From Timema cristinae (lineage: Eukaryota > Arthropoda > Insecta > Phasmatodea > Timematidae), in NCBI GenBank assembly GCA_039000515.1, contig JBCFYV010011164.1, forward strand, positions 48,046,704-48,110,703: DNA of 64,000 bases, in the 5' to 3' direction. Position 1 is the stretch's first letter. Each line of letters opens with the position of its first letter. The notes beneath the pieces were generated by a model. It did not search any database. It worked only from the letters and a program-made list of their open reading frames with translations, and had not been told where the DNA came from. The position numbers were made by a program, and so were the translations under genes. Shown piece by piece: positions 1-64,000 of the stretch.

Positions 1-186
1 GTTAACTATTTAAGAAGATTATAGTTAGAGGAAGTGTACCCGCATTTGCGCGGAGAGTAGGAAATCATTTAGTTAAACCAACTTTATTACACCCAACGGG
101 GATCTAACCACGATCTACACATCATCAGCAGTCTAGTAGTATATCACGAGAGTGACACCTTAAAACATGCGGCCACCGAAGTGGGC
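1..186 (-). mobile_element. SINE-B copy, cut by the window edge
   Basis: Reverse copy: AGAGGAAGTGTACCCGCATT, later GCGGCCACCGAAGTGGG. The tail lies outside the window. Confidence 0.75.
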
Positions 187-302
187 TATCCGCTACTACC
201 CGGAGGATGGTTAGGAAATGAAAATATATATTTTAGAGAGTGTCCCGAATCTTATAACCTATTTGGGCTACCAGTTTTTAACTACCCTGGTAAGGTAGAG
301 AT

Positions 303-482
303 ATGGTTGTACGAAGGTAGAATTTAGAGGAAATATAGTCGCATTTGCATGAAGTATGGGTGGGATTAAGAGAAAATTGAACTCAATACAGCAAGCCGTG
401 ACTAACCGCGATACCTCCTCGCCACCGACAAACAAGACTGAAAGCGTATTACGTTTAGTTAGCGTGTCCACCGATGTGGGTC
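303..482 (-). mobile_element. SINE-B copy, diverged
   Basis: Reverse copy: TAGAATTTAGAGGAAATATAG to GTCCACCGATGTGGGTC, about 25% diverged by eye. Confidence 0.65.
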
Positions 483-484
483 AA

Positions 485-1950
485 GTTAGAAGATGAGGGG
501 GAAGATAAACCACCCATCGTGCACCCAGACGAGGAATGAACTTTGACCCCTCTATTTAGATTCAAGCATGCTAGAGCACACCTAACTTTACCAGAGATAG
601 AGGGACAGGATTGGACCTATTTACCCAATTTTCTAACGAACGGACACCTCTGACAGCAACAAAATTTACTGTATCTACGTTCACATATTAATTCTTTAAG
701 TCATATGATCTACAGCTGTCAGTTTTGTTAGATATTATCAATATTTATAAAATGACCATCATCATCACCATCAACCATCACCATCACCATCACCATCCAG
801 CCACTGGCCGAGTCTGTTTAGAACATGAGACTCTCCACCTCCCCTTTCCTCCTACCACCTTTCTCCTCCACCTTGGCCCATTTCTCTCTTCTCTCCTCTT
901 TACTCCCTTCAGCTATCTGTCCCTTGGTCTTCTTCTCGGCCTGCTACCTCCATATCCCAACATCCTCCTGGACATCCTTTCCCTCTCCATTCTTCTCACA
1001 CCTCCTTAGTCATGCCTTCTCTATCCTGTCCTGGACTGGCTTTTCCTTCACTAGTCTTCTTACTCTCTCATTTCTCATCCTGTCAAATTTTGTCCCACCG
1101 ATCCTGCTTCTCAGAAATCTCATTTCACACACCTACATTCTGCTTGCATCCTGTTCCTTCATTACCCACGTGTCTGCAGCTCACGTCAATATTGGTAGGT
1201 ATTAGGGAATGTAGATTACTCCCTTGCACTCATACTCGTAATATATTAAAATGTTATCAGCAAAAAATAAATCACCTGTAGTTTCTAAAAGGTGCTTCAA
1301 ATTTGCAATCGTAATAAAATCAAGGTATAGTTTCATTGTTTACTAAACATCATTAGTCGATGTAATGAGAGTAAGAATCGCCCATGTCAATTTTATTGAT
1401 TATCCATGTCACAGGATTTATGGTAGAGCAGAGAATAAGTGAAGACATTTTGTGATTTATTATGCAAACCCATATGATTCTTAGATTATTTTTTTAAAAA
1501 TATATTTGAGGTAGTTAACGTGGACGTCCTGAACCGACTGACAATATCAGCCCACTATAATGTCTACGAGTGAGAGCGAAAGGAACTACCAATTGTGCCG
1601 GGATATATATATTTCCTATGCCTTTCAGGGTTCTTTTATATGCCACAGTCAACATAGCACCGACGGCTTTACTTCCTCTTCGAAGGAAGTTGTGCTACGG
1701 ATTTTTATCACACAATGAAAATCTGTCATTCTAGGCTGGGTCTGAACCAACGAACATCGGCTCCTGAGGCGAGTACTTTACCTTAAGAGCACCGAGACCA
1801 ACTGCGTTTCATAGAGAATTCAACAATTATTTAAGACATCAAGAACCGTTCTTAATAAAATATATACAGTCACCGATTAACGTAAGCTTATATTTAGAAT
1901 GTGATGTATTTCTCATGAATTTTATAAACCAAATGACTATACAATACCCA
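485..1950. other. Unassigned, no gene seen
   Basis: C/T-rich tract 820-1080, then AT-rich DNA; a diverged tRNA-like segment (inverted) at 1735-1800. Confidence 0.5.
740..800. repeat. ATC/ACC microsatellite
   Basis: CATCATCATCACCATC-type run; a C/T-rich tract follows to about 1020. Confidence 0.9.
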
Positions 1951-1953
1951 GCT

Positions 1954-2213
1954 ACCCGCCTCGGTGGCGTAGTTGGCTAACGTGCTTGTTGTGTTGAGCT
2001 CGACTGCTGAGGACGAGGAGATCGAGGTTCGAATCTAGGTCGGGTGAACTGGGGTGGTTTTTCCTAAATGGTTTTCCACTCTCCCTTCACACAAATGCGG
2101 GTTCACTTCCGCTAATACAACCTTCCCAATTCATAATCCATTATCGTAATTAGTAATTAAAGCATATAACCCGAACGGGTAGTAAGACGCGGTGCTAAAT
2201 AATAATAAAAAAA
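1954..2213 (+). mobile_element. SINE-B copy, full length
   Basis: Head CCTCGGTGGCGTAGTTGGCTAA with B box GAGGTTCGAATCT, body with GGTTTTCCACTCTCCC, tail CCCGAACGGGTAGTAAGACG and (TAA)n. Flanked by AATACCCAGCT (1943-1953, 2214-2224). Confidence 0.95.
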
Positions 2214-2225
2214 AATACCCAGCTT

Positions 2226-2395
2226 AAAAACTAGCTTAATTATAGAACAGACACAGCACCCGGTTCCTCGATCGTTAGTTCATCATTGTGGAAGGGGAAA
2301 TCCCACTCCTATAGTAATAAATTTTTCGGTCATGCTGGGAATCAGCCCGGGAACTTTAATTCATTAGAGACGCGATACCGTCTGAGCTTAGAAGT
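2226..2395 (-). mobile_element. SINE-D copy, diverged
   Basis: Reverse: GAACAGACACAGCACCCGG, GGGAATCAGCCCGGGAAC, CCGTCTGAGC. Confidence 0.65.
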
Positions 2396-2842
2396 CGGAC
2401 TTTCAGATCTTATGACCCGTGACCTTAAAGGAATGTTTTGTCAAAGCGAATTGATGGAAACCTAGCGTAGATATTGTCTCAATTTTATTTGTGTCAACTC
2501 TATCGCATTTTTACTATTGAAAGATAATGAATATGTTATTCGAATTTCACGGATTGCTCCTTGGCACGCGGCAACCTGGGAGACAACAGCTCACGAAATG
2601 TCACGGATTTTAAATCGATTATAGCACAACTACAAAAGTGACATTTTCTTTCTGTTACAATATTTGTTCAGTTCCAAGAAGAACTATATGCCGATTCTAG
2701 TTTTGTTAACTATTTTATACCTATTGCTATTCGAACTGATACTCTGCCCGGCTCTTGCTCGAGAAAGAGAAAGAGGTTCAAAACCCATCGGTGTCACTGT
2801 TCTAGTCTTTCTTACTACCTTTTCAGGCTACACACATAATAT

Positions 2843-3027
2843 GTAATAATTACGCTAAGGAGTTAGGGAAGAGGAATAATTAATTTAGAGGAAGTGTACT
2901 AAAATAGTGTGTAGGTTGAGTGGAAAACCATTTAGGAAAACCCACTCTCAGTACACCCAACAGGGTTTCAAACCCCGGTCTCCATGCCATCGGCAGTTTA
3001 GTATATTGCAAGAGTGACGCCTTAGAC
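2843..3027 (-). mobile_element. SINE-B copy, split by the hAT-like element at 3028
   Basis: Reverse copy with TTTAGAGGAAGTGTAC and GTGACGCCTTAGAC; the head resumes after 4195. Confidence 0.75.
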
Positions 3028-4195
3028 CAGGGGTGGGCAACATATGTTTCAATGTAGCATGTAGCCAATGTGGCGAATGAGAAGAGAAATTCGCCACACC
3101 ATGTAACAAATTGAGAAATTAGTTTGTTCAATCAAACATTTAAAACAACACACACTGTTTGAACCAATTTGTTCAAAACATGTACACTTTGACTACTTAG
3201 TTACAACTGCCTCAAAAGAAAATGATGAAAATTGTTCATATTGATAAGTAAATACAATTTAATAGGAAATTAGGTGACCTGGTGGTCTAGGGGTAAGGTG
3301 TCAGACTTCTATGCTGGCGGCCGGGGTTCAATCCCAGGTCCCGGCAAAGATTTATCTGATTACCAAACCCTTCCTTCACCTCTGACAAGAGATCTTGTGA
3401 ATGTGGGGAATGCCAGGCCTCCACCGTAGTTCGGATTCCACGTTAAACTGTAGGTCCTTCATTTCATCTCACTATCACCCTACCATTACACATTAGCGTA
3501 AGTGCGTATAACCCGAATGGGTAGTAAGACGCGGTGCTAATAATAATAATAATAATAATAGGAAATTAACAATCCTTTTTTCTGACAAGTTCCAGAAACA
3601 TTAACTGAATATCTGATCTGTGAGCTCGATGCACATTTTAGCTTTGCCTCCAAATTGACACCAACAATTCCAGATCTATGCTTTGAATTGATGAATCCCA
3701 TCGTAAAGAACACCAAGTCACACACCCACGTTGATTTAAACTGGGTCAATAATTTCGAAAAGCCTGATTTCAAAGTTGGGACATCGTTTATCAGTCCGAA
3801 TATATTTCCACATATCTGTGACTGAGATATTCTGATAGATTTTCAAGGGCTCCAAACTTTCAGTTCTTGTCCAAAGACAGAGGAATGGACATTTCTTTGA
3901 TTGAATTTGTAGTATCAAAGTGGAATAAATCCCGCAATTATTTAAATGCCAATTTGAAGTAATTGAAATCAGAAATTTGTAGGGTAGCGTTGGATTGTAG
4001 TGTCTAGTGTTGCTACAATGGCTCATTCAGAAAGTGTAATGCTTCCAATAAAATGCAGGAAATATCAAGATACAATCAGACACGCCACCAGGAAAAAGTT
4101 TATTTTACTGTGAGAAATGGCAAACTCAAATTCGTCATACTTTTACGGCCAATTCGCCAATTGTGGCGATTGGTGATAGGGTTGGCCACACAGGC
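3028..4195. mobile_element. Nonautonomous hAT-like element, candidate
   Basis: Starts with CAGGGGTGGGCAAC, a common hAT terminal motif, and ends with an imperfect inverse (...GGTTGGCCACACAG). The flanks GCCTTAGA and GCCTTAGG look like an 8-bp duplication inside a minus-strand SINE-B, whose sequence resumes after 4195. A SINE-A copy is nested at 3273-3556. Frames within (3570-4030) are not recognised. Confidence 0.5.
3273..3556 (+). mobile_element. SINE-A copy, full length
   Basis: tRNA-like head (GTGACCTGGTGGTCTAGGGG, B box GGTTCAATCC), unique body, and tail CCCGAATGGGTAGTAAGACG with (TAA)n. 12-bp duplication AATAGGAAATTA at 3261-3272 and 3557-3568. Confidence 0.95.
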
Positions 4196-4496
4196 CTTAG
4201 GCCATAGGCTAACAAAGCAGGTTTTAGTCATTGTTACTTTTCACTTTCACTTTAGTTTAATACCTTATCTCCGGTGAATAACAGTTGGGCCACGGGACCC
4301 CTTGTCTCAAAAGTTCATAGCTTAGTTGGGCCATGATCACTGACCAGAAGGATTATCGTTGTAGGTTAGTTGAGCCACGATCACTGAGCAGGATGATTAT
4401 CGACATAGATTAGTTGGGCCACGTTCATTGGCCAGGAGGACTATAACATATATTATACCTACGGGTAGATATAAATTCGGAGCTACCAAATTTTTT

Positions 4497-4595
4497 GGCT
4501 TATATTAGGTTAGGCTTGTTTAGGTTAGGTTAGAATAGGTTAGGTTTGGCTAGATTAGAATAGGTTAGGCTAGTTTAGGATAGGTTATACTATCT
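4497..4595. repeat. Degenerate TTAGG-type array
   Basis: About a dozen TTAGG or one-off units (for example TTTAGGTTAGGTTAG), the telomere repeat of many arthropods; an interstitial remnant. Confidence 0.55.
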
Positions 4596-4740
4596 TAGCA
4601 TTTTATGTGTCTCACTATCAATCAGTTGCTGTTTTATGTTCAGCTAGAGAAAACATTCTAATTGGAGCATCTGGGGCCGAGCAGTACACCAGTACGCTTG
4701 TTTACAATTCCTAAGAAGTAACTCGTGGCCCAACTGTAAT

Positions 4741-4953
4741 ATGACCCTTATCTCAGTTAGTAACACGCCTGCTTACTGAGCTAGGGTCCTCGTTTCGATT
4801 CCCCGGTATTGTAATTTTTTTTTACCATTAGTGATATTAATGGGAGAGCGGATACTGGTCTGTTTCAGAGCTAAGTTGGTTTGTAAGTCTAGTGCTGACA
4901 TAATATGTTGGTTCAGAAAATTCATTTTTAAGATATTTAATATTAAAATAAAT
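4741..4953 (+). mobile_element. SINE-D copy
   Basis: tRNA-like head (CAGTTAGTAACACG, TTTCGATTCCCC), body, and tail TTGGTTTGTAAGTCTAGTGC ... GGTTCAGAAAATTCA. Confidence 0.7.
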
Positions 4954-5184
4954 TATTCAAGAGAAGTGGGGCGTAGCATGTTGCCTGGATAAGCACAGTT
5001 TAGTTGAAGATGTTCCAGTGAATTGTTTTCACCGACTAAGTTAAACACTCATAGGCAAGATGGCCACGGCATTACATTATCACATTAGGTATGTAGAGCA
5101 GAGCAGATGCACGTTTCGTCAAATGAATGACCTAGATTGGCAGAACATATCACAAGTATCTCAACAGGTTCTAAGAATCAACTA

Positions 5185-5310
5185 GTCAAAGCTATTATCT
5201 TTGTTTTAGTAAGGATTTACTCCATCTAGACATCATATTCTGAAAATTGAAAAATGACACCTGAACACGGGAATCGAACCCGGCTAGACCTGGCGACATT
5301 CCACGAATTC
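5185..5310 (-). mobile_element. Partial tRNA-module element
   Basis: AGTCAAAGCTATTATC, TTTAGTAAGGATTTACTCCA and GAAAAATGACACCTGAACAC, then an inverted B box GGGAATCGAACCCGG. Confidence 0.7.
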
Positions 5311-5394
5311 CTTCTAACACCTTTTACAAAATAAAAAAAATAAAAATAGCACCCAAATGTTTGAATTTCAATTTATTTACCATAACAAGACAGT

Positions 5395-5632
5395 CATATA
5401 CCCTAGATAAGCTAGTAGGCTGTCTGTATAATGCTTAAGGGTCCCGGGTTAGATTCATTGCATGGCCAAATTATTTATCATTGGTGGAATGTGAGTTTCC
5501 CCTCTCATACTGATGGGCTAGCTGTCAGTATCCTGGTGTTGTGTCTGTTCTATATTTAAGTTAGTTTGTAAGTCATGTGCTGATGTAAGCATTCGATTCA
5601 CAAAGTGCACGTTAAATACCTCAAATGAAATA
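5395..5632 (+). mobile_element. SINE-D copy
   Basis: GGGTCCCGGGTTAGATTCA (B box), TGGTGTTGTGTCTGTTCTA, TTAGTTTGTAAGTC, CACAAAGTGCACGTTAAATA. Confidence 0.75.
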
Positions 5633-5724
5633 AAAAAATTAGCATAACAGGAAGACTAATTAACTTCAACATAAATTAACTGAGATTAAAATAAATCAAT
5701 CTTAAGGTGTGGTGGAAAGGGTGG

Positions 5725-5885
5725 GGGAAAGGCCAAGTTATTTGCGTTTTTTATAGCAAAACATGTCTTAGTCAAAATAAATAGAATATTTCTCCAATAG
5801 AAACATAGAGTGCTGTTTTCTTCACATGGTGATATAAACAGTTCTTAAATATTTATCAAGAGTGTTGTAATGAAATAGATTTTTA
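5725..5885 (+). repeat. Dispersed repeat R2, copy 1
   Basis: TTTTTTATAGCAAAACATG, CAAAATAAATAGAATATTTCTC, AACATAGAGTG and AAATATTTATCAAGAGTG recur in the other R2 copies. Confidence 0.65.
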
Positions 5886-6449
5886 TTTAATACTAATTTT
5901 AATCAAAAGTACCCAACCTTAATACATTTCCAATTAATGAATGGTTTCAGAAAATAAAACTGCAGTCACAGGTGTTAGGCAATCTTTTCACACCCCTAGG
6001 GGATATTTAATTTGTTTTTTTAGTTGTTGACAACCAAGCTCTTTTGCTCACAGTACCCCACCCATATTGAAAATACTTGTGAAACAAAATAGCTTCGAGA
6101 ACATTCTCTCTTTCTCTTTATTCCTTCTAGAACATGGCGCAACCTACAGAAAGATAGTATATTCCAGAACAATTTCTTTCAAAACATATACCCTAAAAGA
6201 AGACCCTTCTTTCATTCGGTCCACAACTTTATAGCAGGAATGGTCCACGACATAATAATCTAAAAATTTTACTTAACCTCCAATTTTAAATAAAAACTGT
6301 CTGCAATGCGTTGAGCTATCTAGCTTGAGCTGCCGCATTGTGTGTACAACAAACTTTAATCAACCTCTTTTAATTTAATAAAAATAAATTTCTGAAATTA
6401 AACGTTCTTCACTTATACATAGTATTAATACCGGACCCTTATAATCATC

Positions 6450-6779
6450 ATGCCAGATCCTAAAAAAGAGATTCCACAACAAGAGAGTCGACAACAACTC
6501 ACAAAAAACAAATTCCCGAGAAAACCTTTTCCCCTACAACTTGAATTTGACATAGTAGGAATTTCAATCAGGACTCCACGTAAGTTAAAAGCAAAACTCA
6601 ACAATTTGGCACCCAACATAGGTGTCGATCATTCCAAGCCCAGAAAAGAAATGGTGCACCACCTGCTGAATAACCGGAACGCGTATACAATGGTGAGACC
6701 AGAACCCGGGTCTACAAACAAGAAGCAGTTTAACCTAAAAGAGTATACTCAACATATACAGGACAAGTTCAAGGTATGA
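6450..6779 (+). CDS. Unrecognised 109-residue frame, basic, possibly 5' part of a gag-like gene
   Basis: Starts MPDPKKEIPQQ. It is rich in Lys, Pro and Gln, with FPLQLEFDIVGISIRTPRKL and a C-terminal NLKEYTQHIQDKF. No known domain seen. It lies 1 kb upstream of a gag-like segment on the same strand, so it may be the amino end of the same dead element. No signal peptide or membrane segment. Confidence 0.35.
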   Translation: MPDPKKEIPQQESRQQLTKNKFPRKPFPLQLEFDIVGISIRTPRKLKAKLNNLAPNIGVDHSKPRKEMVHHLLNNRNAYTMVRPEPGSTNKKQFNLKEYTQHIQDKFKV

Positions 6780-7769
6780 ACTCATAAACTAATAAGGGCA
6801 GATTTTAAAACATTCTTTATAAAATCCAATCAAGAAGAATCAAAATTCATAGTCAGTGATGTAGCTCATCCATATGTAGAAAATACACTCGAACCAATCT
6901 TAGAAAAATATCATTTTAAGGCTTTACTTTATTATAATAAAAAAAAGTTGTAGGGAAAATAGTGAGAACAGTGAAAAAGTAAATACAAGATTTGACGAGA
7001 TTAAGCCAGAAAATAAAGGAAGGATTAAAAGAAGAGTTTAAATTAAAAAAAAAAAATAGAACAGAGCACTAGGGAAGCTAAAAATCAATTTAGGAGTGTT
7101 GAGCTTAAGTATGAAAGGCGCAAGAATGAAAGCTTAGAGTTAAGGAAGGACTTTTAAAAAGAGATCCAGAACAATAAAAATGAAAATGAAGAAGAGATGC
7201 AGGTCAAAATCAGAATCATATGGGCAATTTTGATAAGAAATTAGAAACAATAATACAACACAAAAAATAATGATAACATTAGGATTATAGATGATTGTAG
7301 TAAACTAGGAAAACAAATTGCATGAGCAGTTGCAAAAATGAAAAAATGCAAAAGAAAGTTTAAAACATAGACAGGATACCCTAGATCCTAAGTTATTATT
7401 AGTGGAGGAGAGTTGTAATGAAAATTAACTGAAATAATAGAATAGGTTAACAATATGACGGACGGATTTGTAAATCTAGAAGAAAATATATAATAATAAT
7501 AATAATAATAATAATGTAGTGATAAGTTACGATTACAATATGAGCTTTTTGAAGGGCATATAGTACCAGATTTATACATACAGGAAATTGTGGACAATCA
7601 GTTAAATACATTGAAATATAATTTAACCGGAACTGTTGATAAAACGTCAGAAACAATAGAGCAGATGTGAAAACAGTAAGAGCTATCTCAATCAAAATAT
7701 TATGATCAAATTGTAGAAAGAGGGACATCGTTCCCTGTTGTTACTTTAATGTTACCAATTTCAGGTATT

Positions 7770-8300
7770 CAAAATCAATTGAAGGAGTCAGTACTCACCT
7801 TCAATGGAAATAATGCCAGGGTGATGCTGTAATATTTATATACAAAGTAGACAGATTTTTTGAAAATAGCAAACTTACGAAGGCACAAAAGTTAGCGTTT
7901 CTTACTCAAATTAATAGGTGAGACTGAGGTATGGATGAGCAGTCATGAAGCTGACCTATACCACATATGATACTATAAAATTAAATTTTAGTAAAAGATT
8001 TTGGTTTGTCTACAAACAAGATAAATTAGTATATTTTTACTGGGCATTATGAATCACACAAAGGACCTATGCGAATACTACAATAGTTATGCCATGGAAG
8101 CCGGGGATTTGGACACGCTTATTGATGAGGAAATATTAGTACAGCAGTTACTACATAATTTTCCTAGAGAAATACAGGACGCACTTATTGCTGCTAGACT
8201 ACTCGTAGTATTGAGATGAGGGAAATCCTTTTAATGAACGCTCTAGAGGGAAAGATCAAGACTACAAGCACAACGCTACAGTGTCCTGGAATGTAAGGAA
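7770..8300 (+). pseudogene. Decayed retrotransposon gag-like segment
   Basis: In mixed frames: FNGNNARVML, IFIYKVDRFFENSKLTKAQK with LAFLTQ, IGETEVWMSSHEADLYHTYD, then ILVQQLLHNFPREIQDALIAA and EMREILLMNAL. The pattern of a helix pair, an aromatic WM block and a closing P-R-E-I-Q-x-A-L is that of retrotransposon Gag capsids. Many stops. No RT was seen next to it. Confidence 0.5.
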
Positions 8301-8334
8301 CTTTTTATCTTATTTAAAAAAGTTCGTCATTTAA

Positions 8335-8600
8335 TGCCGCTATGTTCATGACAGATATTCAACAACTGTTCACCACGTTAAGAAACTTAAACTATGTTTG
8401 TTCTGAAGTAATATTTTATTTATTTTGGCCAAAAAAAGTTTTGATATAAAAACCGCAAAATCACATACCTTTTCTTGTACCACACATTTTAAAGGTGTTC
8501 GGACAAGTGCGTTAAGGGCGCCACTTACCTGAAGGAAAATACTCTCACACTGCGGTATTTGTTGCGAGAATTGAAGCAATAACAATTTAAAAACAATTCT
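8335..8600 (-). repeat. Dispersed repeat R2, copy 2, inverted
   Basis: Reverse of copy 1; together they bracket the gag-like region 6450-8300. Confidence 0.65.
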
Positions 8601-8773
8601 CAATTATTCAATTGGGACCTTATTAAAAATGACTATGTTTGACAAAGGCTGTTTCTTAACAGTTATTTTTATCTCAAAACTGCGAAATTTCACGTGTGAC
8701 GTATAATACGAGCTAATTTCACCTTTGTGGTGACTTGGGGTCTAATATAAGGTCCGAGAGTAAGTTTAAAAAG

Positions 8774-9010
8774 GTGTCTACTGAGCTAAGGATGTGGCGC
8801 GCAAGAAGCCTGACTATATAATAAGGTAATGGTTCGATTCTCGGCAGAGCCGTAAATTGTATAGTTGTTGAAATTGGGGTGCACCATTCCACAGTGTTAA
8901 ATTAATGACTAGGGAACTGGCGAGGTTTCTTCTCTCTAGAGGTGAGTTAGTTTTTAGGTCGTGAGCTGTTCTAATAAGATTTATTCATTAATTTGCACTT
9001 AATACTCGCA
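8774..9010 (+). mobile_element. SINE-D copy, diverged
   Basis: ACTGAGCTAAGGATG, GGTTCGATTCTCGGC (B box), then GAGTTAGTTTTTAGGTCGTG. Confidence 0.6.
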
Positions 9011-9380
9011 ATAAAACAATTTGAGATTGTCTAAATATAAGCATTAAATTAGAGTTTAAAGCAAAGAAATAATATACCAATCATACCTATTTGCTTAAAC
9101 TTATTTTTAACTGTAGCTATTAATTATTATTTAGTGAATTTCACGAAAATATGAACAAATAATAGATTTACCGTGTTATTTATTTACACTTTAATAATTA
9201 ATTTAATATATAATTTAGCTTTATTATTCACAGGAAAATTGTAATTTCACTTTCTATAAATTATTAGGGCATGCTTAGGGATGTGAAAAGTATATCGATA
9301 CTTTACTAATATTGATATTTTACTTTCAATACTAGTATTTTTTTACTCGATAATTTAGTATTCACACTTCGGTAGCGGAT

Positions 9381-9685
9381 CATTATTATTATTATCATCA
9401 TCATCATCACCACGTTTTACTACCCGTTCGGGTTATACGCACTTACGCTAATGTGTAATGGTAGGGTGATCGTGAGATTAAACGGAGGACCTACAGTTTA
9501 ACGTGGGATCCGAACCATGGTGGAGGCCTGGCATTCCCCACATTCACAATCTGTGATTAATACGCGTCTTGTCAGAGGTGAAGGAAGCGTTTGTAAATCA
9601 GATAAATCTATGCCGGGACCGAGGATTGAACCCGGACCCTAGCACAGAAGTCTAACACCTTACCCCCTAGACCACCGAGTCACCT
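9381..9685 (-). mobile_element. SINE-A copy
   Basis: Reverse copy with an ATT/ATC tail at 9382-9412 and tRNA-like head ending GGTCACC-like at 9685. About 10% diverged; no clear duplication. Confidence 0.9.
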
Positions 9686-9689
9686 GGGA

Positions 9690-10648
9690 TTGGTATCGAA
9701 AGAAACAACATTCTCGTTATCTTTACTCATGCTGGCAATGTTTACTGGGGAGGACTGTGGAGGAAGAACTCTTTTTTTTTTTCATGACAAGTAAGAAACA
9801 ACTCTAACATTCACTCTCTTCTAGATCATCATAATTCATAACTGTTCATCAATAAAGCCGCCTGGCCGAGAACGACAGGGAGATTGTTGTGATGACCAGT
9901 CTACAATCCTTTCCTTTATCAATTAGCAAAGTCATCACAAACAAAACAAAAATAAGCTTTGGTAGAAAGTCAATGAACTCAGTCAACAGTCAACTAAAGG
10001 GTGCCCTAAGCAAACAAAACAGAAAAGTTTATGTGCGTTTTGATAACGATACTTACTGTTGTCGATACTTTTCTTTCGATACTACTACGGTATCAATATT
10101 TTTCTTCCAATACTTCTAATGAGTACAGTATCGATGCTTTTCTTTCGATACTACATTCCTAAGCATGCTGAATATCAATGCACAATGGTGGTTGAGATCC
10201 TTGCAACACCTATCTCTTAGCTATGCCATATAAATCGAATGGGGTAGGTAAGCTTTAGGTGTGGCAAAGAGATGGGCAATGCTTATTTCTACCACTTGGA
10301 TCCCTAGCACAGGTCTCGGACTTACCAAAATTAATATATTCATACACAGGACGTCGCAAAGATAATTGATATACAGTGTATAGTATTGTAAAGGATGTAC
10401 AAAGAGGCGGTCCAGAACCCCCTGGAATTTATTGGAACCCTCCTTAAGGGGATCTACAGATACATATAGAAACTTATTGTTAAATCTTTTACTTTTACTA
10501 TAGTTTTAATATGTATGTCATTAACCAAATGCTAATTAATATAATCTTCAACTTCAAGATATACCCTGGAGAAGTACCGGTTTTATTTTAATACATTTTA
10601 TATGCCTTTAGTTCCCTACATTCAATATGTTATTGGAAAGCAAAGTAC
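9690..10648. other. Unassigned, no gene seen
   Basis: Short frames only. Repeated TCGATACTTTTCTTTCGATACT-like motifs at 10050-10155 are mirrored at 9296-9350 in inverted sense around the SINE-A copy. Confidence 0.5.
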
Positions 10649-10649
10649 G

Positions 10650-12125
10650 TTTCTTGTAATGAGCCGTATAATAAGTGAGATCCAAGAAAAGGAGACAAAC
10701 ATTTTTACTATCGTTTCTTGTAATGAGCCGTGTAAGTAAGTGAGGTCCAAGAAAAGGAGACAAACATTTTTACTATCGTTTCCTGTAATGAGCCGTGTAA
10801 GTAAGTGAGGTCCAAGAAAAGGAGACAATCATTTTTACTATCGTTTCTTGTAATGAGCCGTGTAAGTAAGTGAGGTCCAAGAAAAGGAGACAATCATTTT
10901 TACTATCGTTTCTTGTAATGAGCCGTGTAAGTGAGGTCCAAGAAAAGGAGACAATCATTTTTACTATCGTTTCTTGTAATGAGCCGTGTAAGTAAGTGAG
11001 GTCCAAGAAAAGGAGACAATCATTTTTACTATCGTTTCTTGTAATGAGCCGTGTAAGTAAGTGAGGTCCAAGAAAAGGAGACAAACTTTTTACTATCGTT
11101 TCTTGTAATGAGCCTTGTAAGTAAGTGAGGTCCAAGAAAAGGAGACAAAACATTTTTACTATCGTTTCTTGTAATGAGCCGTGTAATAAGTGAGATCCAA
11201 GAAAAGAAGACAAACATTTTTACTGTCGTTTCTTGTAATGAGCCGTGTAATAAGTGAGGTCCAAGAAAAGGAGACAAACATTTTTACTATCGTGTGTTGT
11301 AATGAGCCGTGTAAGTAAGTGAGGTCCAAGAAAAGGAAACAGACATTTTTACTATCGTTTCTTGTAATGAGCCTTGTAAGTAAGTGAGGTCCAAGAAAAG
11401 GAGACAAACATTTTTACTATCGTTTCTTGTAATGAGCCGTGTAATAAGTGAGGTCCAAGAAAAGGAGGCAAACATTTTTACTATCGTTTCTTGTAATGAG
11501 CCGTGTAAGTGAGGTCCAAGCAAAGGAAACCAACATTTTTACTATCGTTTCTTGTAATGAGCCGTGTAAGTAAGTGAGGTACAAGAAAAGGAGACAAACA
11601 TTTTTACTATCGTTTCTTGTAATGAGCCGTGTAATAAGTGAGGTCCAAGAAAAGGAGACAAACATTTTTACTATCGTTTCTTGTAATGAGCCGTGTGAGT
11701 AAGTGAGGTCCAAGAAAAGGAAACAAACATTTTTACTATCGTTTCTTGTAATGAGCCGTGTAAGTGAGGTCCAAAAAGGAGGAAAACATTTTTACTATCG
11801 TTTCTTGTATAATGAGACTCTATGTTTAAGTAAGTGAGGTCCAAGAAAAGGAGACAAACATTTTTACTATCGTTTCTTGTAATGAGCCGTGTAAGTGAAG
11901 TCCAAGAAAAGGAGACAAACATTTTTACTATCGTTTCTTGTAATGAGCCGTGTAGTAAGTGAGGTCCAAGAAAAGGAAACAAACATTTTTACTATCGTTT
12001 CTTGTAATGAGCCGTGTAGTAAGTGAGGTCCAATAAAAGGAGGCAAACATTTTTACTATCGTTTCTTGTAATGAGCCGTGTAAGTAAGTGAGGTCCAAGC
12101 AAAGGAAACAAACATTTTTACTATC
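10650..12125. repeat. 65-bp minisatellite, about 23 copies
   Basis: Unit of about 65 bp (contains CTTGTAATGAGCCGTGTAAG and GTCCAAGAAAAGGAGACAAA). Variant lengths arise mainly from presence or absence of a 3-4 base step in GTAAGTAAGTGAGG. One irregular insert lies at 11810-11830. Overlapping minus-strand frames are a by-product; 65 is not a multiple of three. Confidence 0.95.
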
Positions 12126-12504
12126 AGCTCTAAAATCTTACTTGGGAACAGCTTGAATACCCACCCAAATTATATCAACATACACACTTACTCAAAATAT
12201 TATTTTGTAGCCATGTAAAGTTACAAGGTTACTATTTGTGAAGGTTGTGCTAAAGAAGGGAATCAGTGGTAAAATAGTAGTGGCCTGTTGCTAAAATAAT
12301 ATTAGTGCCAGTTACATGAAAATATGTCAAACATAGATATACGCTTCACACCTTGTTAGTAAGAGAACCCCAGCAGAAACTTTTCCCTGCGAGACACCAA
12401 AGAAGGTGAGATGTTTTTAATTCTTTATTTCACACGCGTTTTACTATATGTTCAGTTACACGTGTTAAAGTAGGCTTATAATTATACTATTGTTGTAAGA
12501 ATAA

Positions 12505-12665
12505 TAAAGGTAGAATGTAGAGGAAGTGTAGCCGCGTTTGTGTGGGGTATAGTGGGAAACCATTTTGTAAAAAGACCCTGGGTACACTCAGCCGGGCTTC
12601 AAACCTAGACATCTCTGTCTCCGGCAAACCACACTTAATGATCTTGACCATGTGCTTACTGGCGT
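12505..12665 (-). mobile_element. SINE-B copy, diverged
   Basis: Reverse copy: AATGTAGAGGAAGTGTAGCC, then CAGCCGGGCTTCAAACC, the inverted B box. Confidence 0.7.
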
Positions 12666-12669
12666 GAGC

Positions 12670-13920
12670 AGTAATATATAACTGCTAATAATTAAGAAAA
12701 TTATATTTCTGTCATTTTAAGATAATATTATTGTTATATAATTTTACATTTTTTACAAAACGCTTTTATTTTTTTAACATAGGCCTACCTATTTTTACTT
12801 TCTCATAATTATAAGGATTATTATAATCATGAAAAATTTATATCTCAAGATTATTATGATAATATGCATTTATTGTGCTCCGCAACCTCAAATTGTATTT
12901 GGAAATTATGTGTGTCCCTCGGTTTGTCTGTCTGTATCTGGTACAACAACCGAAATGGTTTGATGTATTTTGTTATAACTTTATATTTAGTTATTATTTT
13001 AGTTTCATTTTAGTTCTGGTCCTTAGAATAGGCATTGTTTATTGATCAAAATTTATGAAAAATTTTAAAGTCTTGAAAATGTCTAAAAATTTTTGTTTGA
13101 AAATGGATGTCCGGAGTGTATTTGACATGACAAATAAGATTATATGCTTGTATTTTTGGCGAAAATTTGCTTAACGTTAGCGTACTAAATATTAATTTTT
13201 GAAAATTAGAGATGTTTCAAGAAAAGGGCTTTAATGATTTTATTAATTAAGTAGGCTATATCTTAGGATTGTTTGAGATTATAAAACAGAACTGTATGGT
13301 TGTTTTTCAGAGAAAAATTGATCTATAGGTACGTTACATATGATTGTTATTTTTTTTGATTAAAAATATTTCGATAATTCCTTCAAATTTGAAATCTAGT
13401 CAATGATAAATAGGGCCTACGTATATAACCAAATAATCATTTTTCAGGGATTTTTAAAAATTATTTTATAGGAGTTTACTAATTACCTATGGATTTAAAT
13501 TCAACAATATCGAAATAACTCTAGTGATTTGGTTCAAAACTAATATATGGCTACTGTTTTAAATTTTAAATAGGATTAATATTTCTTTTTTAAATTTAAG
13601 AGTATTTTAATTGATTTAAAACGTTCTGGTAAATAGTTAATATAAGAATTTTGTTCAGAATTTATATTTGAAGAGTGATTTCACACGGTGATCAAAAGTA
13701 TATGTTTATTTTTCTTAAGAAAACTTATTAAAGATTTCTTTATTAACAACATATTTTTTTAAGTTTTGCTACAAATTATAATATACTATATTATAAAGTG
13801 ATTGTGACGTACCATTTATTACATAATATCTTTTCTTAAAATTTACTTCAAGAACAATTTATCTATAATATAACATTTTATCAGTCACCTTATCGACTGA
13901 GCTGTTAAATATTTAAACTC
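12670..13920. other. Unassigned AT-rich stretch
   Basis: Nothing coding. CCTCGGTTTGTCTGTCTGTATC at 12918 resembles the start of common arthropod dispersed repeats. Confidence 0.5.
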
Positions 13921-13989
13921 TTCAGTCTCCACATTTGGTAAGGGCGTGGAAAGTGGGAGCTCGGTGGTCCAGACCACCCTTGGAATTTG

Positions 13990-14210
13990 ATGAACCTACT
14001 AGGGGGTCCATACACACACATACACATATACACACATGCACCACACACATATATATGTATACATATATATACATATATTTATATATATACATATATTTAT
14101 ATATATCATATATATATACACATATATGTATACATATACATATATATACACCACACACATACATACATATATAATATATATAATATAATAAAAGTACTTT
14201 ATATATATAA
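13990..14210. repeat. CA/TA microsatellite
   Basis: Long ACATATATATACAC-type tract, then two copies of AAAAGTACTTTATATAT. Confidence 0.95.
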
Positions 14211-14673
14211 AAAGTACTTTTATTGGTTAAAGTTAACTGCAGGCAAAATTTCGAATGTACCCCGCCCCCCTTAGAAAAAATATCTTTCTACCTAACAAGA
14301 TAGAATAGTTTCATTACAAAATGCATTTCACTTCGACCAATGAGGCGTGTGAGGTTTGGTTAGAGGCCCCCCACCCCCATCTCCACCCTTTCCACGTATT
14401 GGCACTCTTCTCAATGAACCCTTGAGTTTCGCTAGCATTTAACTTGATATTTATTTACTAAAATACGTGGTGCAATCTTGAGGCGTAGCTCTCCCCCTAC
14501 CCCCCCATGACACTTCTCTCAACTCCCGCAGCTTAAATCACTTCCCTGACGTAGTTACAATGCATTTTATAATAAATATGATGACCTTGAAATTATTACA
14601 TATGCTTTTAAATCACAGCATTGCATTTGTAACATTATTTATATCTTATGAGTATATCTAATCTATATATATA

Positions 14674-14697
14674 TTTTGTGTGTGTGTGTGTGTGTGC
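14674..14697. repeat. GT microsatellite in the first opsin intron
   Basis: (GT)n starting 9 bases into the intron of the opsin-like gene (on the minus strand AC repeats). Confidence 0.9.
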
Positions 14698-14700
14698 CTG

Positions 14701-14707
14701 TCTTACT
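14701..14707 (-). promoter_or_regulatory. Splice donor after TM1 of the opsin-like gene
   Basis: The exon ends ...ATCAA and the intron begins GTAAGA, a canonical 5' splice site. It is phase 2, splitting the residue after the TM1 segment. No acceptor followed by a TM2-like exon was found at lower coordinates, so the intron would exceed 14.7 kb. Confidence 0.7.
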
Positions 14708-17700
14708 TGATGAACATGGCGATGACAAGCAGGTTCCCACCAACACCAGCTGACAAGATCACGCAGTAGATGGCGGCAAGGCAGTAGTGCGCCATGGGGT
14801 CAGGAGGCTCGAACTGCAGCCAATGAGGGTTGATGCTCAGCAGGTAGTTGTCCGTGAAGAAGCCGTGAGACTTCCACGACGACACCGGCCATCGACTCCG
14901 GAACTGCTCCAACAAGGCAGCTCTCCCCTCTGACTTGGGATCTTGTTCTAGGGTCGTCGTGTTAGGAGAATATGAAGCTCCAGGAGGTGTCACAGAAGTG
15001 CGAGATAGGTTCGCCTCGGGAGGGTATTGTGATTCGATTCTCACTTTGAATATATTGGTCGATGCTAGTTGGAGCCCAGAACTCACTTCTGTTAGGGTTG
15101 TTTTTACTCCATGGGTAGTTATGGTGCTAGAACCGACACCTCCAAACTTCGGTTCATGTTGATACATCGCAGTTGAAGGGAAATTTTTCATCCCAGATGT
15201 CACTTGATCCTCTTTAGGTGTTGATAAAAGTGCATGCAAAATTTATCCCTAAGGGTTGGGATACTTTTGAACTATCCCCTCCAAGCAGAGATGATATTGT
15301 TGGATTCGTTGTAGAAATTTTAGCAATGTCGAGCTTGTCCAATAAGCCTGGATCATCAGTTGAAGTTAAAACACTCGATTGACTTTTTAGCGAGCTTGTA
15401 TGAACGATAGTAGTTTCAGGAAGCACCTGTACTTTACTTTTGATTTCTGCCCGGGTGAAGTTATAAAGTCTGTTAAATCTGAATTCTGGTTGGTGTAACG
15501 TGTATCCCCATCGTAGCCTACTTTCGATTGGAATATTTCTGACAACGGTGTTGTATTAAAAACAAAACCTAAAGGCACGACTGTATCCAAATGAACATTG
15601 CTTGTTATTTTTATGGTTTGATTTTCCACCTCTAAGAAATTAGTTTGCATCTTTGGTTCGTAAGTTGAAGTTGATTCGGCTTCGTCATCTCCCTGAAGTG
15701 TGTTTTCTGTTGATACTTCAGATTGAAACATCGATGGGAAGTTTTTATTTGTATGTGTGGTTGTTATTTGTAGTTTCGATGAGGATGTTGTTGGTCTATG
15801 GGGTTGTTTGTAAAGTTTTATCGTCGCCTGTGTCCAATCGTAGCTTTTTGTTGAGGGTGGTAGCCCCATTTCACTCTGTGCGATGATGCTTGGTGTTTTG
15901 TTTTGTATCGTTGGAACAATCTCAGTCTGGCTGGGTCTACCCTTCGGCAGTGTTTGGACCAACCTGGTATTTCCAATTATGAATGAGACGTTAAGGGGGA
16001 CAGTACTCGTTTGTAATAGCTCCGACAATTTAATCGATTCACTGAGAACTTTGGTCGGATGTTTGAGGATGGGGTTTCGCCTGGTATTGGAAATAGATGG
16101 GGTTACAGGTTTCAAATTTAAGTTATCCTTATTGTTGGTATCATATTTAAATCCCTATAAAAATCCATGTTTAATACATTTCCTAATATCCAGAAAAATT
16201 TCTGTCTGGATTAATCGTTTGCCAAAAAAGTTTAGATAAATAAAACGAAGACTTGAAAATAGTTTCTCTTAAATCTTCTATTAAATTATGTGAACTCTCC
16301 CTTTTCGTGCGAATAAAATAGTTTTGGTTTTTCACAACTTTAGGGTCATCCAATTTAGTAGTATTTAAAGTAGTTACTGTTTTATTGAGGTTAGTGGCTA
16401 GTAAGGATGATGCAATTAAATGGTTTAATCTATTTTCTCTTGACTTTTACTAAAACTTTTGTCTAGTATTTTTGTTGGAGTAATCTTTCTAAGAATAGAA
16501 TGAGCACTTAAATTTAAATACGAACTTATAATGTGAGTTATTTTGTATACTTGTAATCTACACCCGTTCTTTACAGATGGCACGTGATGCAATTTAAATG
16601 ATGGGGTAAAAATTAGGTAAATAAAAACATTTTTGTTGAGTTTGCATTTCATTTGGTTGATAAATAGTGGATAGTGTTTTATAAAACACTTTTGTAAATT
16701 TCCGTAAGTTAAAATGGCTTTAAATTTGGGAGTGTTAAAGATCCATTCAACGTATTTAATGACCACCAAAACTGATATATTCTCTTTGATCCCATCAAAT
16801 TTAATTGATGAACTTGATGTCTGGTATTTTATGAAATGTAGCAAAGGATTTATTTTGGGATTAACATTAATTATATTTTCACTCCACAAGCAAAACAAAT
16901 TGAAATTACTGATAGAATTCATAAGCAGTGATGCAGTATTTGTCGATGGGAATGAAACTAATTTTATTATTTTATCCATGTAAAAAAACAATGGTGACGT
17001 ATTTGTTCAGCTATTTTCTTGCCATGTGAAACTTTTCCAGACGGATTTTTTTTTAACGGGACAAGTAAAATGACATTTTTTGTACTTCTAGGGGAAACAA
17101 ACACTTCAAAGAACTTCCCTCTAAGTTTGTAGAAGAGTGATAACGGTGTTGAATCTATTCTTTTGCCATTGAACAAGCTCCAAGACAAAGTTGAATGTTT
17201 TCTCTCTCTCCGTAATGAAATAAAAGATGACCTCTCGTTCCTTTCTCTTTTATTTCGAATGAAAGGTAGGGGATTGAAAATAGTTTCAAGGTAACTAGCT
17301 CCAGTTTGTCGATGGGCACTATTCCCATTGATGGGGTTATGTAATTTAGGTTTGTTCTTTATTTTTTGGGGGGTGAATAGTTTTTCATAATCGTTTGAGT
17401 ATTTAGCCAAATAAAGGGTATAAATAGTTTTCATCTCATTTTTTAATCGGTCTAATGTAGCTACTGAGCTTATTCTACTATAAACAGGCCTTGAAATCAT
17501 TAGAAATTGATACGGATCACTGCTTTATCAATTTCACAGTCAAGAAAATGCTTTTATTATTAAAATATTTTTCTAAAAATAGTAGAGTATTAAAACAATT
17601 TTTTTCTCTGTATATTGATTTGAAAAACATTTTATCTTGTGTATAAAACTGAGACTTCTTGTGTGAGTTCACCAATTGATGCAGGTTTTTAAGTTCAAAA

Positions 17701-18124
17701 CTGTACTTTGGTTTGTTATGACATATTTGTTGTTTGAAGGTGAGTTTGAACACGGAAACTTTAAACAAAGCCGAAGGTAACATTTTGTGGCATCTCCTAG
17801 TAAAACAAGAGATACCGCACATTTCTTCTTCCTTTCTTCTCGTGACTAAAGATGAAAGATCAAACTTGGGAGAAGCGAAACTTTGAACGAGTTTTTTATA
17901 TAATAGTTTTGGAAATTTTTTGTAAATAATTCTGATATATTATTTCTAATTAAAAAAACGTTTTTGGACAGATTTAAGGCTAAGTTTTGAGTTCTTATTG
18001 CCCTAATAAGTTTGTGTTCAAACTCTCTGCCACTTACGAGATCACTTTCTGTCCCGTTTAAAGAAAACACTCTCTGTATAACGATCCAAATCAAAGCACT
18101 TAGTATCACTTGCGCACACTTCAT
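14707..18124 (-). CDS. Opsin-like GPCR, large 5' coding exon with signal peptide and giant extracellular N-terminus (partial, frame-broken)
   Basis: Predicted light-sensing or opsin-derived receptor; only the N-terminus through TM1 is present. The last 45 residues carry the rhabdomeric-opsin signature before TM1 (His-Trp, a PP-D-P turn) and a TM1 with the Gly-Asn of helix 1 (GGNLLVIAMF). The exon stops at a GTAAGA donor. At the other end is a Kozak-perfect ATG and a signal peptide (MKCAQVILSALIWIVIQRVFS). In between, open frames abut or overlap: 18124-17846, ~17880-17517, ~17510-16967, 16991-16425, 16440-16185, ~16160-15387, ~15440-15214 and ~15236-14707. Most switches fall in A/T runs, for example the T7 at 16982-16988. 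The 3' third is Ser/Thr/Asn-rich with NxT/S sites, as expected of a glycosylated stalk. Inference: about 1,140 codons, far longer than usual opsin N-termini; Rh7- or arthropsin-like is possible. Alternatives are a decayed gene, or two fused loci. Confidence 0.6.
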
Positions 18125-18130
18125 GGCGGC
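18121..18130 (-). promoter_or_regulatory. Kozak context of the opsin-like gene start
   Basis: On the minus strand the start reads GCCGCCATGA, the full vertebrate/arthropod-type Kozak consensus, and it is followed at once by a hydrophobic signal peptide. This decides the start over the open frame that extends about 16 codons further upstream without another ATG. Confidence 0.65.
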
Positions 18131-18539
18131 TCTAGTTGGAAACAGAGTATGGGCAATTAGTAACACTCCCAAATAATGATCATGTACAGTACATGTTGCA
18201 AAATATTAATAATCAAACTATCCTTTTGGCTAGTAAATATACATAAATGCCCATATTTAATTTGTCAAAGTATATTTCAGATAAATGTTGAATAGTTGTC
18301 CAAGACACACGTGTTAGTTGCACGAGACGAGGTAGTCCCCGTGTATGGGGAAAACGCCTAAAGCTAATTTAGATTTATATATAAGGTTTGCACTGCGTCT
18401 TACTGCCCATCCGGTTATCCACATTTAATTACACTAATGAGGTATGGACAGTGAAGGTATAATTGGGAAAGAACAAACCAACATTTGAATGAAGGCACAA
18501 TGGCAAACTGTTTACGATTATTATCCTTAGTCTTTTTAT

Positions 18540-18772
18540 TTTAGCACCGCGTTTTACTACACGTTCTGGGTTATACGCTTATGCACTAACTACACTAATG
18601 TGTTAGGGATTAATAAGGCTATATTTATAGGACGTGCACCCGCATTTGCATGGATGGGGATTATAAAACCACCCTCAGCTCCCCCGTCCGAGATTTAACC
18701 CCAACCTTCTTGTCACAAGCAAACCAAACAAGCTAAGCTTGACGTTTAATCCGTGTTCCCACCGACGTGGGT
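18540..18772 (-). mobile_element. SINE-B copy with tail
   Basis: Tail AGCACCGCGTTTTACTACAC at 18543 and head CCACCGACGTGGG at 18760-18772. It lies about 0.4 kb upstream of the opsin-like start codon. Confidence 0.8.
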
Positions 18773-18779
18773 GAAATTA

Positions 18780-19555
18780 AATGGGTATGTCTGAAAGTAC
18801 TTTATTGCCTGACATAATAAAGATATAACCTCTAGGATATTTGAAACATTATTAAAATCCATACCGGTGGTTGCGAGGTCTAAGGTGTGAGGATATCAGG
18901 AGACTGAATCAATAGTCACGAGACAGTCTTAGTCAGAATCCAGTAGGATGCACTGAGAATTATGTTTACAACATAGTTTCCCGCCCTCCTTGAGCACAAA
19001 TGTTAGTACACTTTGGTATCTAAATTCCCGAAAGGAAGTTTATATATATTTAAAAAACAAATTGTGTAGGGGACTAAACATATATATACATTATTTTAGA
19101 AACCTCTTTCTTTCTATTGATTTCGCTCTTGACTTGTGTAACCGGAGGAAAAAGATCAAACAAGATTTATAATTGGAGCCGAATCATCTTTTTATATTAC
19201 GGGGGAAATAGGATCATAAGTAACTTACTTTCTCATGTTTTAAGGCTGAACTACACAGTAATGTTTATTTATATGCTACTTTGCGGCGTCAAAAACAACA
19301 TTACTCTAATATGATTTAATTGCATTATAATCGAAGAATATTTGAACAACTGTCTTGAACTAACGCAATAGCCGTGAAAATATGTATTATCCCCTGACAG
19401 GCAACACGTGACTAATATATATAGCACTTCCCTCTCACCAACCCTCAGCGTTCATTCCAATTTTCAGAGGACATCATACAGCTAGAAAATACACTAGATA
19501 TATTCTCACATATTCATACGTCAAGTCATGTTATTTACAGCACTCAAGTTGATAA
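18780..19555. other. Unassigned, no gene seen
   Basis: Frames of 60-65 residues lack any recognisable motif. Confidence 0.5.
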
Positions 19556-19561
19556 ATAAAT

Positions 19562-19796
19562 AATGTCCTACTACCTGTTCAGGTTATACGCATATGTAGG
19601 TCTGCTAATTACTCTAATTAGTTAGGGATGAGGAATGTTGAATATAGAGGAAGATTACTTTCATTTGCGTGGAGGGAGAGTGGAAAACCATTTGAGGATA
19701 AACCTCAGCACAGCCAACTGGGATTCGAATCTCAATCTCCTTGTCCGAGGCAGTTCTAACACGAGTGTGATGCCTTAGACCATGCGGTCACCGAAG
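19562..19796 (-). mobile_element. SINE-B copy
   Basis: Tail CCTACTACCTGTTCAGGTTA, body with GGAGGGAGAGTGGAAAACCA, head CATGCGGTCACCGAAG. Confidence 0.85.
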
Positions 19797-20074
19797 AAGG
19801 TTTGATATATATTAATATTATTAATATATATACATATAATAAATCTAATATAAGTTTAAATGGTCCTTTCTATTAAAATTGGACTGTAGGTTATCTAGGT
19901 TTGTTCTAGCCTCACTGAGTAGCTTACATTATTGCCGGTGTGCGTCAATAAAAGAAGTTCTACTGTTCTAATATTCTCTTGCAATTCAAACACAGGTTCC
20001 TTTTCTATAAAAGTTCAGACTAGGATCTACATGACGTCTATAAAATATTGATTCATTTGAAATTCATCTTGATA

Positions 20075-20275
20075 CCGAAAAACTTAGAAGATATTTATTT
20101 GCTTTGTGCAGCTCTCCATTGTCCTTTGTTTTGCAGTCTTTATGGCAAAATATTTTTTATGACCAAAATAAATCAAATATTTCTCAGTACAAACATAGAA
20201 TTTAGCTTTCTTAACATGTTTACTTCAACAGTTCCTAAATATTTGTCATGAGCATGGTGGCATTATCTAACAAAC
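20075..20275 (+). repeat. Dispersed repeat R2, copy 3
   Basis: TTTATGGCAAAATATTTTTTAT, CAAAATAAATCAAATATTTCTC, AAATATTTGTCATGAGC. Confidence 0.7.
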
Positions 20276-20329
20276 ATTTTAAATCGAAAGAAAATGTCAT
20301 TAAATTCCAGGACACTTTTGACCTACATT

Positions 20330-20560
20330 CAAGGAATATTGATATCACCATTTGAAGAAAATTAAACTCTATGTTTGTACCGGAGCAATATTTGATTTAT
20401 TTTGTCCAAACATATATTTTGCCATAAAAACTGCAAAAACAATGGTTTTTTTTCTCGCGTTCCCTTCCATCCGACCCTAAGAAACTGTTTTTTATAAAAA
20501 AGAAAATTTTTCAGGAGCCTAATGTAATATTTTCGTTGCGGTATAGTAACCACAATGTTT
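20330..20560 (-). repeat. Dispersed repeat R2, copy 4, inverted to copy 3
   Basis: Reverse copy 55 bp from copy 3, making a large stem-loop. Confidence 0.7.
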
Positions 20561-20564
20561 ATTG

Positions 20565-21190
20565 AAGTTTAATGATATATTATTAACTCAATAAATTCGA
20601 ATAAATAAGCTCAATTTGTTCTTATAGCAATAAAAATGAAAGTTTGCAAACAATGTTTATTAATAATATATTGTTGGTCAAGACAGAACATAATAAATAA
20701 TGGTTTTTAAAAAGAAACGAAGTTAAAATACTTTAAAAAGTGAATCAAATACTCTTAAAACGTCTGAACTAAAAAATTATAAAAAGATTTGTGTCCGTTA
20801 TAGATAGCTCGAGAAGTAAATAAATTGTATAGCACGAAAAATTCGTAAATATATGTTAAGGTATAAGAAATGAGGGTGTTGATTTAATTCAAGAGGATGC
20901 TTATGGTTGGCTTGGGAGTTTATAATGCACGCGATACAGTTCGAATGAGTCTCCGAATCATAGTGCGATAAACTGGCGTTTTCATTGGAAAACAGTGTGA
21001 TTGAAACAAATGAAACTATTTTACCAAAAAACAACAACAATATATTGAAAAATAGTTATTTAAAATAAACCACTAATTCACTGTTGTCAAGAGAAGAATT
21101 CAGAAAATCACGCGTTTTGTTTTGATTTCTGGTTTGAGCTGTATCTAGCACCCCGGTTAATCGGACTTGAGATGGGCTCTCTAACTACCC
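20565..21190. other. Unassigned AT-rich stretch
   Basis: Nothing supported. A minus-strand frame of 80 residues (21040-20798) has no known features. Confidence 0.5.
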
Positions 21191-21194
21191 ACGT

Positions 21195-21436
21195 AGATGG
21201 TCATGTGGAAAAAGGTATCAATTCTCATACAGTCTTGTTTGCCATTGACAGTAAGATCGAGGTTCAAATCTTTTCTGGGTGTACAGAGGGTTGTTTTTCA
21301 TAGAGCGTCTGGGTTTACACATTTCCTCTATGCAAATTAGTGTATAGCAATTAAAATCAACCTAAATTCCACCTTTCTCATTCCTACGCCCCTAGCGTGT
21401 GGCTATCCCGGACGGATAGGAAGACGCGGTGAACGA
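21195..21436 (+). mobile_element. SINE-B copy, diverged
   Basis: AAGATCGAGGTTCAAATC, GGTTGTTTTTCATAGAG, and tail GGACGGATAGGAAGACGCGG. Confidence 0.7.
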
Positions 21437-21599
21437 ACATGAAAATATATTAATTTTCCAGCCAATTAATAGTTATTTGAAAGAAATGTTTAATTCCTCA
21501 TCCTGGTAAAGTTATTGACACAACCAAATGAACTATGACGACCAGTAGAAATGTGGTTTTTAAAATTTCACAGGTGAATTCTTTTCGAAGCCAGGTAGG

Positions 21600-21950
21600 T
21601 TCGTCAAAACAACAAGCTGCGCGCCAAACTTGGAGATTCATCCTAAGGTAAACACGTCCCCCGTCAAGAGGAAATATCGCCAACCCCAAACCCTTCTCGC
21701 GAGTTTGACGAACACTCACAGTTGCGTTAGGGCGAACCCCCGGATTATGTCTGAGTCTCGGATGGACGTTTACGAGCGCAACGCGTCCGTCGGTGACTGT
21801 CGGAAAGATACGGTACAGCCTAGACTGTGCCCTGCTTCCGGCATCACTGAAGACTGCTGTTTCCGAAATTACGCATGCGCAGAGGACACCCCATGGCAAG
21901 AGGGTCGTACCGGGAGGGGAAGACCTACCCTTACACGTATTATGTTGTAA
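21600..21950. promoter_or_regulatory. CpG-rich island with an NRF1-like palindrome
   Basis: About 350 bp of clearly raised G+C with many CpG in an AT-rich setting. ACGCATGCGC lies at 21871-21880, with TTCCGAAA just before. A minus-strand frame of 133 residues (21899-21498) spans it and ends in a hydrophobic helix; I do not recognise it. Could be a promoter of an unseen gene or of a transposon. Confidence 0.4.
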
Positions 21951-22059
21951 GCGGTCCTTTGTGAGCTATGAGATTAGCTTTTTACTTGCTCTCTCTTTAT
22001 TAAAGGTGGGAGTATTTAAGTTTATGGTCAGGAATTAAATTGCAAGCCCGCTTTGTGTG

Positions 22060-22284
22060 GTCTTATGGTTCTAGCTGCTACTCTCGCAATATACTGGACT
22101 GCCAATGACTGGTAGATCGTGGTTCAATCCGGTCTGATATACTGAAGGTGGATTTTTATTAAATGTTTTCTCCACGCAAATTAGGATACACTTCCTATAA
22201 ATATAACCCTACTCACACAACCCATTAGCGGAATCATTACACAAGAGTATTGCTCAAATGAGTAGTAAGACGTGGTGCTAAAAA
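22060..22284 (+). mobile_element. SINE-B copy, diverged
   Basis: GATCGTGGTTCAATCC, TTCTCCACGCAAATTAGG, and tail GAGTAGTAAGACGTGGTGCT. Confidence 0.75.
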
Positions 22285-22854
22285 TAATCACATTTCCTTC
22301 TTTCCAAAATATTTCCCTCTCCCATGTTTCATCTTCAAGATACCTATTTCCTATTTTATACTATCTGAAATATCTACTTCTCCACTCCTTAGCTATATAA
22401 AATAATCCTTCTCTCTTATGTGTCATAATAATTATCAAGGCTATCTCCTCTTTCTCTGTCCCCTTGTATCTATGATATATTTATTCATACTGTATCCTAC
22501 TATCGGTTAGGCTATATCTCCCTCTCTTCTGTGTTCTACTACATGAGATAGCTTCCTCTTTTCTATCACCTATAAACCAGATTACCCTACTAAGGATAAA
22601 AAATATAAAAGATTAAAATTTTAACTTATTACTTTATACGTGGTGATTTAAATTATTTTGAAAAAAAGTTTATTTTTTCCAAAGTTTCCCCAACTTGCCC
22701 CATATGATAAGGCCACAGCTGGACCAAAATGAAGGTGGAATGATGGAATTACATAGCTTGTACAAATCGGAAGGGCAATGATTGACGATATATTCCTCCA
22801 GGTTATATGTATGTTAAATTTTACACAGAAAAAAACCTATTGGGGACGATTTAG

Positions 22855-24170
22855 AGATTACTGCGAACAACATTTAGTTTGACAGGGTTAATGAGCTTAA
22901 ATATTTAGAAACCATCTTAACAAGCAATAACGCCGTTATAATGGAAATTAGGAGAAGAATACAGTCAAGAAATGCATGCTACAATTCTGTCAGAAAGTTG
23001 TTAACCTCTCGCCTGCTTTCAAAGAATGTAAACTGAGAATATACCAGACAAATTTTTTACCGATTGTTCTCTATGCTTGTGAAACGTGGTATCTTACCTA
23101 ACATGACGAGAACAAGATTAGGATGTTCGAAAACAAGGTAGGCCTACTTAGGAAAATATTTCGTTTAAAAAATGATGAGGATACTGGGGAGTGGAGGAGG
23201 TTACATAATGACAAGTGACATACCTTTTACTCATCACATGTCATTGTTAGGATGATCAAGTCTCGTAGATTACTGTGGGCAGGACATGCAGTGTGAATGG
23301 GAGAATCTAGAACCTTGTTCAGAGTACAGACTGGCAAACCCGATGGGAATAAACCATTGGAAAGACCTAGACGTTGATGTGAGGATAACAAACATTATTA
23401 TGAACCTGAAAAATATAGGGTGTAGTGAGGTGGACTGGATAGAACTAGCTCAATATACGGATAGGGTGAAATGAGGTGGACTGGACAGAACTAGCTCAAG
23501 ATAGGGATTGGGTGTGATGAGAGTAACTGGATAGAACTAGCTCAAGGTAGGAGTAGGGTGTAATGAAGAGGACTAGATAGAACTATCTCAAGATAAAGAT
23601 ATGATGTAATGAGGTGGACTGGACAGAACTAGCTCAAGATAGGGATACGGTGTAATGAGAGTGACTGGATAGAACTAGCTCAAGGTAGGAGTAGGGTGTA
23701 ATGAAGAGGACTAGATAGAACTATCTCAAGATAAAGATATGATGTAATGAGGTGGACTGGACAGAACTAGCTCAAGATAGGGATACGGTGTAATGAGAGT
23801 GACTGGATAGAACTAGCTCAAGGTAGGAGTAGGGTGTAATGAAGAGGACTAGATAGAACTATCTCAAGATAAAGATATGATGTAATGAAGTGTACTGGAT
23901 TGAACTAGCTCAAGATAGGAGTAGGGTGTATTGAGGTGGAATAGATAGAGCTATCTCAAGATAAAGATATAATGTAATGAGGTGGACTGGATTGAACTAG
24001 ATCAAGATAAGAGTAGGGTGTATTGAGGTGGAATAGATAGAGCTATCTCAAGATAGTGATAGGGTGTAATGAGAGGGACTGGGTAGAACTATCTCAGGAT
24101 AGGAATAGGTGGCGTACTTTTGTAGGTGCGGCAATGAGCTTTCGAGTTATTTATGCCAGAGAGTAATTAA
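22855..24170 (+). pseudogene. LINE ORF2 3' end with internal tandem expansion
   Basis: Translates, with stops, to the thumb and C-terminal region of a non-LTR RT: ELKYLETILTSNNAV, RNACYNSVRKLLTSRLL, LPIVLYACETWYLT, ENKV...LRKIF, EDTGEWRRLHND, then a downstream frame 23286-23474 ending IGCSEVDWIELAQ. The natural last residues (RWRTFVGAAMSFRVIYARE and a stop) are still present at about 24108-24166. Between the two, the motif has been amplified into a tandem array. Related to RTE-like LINEs by this C-terminal pattern, though clade is not certain. Confidence 0.75.
23400..24110 (+). repeat. 46-bp minisatellite with 138-bp higher-order unit
   Basis: Monomer about 46 bp around AGAACTAGCTCAAGATAGG and GGTGTAATGAGG. 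Three variant monomers form a 138-bp unit; its start CTGGACAGAACTAGC recurs at 23481, 23619 and 23757. The 3' part is more degenerate. The monomer equals the LINE codons for GCSEVDWIELAQ plus neighbours. Confidence 0.9.
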
Positions 24171-24329
24171 GAAAGTAAATAATTATTTTCAGCCATTTTA
24201 GAAGTATATGTAATATTTATAAAGTGGTTTAGTTTATTTCAATTCTTCCATTACCCATAACACTGGTTGGAGAGTCTAAGGTGTCACTATCACCATTGAC
24301 TCTATTGCCACTGATGGGGAGATGATAGT

Positions 24330-27095
24330 CAGTGGCGGCTCGTGTATAGGCACTGTGGAACTGCAGCACCCCCTATTTCCACTTGATATTATCGGTAACA
24401 TTTAATATAATGAGTCCTTTTTTCTTTAATTCTTTCTTTATTTTTGCAGTACAATATATATTCCTTAAGCTTAATGTCAGTACTTCAGTAGCCATCCCCC
24501 AGTTTATGAAAAATATACAAAAAATCTTTGTGTGGAACTGTGTGCCTCACAGTGCCAACGACGTGGTGTTTGACTGTTGTGCGCATGCACACATAGGAGG
24601 GGAGTGGGGAGGAAGGTGAGACTGCTAGGTAGATAGAATACTGTTGCTCTCGAAGCTCCGGCTCTGGCGTGATGGTGGAAGGAATTTTTTTTTTTTACTC
24701 AGCGTGTGTTGTGCTTAAAAACCATATTCATGAATGTGATAAACTGTAGAAGAGTGTAGAATTAGATTATTATTCTGCTTCCAGCTAGTCTATTTTATTC
24801 ATTTATTTCGGTTCATTTATTTAACAGAAAACTTTAACCATGGCCTTGTATCCCCAATAAATAAGTTCTGTGACTGTAAGTGAACTTCAACAGCTTAAGT
24901 TTTCACCGCTATCACTCCAAGAGAAAGTTATAGTTAAGAAAAGAGGTCGTTCAACACCTGATATTATAATATATCAGCCAGGCAAAAGCAACAACAAGAA
25001 ACATATTCGTAGCTTTAATTCTGAATGGTACCAACGAAAAAGTTGGCTTTGCGGCTGTGAAGTAAAAAATGCACTCTTTTGGTTCCCATGTTTGCTGTTT
25101 GGAGGTGATGTACCGTGGACAAAAAATGGTTTTAGAAATATTAACAAAATGAAAGAAAAAACTAAAACGCATAAGAAGTCAAAAAAGCACGTTGATAATG
25201 TTGTTTCACTGTTCCTTTTAGGAAACGTAGGTATTAAGGATAAACTTAGGCATACAGACTTTCAATCAATGATCATATTATAAAAGTTAAAAAGAAACGT
25301 GAAAATTTGTCCAAAATAATAGATTGCATTTACTTTTGTGGAAACTTTGAAACTCCCTTACGTGGACATGATGAAAAAGACGATTCAGTAAATCTAGTGG
25401 TATTTAGAGGATTAGTAAATTTTGCATCTAAATTAGATTCAGATTTGAAGAATCACTTAGAAACCAGTGCAGTCTTCAAAGGTGTTTCTAAGACCATTAA
25501 GAATGAGATACTTGACTGCCTGCTACAAATATACCATGAGGAGATAAGGGCGGATATTAGAAAAGCTTTATTTGTAACTGTCATGGATGATGACACAATA
25601 GATGTTTCGGAACACACTCAAATGGTATGGTACGTATTGAATGGAGAAATATTTGAGCATTTTTGGGGATTCTTTATTCCAGAAAATCAAACTGCAGATG
25701 GCATATAAACACATATTTTAGAACAATTGGACACAATCCTTCAAGGAAATGAACAAAAACTGATAGCTCAGACATTTTTTGGTGCAAATGTCATGAAAGG
25801 CAAAAAAGCAGGAGTTCAAGCAAAAATAAAAGCAGTTTATATGAATACATATTTCATTCACTGTTATGCACATCAACTTAATTTAATAATGCAGCAAGTA
25901 TTACATGAAACGAAATAATTTTTTTCTCTAACATTCTGGCTATTCCAACATTCTTCTCAGGATCACCAGAACGTGTGTCCATTCTCAAGAAACATATGGA
26001 CCTCAGCATTCTACGTCCATCCTCTACAAGGTGTAATTTCAACATAAGGGCCATAAACAGAGTTCATGAAAATTTGAAACCATTAAAAAACTGCCTTACT
26101 GAAATTCAGTCAACATCAAATGCAGATTAAACCATTGCAGAAGCAACAGGAATTTTAAAATAGCTCAATGATGATAATTTCTATTTTGGTTAGAGTTTTT
26201 TCATGAGATTATGCTTCATGTTGAAATAATTTACAACCAAATGCAATCTCGAGAAATTAGTATGTTTAAAGTTAGTGAATATATAACAAATTTCAAAATT
26301 GCTATTTTAAAATTGAGAAACTCAAAGTACTCTTAGAATCCTTCAAAGACACTCATGGCAGAAGCTAAAGAAGTGTGTGACTATATATGTGTTGATATAC
26401 TGGACAGATATTCTTCCACTAAACACTTAGTAGCTGCTAAATTGTTCAACAAGAATTGCTTCACTAGATTTAAGAATGAACATCCCACAAAATAGATAGG
26501 ACTGACAACTGAAGCTTATCCCATGATTGACAAAGAAAAGCTTGAAGCTTAACTAAAAGTATTCTACTGTAGGACTGATATTCATGAATATTGCAAATTA
26601 ATTGAGATGCTGAAATTTATATTGTAAAATAATCTAGATGGTGTTTTAGTGAAATTACGAAACTGATAAAAATCCTTTTGACAATTCTCATGACTATATC
26701 AGAGGCAGAGCGCTGCTTTTCAACATTGAAAAGAATAAAAAAAAAATTAAGAAGCACTATGAATTCGGAAAGACTAAATGCGCTTTAAGTATTTTCAATG
26801 GAGAAAAATTCCCTCAATTGTCATCCAGAGATTAAGGAGAAAATTATTGAATTTATTGCGCAAATTAAAATAAGAAGAATGGATTTCATTTTTAAATGAA
26901 TAGATCAAGCTGTAACTGTAACAATTTAAGTTAAAGTAAGTAAAAATGGCGTGTTTTTTTTGTTAAGATTTTTTCAAGTTCCTGAATAAATTTTCTCTTT
27001 ATACATGTTTTTTTTTCCTTTTACACAATTTTAAAACAAAGGCTAAAAATATCTGGAGCAGCACCCCCACTAATTTTAGCTACGAGCCGCCACTG
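24330..27095 (+). mobile_element. hAT transposon, ZMYM1-like, with TIRs and TSD
   Basis: Terminal inverted repeats CAGTGGCGGCTCGT (24330) and ACGAGCCGCCACTG (ending 27095), followed inward on both sides by GCAGCACCCCC. The 8-bp flanks ATGATAGT (24322-24329) and ATCATAGT (27096-27103) match 7 of 8. It interrupts a tRNA-like SINE (about 24255-24329 and 27096-27125), right at its B-box-like GTTCAAATC. Confidence 0.9.
24842..26900 (+). pseudogene. hAT transposase remnant, TTF finger + DUF4371 + dimerisation domain
   Basis: 24870-25283 encodes a TTF-type zinc finger (W-L-C-G-C ... LFWFPCLLFGG). 25307-25918 encodes the DUF4371/RNase H-like part (DDDTIDVSEHTQ, HCYAHQLNLIMQ). About 26690-26790 encodes the C-terminal dimerisation motif (SEAERCFSTLKRIKKKLR). 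Multiple stops and frameshifts separate these pieces, one at an A9 run (26738-26746). The family moves by cut-and-paste with an RNase H-fold DDE core. This copy cannot make a whole protein. Confidence 0.85.
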
Positions 27096-27149
27096 ATCAT
27101 AGTTCAAATCTCATTTGAAGGTACAAAGGGTATTTTTACCTCAGGTAGT

Positions 27150-27366
27150 TTCCCTTAGTTCAGTTGGTAGCGTGTCTCGGGTTCGATGCCTGGCATTGCC
27201 GAATAATGTATTATTGATTAGATTGGGGTTTCACATTTCACTATGATGAATTATAACGACCGGAGGGTATGGGTGTTGTGTTTGTTCTAGATTAAATTAG
27301 TTTATAAGTCGAATGCTGATACAGTCGGGTCAGAAAGTTCACGTTAGATAGTTTAAACAATAATAA
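27150..27366 (+). mobile_element. SINE-D copy
   Basis: TTCAGTTGGTAGCG, GGGTTCGATGCCTGGCA, GGTGTTGTGTTTGTTCTAGA, CAGAAAGTTCACGTTAGATA. Confidence 0.8.
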
Positions 27367-27695
27367 TAGTAGTAACGATAAACTCTATGGTGCGAGCCCA
27401 CAAGCAAGCTATATCGACTGAGTGGCCACCACTAGCAATAGTGGTGCCGACATTTGCGATTAGAGGGTGTACTGTAGTCGGCACAACGAACCCTCAGGTC
27501 GTTAATTTCAGTTTTATGAATCGTGGTTGCTACTTCTTTATTCAAGTAGCTCCTTATGTGTCCTTAAGAGGCTGAATTTGACCCCATTTCAGACCCACTG
27601 CTTCACAGATAAATTTCGGACGTGCCAGGGATCGAACCTGGGACCTCTGGAACTTTAGCTGGGAATTATGACCATTAGATCACAAAGGTGGTTTT
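27360..27695 (-). mobile_element. SINE-C: third tRNA-derived family, one copy
   Basis: On the minus strand: A box TGATCTAATGGTCA, B box GGTTCGATCCC, body of about 240 bp, and tail into a TAT/TAATAA run at 27360-27375. It does not share the tail of SINE-A/B. Confidence 0.65.
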
Positions 27696-27754
27696 AGTAA
27701 TAATGATGATGATGATGATAATGATGATAATAATAACGCAAATATACACTCATC

Positions 27755-27945
27755 GGGATGGAAAGAGGAATGTAGAATTTAGAGGAAGAGTAACCACATT
27801 TGTTTGGAGGGAGAGGGTTGAACCATTTAGAAAAATACCCTCAGTAAACGCTGCCGAGATCCCAGCCCTGACCTCCCTGTTTACCAGTAAACCGGATCAG
27901 ATGAAGTGTTGATGTCTTAGCCCCCGTGCCCACCCATGCGAGTAG
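27755..27945 (-). mobile_element. SINE-B copy
   Basis: AGAATTTAGAGGAAGAGTAA through GCCCCCGTGCCCACCCATG; tail missing. Confidence 0.7.
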
Positions 27946-28219
27946 TGCATTTTTCTAAAATGCCCTCGGTACTTTTCTACCAAGTTATATAACATAATAT
28001 TCCACGTGGATTAGGCCCACAACGTACTTGGGGGATCCACCTCTTGTTTGGTAACAGAATGACTGCCATTCTATTTCATTTCCATCATGATTTCTAAAAT
28101 GAAGGTTTGGTCATAAAGTCCATTTCCATTGATAGAGTAATGATTCTCAAAAACTTCAACTTACGTAACTCATAACGTGTGCTGGATTTGAAACATGCAT
28201 AACTGTACTCCTTAAATTT

Positions 28220-28600
28220 GTTCATTTTGTTTGAGAAATGTAACGTGCATTTTCTGAATCGACTGGTTATATGATCACACGACTTATAAACTATACCCTG
28301 ATTTTGGTTGGAAGAACAGTAGAGAAATTCAAAAGTATTACTTTGTGGCCAACATTGATAACGTGTTACTATATTATTTGTGTTATTTTATAGGTATTAC
28401 TAATATCTATCAAAAGTGTCAGCCTCCTTATCACATAACTTGACGTATTAATATATTGAAATTGTTTTAGTAACCTTAGTAACTAGCTTTTACTGTTCTT
28501 CCTACCAAAATTACACTATAACTTATATCTAGAATAGACACAACAACTAGAACCCCAGCCATTAGCTTTTTGTTATCGACTGGCATATATGACAGGGGGG
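28220..28600 (-). mobile_element. SINE-D tail, split by the MITE at 28296
   Basis: Reverse tail pieces AACGTGCATTTTCTGAATCG (28228 on) and CTAGAATAGACACAACAAC (28530 on) are contiguous in other copies. Confidence 0.7.
28296..28514. mobile_element. Small MITE with about 20-bp TIRs
   Basis: Ends read ATTTTGGTTGGAAGAACAGTA and the reverse of TACTGTTCTTCCTACCAAAAT, one mismatch apart. ACTATA flanks both sides (28290-28295, 28515-28520). It splits a minus-strand SINE-D copy whose two halves lie at 28220-28295 and 28515-28600. Superfamily not assigned. Confidence 0.75.
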
Positions 28601-28929
28601 GACATGACATTTAGTTAATTCCCCTGTATATAGACTATTAGCGGCTCTTAGGGACACAAAGCGTTGCCCAGAGTACATCTATGGAGTTTGTCAGCACGTC
28701 ATACCCGTAATTAGATGATGTGATGATAGTTATTATGAAGTTGTGGAGCTGGTGTGAGTCTTAACCTAACTTAATCCTAGCTTTACAAACCCTGATGACC
28801 GTTGGGATAATTCCCTCAAGGGAAAAATACACACGGTAACATCTGGTAATCGAAGGGCTCCCATTTTGATTCTACGCAAATGTGACTACATTTTATGCGA
28901 TTTCCACCTTTTACATTCTTACTTAAGAG

Positions 28930-29045
28930 GATAACATTAGAATGAACCTGAAGGAAATATGAATAGGGTGTAATTAGGTGGACTTGACAGAACTAGCTCA
29001 AGATAGGGTGTAATGAGTTGGACTTGATAAAACGAGCTAGTTAGG
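28930..29045 (+). repeat. Second LINE-end fragment with two copies of the 46-bp motif
   Basis: GATAACATTAGAATGAACC leads into two copies of the GTGTAATNAGGTGGACTTGA / AACTAGCTCAAGATAGG motif, matching 23380-23520. It is a short, dispersed relative of the array. Confidence 0.65.
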
Positions 29046-29049
29046 AATA

Positions 29050-31215
29050 GAAACCGGGCCTCAGGAAATTTCCTAAATTAAATTTATTGTATTTTTGGTT
29101 AATAAGATAGAACATAAAATTTTATCCTACGGTCTGCATACCATTATAGTTCACGCACTATGGAATTAACAAATTTTTTTTTCTCGTCATTTAAAATAGC
29201 GTTAAAATTATTTAAAAAATCTTTGTCACATCAGGAAATAATCCCGTGTGTTTGTGCATTTTTTTATCTCTTATATTATAAAGTGCTATATTATTAATTA
29301 ATGACCAGAAAACCCTTGTGAAACTTTCTCACATTCAACTTCCCCCCCTTTCCCCAAAAAAGTTTTTTGTTGGGTTGTTGAAATTAAATATTCAGCGAAG
29401 TGTATACACAAAATAGCAAGGAGAGTTTATTTTCAGTAATTGATACAAAAATATTTTTAGATTTTTCTTTTAACTTCAATTTTAAATAATCAATATGTTT
29501 TAACGTAAACTGAGTATACTATGTCAGAAGTCAGCAAAAAAAAAAAATCCTATCCACTGATACTTTAAACATCGCTTTAGGCTTTGTATTAGTTGAAAAA
29601 AAGGGATGTTAACAACAGAAATAATATATAATATTACTCAACTCTTATTACTCAAGATTTATGTTGATAGAATTTTATTTTTAATTTGCTCATGCAAACA
29701 TGAGCTCGGTGACTATTTTGTTATAATTTATTGTTGTTTTCAATTTAATCACAATGCATTTCTCTGAATCCTCAATCTTCTCACGGTGCAACTAATACTC
29801 TCAAAAATGAAGTTTAGTACATTTCAACGCTGAAGTGGCTTGATTATTAATAGGTTGACCACAATCAACAACTACACTGAATCTGTTGAAGCACTCCAAT
29901 AATTAAATGAAGCGCAAACTCAAATATAAAAAATTTACAAAAAATTACTATGTCTAAAATATGTGCTTTACTCACTCATTGTATCATCTGGCAAAGCACG
30001 AGTTCCACAGCCGAACACTATCACATGACTGGTTCATACCGAATACTTTTCTGAAATGAAGACTGATACACATTTGAAAATTTGATCAGTGACATATCTG
30101 TATGAGGTGACCAAGGCCTACGCTGATTGGCCTATCTGGCCGACTTAAAACATCACGAGATCTACACTGCCATATAGCCGAATCTCCTAGATGACATGTC
30201 AAGACAACAACCGCTGTTACGAAGAAAATCGCGCTTCTATCACGTGTTCGCAACGTGACAGTTATACTTCAAATATAAAGATTTCCCCTTTCTTGTGTCA
30301 AGCAACTAGACCTCTATAAAGCTGGCACTCAGCTATCATGGTTGACTATTAATTCCGACTTAACTAAAAGAGGTATTCGTAAGGACTTGGTCATAATCCC
30401 TCCAAGATGGGAAAATATAAATCTTTATATTTTGTTAAATAATTAAATATTACGGCCTATAATGGGTTTGGGTGCTTGAAATCTTAGTTAATTATGTGAT
30501 TAAAATGTTTAGTTCAGGCATCAGTATTTTCTCGATAGAAGATATATTTTGGAAGTTAAAATTGTTTGATGGAACACTTAATGTTGCCTTTTGCCACTTA
30601 AGCGCTAGTCTCTTTGCAATGTATGTTGTTATTTGTTGGTAGCCACTTTTTGTTTGTTTTTCTTGTTTGGTTTATTAAATATAAGAATAATTTTTTATTG
30701 CGCTGGTGGCTACCATTATTGGTTTTTATTTTTAAATTTTATAGTGTTTAAATTAAGGATATAATTTTGTAGAAATATTTAATTTGAAGAAATTATAAAG
30801 GAAATTCATTATTGTTGATCAATAAGTTATAACTTTAAACGATAACCAATGCTTTGAGGGAGAAATTACCATGTTCTAATGTAATTTATCTTTGTTTTCT
30901 ATTGTAATAATGAATATAAACTAGTTGAAATCATCTCGATGACTTCAAAGTTGGTGGAAATTATAGTTCCACAGGAGTTTGGGTTATGTCGGGGATTCAA
31001 GTTTTTGTGTAATTTTTAAAAAATCAGAATTGATATTTTAAATTTGATTTAGTTTAAAATTTAATGATTTAACCTGAATCCACAAGGATGATTCAGGTGC
31101 TTTGTTAATCGTGTAGTGGGTTTCTTTAAGCTCTAAAGAAGAAGTTCTATAAATAGTCACTAGATTGCAGGGCAATTTAGTTAATGGGGAATGGTACTGC
31201 CATTGGCCGTTAGAA
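29050..31215. other. Unassigned; probably left part of the element carrying the 31.4-kb gene family
   Basis: 30385-30412 (AATCCCTCCAAGATGGG) is inverted to 33650-33680 (CCAATCTTGGAGGG), which suggests the element starts near 30.3 kb. Before that, nothing is seen. Confidence 0.4.
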
Positions 31216-31219
31216 GTGA

Positions 31220-33115
31220 CTCAGCTAGCCACGTTAGCCCTGCTGTTTAGCGCGTGTTGAAACTTGGATGGTGTTAGTCACTTTTTATATATATCTTTAT
31301 TGATACCTTAGTTTGTGTAATTGTGTGTTTTTGCTTTTCCTGTGTGAACTAGTGAGACCTTCTTATATTTTTAGGTTATAGTTAGTACAGTGTTATTAAT
31401 GTAATGACAACTGCTAAACTTCGTGGTTGTGTAAACCACCCCAATAACTTTGGCTGTGTATGCGGTAAGTTCACTCCAAAAACCCAAAGAAAGCCAATCA
31501 CTGACTTGGTTAAGAAGGCTTGTAAATTGTACTTTGATTATGCTCTTGGAGATCAGGATAAAACCTTGTCACTTCATATTGCTTGCATAATCTGCACACC
31601 TACCCTTATAGAATAGATGTAAGGGAACCACCGAGCCGTGACATTTTCTGTACCAATGGTTTGGTGCGAGCCAAAAGATCATATGGACTGTTATTTTTAC
31701 CTGACAAATATTGTAGGACATTCCAATAAAACTAAGCATACAATTAAATATCCTACTGTTTCTTCAGTTCATATGCCTGTGTCTCATGGGGAAGGCTTAC
31801 CTGTTCGTGGTTGTCACTTGCGAACCACTGCATCATAACCATCAGAGGAAGGTGAATCAGAAGATGCACGACCTTTGGAAGAGTAAATCCATGAAACTCA
31901 TGACAGATCGCCTCACCTCATAGAATTGAAAGAACAAAACGATTTGGTCAGTGATTTGAAAATTTCTAAACAGCAAGCTGAACTCTTGGGTTCTAGACTG
32001 CAACAATGGAAACTTCTAGAGCAATGAAAAAATATTTCAAGTTTTAGAACAAGAAATAGCTGTTTGTCTGGATTTTTTAAACGAAGAATTCAATGTTGTG
32101 GTGTGTGTGTGTGTGTGTGTGTGTGTGGGGCACAGACATGAATGGTTTGATGACGGAGTTGGCTGCTCAACATAATCCAAGAATATTTATTGAATTGTCT
32201 AATGCAAGGTTAAAAGCAGTGCTATTGCATAATGGCAACAAACTTCCATCAGTGCCTTTGGTACATGTGGTGGACGTGAGGGAAACTTATGAAAGTATAG
32301 CTTTTCCGATGGAGGGAATCAAATATAAAGAGTATGAGTGGCAGATATGCTGTGATTTAAAAGTTGTCGCACCGCTTACAGGTTTACAGGGTGGATTCAC
32401 AAAATACTGTTGTTTTTTTGTGCTTGTTGGACAGCCGACCACCAAGATCCACTAGAAAGTCAAGGAATGGCTTATGAGGAAATTGTACATTGCTGGAAAG
32501 GAAAATGTGAAATTTATTCAATTGGTGGAGACGAGTAAAGTCATTTTAGCTCCGCTTCATATAAATTTAGACTTAATGAAGAACTTTGTAAAAGCTCTTG
32601 ATAAAGAAGGCCAGGCCTTTAATCACTTTAAAAAAAACGTTCCCCAAATTGAATGAATCAATGCTAAAAGAAGGTATATTTATTGGGCCACAAATTAGGG
32701 CATTGTTGAAAGATCCAACCTTTGATGCTAAGCTTACAAATATCTAGTTAGCTTCTTGATCTTCTTTCAAAGTCACTGTTTGCGGCTTTTTGGGCAACAG
32801 AAGAGACGATAAGTATGTTTCCATAGTGAGTGGTCTATTAGACAACTACAAGAACATGGTGTGTAGAATATCATTAAAAGTACACTTTTTACACTCGCAT
32901 CTTGACTTTTCCCCACAAAATTGTGGTTCTGTTAGTGACGAACAGGGTAAACGCTTTCAGCAAGATTTCCTGACCACGGCGCATAGCTACCAAAGACACT
33001 GGAACCCTTCGATGATGGGCGATTATTGTTGGTTTCTTTTTAGGGAGACTGATGAAACACCTTACAAAAGAAAATTATCGTCATCCCATTTTGTCAATGA
33101 AAATTGACACTAAAC
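31220..33115 (+). pseudogene. Decayed copy of an arthropod repeat-borne gene family
   Basis: Broken frames match a multi-copy arthropod protein family I recognise by motif only. 31404-31616 has HPNNFGCVCGKFTPKTQRK and C-I-I-C. 31638-31838 has FSVPMVWCEPKDHMDC and KHTIKYP. 32150-32455 has FIELSNARLKAVLLHNGNKL and LTGLQGGFTKYCC. 32474-32656 has LAPLHINLDLMKNFVKALDKE. 32790-33107 has SLKVHFLHSHLD and QGKRFQQDF. A GT microsatellite (32097-32127) lies inside. The right flank at about 33715-33740 reads, reversed, AGCGGTTCTCAACCTTTTT, a hAT-like terminus, so the family may ride on a DNA transposon. Function unknown. Confidence 0.7.
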
Positions 33116-33136
33116 TATGTAAATATTAATATTATT

Positions 33137-33353
33137 AGTGAAACAATAGCCGGAACTATTGTTAATGCATTTTAGTGAGGATAACACCTCTCCGATATCA
33201 TATTCTGAAAATTGAAAAATGACACCTGGACACGGGAATCGAACCCAGGACCTTCGGCTTAGTACGCCGATAGCTCAGTGGTAAGAGAAGTGGCGTACTA
33301 AGCCGAAGGTCCCGGGTTCGATTCCCGTGTCCAGGTGTCATTTTTCAATTTTC
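33137..33353. mobile_element. tRNA-like fold-back element
   Basis: 33207-33268 and 33292-33353 are inverted copies of 62 bp with one mismatch. The loop carries TAGCTCAGTGGTAAGAG, a tRNA A box, and the right arm carries GGTTCGATTCCC, a B box. ATTAATATTATT flanks the unit (33125-33136, 33354-33365). The left end resembles the TTTAGTGAGGATNAC end of the element at 53265. Confidence 0.85.
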
Positions 33354-33897
33354 ATTAATATTATTGCTTAATACGTATTATTTTAGTGCTTTTTGTTGGT
33401 TTAAATTAGTTTTGTACTTTATTATGAAAATATAGGTGAGTTCTAAGGGTTATGTTTTGTTTTTTTTATTTAAGTAGATTGTTAGTAGTTGTAGTCCGTG
33501 TTATTTCTTTGTATTAGTGCTGTGTGTCTTAGGAATGTGACGTAATAGAGAGTATATGATTTTTCCACTGATTTCAGCACCCGAAAATTAGATATAGGTG
33601 TCCACCCATTTACAAACCAGATACAGAAAAAAGTTTCAATTTGTTGACCATTGATAATCCAATCTTGGAGGGTAGGAATGACATTCTGGCATTTGGGGAA
33701 AAGGGTGCATATTACTAAAAAGGTTGAGAACCGCTCTTCTAGATGCTTTCTTGTTCACTTGCTATGCAACCCCACTGTAGGTAAGGTCCGCGGTGAACTA
33801 GCATTCAAATTTGAAACTTAAACGCTGCCACACCATGATAGCTTTATATTCAGACTGTGGTAAATACTGTATACTCATGTGTTATTTCAGTTGAATA

Positions 33898-34174
33898 TTA
33901 TTATTAGCACCGCGTCTTACTACCAATTCGGGTTATACGCACTTACGCTAATGTGTAATGGTAGGGTGATTCTGAGATGAAATGGAGGACATATAGATTA
34001 ACATGGAATCCGAACCACGGTGGAGGCCTGGCATTCCCCACATTCACAATATGTCTTGTCAGAGGTGAAGGAAGGGTTTGGTAATCAGATAAATCTTTGC
34101 CGAGACCGAGGATTGAACCCCGGACCCCAGCACAAAAGTCCAACACCTTACCCCTAGACCACCAGGTCACCTAC
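33898..34174 (-). mobile_element. SINE-A copy, full length
   Basis: Flanked by TTCAGTTGAATA at 33886-33897 and 34175-34186. Confidence 0.95.
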
Positions 34175-34658
34175 TTCAGTTGAATAAATCAACATAATTA
34201 TATACCTGTTATGAATATTATTATACTTGTGTTTTTCTCCATAGTGTACCTTCCGTTATCATTCCTCAGTACGCTGAGACTAGGACATAGGTAATAAAGG
34301 GGTATTGTGAAAGTCAATTTCTATCATTTGCTAACCTATGTAAAGTGGTCTCTTTTTTTTAGGGGTTTAGCTCGTGTTACCGTTTACTGACTAACTAACT
34401 GGACCAATATTAGTTAAAGTTGGGTGTTTAGTGATGAGTTTGTTTCCCAGGGCTTATTATATATCATGATGTTTGAGAGCGCCTAGCAGTGGCAGATAGT
34501 GGTAGACATTTTGGGGGAATTATCTATATAAAAGATATTTTTATGTTTTTATTTATTTACGTGTTAAGTGCTTTTTTCTCTACGTGGCCACCAGTTTTTT
34601 GTAATATATACATATGTGCATGTATGTACATATATACATAAACATATATAAAATTATA

Positions 34659-35762
34659 CAGAGTGTTTTTTTAATTTGGCACAGCGAGATATCTTTAAAA
34701 ACGCGTTTACGAAAAAAGTTTCATAAAAATTACTCGGATTTGAGACGCTGATAAATTGATATTATCTATTTTTTATTTGTTTATAAGGACCAAAATTTTA
34801 AATTATTCTACCTAACATGTTTACATAATAAGTAGACCAATTTAACATTTAGATCCATATGAATAAACGCTCACACTCAACATAGTAAATAGTTCTTCAT
34901 AACGTGTGGTATTTTCATTTATTGTAAATCTACGTTTTTTCGTGAGCTATAGAGTATTATTATGTAGATGAGAAAATTAAAATAATTTTAATTTATGATG
35001 AATGTAAAGAAAAAGTTAATGGTGCTATTTTAGTGTATGCTGATCGTTTTACTGTGAAAGCCATCCTCGAGTATATATTTTTATCGTGTAGTTAGAGAAT
35101 TCGTGGAAAATGGAAATGTTCAAGAGAAGAAAGGAGCCGCTGAGCAACTGTCACCAATGAACATAATGATATCGCTGTCCTAACTACTGTAGCTCATAAT
35201 CCTCATGTAGGTTCTTGTGCGATTTCTAATGATTTAGAAATATCCAAGAGTAGTGTGCTCAAAATATTAAATCATCATAAATTTCCTCTTTACCACGTGT
35301 CGTTACATCAAGAACTTCATGGAAAAGATGTCCTCAATCGAGTGGTTTTCTTCCAATGGGCACTTGAACAAGTAAGATTAAATAGGAACCTTTTTCTTAA
35401 AGTATTATTCTCTGATGAATCAAACTTTACAAATCATGGTGAAGTTAATCGACACATCATGCATTATTGGATTGAAAATTCACAGTGGTAGCGTCAAGTT
35501 GAAAGATAGCGTCCTTGGACTTTGAAAGTTTGGTACGGACTTATCGGAGACACATTGATTGGCTTCTTTTTTATTGACGGTATATTGAATGGAGACAAAT
35601 ACAGGACCTTTATAGATCAAGGATTGTCATTTCTGCTAGTAAATCTTAACCTACAAGAAAGGCAGAGCATGTGGTTTCAACATGATGTTCTCTCTGCTCA
35701 TTAATACAGAACTACACGACTAGTATTGGATCGGAATTACAATTGCCTCTGGCTCGGTAGAG
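34659..35762 (+). pseudogene. Mariner/Tc1-superfamily transposase remnant
   Basis: A left end TA-CAGAGTGTTTTTTTAA (34657 on) precedes a decayed DDE transposase. 35255-35491 gives LFSDESNFTNHGEVNR with the first catalytic Asp. 35522-35704 gives KVWYGLIGDTLIG, FFIDGILNGDKY and MWFQHD with the second Asp; the usual G-A-P-A-H after it is lost. About 35725-35762 gives LDRNYNCLWLGRGD. Stops at 35488 and 35702 break the frame. Right end not found. Confidence 0.7.
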
Positions 35763-36249
35763 GTGATCCATGATTATTATAATTATTTGAAAGTATTCGA
35801 TAGGCAGTTGTCTGTGTCTAGCACTGAGTTCAAATTAAAGATAATATATTAATATGTTTCCACAAAAAAGTTTACGCACATTAACTTTATTCTAAACGGT
35901 TTATAGTTTATTATGTATGAGCCAGAATCAAGAGTCAAAGTTTATATCCTTTCTTTTGATGTCCGTGACGTTGTTAATCACTTTTAAACATCAAGGTATT
36001 TATGGCTCTAATAATAATTTACCTTTGTTTGTTGCGAATAGCTGTACACAAAAGTTTCATTTGTTTCTATTTGATTGGTCCAAAAATTATATATTATCAT
36101 AGGTAGAGAGAAAAACTGACACGTCTAATGGTGGTAATCATAACTCCTGATTGATCAATTTCAAGCTAATACCTCATCCTCATCTTCTATACATTTTTTT
36201 AACGTTTTTATTTATTAATTTTTCCCGAGTTCTCTGAGAAAAAATTAGT

Positions 36250-36355
36250 TTGTTCTCTCCCTCCACGAAAACGGGGGTGCACTTCCCCTCTGTTAAAACC
36301 TTTCTAATACCTAACCCGTTAGTGTAATTAGTACATAGGCTGTTACCCCAACGTG

Positions 36356-36358
<3 letters not shown>
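36250..36358 (+). mobile_element. SINE-B copy, 5'-truncated
   Basis: CTCCCTCCACGAAAACGGGG to GGCTGTTACCCCAACGTG, where an AT microsatellite begins. Confidence 0.75.
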
Positions 36359-36393
<35 letters not shown>

Positions 36394-36434
36394 ACGTTGG
36401 GTAACCACCCATGTACTAATATATATATATATAT
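36343..36434. repeat. TA microsatellite in a hairpin
   Basis: (TA)n bracketed by GTTACCCCAACGTGTT and AACACGTTGGGTAAC, an inverted pair; a second TA run follows at 36420. Confidence 0.9.
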
Positions 36435-37487
36435 AAATAAACGCTTATTTCCATCCCCATACACAAGACAAAAGTTATTGTTCAAGGTATTGTGGACACA
36501 AAATTGTGCCATGTGAAAACACGATATTATGCAAGAGTTGCCATGCACAGTTTATTGAATACAATATCTTGTACTGTGTAGGGAGTAAAAAACTTTCTTT
36601 ACTCACCATTTTTAATGTACAGCTTTAGATTTGTAAACTTAGTTAGGTATTTTTTTATATGAGTTCTTTTAGTTAGTTATTATATATTTATTAACAGACC
36701 CATACTTGATCAAAACAAATATAAGTTAAAAGTTTAGCTGATGAGCCTCAAACATAAAATGTTTTGACTGTTTAAAAATAAAATGGGGGGGAAAAAAATC
36801 ATTTTTTCATGTATATTCATTTGTCTTTAGGAATGATCAGATAAATATTTATAATAAATAGTAAATTCTATTAAAAAGATTTGCTAACCATTAAAAACAA
36901 GGGAAAATTAGCCATTTTATTGTTCAAATCTTCTATGAAATCGTATGTTCTGTGTGAACAGTATACGTGTAAATCTTGTACTATGCAATCAATGTGACCC
37001 AGTTTTATCCAATATCTCTCACAAGAAATTGTGTTGTGTGTATCAGGCCTAGTTCAGGGCATTTTGTTTGCAAATTAATGGCCAGCTGTAGGGCAGCCTT
37101 CAATTAAAAAAAAAAAGTCATATTATCTCTGTAGCATTTGTTTGATCAAGATTGTTCATTTGTTTCCTATTTGTTTTTGTGGATATGTTGATTTAACCTG
37201 TACTAATTAATTTGGTAGCAAAGAATCAAGTTCAGTGAAGTCCTCGTGTGTAATTAGTATTCATGTTCTTTTAGTTGCAATCGTTTGAAGCGTTATGTTA
37301 CACAGGTGAAGCCCCACGTTGTCGAGTCATGTTGAAGAGTGATGTTTACACTCACTTTGGGGAATCCTTTCCAGAATGTTCTTGTTGTCGTGCCCAATAG
37401 TGAAGTGAGGATCTAGGGGATTGTATGATTCTCTTCTTTGGGAGTCCTGGGTTGGAGTTCCTCTGTAAGGTTATGGAACGAGTGTTA

Positions 37488-37765
37488 TTATTATTATTAC
37501 ACCGCGTCTTATTAACTGTTCGGGTTATACGCAATTACGCTAATGTGTAATGGTAGGGTGATTGTGAGATGAAATGAAGGACCTACAGTTTAACGTGGAA
37601 TCCGAACCACGGTGGAGGCCTGGCATTCCCCACATTCACAAGATGTATTGTCAGAGGTGAAGCAAGGGTTTGGTAATCAGATAAACCTGTGCCGGGACCG
37701 AGGATTGAACCCCGGCCACCAGCATAGAAGTCTGACACCTTACCCCTAGACCACCAGGTCACCTA
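37488..37765 (-). mobile_element. SINE-A copy
   Basis: Reverse copy from an ATT tail at 37488 to GGTCACCT at 37765; duplication not clear. Confidence 0.92.
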
Positions 37766-37769
37766 CGTG

Positions 37770-38785
37770 TGGGTAAAGAAGCCTTCTATTTGAGTATATC
37801 TTTCAGAAAAAATCATTCTATTATGTTCTTTATTTATTTTATTGCACCATGCCAAGAGAGGGAGAGAGATTGAGTGGGTTTTCAAAGTGGTCATATTTCA
37901 CAAATGTTTCAATAACGGTGTGGGGACGTTTTAAACAACGGAAAATAGAAGCTGATGTCAAGGTGTCGCCGTAAACAACAAAAAACTAAATACATAATTT
38001 ATCGTCCATGTGTGTGAGGAAATTTCTTAAACACACAAAAAATACCAAATATTTACGTGATATAATTTATAATTTATCTAACCATAATAATATCGAATAT
38101 TTGGTTTATTTGATTGATTAAAGTTCGAGAACCATTAGTGTGCTTACCCCAAGGCCCACGTTGAATAGAAATTGGGGTATTTGAAACCCTTCAATTAAAT
38201 GTGTTTCATAATGTGCTTTCCAGCCTGTATGAGCCATTTTTACCATTTATTTATAAGCTATTGGTAAATGCGATGGATAACTTGTTTGTAAATAGCTTGC
38301 TATCATTTCTTTTATCTACGTGAAATTAATTTCTAAATTAACCTTTATTACCTGACTAATTGGGTCAGCTATTGATTTCTTGAAAATACACATTTATATG
38401 TTTTGGAAATATGCGATCAACTTTTTCTATTCTTAGTTTATTGGTTACCACTGCAGTACATAATTACATATACATGATATGTGTTGTGTAGAATACAAAT
38501 GTTTTCTATCTGTAATTACTACTTCGGAATTATTATTGTGTAATTATTATAGCTATTATTGTTTATATTTTGACATTTTGTTTTGTTTGAATGAATGGAC
38601 ATACTATATTCCTAATTTAATTTTAATGTATTGGTCTTATACGAGCTTTGGTTCGTATGAAACTCTGCTATGAAAAGATTAGTCATCAAAATAATCACAC
38701 GCATTTTTACGACACGGAGATCAATCAAATTATCGTTAAAAATTCCATTACATATCCACAGCTCTGAATACCAATAGAGTACTTA
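37770..38785. other. Unassigned AT-rich stretch
   Basis: No supported gene. Confidence 0.5.
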
Positions 38786-38789
38786 GGAT

Positions 38790-39250
38790 TATTTTAACTT
38801 TCTCGCTATCTTACAGGTATAGAGAGTATTGTGATCGTCAATCAAATCAAACTCGAGACCTGTCTGTACAACAGACAAGAGCCTAAACTATTTTACCGAT
38901 CGAGCTACAGCTTGGTATCTATGGTTTTCATAGGGTTGCCCTGAAGAGTTTATGGAATTGGTTATCTAACCTTAAAATTAAGGATAGTTTACTGAATGGC
39001 AAATAGAGAAAAAATCTATTTTCTCAAAAGCCGAACTAATGATTTTGATTTAATTTAATTTATAAATATGTCTAAATATTCCAAACAAAATTGCTACTTT
39101 AAATATCTTGCAAAAATGAGTTTAAGGGTTCCAGTCTGACGCGTAAATTCTTATTTATCTCCATAAGTAGTTGAGATATGAAAATACTTATCATTGAAAA
39201 TATGTAGGTTTATTTATAATAAAAATCTTTTATTTGAAACATATTTTTAT
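38790..39250 (+). repeat. Additional copy of the outer part of that repeat
   Basis: CTTAAAATTAAGGATAGTTTAC, GAAAAAATCTATTTTCTCAAA and ATACTTATCATTGAAAATAT parallel 39420-39670. Confidence 0.7.
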
Positions 39251-39299
39251 GAAACCAATAATGTTAAAGCTAAACGCAAATCTATATATATATTAAATT

Positions 39300-40230
39300 T
39301 CGAACACTAAAGGTCAAGTATTGCGACCGTAAAAGAAATCTAGCCCGAAATGTTGATGGATGTCGACGTTTCATGACCGCCCGAACCCTAAAATTTGGTT
39401 TTTGTAATGCCATGTGTCTGTTTAACCCTAAAATTAAGAGTAGTTTAATAAAGGGTGAAAAGAGAAAAAAAAATCTCAAAAACAACTGTAACGATTTTGG
39501 TTAAAATTCGTATCAAAGCGATGATTAAGATTATAAATAAAATAGTTATTTTCATTTCCCTATGAAAATGAATTTTACTTTACAGATGCGGAAATTTCCG
39601 TATCTCTGCAACTATTTGAGATACTAAATAACTTATCATTGCAAAATTGTAGTACTATTAAAAAGAAAGAAAAAAATGAAATATATTTTTATAAATCTAA
39701 CAGTTTCTGAATTATTGGCAAATATATTTATACAATTTTGTGAGCTTTATTTGTAAAGAGATACTAATTAAATTTTAACAAAATAGTTCTCTAATGCCAT
39801 AGAGTAAGCAAATAAGTAAGTCTGTCAAAAAGTTTATGTGCCTTTTCCTTTAACCTCTTAAGGGAAATGATTATACAATGATCTACCTCTATTATTTTAA
39901 AATCAATATTTACCAATTTTATTGGTCACAATTTATAAATAAGGAATTTAATAGCAATGCGATAACCATTAGATGTACAATATTTAATAAAATGTCGAAC
40001 ATTTTAACCATAAGTTGAATTTTAATACGAAGTTTTGACCCTTGTAGACCCAATATCAATCTTTTTTATTGTTTCAAATATACAATTGTAATCTTTATTT
40101 TTTTAAATAAAATTATAAAATTTAAAACGGGGAGTAAAAGTAATGTTTTAGGTAAATCTATCGTGATTTGTGTTCGGGTTTGCTTGTGTATATTATTTTG
40201 TTTCACATATATTACGAGTTTTGAGTAAAT
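39300..40230 (+). repeat. Left arm of a large inverted repeat
   Basis: Landmarks TTAAGAGTAGTTTAATAAAGG, AGATACTAAATAACTTATCA, CGAAGTTTTGACCCTTGTAG and TTTCACATATATTACGAG recur inverted, in reverse order, at 44095-45240. Roughly 75-80% identical by eye. No frame of note. Confidence 0.8.
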
Positions 40231-40734
40231 ATTTCCATTTTTAAACAATCGAGCGAGGAAGTCAGTGTGGAGTTCTGTACCCTCTATTTTTGAAAGGGGT
40301 AGTAAATAACGTAGGAAAAAGAAATTGAGGGATAAAGAACCCCAAATAATGGAGACAAGGTGGGTCCAATAGATTAAGTCTAGGTTGAGTCTTAAATTAA
40401 GTTCCAAAGGAGTTTTCATTGATGATAGTCTTATTTTAAAGATATTATATTCTACATATTTATTTTTTCCTAGATACATCTAATAAATTATTTTATCTTG
40501 TGAGCTATAATTTCAAATGAGAACAGAATAAGCTCTACTTCTGGAGATGAGTCTTAATATAGGGATCAAAATGTATTTTTAGTAAAAATACAACTGCATA
40601 ACCAATTTAGAATAGTTTCTAACATTAAAAAAAACTAATTCTCAGTATCTACTACTAATACTACAACTACTACTGTTTATTAAAGGTTTACTATCTATCG
40701 AGAATCTCAAGTTTGGTGAAATCTGGATAAAATA

Positions 40735-40915
40735 TGTCTCGTTTTTGGTCATTATTTCGGAAACGGTTATTTCTAAAAAAAAGTTATTAGGTTTTAATTT
40801 TTCCTAAAAATACAGTTTGTTTAACTCGCTCCTGGCTCCTAAATGCTTTTCATACATCTATAAGTGTGAAAGTTATATGGGGAAATCAGGGGCCAAGAGC
40901 AACTGAAACACGCTG
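40735..40915 (-). mobile_element. End of a mariner-like element, fragment
   Basis: Read on the minus strand from 40915 it starts TA-CAGCGTGTTTCAGTTGCTC, the same style of terminus as at 34659. No transposase frame attached. Confidence 0.45.
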
Positions 40916-42975
40916 TATATTTGTATGTTGAATTTTGTTGAAATTGATGACATTATTCATTATTTAAATATTCTGACCAACATGACTCCTTGTTTGTGCC
41001 AGGGTAAAAGCAGGGCTTGCTACTTCACAGGGCTATTAGTAACAACCGAGAATCACCCATAAAATATTGGGGGGCAAGCTTTATCCATCTGAGTCCAAGC
41101 CAGAGAGGCCGAAATAATGCGTGGTAAATTTGATCATTATTTAAAAAAATTGTTTCTATAAAGAGAGTACTATAATACAAACAATTGTTTTTATTAAATT
41201 AAATTTTATTATCCTTAGCTACAATATAGTGGGTCAAAAGAAGATTAAAACCCAAATATATTGGTATATTATTGGCTGTCTATGCTTGTTCCAAATCTGG
41301 TAAAGTTCCATACATTCGTTTCTCATACCTAAAAATGTTTATACCAGTTAAAGCGACATGTGAACTCTAGCCAATGTAACTTCACAACCTACATTACTTA
41401 TATGGATGGATCAGTAAATAAATATATAGATAGATAGTTCCTTTTTAAACATTTAGAAAATTTTATTGTGATGCCTCCTGTAGATCAGAAGTTAAAAGGT
41501 GATCGAAGGTACATTTAGTATACGTATAGTTATATTTTAGTAACTAGGGTACAGTGGAAAAGGGGGTCAGGGAGTAGTCCAGTTTTTCAAATTAAGCTAG
41601 TGCTGCCATCTCTTAGACAATCACTATACCCTTCTATTGCACTTTAGATTATGGTTAAAATTGCTTACAGCCTGACTTCAAGTGGTCGATGAAAATTGAC
41701 TTTTCATATTGTGATTTTGTCTCATGTAGACAACTGATCCACCCACTAAATTTGTTCTCCGTGGGATGTAAAGCTTAGCCAAATAGAGGCCAATCAATAA
41801 CTAAATAAATTCAGCATTAATATTTAATAACACAAGATTCGTTCCTTACCATTTTGGATATAAGTTAAAACTACAGTTGATACGTTATATAAAATATTTT
41901 TGTCGATATTATAGAATCCGAGTTTGTTTTTACTTTCAGGCCTATTTCTAATTTCTTAGTAAAAAAATACAAAATTCCAGGTTTTACAAAGGGAATTCCC
42001 AATTTTCCATTCAACTTAAGGGGAAGTAGAGAGAAAGTAAACTTTATTTCGCATCAAATTATTAGTGAAATAATGTAATTGTGTTTATATGCTGTTGATA
42101 CACAATCTTTATATTTAAAGAGAGATAGGAGTAGAATTGGCATAGTGTGGGAGGAGAAAGACATGTTAGAATCAGCGCTGAGCTTTTTAATTAGATTTTT
42201 CTACTAAACAAAGGACCATTATTTAAATATTTCAGTTAAATATATAGAGGTCACAAACATTCCAGGAGTTTTGAGTACCCTCCTCCTCCCCCTCAACGAA
42301 GGCCCCACTTTGGTAATAACCATTTGGTCAATAGCACTCGATACTATAACGTAACCAAGTCAATTGTGAAAACTCTCCTGACCTTATTAGTAGATATACT
42401 GTGCATGCCAAGTAATTGCACCTGCCAAGGAAAGGACAAACATCCCTTTAACTTTGACTGAAATGACGTCACGAGTCACCTTAAACTATATATACATTGT
42501 TACGTTTCTAAGTAGAAAAAAAAGTGTTGTGGTTTATGGTTATTATTTGATAACTAGAATAGTACTTGTTGTCTGCGATATGTTTTTATTGAAGTTTAAA
42601 TAAATATAATATATTAATCATTTGTTGATCTACCTTCATACTATATTTGTGGTATTGCGTTTACTTGTGCAAATTAGTTCAAACAATATTTTCATAAAAA
42701 GCAATACTTTGTTATTGATAAAATAAAATTGTACTGCGTGTTATCTATAAGCCCATTAACTGGAGATATTAATGGACGAAGAGAGATATATTAGTAATAG
42801 ATGGATGTATAAAGCTAACAGTAAAACATCATTTGTGGCTGTGCAATTGTAAATAAGGAATCAATTTATGGATTTTGTTGAGATTTATAAATACTACACA
42901 AAGTGTATCCTTTACAAACTATCTTGCAACTTTTTTTTTTTTTACATTTTGTAATAATGAGTTTAGTAACGTTTT

Positions 42976-42983
42976 ATATATAT

Positions 42984-43055
<72 letters not shown>

Positions 43056-43070
43056 ATATATTAATATATA
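42976..43070. repeat. TA microsatellite
   Basis: About 90 bp of almost pure (TA)n. Confidence 0.95.
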
Positions 43071-43243
43071 AAATATTTCAATGAATAATTTTCGTTATCA
43101 GTTAAAATTAAGATAATATTTAATAAGAAAGTGGTAACTACATCCTTAGTGATGTATTTCGTAACTCTAAGTAAAACTAAATTTCATTATTAAGTTTTAA
43201 ATACCATACATATACAGAACTTCACTGAAATTATACATTAAAT

Positions 43244-43524
43244 GGGTGACCTGGTGGTCTAGGGGTAAGGTGTCAGACTTCTATGCTGGCGGCCGGGGTT
43301 CAATCCTCGGTCCCGGCACAGATTTATCTGATTTCCAAACCCTTCCTTCACCTCTGACAAGACATCTTGTGAATGTGGGGAATGCCAGGTCACCACCGTG
43401 GTTCGGATTCCACGTTAAACTGTAGGTCCTTCATTTAATCTCACAATCACCCTACCATTACACATTAGCGTAAGTACGTATAACCCGAACGGGTAGTAAG
43501 ACGCGGTGCTAATAATAATAATAA
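43244..43524 (+). mobile_element. SINE-A copy, full length
   Basis: Flanked by TATACATTAAAT at 43232-43243 and 43525-43536. Confidence 0.95.
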
Positions 43525-43539
43525 TATACATTAAATCAT

Positions 43540-44090
43540 TGATGTTATTCGAGGAAATGGTCCTCGGCCCTTGGCCGTCATCGTTCTACAAGGAAACTGT
43601 CCTCATCTTTCAAAAGAAGTGTTCAGAAAATTGCGCTTGATGGAATATTTCCCTACTTTAACTCTGCACATGAATAAGAACTATGCTTTGGAAATTGAAG
43701 AAATATTTGACTATAAATATCTGTCAGATTGTATCATAATGGTACCGAGTGTTGTATTTTGGTCAATTGGGTTAAATGATATAAGCTTTTAAACATATCT
43801 TACACAATTTAAAATAGTTCTTTGATAACCAAATAACAAAATTTGTTATAATATTTATTTCACATGATAAGAACGAAATAAGTATATTTAAGGAAAGGTG
43901 TCAAATTACATGAGACAGAAATAATATTTTGAATACATAATTGATTTATTATTTTATGCCTTATTTCGACACAAGTAAATATAAGTTATTACCTTTCATT
44001 AAGCAGGAACACAGCAGCGTGTTTTTTCAATACATTTCAAAACATTCTGATATATTTAGGACTAACTAAACTAATGAATAATAAATGATA
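43540..44090. other. Interior of the large inverted repeat, right part
   Basis: A plus-strand frame at 43571-43792 (starts MAVIVLQGNCPHLSKEVFRK) looks protein-like but is not recognised. Confidence 0.35.
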
Positions 44091-44094
44091 TGGA

Positions 44095-44521
44095 ACTGCG
44101 AACGGACTCTCTCACTCCAATGTTTACAAATGAAGATATTGACTCAACACTCGTAATATATGTGAAACGAAATAATATACACTAGTAAACCCGAGCAAAA
44201 ATTGCGTTATAATTAGGTAAAACATTTTTGACTCCCGGTTTTAAATTTAATTATTTTATTTTTAAAGAATTCAAGTATTCTTTAGTATATTTGTACCAAT
44301 AAAAATCTATATTGGATCCACAAGGGTCAAAACTTCGTATTAAAATTTAAATTTCCGGTTAAAATTTTAGAAATTTTACTAAGGGTTTAAAATCTTCGAA
44401 TCATCGCATTATTAATAAATTCTTCATTTATATATTTAAACCAATGAAAAAGATAAATATTGACTAGTGAGTCTAAAATGATAGAGATAGATCATTGCTG
44501 TACAAACATTTCTTCTAAGCA

Positions 44522-44576
<55 letters not shown>

Positions 44577-45240
44577 TATTATTATTATTATTATTATTAT
44601 TACTAGCACCACATCTTACTACCCATTTGGGCTATAAGCACAATCCTAAAAATTTTAAAGAAAAAAGAACATCAACTTTTTGAGACACTTACTTACTTAG
44701 TAACTTTTATGGTATTAAAGAATTATTATTTTAAAACATAAGTAGTATTTCTGTACAACTAAAGCTCACCAAATTGTATTATTTTATTTGCCAATATCTC
44801 AGAAACTATTGTTTTATAAATATATATTTCAAATAAAAGTTTTTTTTAATTTTAACAGTACTACAATTTTCAATGATTAGTTATTTAGTATCCCAAATAG
44901 TTGTGGAGATATAAAAATTCTCGCTTCTGTAAAGTACCCAAAAGTAATTTTCATGGGAAAGTGAAAATGGTTATTTATTTACAATATAAAATCTAAATCA
45001 ACACATAGTTACGAATTTTAATCAAAATCATTAAAACCAATTTTGAGAAAATCGATTTCTTTTTTTCTCTTTTCGCCCTTTATTAAACTACTCTTAATTT
45101 TAGGGTTAAGCAGACACAGCATTGCATAAACCACTTTTTAGGATTCGGGGGTTCATGAAACGTCGAAATTCATCAAAATCTCGAGTAAGATTTTTTTTTA
45201 CAGATCAAAATTCGTTCTCTAACAGTAAGGTAGCGAGAAA
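44095..45240 (-). repeat. Right arm of the large inverted repeat
   Basis: Partner of 39300-40230; longer because of the ATT/SINE-tail insertion at 44523-44642. Confidence 0.8.
44523..44642 (-). mobile_element. SINE tail stub with expanded ATT microsatellite
   Basis: 84 bp of (ATT)n joined to AGCACCACATCTTACTACCC, the reverse of the shared SINE tail; nothing of the SINE body remains. Confidence 0.8.
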
Positions 45241-45249
45241 GTAAAAATT

Positions 45250-45879
45250 GATATAACATGTTTTCACATAAACTAAATGATATACATAAAAATAAAATAA
45301 ACATTACTGAGAGAAGGACTATATATGGTTTAAAACAATCAAAACTAAAGTTGAATTTAATGTTTTACAAAGGATAACTTTAGGTATTAATATGAAATGA
45401 TAAATTGACGATTCAGATTATTTTAGTGAAAGACAACACATTTAAGTAGTGCAGATAGGAAACCGGACATATTATATGGAAATGAATTTCTAAACTTGAC
45501 CAATAATATTTTCAAATTATTGATTTTGTGTGAACAAAGTTGTTTGACTTTCCTTGTACCAAAGGCGAATATTGTTCCTCTATATATGAATGTTATTCTA
45601 CCTTTCACTAAGAATACTTGGACGCTGGTTTTCTGCAATTTACCAATAATTTCATTATTAATGAAAATGTTTAGAATAAACACATTATTTTAAACGGAAA
45701 TATTGTTGGAAACTGTTTGAATCTTCGTGAGTGGTGCCATAATATTTACATCAATTACATTGACCTAAATATTATTTATCATGTGCTGTTTGTTACTTAG
45801 CTTGTTATTGATGAACTCTTGCCAGCGAAGTTTGAGCAGTTATTTGACCGCACCCCATTATATATTATTATTATTATTA

Positions 45880-45926
<47 letters not shown>

Positions 45927-46765
45927 TGATACATTTAATAAGTTGAATGATTCAGGAATGTTAATATTATTACCACAGATTGATGTCTTAGAGTGTTTAA
46001 CTAATGTTCTCTTTGATAATGAAGCTCAAAGTGACATTGTTTCAAAAGTTTTATTGGAAAGAGTATTTATGACTACTAATATGAAAGAAGTGATGAACAG
46101 TGTAGCCTATAAAAGAGAGACTGCTTTTGTTGATACTTAATTTATTATCCAGTTATACATCAAACCAAATCACTACAATGAAGATGGCTATCTTCTAATG
46201 CACGATCGTGAAAGAGTGTCCTTACGTAATGCGGCCCGTTGCACATTTCCCAGATATTTCACATTATAAAGAAAGGGTCGGTTTGAAATTGGACTACCAA
46301 CAAAGTGGGCTACGATGATGAATATGAAATAACAAGTTTAGCTCGTAATAGAGTTAAGACAGTACCATTTAAACCACTACCTTCAACCATATTCAAACTT
46401 CCTTTTACATCCTTAAGCATCGAAATAAAATAAAAGTGTTTTTGGTTGTTTAGAATATATTTTCATAGTTACATTTAGTTTTTACTTTTTAAAATTATAT
46501 TTTGATATTTAACATGAAAGAAAATTAATGAGAAATGTTTGAGAATCCTTGAAGTAGGATGAAGGATACAGGAATAAAAAATATGAATAGTTGTACGATC
46601 AGATACAATAACTCAATATCCATAAGACGAAGGTAAATCGGATGAGAATGGTGGACGTGACGTTAGATGAAGGGACGTGCCTATATAATGTGGCCAGAAA
46701 GTAGATTTATGTTGATACACATCGATACTTGTGCTTTTCTAAGTTTACAAATAATAACAACCCTG
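45250..46765. other. Unassigned; may include the 5' part of the 46.8-kb family
   Basis: 45925-46140 reads as a plausible protein end (NVLFDNEAQSDIVSKVLLER) with no family assigned. 46660-46700 resembles the second half of the 101-bp repeat unit. Confidence 0.4.
45865..45925. repeat. ATT microsatellite
   Basis: (ATT)n within an open frame of 119 residues that I do not treat as coding in this part. Confidence 0.95.
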
Positions 46766-46769
46766 TAAA

Positions 46770-47125
46770 GTTAGCTTTACTTTCACCAACAGCTAATGCA
46801 GCTCAGCACACCTATACCGGGTTTATTATCAAGTGCAAACATGGCTAGGCAATGAGTTGAATCCTGAAGACTGGGGATGGCTAATGAAAAGTAATTTTCT
46901 GGAGCCACAAAAAACATCACAACCTCCTGCTACACATTCCCTTTTGAATATGATTTTATGCAACTGTTCAAAAGGTTGTGGACCAATCAATGTGTGGTTG
47001 TAGAAAAATAGCTTTATACTGCTCATCAATTTGTGATAATTGTCATGGTCAATCCTGCCTCAATGCTACACTAGATGAAGATTCTTTAGATGGATCAAAA
47101 GAAGAACTCAGCGTAGGGAACTTAA
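46770..47125 (+). pseudogene. Cys-rich C-terminus of another arthropod repeat-borne family
   Basis: 46770-47010 translates to TANAAQHTY, YRVYYQVQTWLGNELNPEDW, GWLMKSNFLEP and a Cys block CNCSKGCG. After a +1 slip the frame continues CGCRKIALYCSSICDNCHG with QSCLN. The C-x-C-x4-C ... C-G-C-R-K ... C-x3-C-x2-C-x-G-x2-C pattern belongs to a family found in many copies in arthropod genomes. Upstream frames at 45925-46140 may be its N-terminal part, but I do not recognise them. Function unknown. Confidence 0.6.
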
Positions 47126-47710
47126 TCAAGACAATGAAATTAATCCCATGAATTTCTTAAGAGAAGGTTTATGTTATCAACCTCATAAACAGGTTGACAC
47201 AGATGTACAGGATGAAGGAAAAGAACAAGTACAAGAAAAAAACAAGGAAGAAGAAGCATAATTCATATAATGTGATTAAATCGTGGATTAGACACGTGGG
47301 ATACTACGTTAGAAAAAAACACCCCGTGCCTTGCACTCTACCTCGAGGGTGGTGTGGAAAAGAGTACCGGTAGAACATTATTCGTATAGGCATATAGGTT
47401 TTATCTTAATAAGCCGTAATACGGAAATATGGTAGCACATACAAAAAATAAGTATAAAACCTTTACTGTAGGAAATTTTCTAATATACATAATGAATATA
47501 TACATTTTAGTAAGAGGACCAATATATAAGGTGATATTGACTTAAAACTTATTTTTTACACTTATTATGAGCTGTACAATTTTCCCGTACAATTAATTGA
47601 TGGGAACCTTTGATATATTATTTATAGTTACTAAATGAAAATACATACCAAAATTCAGATAGGTCGGAATTAATCCGTAAGAAAACCCCTAAACTCACCG
47701 GACTATATTG

Positions 47711-48145
47711 GAAGGGATACCAGATGGCAGGAGACCTCTGGGTCGAACAAGCGCCAGATGAAGGAACGTGTCTCTAGGATGGGGCCAGAACATAGATCAA
47801 GGGCATTATTGGAAGGGATACCAGATGGCAGGAGACCACTGGGTCGAACAAGCGCCAGATGAAGGAACGTGTCTCTAGGATGGGGCCAGAACATAGATCA
47901 AGGGCATTATTGGAAGGGATACCAGATGGCAGGAGACCTCTGGGGCGAACAAGCTCCAGATGAAGGAACGTGTCTCTAGGATGGGGCCAGAACATAGATC
48001 AAGGGCATTATTGGAAGGGATACCAGATGGCAGGAGACCTCTGGGTCGAACAAGCGCCAGATGAAGGAACGTGTCTCTAGGATGGGGTCAGAACATAGAT
48101 CAAGGGCATTATTGGAAGGGATACCAGATGGCAGGAGACCTCTAG
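47711..48145 (+). repeat. 101-bp tandem repeat, 4.3 copies
   Basis: Exact period 101: the start GAAGGGATACCAGATGGCAG recurs at 47711, 47812, 47913, 48014 and 48115. Copies differ by a few substitutions. The first bases encode EGIPDGRRPLGRT, a motif common near LINE ORF2 C-termini, so this array too may stem from a LINE. Confidence 0.95.
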
Positions 48146-48639
48146 ACCACACGAAAATCAGATTTTGTGACGAGCCAAGAAAATATCTTAAAGAGCCTTG
48201 AGTGTAAGATAACGTATGGAAGGAGGTGGGTCCTTGATTGTCATTTGCTTGTATGATTTTGATATTTAGTTTGCTATCTAACAGCTTAATACAATATACA
48301 TATTTGTAAACACAAATTTTATTCAAATTGTTTTTCGTAAATTATAGCTATTTCCCAGTTTTATCTAATTATGTATTCTATAAGAGTATGTATTTAAAAT
48401 TACATATGGTTTAACCTTTAATAACACTATTTAATATAATATAAACATTGTTTTGACATCAGGTAAAATTTTAATAGAAATATAAAATAAACATTTTAGT
48501 AAAATAAAATTATTTTTATTCGATCAAAAATTATATATAAACTCTCCCAAATTAAAAAATAATAATTTGAACAGTAAAAGTATGCAGTTAACAAAACTGA
48601 TTATATAAAGCTAATTTTTTTGTGAACGGCACTTTGGCA

Positions 48640-48808
48640 TACTAATTAATATCCATTTGGGGTATCAACATGTTCGTGGAAGGAAAGTTGTAAACCTTTT
48701 AGGTATAATAACATTAATACATCCGGCTGAGATTTGAACCTTCCCGTTAATAGCAAAATGGTTTAGAGTAGGCTGGTAGCTTTATCCGAGTAGCCATCAA
48801 TGTGAGTC
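48640..48808 (-). mobile_element. SINE-B copy, strongly diverged
   Basis: Reverse copy with GGAAGGAAAGTTGTAAACC and CCGGCTGAGATTTGAACC (inverted B box). Confidence 0.55.
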
Positions 48809-48809
48809 T

Positions 48810-48942
48810 AACTTTATTTAGACCTGTAACACGATTGTTCACTACTGGCGCAGATCTTAGGTTTAGAATCACGGCTGAATTCACTGGAGATGGTATTTTT
48901 TTTATCTTTCACCTACACAAATTGCTAATGCAGTTGCACATT
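48810..48942 (+). mobile_element. SINE-B copy split by the second hAT
   Basis: GATCTTAGGTTTAGAATCAC and TTTCACCTACACAAATTGC. The remainder lies after 52489. Confidence 0.5.
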
Positions 48943-49275
48943 ATCTAAACCAGCGTTTCCCAAAAGGTGTTCCGCGGAACCCTGGGGTTCCGTGGAAGGG
49001 TTAAAGGGGTTCCGAGTTCCATCCGAGAATTAACTAAAACGTTTGTAGAAAACAGTCATAACATAACCGCGCCGCACCGTCGCGCCGCTGTAGGTATAAT
49101 AGTATCAAACAACGCGGGTGGAGCGGGGTGGCGGGGGTGCCGTGCCTGTTGAGACAGCGCATGCGCGGACGTTGCGGCCCCGCACGAGTCGAGTCAGTTA
49201 CCGCGACAAGACTGCAAGACAAGACTGCAAGTGTTTACTACGTTAACTTTACTTACGTATTTGGTGTAAAGAGAA

Positions 49276-49490
49276 GGGTCGTGTTGAGCTCGACTGCTGA
49301 GGACGGAGAGATCGAGGTTCGAATCTCGGTCGGGTGAACTGAGGGTGGTTTTTCCTAAATGGTTTTCCACTCTCCCTCCACGCAAATGCTGGTTCACTTC
49401 CTCTATTTCAACCTTCCCAATTCCTAATCCATTAGCGTAATTAGTACTTAAAGCGTATAACCCGAACGGGTAGTAAGACGCGGTGCTAAA
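49276..49490 (+). mobile_element. SINE-B copy, 5'-truncated, nested in the second hAT
   Basis: From GGGTCGTGTTGAGCTCGACT to tail CCCGAACGGGTAGTAAGACG; very close to the 1954 copy, so comparatively young. Confidence 0.93.
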
Positions 49491-49777
49491 TATTATATTA
49501 TTTAATCTGGAATTTTCGATGTCCGCTGGTAGGTTTTTGATTATTCGTAGTAGAGCTGTATCAAACCAACCTCTTTACTTCTGTGAAATGAATGGTAGGT
49601 TTTAAAAACTATAGGCTGCTACAATAATGTTCCTTTAATAGAGTTTTATTTTGTTCTTACTAATTATTAATTTAATCAAAGTTATTCTTATTTCTACCTA
49701 AATATGTAAAATGCAATTATATTTAAATTTTGACCCACTTGTGAGTATTTTTTCTATTGTTATTTCAGTTTATGATA

Positions 49778-50791
49778 ATGGACAATTGGCTCAAAACGGG
49801 GCCTCGCAAGTGGCAAAAGTGTTGTACATGTTCACCAGCAGAGTCTACTGAAAATATTTCACAAGAAGCTGTTGCTGGTTTTTCTGTAAGAAAGTTATAT
49901 TTATTATTATCAAAGTCAATCTGTTAATACAGTCTGGCCAATAACTGGTTGGCTTACTCCCCTTACACGCATTAATTTCTTAATTCTTGTTTATTAAGGT
50001 TTATTTTATTTAATGTCTTGGTTGTTTATTATTAATGGGCATTATTGTTGTTGTTGGTTATTATTAATGTTTGTTAATTTATTCCAGGCTACAGCAAATA
50101 CGGAAGACTCTTGTGCTGGGCAAGACCGACAAAGTACACCAACCAACAAAAGGGTTGAACCTCAGGAGAGAACTACTTCAAAAAAGAGGAAATATGACGA
50201 ATCCTACTTATCCTTCGGATTTATTCCTGCAGGAATTGCTGAAAATCCGGATGGACAATGCGCTATTTGCAACAACAATCTGTTTAATAGTTCTTTGGCA
50301 CCTGCAAAGCTTAAACGACAACTTGAAACCAACCACCGGAAACTGAAGGATAAAAGCTTAAGTTTTTTGAAATACACAAAGAAGTAAATAAAACTGGTGT
50401 GGCTGCTTTACACAGATATGTAAAAACAGATAATGAAAACGCAACAGAAGCATCATTCCTGCTAAGTTACAGAATTGCTCGTGCTGGTAAACCACATACG
50501 ATTACAGAAAATTTAATAAAGCCACTTAAAGGTGACCTGGTGGTCTAGGGGTAAGGTGTCAGACTTCTATGCTGGCGGCCGGGGTTCAATCCTCGGTCCC
50601 GGCAAAGATTTATCTGATTACCAAACCCTTCCTTCACCTCTGACAAGACATCTTGTGAATGTGGGGAATGCCAGGCCTCCACCGAGGTTCGGATTCCACG
50701 TTAAACTGTAGGTCTTTCATTTCATCTCACAATCACCCTATCATTACACATTAGCGTGCGTATAACCCGAACGGGTAGTAAGACGCGGTGC

Positions 50792-50828
<37 letters not shown>

Positions 50829-52218
50829 GCCACTTATGACTGAAATCGTTAGCTGCGTACTTGGAGAAAACGCAGCGAAGAAAGTTGCAGCAGTCCAGTG
50901 TTCCAGCAACATCATATTTGATCGAGTCCATAAGATTTCAAACCATATTGAAGATGAATTAATTTGTAGATTGAAAGACAGTGAGATGTTTGCAATACAA
51001 CTTGACGAAAGTACAGATGTCGCCGGGTTATCAATACTGCTTGTTTTCATGAGATACCCCTTCGGAGAATCTATTGAAGAAGATTTGTTACTCTGTGCAC
51101 CTTTGGAGACCAACACAACTGGAGAAGAAATTTTTACAGTCATTGATACTTACATCAATAAACACCAGCATATTGATTGGAAAAAATTTATTGATGTGTG
51201 CAGCGATGGAGCTGCAGGTATGACCGGAAAAATAAAAGAAACTGTAACAAGAATAAAGAATGTTGCACCTAAATATAGTAGCAGTCACTGCGTTTTACAT
51301 CGCCATGCACTTGTCGCAAAGAAAATGCCATCCGACTTAAAGAAAGTTCTCGAACAAGCCGTACAAATTTTCAATTACGTTAAATCACGCCCACTCCAGA
51401 CAATGCTTTTTAAAAAAGCGTGTGAAGATGTAGAAAGTCACTTCTTCTACACACGAAAGTGAGATGGCTTTCGAGAGGAAAAATTGTATCCAGGTAATTT
51501 GAATTATGCAACGAGCTTAAGATATTCTTCGCCGAACAACCCATTTCTGCATCCGTTAGTACTCTTGTTGAACTATTGCACGATGTGCAATGGTTAATGA
51601 AATTGGCTTATTTTGCCGATATATTCGATTAACTCAACGTAATGTGCAAGTATTTAAAGGAAAGAACCACAACCACGTTTACAGTAAGAGATAAAATATC
51701 TTTACTTAAAAACAAACTTGGCTTCTGGATCGAATGTGTAGAACAAAAAAGTTACAAAAGTTTTACTCTTTTAAATGGCTTTCTGGAATAAAATGAGTTT
51801 CAAATAACCTCAGATGTGGAAAAAAACATACATGAACATTTGATTAACCTTGAAAAAATCCTTGAAAGAGTATTTCCCGGAGAAGTTACAGGACATTGAC
51901 TGGGTACAGAATCCATTCGCAAATCATACCAAACCATCGATGCTAACTGTGTCAAAGTATAAGAATTCGATTGACATTAAGTGTTCATCCCTTCTAAAAC
52001 AAAAATTCGGATCAGAAGATTCTAATTTGAATTACTTTTGGATTGGACTTAAAGCTGAATATCCTGCAGTCGTTGAGAAGGCTATAATGGTTCTGCTTCC
52101 GTTTGTGACGACTTACCGATGCGAAACTGGTTTTTCAGCTTACTCTTACACCAAAAACAAGTACAGAAACAGACTGGATGCAGCTCCAGATCTTCGAAGT
52201 TCAATTGTCAGACATTAA
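49778..52218 (+). pseudogene. BED-finger hAT transposase, two exons, broken
   Basis: Exon 1 (49778-49885) opens MDNWLKTG and ends at a GTAAG donor. The acceptor TTCCAG ends at 50087 and exon 2 continues in phase. Exon 2 carries a BED-type finger (C-A-I-C-N ... H-L/Q-E-T-N-H). The frame slips at a T6 run near 50360 and is then cut by a SINE at 50529-50822. It resumes 50823-51462 with the DESTDVAGLS catalytic region and the CVLHRHALV motif. After more breaks 51850-52218 gives the hAT dimerisation end (YRCETGFSAY, KYRNRLDAAPDLR). Overall layout is that of FAM200/ZBED5-like transposases; this copy is inactive. Confidence 0.85.
50529..50822 (+). mobile_element. SINE-A copy inserted in the hAT transposase gene
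   Basis: Flanked by the 14-bp duplication AATAAAGCCACTTA (50515-50528, 50823-50836). The duplicated bases are transposase codons, so this insertion post-dates the hAT element and cut its exon 2. Confidence 0.97.
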
Positions 52219-52719
52219 ACCTAATTTTAGTGCTATTATAAGCAAATATGTGAAAAAATGTTATGCTTCACATTAAATAGTTACATTTTTTTGTACAATA
52301 AATGTTTTATAATACTTATAATTATTTTTATTTATAAATATTCTTTCTTTTCATGTCAAACATGAAAATATTCAAACTATACTACAAGGTACAATCACTT
52401 TTGTTATTATCAAAATGGGGTTCCGCCAAAAAAAGTATGATAAGTTAGGGTTCCATGGCCAAAATAAATTGGGAACCTCTGATCTAAACTACCAAGTTTA
52501 ACTACCACATCAGTGGTTTAGTGAAATAGCTATAACGAATCGGTTCAATCAAATGTTTGCATTATTTTGTTTGTTTTGTTTATTTGGATGGCCAACTCGA
52601 TTCTCATCGTGCCCATTCGTCATACCTTTGCTAAGCAGCCACCAATATCTCCTGACATTTCATTTATCCATTGTATTTTATCTTATGAATTTCGCCAAGA
52701 GTATGGTTTATTTACTTTC

Positions 52720-53260
52720 TCTCGACACCTCGGAGAGAAAGTATTGTTATCGTAAAAAAAAAGATATTTCGGTAAATGTCGAAGTTTCATGACCCCTGGA
52801 ATAAAATTAGTTGTTTCGCAATGCTGTCTGTCTGTACATTGGGCTAGAGCCGAAACTATTTTAACAATTGGACTAAAACTTGGTATCTGGGATTTTCATA
52901 AGATCTTCTCAAGGTATTTTTGGAATTAGATATCCACCCCTAATTTTAAGGGTAGTTTACTGAAGGTCTAAAAAGAAAAAAAAATATTTTCTCAAAATTT
53001 GTTCTAACAATTTTAGTTAAATTATATTTATAGACACCATTTATTTTAAATAAGAACGCAATTCTTATTTTCACATGAAAATGACTTTGAGGGTACTTTA
53101 TATCAGGGAAATTTTCTAATTTCCATCGTTTCGCCGCAACTATTCGAGATACGTATTAATTTATTATATTAAAACTGGAGTAGTCTACTACTAAAGATAA
53201 AAAACTTTTATGAGAAATATTTTTTATAAAACAAATAATTTCAGAGCTATAAATAAGCAT
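52720..53260 (+). repeat. Another copy of the 39.3-kb repeat family
   Basis: GTCGAAGTTTCATGACCCC, CTAATTTTAAGGGTAGTTTAC and CACATGAAAATGACTTTGAG match 39360-39580 in order. Confidence 0.75.
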
Positions 53261-53264
53261 ATAT

Positions 53265-53600
53265 AAATAATGAATCAAATATCCAAAGTTATTATTTTTT
53301 CTTTTTAGTGAGGATTACTCCATCTAGATATCATATTCTGACAATTGAAAAATGACACCTTGATACGGGAATCGGACCCGGGACCTTTGGCTTAGTATGC
53401 CAATGCTCTTACCACTGAAATATCCAGGATTCATCCCATGAACAGGGTCATTCTTCACTCATACAAATGGCAGCAATAAGCCAACTACCGAGTCGAAGGT
53501 GGCTGTGTTGTCTGATAGCTCGTGATATTAATAAAAAAAATCACTTTCAGAATATATCTAGTTGAAGTAATCCTCACTAAAAAGCATAAATAATAGCTTT
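53265..53600. mobile_element. Palindromic element with TTTTTAGTGAGGATTACTCC ends and a tRNA-like module
   Basis: Left TTTTTAGTGAGGATTACTCC (about 53304) and right AAGTAATCCTCACTAAAAA (to about 53582) are inverted. The similarity extends outward about 35 bp more (CAAAG-TATTATTT). Inside, on the minus strand, is CAGTGGTAAGAGCATTGGC with a B box (GGTCCGATTCCCG). Confidence 0.75.
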
Positions 53601-54045
53601 GACTATTTGGTTAATTAATATGCAATACCTTACAGTTATAATAATTGTACAAGTGGCAGCAATAAGCCAACTACCGAGTCGAGGGTGGCTGCGTTGTCTC
53701 ATATTTCGTGATCTTAATATTATTATTATTATTAGCACCGCCTCTTACTACCCGTTCGGGTTATACGCACTTACGCTACTGTGTAATGGTAGGGTGATTG
53801 TGAGATGAAATGAAGGACCTACAGTTTAACGTGGAATCCGAACCACGGTGGCGGCCTGGGTGATCTTAATAAAAAAACATATTTGTAGCAGACGATTTCC
53901 GCACGTCCATCATAGACTTTGCCTTAAAATATGAGTGAAGAATGACCCTGGGCACGGTACTAATCCTGGATAAGTGGTAAGAGCATTGGCGTGCTTAGCC
54001 AAAGGCCCCGGGTTCGATTTCCGTGTCCAGGTGTCATTTTTCAAT
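53600..54045 (+). mobile_element. Relative of the tRNA-module element, with a nested SINE-A
   Basis: GGCAGCAATAAGCCAACTAC at 53655 repeats 53468, then after the nested SINE come TAAGTGGTAAGAGCATTGGC and GGGTTCGATTTCCGTGTCC with the ending TGTCATTTTTCAATTTTC. Confidence 0.65.
53720..53859 (-). mobile_element. SINE-A copy, 5'-truncated
   Basis: Only the tail half is present, yet it has a clean duplication GTGATCTTAAT at 53709-53719 and 53860-53870. Incomplete reverse transcription is the likely cause. It sits in the tRNA-module element 53600-54045. Confidence 0.93.
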
Positions 54046-54049
54046 TTTC

Positions 54050-54585
54050 TGAAAATATATGTATACTTTTTAGTTCAGGTATTAGAAAATGAATATGAAT
54101 CGTATGCTCTTTGGTGGACATAGATATTTCTCAATTTTTCCTTTAACAGTTTTCCTAGTTTCTAATGCCATATAATAAGTAACAGTATATATTATTTAAT
54201 TATAAACTTTGGCGTAGTGTTTCTACAACAATGTATAGACCTATTATTTGATTTCACAAATCCTATGAGTTTTTAGTAAATGTCTATTTTAAGATAAAAG
54301 CTGGAGGAAAAAAATTGTGCAGTGCACCATACTGTTTATCTATTTTTTTATTTAAAATTTGAATCAATGATTGTATCTTAAAGCTTGAGGGATTTTCAAT
54401 TTTTGTGTTCATCACAAACGAAATAGAGAATAATAAATCGGTAAAAAGTATTATTAAAGGGATGTGTTATAGTGAAAGATTAATGTTTGTGAAACTAAAC
54501 GCTGAACCATAGGATATTTGATGTAACAAGAGTACATGCTAACAACCGATAAATATAATGTCGAGGTTGAATAAATCTATGATGA
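54050..54585. other. Unassigned AT-rich stretch
   Basis: No gene or clear repeat seen. Confidence 0.5.
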
Positions 54586-54586
54586 A

Positions 54587-54927
54587 ATTAAAATAATCCT
54601 TAAATATGAAGGAATAAAGTGAACACTATTTATGAAGGACAAGAGCATAAATTCATAGCGTGACATGGACTTGGGAGAAGAAATAACAGAAGGCAGATGC
54701 TCATCAAATTCTACCAGCGGAACTATATAATGATGACAAAGTCCTGATTCAATAAACTAAATACAAACCTGTACAAATGGAAGAGCCAAGGAATCATCAA
54801 CAGTTACTGACTAGACTACATTCTTGTCAAACAGCGATTCATTATTAAAGTGAAGGATGTGAAGACATTACGGATGCTGGCATCTATTCGGGCCACAACT
54901 TGCTGGTGCCGTTCATTGAAATAAGAT
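54587..54927 (+). pseudogene. LINE endonuclease-region fragment, left of the LTR insertion
   Basis: Degenerate frames translate to an APE-type endonuclease end (DYILVKQRF, KVKDVKTL), with stops and shifts. The frame reads on into 62572 onward once the LTR element and one AGAT are left out. It therefore belongs to the same non-LTR retrotransposon as the right-flank RT. Confidence 0.7.
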
Positions 54928-55979
54928 TGTTATCCCATGTCTTGTGGTTTCGAGGGAGGTAGTTGGTTTTACTGGAACTGCAGCTTCCGACTGGCCTTTG
55001 TGATTAGGTACCGGTCTCGTGGGTCTTGTGGGTGGGGGTAAGGGAGAGAGATGGGGAGAAAACGTAGGCGGGTTGGGGGGGTGGCTAGGGGATGTAAATG
55101 ATAGCCCTCAGGGGTTAAAGGGGAAATTGGAGTAGGGGGGAGTCGGGTGGTCGGTGAGAGGGGAAGACGAGGGGAGGCCTGAGATGACTCGGCGGCAGGG
55201 ATGCTGGGAGATGTGGGCGCAATGTGTGGGTGTTCGGGGGTCTGGTGGTTGTAGACGGGAACGTAGAGAATGGGTCCACGAGTTGAGTACTGTTTGGTCG
55301 GTGCTGTTTTCTCCAGGGTCTTCCGTCGGTGGGCTTTGCCGGCGCGGCGAGTGTAGACCATCCCGTGATGACGAGGACAAGTGGATGGGGGAGGGTGGAG
55401 AGGTAGGATAGAGTCCCGGCAACGTAAAGTCGCGGTGGGAGGTAGGATAGCGTCCCGGCAACGTTAAGTCGCGGTGGGAGGTAGGGTAGCGTCCCGGCAA
55501 CGTAAAGTCGCGGTGGGAGGTAGGGTAGAGTCCCGGCAACGTAAAGTCGCGGTGGGAGGTAGGGTAGATTCCCGGCAACGTAAAGTCGCGGTGGGAGGTA
55601 GGGTAGATTGCGGTGGAATGAGAATAGCGATGACACTTGCTGCAAACGACGATTTATTGGCTCTTTCGTATGAGTGTGGTTCCCCAAGGTTGGCTCACCA
55701 CTGAACTCGAATCAAGATTTCACCGGGTTATATACCCTCCGCTGCTGCCTGGCCTGGTCCAATCAGAGAAGAGGGAGCTTCCCATTGGTTCGGGAAAACG
55801 AAAGTGCTATTGGCCGCCAAGCGAGCCAATAGGAAGAAGGGAGTTGATTATAGAGGTAAGAGCGTCACGGACGGCTCAGACAACATGGACTGTGGGCCGG
55901 ACCGGCAGTAGGGAGGGAGGGTGAAGCGGCCGGTGCAAGTGCGAAGGAAAGAAGGCTGCCTGAACAGAGAGGCACATCA
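54928..55979 (-). repeat. 3' LTR of the Gypsy element
   Basis: 1052 bp, same sequence as the 5' LTR apart from two longer G runs near 55074-55092. It has the same five 39-bp repeats (about 55409-55605). The short purine tract GTGTGGGGA lies directly upstream (about 55981-55989) and could act as the polypurine tract. Confidence 0.95.
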
Positions 55980-56691
55980 ATCCCCACACTGGCTTGCGCA
56001 CTTGCACACGGGTGACCTCTGGTCTACATAAATTTTACATCAACAAATTATTTACATCTTACATATATCTTAGGGCTAATTTAATACTAATTTTAACATT
56101 GATTAGATTCAATAGTTCTGAGGGACACAGAGAGAGAGAGAGAAAAAAAAACGTAAATATATGACAACTAAATAATAATAACGAAAATACTCTACGGCCC
56201 TTTTTAGGGCCAAAACTATACAGTAAATAAGACGGCCCTTCTTAGCGTTACCAGTAACAAAATCAACAAACAATCTGCCCTTTTTAGGGCCAATAAAATA
56301 TGGCAAAAAACGGCCCTTTATAGGGCCAACAAAAAAAATCAACACATAATCTGCCCTTTTCAGGGCCAAACAAATACAGTAAATAAGACGGCCCTTTCTA
56401 GGGCCAACAAGTTATCGCACATAATCAGCCCTTTTTAGGGCCACACTTTGACAGTGTTTACTGAGTGGGGTAGCCACAGTGGGTGTGATTTTCACCACGC
56501 ACCGTGATGTTGGCGTCACGCACTTGGTTGTGTAACCACGCACCATTATGTTCACGTCACGCACTGGGTTGAGGGACCACGCCCTGTGTTGGCGCACCCA
56601 CGCATCGTTTTACGCATCCCGCATTGGTTGTTGTGACCACGCACTGTGTCACGCACGGCGCTTGAGTAGCCGTGTACCCGGGTCTTTGGCC
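55980..56691 (-). repeat. 3' UTR of the Gypsy element with palindrome and CACGCAC arrays
   Basis: About 56195-56445 holds seven or more copies of a short inverted repeat of the form GGCCCTTTTTAGGGCC, spaced every 25-45 bp, with compensating loop changes. About 56490-56660 holds degenerate roughly 40-bp units built on CACGCAC. No frame of note. Confidence 0.8.
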
Positions 56692-57450
56692 TCACCCTGT
56701 CTTGGGAGGGATTGGAGGTCGTCGAGGTCGCAGTCTGGTACTCCATCCAGAACTATTTGGTAGGGGAGGGTCCAGTCCTTTTGTTCCCTCGGTGTTATTG
56801 GGAGCGGGGTCCATGGTTGTGAGTAGTTTGGGTAGCTGCGGTTTCCCGGTGTTTTCACCAGGGGGTGCAGGACGTAGTTGTCCCCTGTGTATTTTCTTGG
56901 ATCGACCATTTGGGTAGGTAACCCAGTAGACCCCTCCTCTTCGTTTGCTCACCGGGTAGGGTCCTTCCCATTTGGGGGCAAAGCCGGCGTAGTAGGCTTC
57001 TGTTGCATTAGAGAGTGGTTGGGTTCGAACTAGCACCAGATCACCGTTCTGGAAGGGTTTGGCGGGCCGTGCTGGAGGGTGGGTGTATCGTTGTTGGTAA
57101 TTTGCTTGATTTACTCGCGCCCGTTCTTCTCTTTGGGTGGATCCTTGGCTGGGGTTCTCGTTGTCTTCCTGCTCTCGTACTGGGGTTTCAAATCTCCACT
57201 CCCCGGGCCTGTATAGCGTTCGGCCAAGTAGTAGTTCACTCGGAGACATTCCGGTGGCCCCATTCTTGCGGCATCGTAGATTGAAGGCGATCATAGGCAG
57301 GAAGGTATCCCATTCTCGATGATTCTCCGAGATTTGGAGTCGGATTCCCTTCTTTAGTTCCTGGTTCCTTCTTTCCGTGGGGTTGGCTTGGGGTGGTAGA
57401 TTGGGGTTGTCCAGGCTTCGACATCCCATTTTTGACAGGCGTTCGCCCAA
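56692..57450 (-). CDS. pol: Integrase C-terminal half, in the next frame
   Basis: Continues pol after the C-run frame break. It holds the last catalytic Glu region of the integrase core (PTERRNQ), helices of the C-terminal core (FNLRCRKNGATGMSPSELLLGR) and a GPY-type module (KWEGPYPV, then a WVTYPNGRSKKIH strand). It ends in a proline-rich tail at 56692. The upstream part of this frame overlaps the end of the previous one, which is what a single-base indel gives. No chromodomain is evident. Confidence 0.9.
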   Translation of the reverse strand: MGERLSKMGCRSLDNPNLPPQANPTERRNQELKKGIRLQISENHREWDTFLPMIAFNLRCRKNGATGMSPSELLLGRTLYRPGEWRFETPVREQEDNENPSQGSTQREERARVNQANYQQRYTHPPARPAKPFQNGDLVLVRTQPLSNATEAYYAGFAPKWEGPYPVSKRRGGVYWVTYPNGRSKKIHRGQLRPAPPGENTGKPQLPKLLTTMDPAPNNTEGTKGLDPPLPNSSGWSTRLRPRRPPIPPKTG

Positions 57451-60002
57451 GCTCGGCTAATGAACTGTGGACCATTGTCGGACAGGAGATGTTTTGGATA
57501 TCCCCATCGTGGGAAGAATTGTTGTTCCATCGTCTGGATTATCTGTCTGACCTCTGTTGACGCGAGTGGAAATATTTCTACCCATCTTGAGAAGAGATCC
57601 GTAATCACTAGGATGAACTTCTTTCCTCTGCGACTTCGGGGGTATGGCCCCATGAGGTCTAAGGCTACCACTTTCCAGGGGCGTTGTGGTTGACGGGGTC
57701 TTAGTGGCTCTGCCCCTTGATACCCCCCGGTCTTACGACAGGCACAGAGCATGCAGTTTCGAACGTAGTTGTTGACTTCCGTTCGGAGGCCTTTCCAGGT
57801 GTAGCCTCGCTGAATGGCTCGTGTCGTTTCGTCTTCTCCCGGGTGCCCTGCGTGAGGGTGGTCGTGGTATGTCCAAATAACCTGTTGTCGGATTTGAACT
57901 GGAACAATGAGTTTCCATGATCCTTCCCTTTCTTCGCGTCTCCAGATATTGTCTCCCTTGACATAGTGCTCATCCCAGAACCGAGCGTCGGTTGTTTTGG
58001 TGGGTGGTCGAGTTTGGGTATCCAGAGCCTTCCAACGGTTAACTTGAGTTTGGATCTCTGTATCCTGTCTTTGTTCCGTCTTGACTAGCTCATGTAGAGG
58101 TGCATCTTGGTTCTGTAGGACTAGTAGTGCATCGGGTTCGGGTGGTGCTAGTCCTGTGACCGAGGGCGGGGTCATCCGGTCCCAGTCTTGAGTCTCTGAA
58201 CTGGTGTTCTCGCTGTCGGGTTGGCGTGATAACGCGTCAGGTAGATCGTTCTGTTTTCCCGGGCAGTGTTCCAGGGAAAATTGAAACTCTTGGAGCAAGA
58301 GTGCCCATCTCGTCAGCTTGGTCCGTTGGTCTTTCATCGTGTTCAGCCAGGTGAGAGCTCGGTTATCCGTGCGTAGTATGAAAGGTTTATCTTCCAGGTA
58401 ATGTCTATACCTCTTGATGGCCCAGACGATAGCGAGGCACTCCTGCTCGTTGCTATGGTACCGTTGCTCTGTAGGGGTTAGCTTCGCGCTGGCATGGCTG
58501 ATGATTCGTTTGCCCGCATCATCTTCTTGGTACAGTACTGCCCCTAGTCCAATCCCGCTAGCGTCAGTTTGTAGGGTAAAGGTTCGTGATGGATCGGGAC
58601 GACTTAAGGGTGGTAGGTCTCTGAAGGCTTCTTTGAGTGTGTGTAGAGCGGTTTCTGTTTGGGAGTTCCACATCCACCGGGATTTGGTTCTTAGAAGTTC
58701 GGTGAGAGGTGCTGTTAGTTCCGCCATTTGGGGCACGAATTCTCGTAACCAGTTGCAGAGGCCCAGTAGTTGTCGGAGCTGTTTACGGTTTCTTGGTGTT
58801 GGGGCTTCCGTGATTGCTTTGATCGTCTGTGGTTGTGGGGCGTTTCCTTGGCTAGAAACGATATGGCCAAGGTATTCCAACTCAGTCTTGCCGAACTGGC
58901 ATTTTTCCAGATTGCAGGTCAGTTGGTGGAGCTCAAATCTTTCTAAAACCTTGCTCAAGTGGTTGAGGTGCTCATCCCATGTCTTTGAGTAGATTATCAC
59001 GTCGTCAAGGTAGGCGAAACAGAACTGGCCGGTGTACCCTGCTAACACTTCTTGACTCATCAGTCGCTGAAAAGTACTCGGGGCTCCCTTTAATCCGAAA
59101 GGCATAACTGTAAATTGCAAGGTTTCTCCGTTGGGCGTGGTGAAAGCAGTCAGGGGTTTGGAATCGGGGTGTAAGGGAATCTGCCAGTACCCTGATTTCA
59201 TATCGAGGGTGGTAAATATTTCTGCGTCTCCCAAATCTCGAAGAGTGTCATGTACGTTGACAGCGGGGGGAGTGACATCGATAGTGGCGGTGTTCAGTTG
59301 TCGGAAATCAATGCAGAAACGGGGAGTTTTGTCCTTTTTTTCCACAATTACAATGGGTGAATTGTATTCAGAGTTTCCGGGTTCTATTATCCCCTGGGCT
59401 TTCATCTCCTGAACCTGGTCTTCAATTAGCGCGTTTTTCGCAGGGGAATAGCGGTAAGGCCGTACCATAATCCGTTGGTTGTCCTTGAGTCGAATTTGAT
59501 GGTTGATGCTGCGTGTTCTTCGCAGAGGTCCCTGAGTGTTGAAAACGGCTCGGTGTTGGTCTAGTAGTCTAAGGAGTTGTTCTTGACGTTCTATTGGGGC
59601 GTGTTGTCTGATCTTGTCTTGAGGAACCGGCGGGGGATCCTCATTGAGTCTTGGCATCCAGTATAGAGTATGACGCCCCTGGTTTCCAAAAAGCACTCGG
59701 CTGTTCTCGTAGTCCAGGATTACCTTCTGTTCTGTGAACCATGGTTGTCCCAGAATAAGTGGTTCTCGGAGTTCATCGGACACCAGGAACGTGACGTTGG
59801 CTTCTAGGGTTTGCATGGTTAGCGGTAAAGTTATCTGGCCTCGGATGGTAAGGTCACTCCCAACCTTGGCCAGGTGGATTGGTGTGGGGAAAGGAAGTAA
59901 GTTCTTCAGGTTTGTAGGGGTGAGTTGTTGGTATTGGATGAAATTAGCAGTAGCTCCGGTATCTAATAGGGCTAGTAGGGGACCGTGAGGAGTTTCGCAC
60001 AT
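57354..60002 (-). CDS. pol: Pol polyprotein: protease, reverse transcriptase, RNase H, integrase N-half
   Basis: 882 residues from the first ATG, though the frame is open back into the end of gag, so translation probably enters by -1 frameshift. Domains in order: aspartic protease with D-T-G-A at 59963-59952; RT with the Y-L-D-D catalytic box at 59012-59001 and an upstream LDMKSGYWQI block; RNase H with TDASG; the integrase HHCC zinc-binding region; and the catalytic core with VALDLMGP and SDNGPQF. RT/RH order before integrase is the Ty3/Gypsy arrangement. The frame ends early inside integrase after a C run near 57378-57395. The next frame continues the same domain, so this is a one-base loss, real or from assembly. 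Confidence 0.95.
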   Translation of the reverse strand: MCETPHGPLLALLDTGATANFIQYQQLTPTNLKNLLPFPTPIHLAKVGSDLTIRGQITLPLTMQTLEANVTFLVSDELREPLILGQPWFTEQKVILDYENSRVLFGNQGRHTLYWMPRLNEDPPPVPQDKIRQHAPIERQEQLLRLLDQHRAVFNTQGPLRRTRSINHQIRLKDNQRIMVRPYRYSPAKNALIEDQVQEMKAQGIIEPGNSEYNSPIVIVEKKDKTPRFCIDFRQLNTATIDVTPPAVNVHDTLRDLGDAEIFTTLDMKSGYWQIPLHPDSKPLTAFTTPNGETLQFTVMPFGLKGAPSTFQRLMSQEVLAGYTGQFCFAYLDDVIIYSKTWDEHLNHLSKVLERFELHQLTCNLEKCQFGKTELEYLGHIVSSQGNAPQPQTIKAITEAPTPRNRKQLRQLLGLCNWLREFVPQMAELTAPLTELLRTKSRWMWNSQTETALHTLKEAFRDLPPLSRPDPSRTFTLQTDASGIGLGAVLYQEDDAGKRIISHASAKLTPTEQRYHSNEQECLAIVWAIKRYRHYLEDKPFILRTDNRALTWLNTMKDQRTKLTRWALLLQEFQFSLEHCPGKQNDLPDALSRQPDSENTSSETQDWDRMTPPSVTGLAPPEPDALLVLQNQDAPLHELVKTEQRQDTEIQTQVNRWKALDTQTRPPTKTTDARFWDEHYVKGDNIWRREEREGSWKLIVPVQIRQQVIWTYHDHPHAGHPGEDETTRAIQRGYTWKGLRTEVNNYVRNCMLCACRKTGGYQGAEPLRPRQPQRPWKVVALDLMGPYPRSRRGKKFILVITDLFSRWVEIFPLASTEVRQIIQTMEQQFFPRWGYPKHLLSDNGPQFISRAWANACQKWDVEAWTTPIYHPKPTPRKEGTRN

Positions 60003-60046
60003 AACTCTTGGGAGTGGTTGGGATGTTGAGGGATTGACGCTGTTTA

Positions 60047-61168
60047 TTACTGGTGGCGGCCCTGATTCCTGTTTACCAGAGGCGGGGCCCTGTTGTCCTC
60101 TGGCTTGGCGTTTCCCGGTCTTTCTTTCTCTAGGTGCCGTTGGTTTAGCACTGGGCAGTCACGGTGAAAATGGTACCCTGGACAGTGGTAACATTTTGGA
60201 GGTCGCGGTTCAGATGAGGTTGCTGGGATCTTGCTGGGGCGTGTAGTCACTGGCGCAGTGTTTTTAGCCAGGTCTCGTTCCACAGATACGGCCCTAGTGA
60301 TAAGTTCTTCTAACTCTTGAGGGTGTGGAGCTCGAAGAAAAGGTCTCAGTCCTGGTCGGACAAGTTCGATTAACAGGGGGATTATTTCTGCTGATGGGGC
60401 TGTGGGGGCCAAGCGTTGATACAGCCGTACTTTGTGCCGAAGGAATATCTCAACGGGCTCAGTCTGTGTTTGTTCCTTTCCGTATAGCTCTGCGTGGAGA
60501 GAGGCTATGGTGGTTGTACTGGCGAAGTGGTGCGTTAGTCGTTGCTTGAACTCTTCCCAAGTCATTATATATTCGCCATATAGCTTCCACCACTGAGCGG
60601 CGGTGTCTTTAAGCTGCCGTTGGGTGGTAGGTACCCATTCTAGCGGGTCTACTCGAGCGGTCCTGAGCTGAACCTCACAGCGTTGAGTAAAAGTAGTAGG
60701 GTCTTCATGCCCTCGACCGTGAAAGTCTGGTAGAGTTGGTAGGTGGTAAGAGCTTGAGCACTGGCGTTGGTAGGTGGCAGTCAGGTGCGGCTGGTATGGT
60801 GGTGCGCTGGCAGTTGATGAGGTGGACCGTTGGCACGGCGGACATCGGAAGAATAGGCCCCTGAGGTCTCTAGGCTCATTTTTCCAGCCCAGGCACTGGT
60901 AGTGGTAGTATTGCCTACAGTCCTCGCAGACAACCTCTCGGCCATCTTCTCCAGTACAGGTTAACCCTGGGCAATACCGTACTTCCACTGGTGCTTCGGT
61001 GCAGGTGGTGCACCGGTAGGCTGGTTCATTGATGTCACGTGGCTCGTCTGCCCAGCCAATGCAAAGGTTGTGGTAGGGCTTTTGGCAGTTTGTGCAGGTT
61101 ACATAATGTCGGTCCCCTCCTGGGGTACACGATGGGTTGTTACACTTTTGACTTCTAGTCATAACCAT
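60047..61168 (-). CDS. gag: Gag with two N-terminal PHD fingers
   Basis: Capsid/nucleocapsid precursor of the LTR element, about 373 residues from the ATG at 61168. The open frame continues upstream through the leader repeat, but that part looks non-coding. Residues 9-56 and 66-112 each form a C4HC3 PHD finger (C-x4-C-x10-C-x2-C-x4-H-x2-C-x16-C-x2-C). A retrotransposon gag core follows (about 140-310, with the usual WW, F-x-Q and hydrophobic helices). Near the C-terminus is a zinc knuckle, CYHCPGYHFHRDC, one residue shorter than the classic CX2CX4HX4C. The frame ends at two consecutive TAA codons. pol lies in the -1 frame and is open across this end, so -1 frameshifting is the likely expression route. 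PHD fingers are unusual in Gag; chromatin targeting is inference. Confidence 0.9.
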   Translation of the reverse strand: MVMTRSQKCNNPSCTPGGDRHYVTCTNCQKPYHNLCIGWADEPRDINEPAYRCTTCTEAPVEVRYCPGLTCTGEDGREVVCEDCRQYYHYQCLGWKNEPRDLRGLFFRCPPCQRSTSSTASAPPYQPHLTATYQRQCSSSYHLPTLPDFHGRGHEDPTTFTQRCEVQLRTARVDPLEWVPTTQRQLKDTAAQWWKLYGEYIMTWEEFKQRLTHHFASTTTIASLHAELYGKEQTQTEPVEIFLRHKVRLYQRLAPTAPSAEIIPLLIELVRPGLRPFLRAPHPQELEELITRAVSVERDLAKNTAPVTTRPSKIPATSSEPRPPKCYHCPGYHFHRDCPVLNQRHLEKERPGNAKPEDNRAPPLVNRNQGRHQ

Positions 61169-61171
61169 CTT

Positions 61172-61400
61172 GTCTACTTTGGTGAGGTAGTCTTCTTTGG
61201 TGAGGTAGTCTTTTTTTTTTTGGTGAGGTAGTCTTCTTTGGTGAGGTAGTCTTCTTGGGTGAGGTAGTCTTCTTTGGTGAGGTAGTCTTCTTTGGTGAGG
61301 TAGTCTTTTTTTTTGGTGAGGTAGTCTTCTTTGGTGAGGTAGTCTTCTTTGGTGAGGTAGTCTTCTTTGGTGAGGTAGTTTTCTTTGGTGAGGTAGTTTG
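61172..61400 (-). repeat. 18-bp tandem repeat in the retrotransposon leader
   Basis: About twelve copies of an 18-bp unit (plus-strand TCTTCTTTGGTGAGGTAG), some with expanded T runs, lie between the primer site and gag. The unit equals six codons, so frames stay open through it (repeated LPHQRR or DYLTKE). I treat this as leader, because the first good ATG of Gag follows it. Confidence 0.8.
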
Positions 61401-61493
61401 GGCGCCACCGGGTTTTGTTCACTCCCGGAAGTGTTGTGTGGTGTTCTGGGGTCGTGTAGTCGGTCCGTTGGACATCCGTCCCGTGTCTTGAGT

Positions 61494-61513
61494 TGCCCCA
61501 CGTTTAGGCGCCA
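61494..61513 (-). other. Primer binding site, tRNA-Lys-like
   Basis: Four bases inside the 5' LTR edge the minus strand reads TGGCGCC followed by an ACGTGGGGC block. This is close to the complement of the 3' end of tRNA-Lys(CUU), apart from a small C-to-TA difference in the middle. It fixes the transcription direction of the element. Confidence 0.65.
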
Positions 61514-61517
61514 GAAC

Positions 61518-62567
61518 TGTTATCCCATGTCTTGTGGTTTCGAGGGAGGTAGTTGGTTTTACTGGAACTGCAGCTTCCGACTGGCCTTTGTGATTAGGTA
61601 CCGGTCTCGTGGGTCTTGTGGGTGGGGGTAAGGGAGAGAGATGGGGAGAAAACGTAGGCGGGTTGGGGGGTGGCTAGGGATGTAAATGATAGCCCTCAGG
61701 GGTTAAAGGGGAAATTGGAGTAGGGGGGAGTCGGGTGGTCGGTGAGAGGGGAAGACGAGGGGAGGCCTGAGATGACTCGGCGGCAGGGATGCTGGGAGAT
61801 GTGGGCGCAATGTGTGGGTGTTCGGGGGTCTGGTGGTTGTAGACGGGAACGTAGAGAATGGGTCCACGAGTTGAGTACTGTTTGGTCGGTGCTGTTTTCT
61901 CCAGGGTCTTCCGTCGGTGGGCTTTGCCGGCGCGGCGAGTGTAGACCATCCCGTGATGACGAGGACAAGTGGATGGGGGAGGGTGGAGAGGTAGGATAGA
62001 GTCCCGGCAACGTAAAGTCGCGGTGGGAGGTAGGATAGCGTCCCGGCAACGTTAAGTCGCGGTGGGAGGTAGGGTAGCGTCCCGGCAACGTAAAGTCGCG
62101 GTGGGAGGTAGGGTAGAGTCCCGGCAACGTAAAGTCGCGGTGGGAGGTAGGGTAGATTCCCGGCAACGTAAAGTCGCGGTGGGAGGTAGGGTAGATTGCG
62201 GTGGAATGAGAATAGCGATGACACTTGCTGCAAACGACGATTTATTGGCTCTTTCGTATGAGTGTGGTTCCCCAAGGTTGGCTCACCACTGAACTCGAAT
62301 CAAGATTTCACCGGGTTATATACCCTCCGCTGCTGCCTGGCCTGGTCCAATCAGAGAAGAGGGAGCTTCCCATTGGTTCGGGAAAACGAAAGTGCTATTG
62401 GCCGCCAAGCGAGCCAATAGGAAGAAGGGAGTTGATTATAGAGGTAAGAGCGTCACGGACGGCTCAGACAACATGGACTGTGGGCCGGACCGGCAGTAGG
62501 GAGGGAGGGTGAAGCGGCCGGTGCAAGTGCGAAGGAAAGAAGGCTGCCTGAACAGAGAGGCACATCA
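61518..62567 (-). repeat. 5' LTR of the Gypsy element
   Basis: 1050 bp, TG...CA ends in element orientation. Compared with the 3' LTR I see only two differences, a G6/G7 and a G3/G4 run. It contains five copies of a 39-bp tandem repeat (about 61997-62195) and a TATA/CCAAT promoter block. Confidence 0.95.
62316..62418 (-). promoter_or_regulatory. LTR promoter: TATA box with four CCAAT boxes
   Basis: In element orientation a TATATAA box (62322-62316) lies downstream of four CCAAT motifs in either orientation (62347-62351, 62372-62376, 62397-62401, 62414-62418). The spacing of 25-100 bp is typical of a pol II core promoter. The same block is in the 3' LTR (TATA at 55728-55734). Confidence 0.6.
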
Positions 62568-64000
62568 AGATTGAAGCAGATTAGGAAGGAGATCAAGAGA
62601 AAACTGAGATGGGACTTATAAAAATTAAAATCAAGAGTGACATTATGATAAATTCAATTGAGCAAAAGTTACAAAAGAGTGTCGTAGAGAGAGCCATAAA
62701 GGACACGCAAAGAAGCAAAGCTGCTGAGATAGTACTGTACCATACCATCTTATGAAGGAACTGGGAAATAAAACCTATGAGATCTACGAAACAAGATAAT
62801 GAAACAAGAACTTTCTAGAGGTAGCTGTGGTGACCCTAAAGAGAAAAAAACAAAACAATAAATGCAGTAACCACAGGAACATTAGCCTAATCTATCATGT
62901 GGGGAAGATCGTGGCAAGAATACTCGACAGGCAACTAAAACAGAAAATAGAAATTGTGATGGAAGACGACCAATTTTGGCTGCGTAAAGAAAAATAACCT
63001 GATTTCATCGGGATGCTGAGAATAATTTCAGAGAGATTGCTGGAATTCAAAGAAGAAGTCTACATTGGTTTTATCACCGGCAAAAGGAATTAATGATAGT
63101 GAAGTGAAGAAACTGATGGAAATATCAAGAAGATCAGTATTAAATTGAGGGACAAAAGGCTGATTGCGAACCTATACCTGGAACAGCAAGTAAAAGTGAG
63201 ACGGAATTATGTAGAGACCAACAGCGTGGATATAGGAAGAAGAGGGAGGCTGGGATGCTGTTTGTAAATCAATCTGCTCAACTTGTATGGAGAATGGCTG
63301 GTCCGAGAAACCCTAGTTAAAGGGTCGTGTCAATTTCAGAATAGAAGAGCGCGTCACCAATACAGTAAAATACGCAGATTATTTAGAATTGATGGCAAAT
63401 ATAAAGAAAAATTGCTGGAATTGATGAACCAGCTGGTGGAGCAGTTATAATGTATGGCATGGAGATCAACATTGAAAGTCGAAAGTGATGGTGATTTCAA
63501 ACAATGGAGGACCCACCGAAAATCAAAATTGGAAATCAGGAGTTGGAAAGCATAGGGTGGTTAAAGTACCTAGAAAGTCCCTCGACAAAGGTTGACTATT
63601 ATACCAAGATGATTAAGACGAGGGTTGCCATGAGCAAAGAAGATTTAAAAAAAGAAGAGGTTAGTGCTGATCAGTAAGTTGAGTTGGAACTTAAGAAAAA
63701 AAATTCTGAAACGTTTCATTTCGAGCATTGCGCTGTTCGAAGCAGAAATTTGGAATCTCAGGAAGATGTGAACGAAATACTTTGAGAGCCTTAAAATGTT
63801 GTGCTGGAGAAGACTTGAGAATATCAGGGGGATGGATAGGGTGACAAATGAGAAGTCCTAAGAAGCGTGGGTGGGAAGAGAACCACATTGGATGTGATTC
63901 TTTGGTACAAAGTAAACTAGATCGGACACATCCTTAGGAAGAACTGTCTTCTGCACGACGTCATTGAAGGCAAGGTTGAGAGAGAGAGGAGCTTAGGAAG
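62568..64000 (+). pseudogene. LINE reverse-transcriptase region, right of the LTR insertion (runs off the window)
   Basis: Translated in mixed frames it gives RT blocks in the right order: a block with ISLIYHVGKIVARIL and EDDQFWLR; IGMLRIISERLLEF; a late block FISSIALFEAEIWNLRKM; and a WCWRR-like segment, here LCWRRLENIRGMDRV. The FADD-type catalytic box is not readable (KYADY-like at 63370). Many stops and frameshifts mark it as dead. It was the target of the LTR element. Clade not assigned. Confidence 0.75.

What the first reader, a model, noticed from the sequence alone, without database searches (positions are those of the whole stretch)
14707..18124. Opsin-like receptor with a roughly 1,100-residue secreted-type ectodomain in one giant exon
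Seen: Kozak ATG, signal peptide, 3.4 kb of abutting open frames, then opsin-type TM1 and a GTAAGA donor. Known: opsin N-termini are usually a few dozen residues, Rh7-type ones somewhat longer, and they lack cleaved signal peptides as a rule. Inference: a receptor combining a large Ser/Thr-rich, glycosylated stalk with an opsin core, architecturally closer to adhesion-type GPCRs. I know of no described opsin like this.
Basis: partly seen in the sequence, partly recalled or inferred. Interest (0 to 1): 0.88.

Follow-up and report, generated by a model that had tools for sequence, protein, structure and literature searches.

The report
Insect opsin exon with giant ectodomain
One very large exon of a probable insect light-receptor (opsin) gene appears to encode a signal peptide and hundreds to about a thousand residues outside the cell before the first membrane helix; a cockroach has a related protein, but here the reading frame is interrupted and the rest of the receptor lies outside the sequence seen.

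Summary
On the minus strand, 18124-14707 is unusually open: 9 stop-free pieces, against 37.9 +/- 4.3 (minimum 25) in 500 order-2 resamplings. It is bounded by a strong-Kozak ATG with a signal-peptide-like start and by a GTAAGA donor directly after an opsin-type TM1. The frame is broken at least seven times, so no single protein runs through it as assembled.

A two-sequence TM1 profile finds Kumopsin1, a spider rhodopsin, first (1.8e-5). The last 76 residues find one relative (E 6.4e-20, 57% identity; 65 candidates, lengths about 265-841 aa): cockroach Diploptera punctata L9F63_022553, a 545-residue partial model ending at the same TM1 boundary behind ~490 S/T/N-rich residues. A long ectodomain before this TM1 thus appears in two species' records, and the window is probably from an insect, not a chelicerate.

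Unproved: the helix-7 lysine (no TM2-7 exon detected within 14.7 kb downstream), the opsin class (Rh7-like suspected), whether the 5' 1.9 kb belongs to the protein, and whether the frame breaks are assembly errors or decay. N-glycosylation sites here are at chance. No adhesion-GPCR domain was found.

The parts
18062..18124 (-). start codon (18124-18122) in strong Kozak context and signal-peptide-like segment (MKCAQVILSALIWIVIQRVFS)
   Evidence: crude signal-peptide rule met, background 18 of 370 ATGs
17849..18205 (-). open frame piece 1 (coordinate mod 3 = 1), 119 aa, holds the ATG
17520..17939 (-). open frame piece 2 (mod 3 = 2), 140 aa
16970..17524 (-). open frame piece 3 (mod 3 = 1), 185 aa
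16428..17006 (-). open frame piece 4 (mod 3 = 2), 193 aa
16186..16446 (-). open frame piece 5 (mod 3 = 0), 87 aa; followed by 31 bases before piece 6
15390..16154 (-). open frame piece 6 (mod 3 = 2), 255 aa, Ser/Thr-rich ectodomain
   Evidence: joined with the next two pieces, codon-position bias beyond 300 null sequences
15217..15555 (-). open frame piece 7 (mod 3 = 0), 113 aa, Ser/Thr-rich ectodomain
14706..15242 (-). open frame piece 8 (mod 3 = 2), 179 aa: end of ectodomain and TM1
14706..14915 (-). 70-residue conserved segment (pre-TM1, NPHWLQF and TM1) shared with the Diploptera protein P0001, 40 of 70 identical, no gap
14811..14831 (-). NPHWLQF motif, aligned to the HW motif of Kumopsin1 and of the 2ziy/2z73/4ww3 rhodopsins
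14706..14798 (-). transmembrane helix 1 (GN motif included)
   Evidence: hydropathy; the homologous stretch of P0001 is the only confident part of its model
14701..14706 (-). splice donor GTAAGA; exon ends at 14707 in phase 2
   Evidence: P0001 ends at the same place

Best explanation
This is the first coding exon (ectodomain plus TM1) of an r-type opsin gene of an insect, orthologous or closely related to Diploptera punctata L9F63_022553. Shown: an opsin-like TM1 with a donor directly behind it, preceded by a protein-like open stretch reaching a Kozak ATG 3.4 kb upstream, and a cockroach gene model with about 490 residues ahead of the same TM1. Inferred: a cleaved signal peptide brings a long, mostly disordered, Ser/Thr-rich tail into the ER lumen and then outside the photoreceptor membrane, where it acts as a tether, spacer or partner-binding stalk in front of an otherwise ordinary G-protein-coupled opsin core encoded by exons more than 14.7 kb further downstream. 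Most likely class: Rh7-like (about 50%, a guess). The copy seen here is interrupted in frame. Whether through consensus errors or gene decay is open.
For: Frame openness beyond chance over the whole stretch and in its 5' part alone, with boundaries at ATG/signal peptide and at the donor. The TM1 profile hits Kumopsin1 at 1.8e-5; the five opsin rows align from profile position 30-38 on, through the HW motif (positions 41-42), while the other GPCR rows shown begin at 45 or later, except two neuromedin-U receptor 2 rows that begin at 40 (60 of 106 rows shown). The single relative found by the search with the last 76 residues has the same layout and the same exon end. TM-like peaks only at the two ends of the composite. 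Codon-position bias in the 3' half. Drosophila Rh7 already has a 115-residue N-terminus, twice that of Rh1-Rh6 (PMC5018682, passages read).
Against: Outside the last 75 residues the two ectodomains do not align (Smith-Waterman 66 against 65.0 +/- 9.8 for shuffles; 83 of 200 shuffles reach it). No long relative was found by two searches (composite residues 500-1135 against proteins of about 624-1,986 aa, 7,972 candidates; TM1 words against about 594-1,890 aa, 1,293 candidates; none at E <= 10). Residues 1-499 of the composite were never used as a query in that database. The 5' half lacks codon-position bias. At least 7 frame breaks. TM2-7 not detected. P0001 is an unverified partial gene model of unknown exon structure. 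With P0001 as the query, three opioid-receptor rows also begin at or before the HW motif, at E 0.088, 0.13 and 0.71.
Confidence: 0.62

Rival explanations
1. A decayed copy: the gene once encoded the long-ectodomain opsin, but in this genome it is a pseudogene, or its ectodomain frame has been lost; the core may be lost too. (Compatible with the best explanation as to what the exon is; the odds given here and there overlap.)
For: At least 7 frame switches plus one further lesion in 3.4 kb, against one or two in 4.8 kb of the neighbouring gypsy element (conditional P 0.005-0.031), which argues against a uniform assembly error rate. Five of the seven switch intervals hold no A or T run of six or more. 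No TM2-7 exon detected in the window.
Against: Few or no in-frame stops: with 8 lesions and 8 substitutions per indel about 4 nonsense changes are expected, at most 1 seen (P 0.09; 0.40 at ratio 4). Two of the seven switch intervals do hold runs of 6-7 A or T, as consensus errors would. The last 179 codons, including TM1, are one intact frame and TM1 is well conserved. A gypsy element is a multi-copy yardstick and not an ideal one.
Confidence: 0.4
2. An ordinary Rh7-like opsin with an N-terminus of about 100-160 residues, starting inside the last intact frame or spliced to an upstream small exon; the upstream 5' frames are a relic or another transcript.
For: The last frame (15242-14706) is intact and holds in-frame ATGs; Drosophila Rh7 has a 115-residue N-terminus. 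The 5' half lacks codon-position bias.
Against: The open chain continues to 18.2 kb, and codon-position bias is measured over the joined 481 codons of the 3' half. The Diploptera model carries ~490 residues before the TM1.
Confidence: 0.25
3. A non-opsin class A receptor with an opsin-like TM1.
For: Opioid and other peptide receptors also match TM1 weakly (E 0.03 upward; 0.088 upward); the helix-7 lysine was not seen.
Against: The two top rows in each of the three structure searches are Kumopsin1, with the 2ziy/2z73/4ww3 rhodopsins among the next rows (third to fifth, below one opioid receptor and one unrelated lipoprotein).
Confidence: 0.1

Closest known systems
Diploptera punctata hypothetical protein L9F63_022553 (partial, 545 aa; P0001)
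   Same: 40 of 70 identical over pre-TM1 and TM1; ends at the same exon boundary; about 490 S/T/N-rich residues before TM1
   Different: Ectodomain not alignable; its model is open over 545 residues whereas the window's frame is broken; it is partial, and about 1,085 ectodomain residues are implied in the window
Drosophila Rhodopsin 7 (Rh7) group
   Same: Opsin with an extended N-terminus (115 residues, twice that of Rh1-Rh6; PMC5018682, passages)
   Different: Here 480 to ~1,085 residues with a signal-peptide-like start; no Rh7 sequence was at hand to test membership
Kumopsin1 (9epp, 6i9k; jumping spider, source recalled) and rhodopsin 2ziy/2z73/4ww3 (squid, source recalled)
   Same: HW motif and TM1 align (E 1.8e-5 and 0.024 with the two-sequence profile)
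   Different: The solved chains have only 8-26 and 9-17 residues before the match
Adhesion-type GPCRs
   Same: Signal peptide and a large extracellular region (architecture only, comparison recalled)
   Different: No adhesion-GPCR domain in the ectodomain pieces; TM1 is of opsin type

Membership tests
r-type opsin | HW motif and TM1 with GN, closest to r-opsins | tested here: met
   Kumopsin1 holds the first two rows in each
r-type opsin | retinal-binding lysine in helix 7 | tested here: inconclusive
   no 7tm match in window 1-14700, six frames, Pfam at E <= 1 (the same mode finds gypsy and hAT domains, but its sensitivity to single opsin exons was not measured); own-genome search unanswered
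r-type opsin | LRTPxN in first cytoplasmic loop, DRY motif, helix-7 motif | tested here: inconclusive
   pattern scan of the whole window, six frames: two LRTPxN-like and two DRY-like matches, none convincing in context, no helix-7 match; the exons are probably outside the window
Rh7 opsins | N-terminus much longer than in visual opsins | tested here: met
   at least the last intact frame, probably 480 to ~1,085 residues
Rh7 opsins | placement in the Rh7 clade; absence of the QAKK motif | not testable with these tools
   only TM1 is held and no Rh7 sequence was fetched
adhesion GPCR | GAIN/GPS domain in the ectodomain | tested here: not met
   no such Pfam match at E <= 10 in the eight ORF pieces or in P0001; the only two matches were PdxJ (0.047, P0001) and IgD2_Trs65 (0.13, piece 6), both under their cut-offs. 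A domain split by the frame breaks could be missed
adhesion GPCR | class B2 seven-helix domain | tested here: not met
   TM1 matches class A opsins first; other helices not seen

The most novel reading that the evidence does not exclude
A lineage of insect opsins, present at least in cockroaches and in the source of this window, carries a signal peptide and a fast-evolving, disordered ectodomain of about 500 to 1,100 residues encoded in one giant first exon: a light receptor combined with an extracellular stalk that could serve adhesion, spacing or protein-protein sensing.
Probability: 0.4. Interest if true: 0.85.

Novelty: new variant of a known kind. Interest (0 to 1): 0.66.

Why it matters
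Opsins are generally compact receptors with N-termini of a few dozen residues (45-58 in Drosophila Rh1-Rh6, 115 in Rh7; PMC5018682 passages). An opsin with a secreted-type ectodomain of hundreds of residues would imply a second, non-photic role (adhesion, tethering, partner recognition) for a photoreceptor protein and would need a different route into the membrane. It would also warn that automatic annotation can cut such genes short: the cockroach model is a partial hypothetical protein without an opsin label.

Tried and rejected
Chelicerate origin: dropped after the only strong relative proved to be a cockroach. Glycosylated stalk: sequons at chance in the window, mildly above it in P0001. 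Adhesion-GPCR domains: none. Mobile-element origin of the upstream frames: no such Pfam match in the pieces, no similar DNA elsewhere in the window (blastn, E <= 1e-3, dust on). Small introns as the general cause of the frame switches: rejected because consecutive pieces overlap or abut, with one 31-base gap. Absence of extra TM peaks in the ectodomain: not significant, 18% of shuffles have none. Opsin promoter motif (recalled consensus): 33 matches with one mismatch in the window, none exact, 30.9 expected. Viral-contig scans: no relatives. tRNA and Rfam scans of the window: nothing. Fold of P0001 from a single sequence: mean pLDDT 34.6, only TM1 confident, uninformative for the ectodomain. 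Literature: ten full-text searches (in one search only 15 of 1,126 papers were listed) showed no paper that I recognised as describing an opsin with an ectodomain of hundreds of residues; I saw listings with abstract starts, and passages of seven papers, no whole text. Not done: proteins shorter than about 265 aa were never searched in the large protein database, and composite residues 1-499 were never a query there; all 3 searches are spent.

Full report
What is there. On the minus strand, open frames fill 18205-14703: pieces of 119, 140, 185, 193, 87, 255, 113 and 179 codons, overlapping or abutting except for 31 bases (16185-16155) where only the third frame is open. Counting the least number of stop-free pieces needed to cross 14706-18124 gives 9, against 37.9 +/- 4.3 (minimum 25) in 500 order-2 Markov resamplings; the 5' 1.9 kb alone needs 5 against 25.1 (minimum 13), and the 3' 1.5 kb needs 4 against 13.2 (minimum 7). 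Of 244 tiles of 3,419 bp on both strands, the lowest seven overlap the gypsy element and the next two this exon. None of 503 tiles of 1,925 bp outside the exon and the region beyond 54.9 kb is as open as the 5' part (minimum 12, at hAT remnants). In 400-bp steps the openness begins at about 18.2 kb and ends at 14.7 kb.

Boundaries. The first ATG of the first piece, at 18124, stands in GCCGCCATGA and opens with MKCAQVILSALIWIVIQRVFS, which looks like a signal peptide; by a crude rule 18 of 370 window ATGs with 32 open codons do so, so this is supportive but modest. The 3' end is an opsin-like TM1 followed in phase 2 by GTAAGA, with an in-frame stop if not spliced. Hydropathy of the 1,135-residue composite shows TM-like peaks only at residues 1-25 and 1105-1135, though 18% of shuffled ectodomains also have none.

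Coding character. Codon-position bias is strong in the 3' 1.44 kb (chi-square 33.3; null mean 9.0, maximum 24.7; 0 of 300 reach it), but the 5' 1.89 kb is not beyond stop-free random sequence (15.3 against 12.8; 89 of 300 reach it). The 5' part is thus open beyond chance but compositionally plain. I hold its membership in the protein likely, not shown.

Frame breaks. The reading frame changes at least seven times and one junction needs a further lesion, so ATG 18124 is not in frame with TM1 as assembled. Two of the seven switch intervals contain runs of 6-7 A or T; the other five do not, and one of them is only a few bases long. The neighbouring gypsy element shows two frame changes in 4.8 kb, one of which may be the natural gag-pol shift (inference); counted as one or two against seven or eight, the density difference has conditional P between 0.005 and 0.031. 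Against decay, at most one in-frame stop is seen where 2 to 8 would be expected, depending on the substitution-to-indel ratio assumed. The cause stays open.

Identity. The last frame alone matches Kumopsin1 and the 2ziy/2z73/4ww3 rhodopsins as the best five of six listed chains, weakly (E 0.11-0.2). The Diploptera protein gives Kumopsin1 at 3.6e-4, then a lipoprotein match in its ectodomain (0.04), an opioid receptor (0.088) and the other rhodopsins (0.12-0.17). A two-sequence profile gives 1.8e-5 and 2.6e-5 for Kumopsin1, 0.024 for 2ziy and 0.031 upward for opioid receptors (106 sequences at E <= 10, 60 shown). In one search the opsin rows run through the HW motif, the other GPCR rows shown start behind it except two neuromedin-U receptor 2 rows; three opioid-receptor rows start at or before it. 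Pfam's 7tm model does not report TM1 alone. That Kumopsin1 is from a jumping spider and 2ziy/2z73/4ww3 from squid is recalled.

Relative elsewhere. Searching the last 76 residues (proteins of about 265-841 aa, 65 candidates) gave one hit: Diploptera punctata L9F63_022553, partial, 545 aa, E 6.4e-20 for a database of 5.77 billion; 40 of 70 residues are identical without gap and the two end at the same place. About 490 residues rich in S/T (21%) and N (12%) precede its TM1. The ectodomains do not align beyond chance. Searches aimed at longer proteins found nothing at E <= 10 (about 624-1,986 aa, 7,972 candidates, about 594-1,890 aa, 1,293 candidates). Shorter proteins were not searched, nor composite residues 1-499. 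Hence the source is probably an insect, perhaps of the cockroach and stick-insect assemblage (Polyneoptera). I also recall, from no call, that the dispersed repeat reading ...[10 protein letters not shown]... / ...[10 protein letters not shown]... resembles translations seen in Timema stick insects; this is a lead only.

Rest of the receptor. Six-frame Pfam scans of 1-14700 at E <= 1 gave nothing, while the same mode recovers reverse transcriptase, RNase H, integrase, gag and hAT domains elsewhere in the window; its sensitivity to a single opsin exon was not measured. Motif scans found no convincing first-loop, DRY or helix-7 site. The TM1 intron is therefore probably longer than 14.7 kb, or the core is missing. 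The own-genome search was busy at all 17 tries.

Mechanism. Inferred: a long N-terminal tail needs a cleavable signal peptide for co-translational translocation; the mature protein would show a disordered Ser/Thr-rich stalk on the outer face of the photoreceptor membrane and an opsin core in the membrane. Fast divergence of the stalk with conservation only of the 70 residues next to and in TM1 fits a spacer or tether rather than an enzyme or rigid ligand-binding domain. Rh7 is the best guess for class because Drosophila Rh7 already has an extended N-terminus for which partner interactions have been proposed (PMC5018682 and PMC5537319, passages); membership could not be tested.

Verdict. A real and unusual feature, a new variant of a known kind if the opsin core is confirmed. 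The strongest independent support is the cockroach protein; the strongest doubts are the broken frame and the unseen six helices.

Noticed in passing
window 54972-62299, minus strand: A long Ty3/gypsy element with largely open gag and pol (RT, RNase H, integrase), flanked by direct repeats with the same ORFs and the same 39-bp tandem array 6,588 bases apart, presumably its LTRs. Its gag ORF holds a PHD-finger match (E 1.2e-05) besides capsid domains.
   Followed up: partly
window 24801-26900 and 49901-52300, plus strand: Two degenerate hAT transposase remnants (Dimer_Tnp_hAT E 1.3e-06, and 0.0062 which is under the family's cut-off; DUF4371 at 0.0017, also under its cut-off, in the first).
   Followed up: partly
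window 10648-12125: Minisatellite of a 65-bp unit, 23 copies, 92% matches, in the putative TM1 intron.
   Followed up: no
window 23415-24109, 28963-29038 and 47706-48143: Further minisatellites: 46-bp unit (15 copies) with a related 40-bp pair at 28963, and a 101-bp unit (4.3 copies).
   Followed up: no
window about 2038-2280, 3467-3600, 49197-49574 and 50754-51149, minus strand: A dispersed repeat reading [10 protein letters not shown] and, in some copies, [10 protein letters not shown]; resembles, from recall only, repeats translated in Timema stick-insect gene models.
   Followed up: no
window 35144-35488, plus strand: A 115-codon open frame that looks like a mariner-type transposase fragment (the name is recalled, not from a call).
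   Followed up: no
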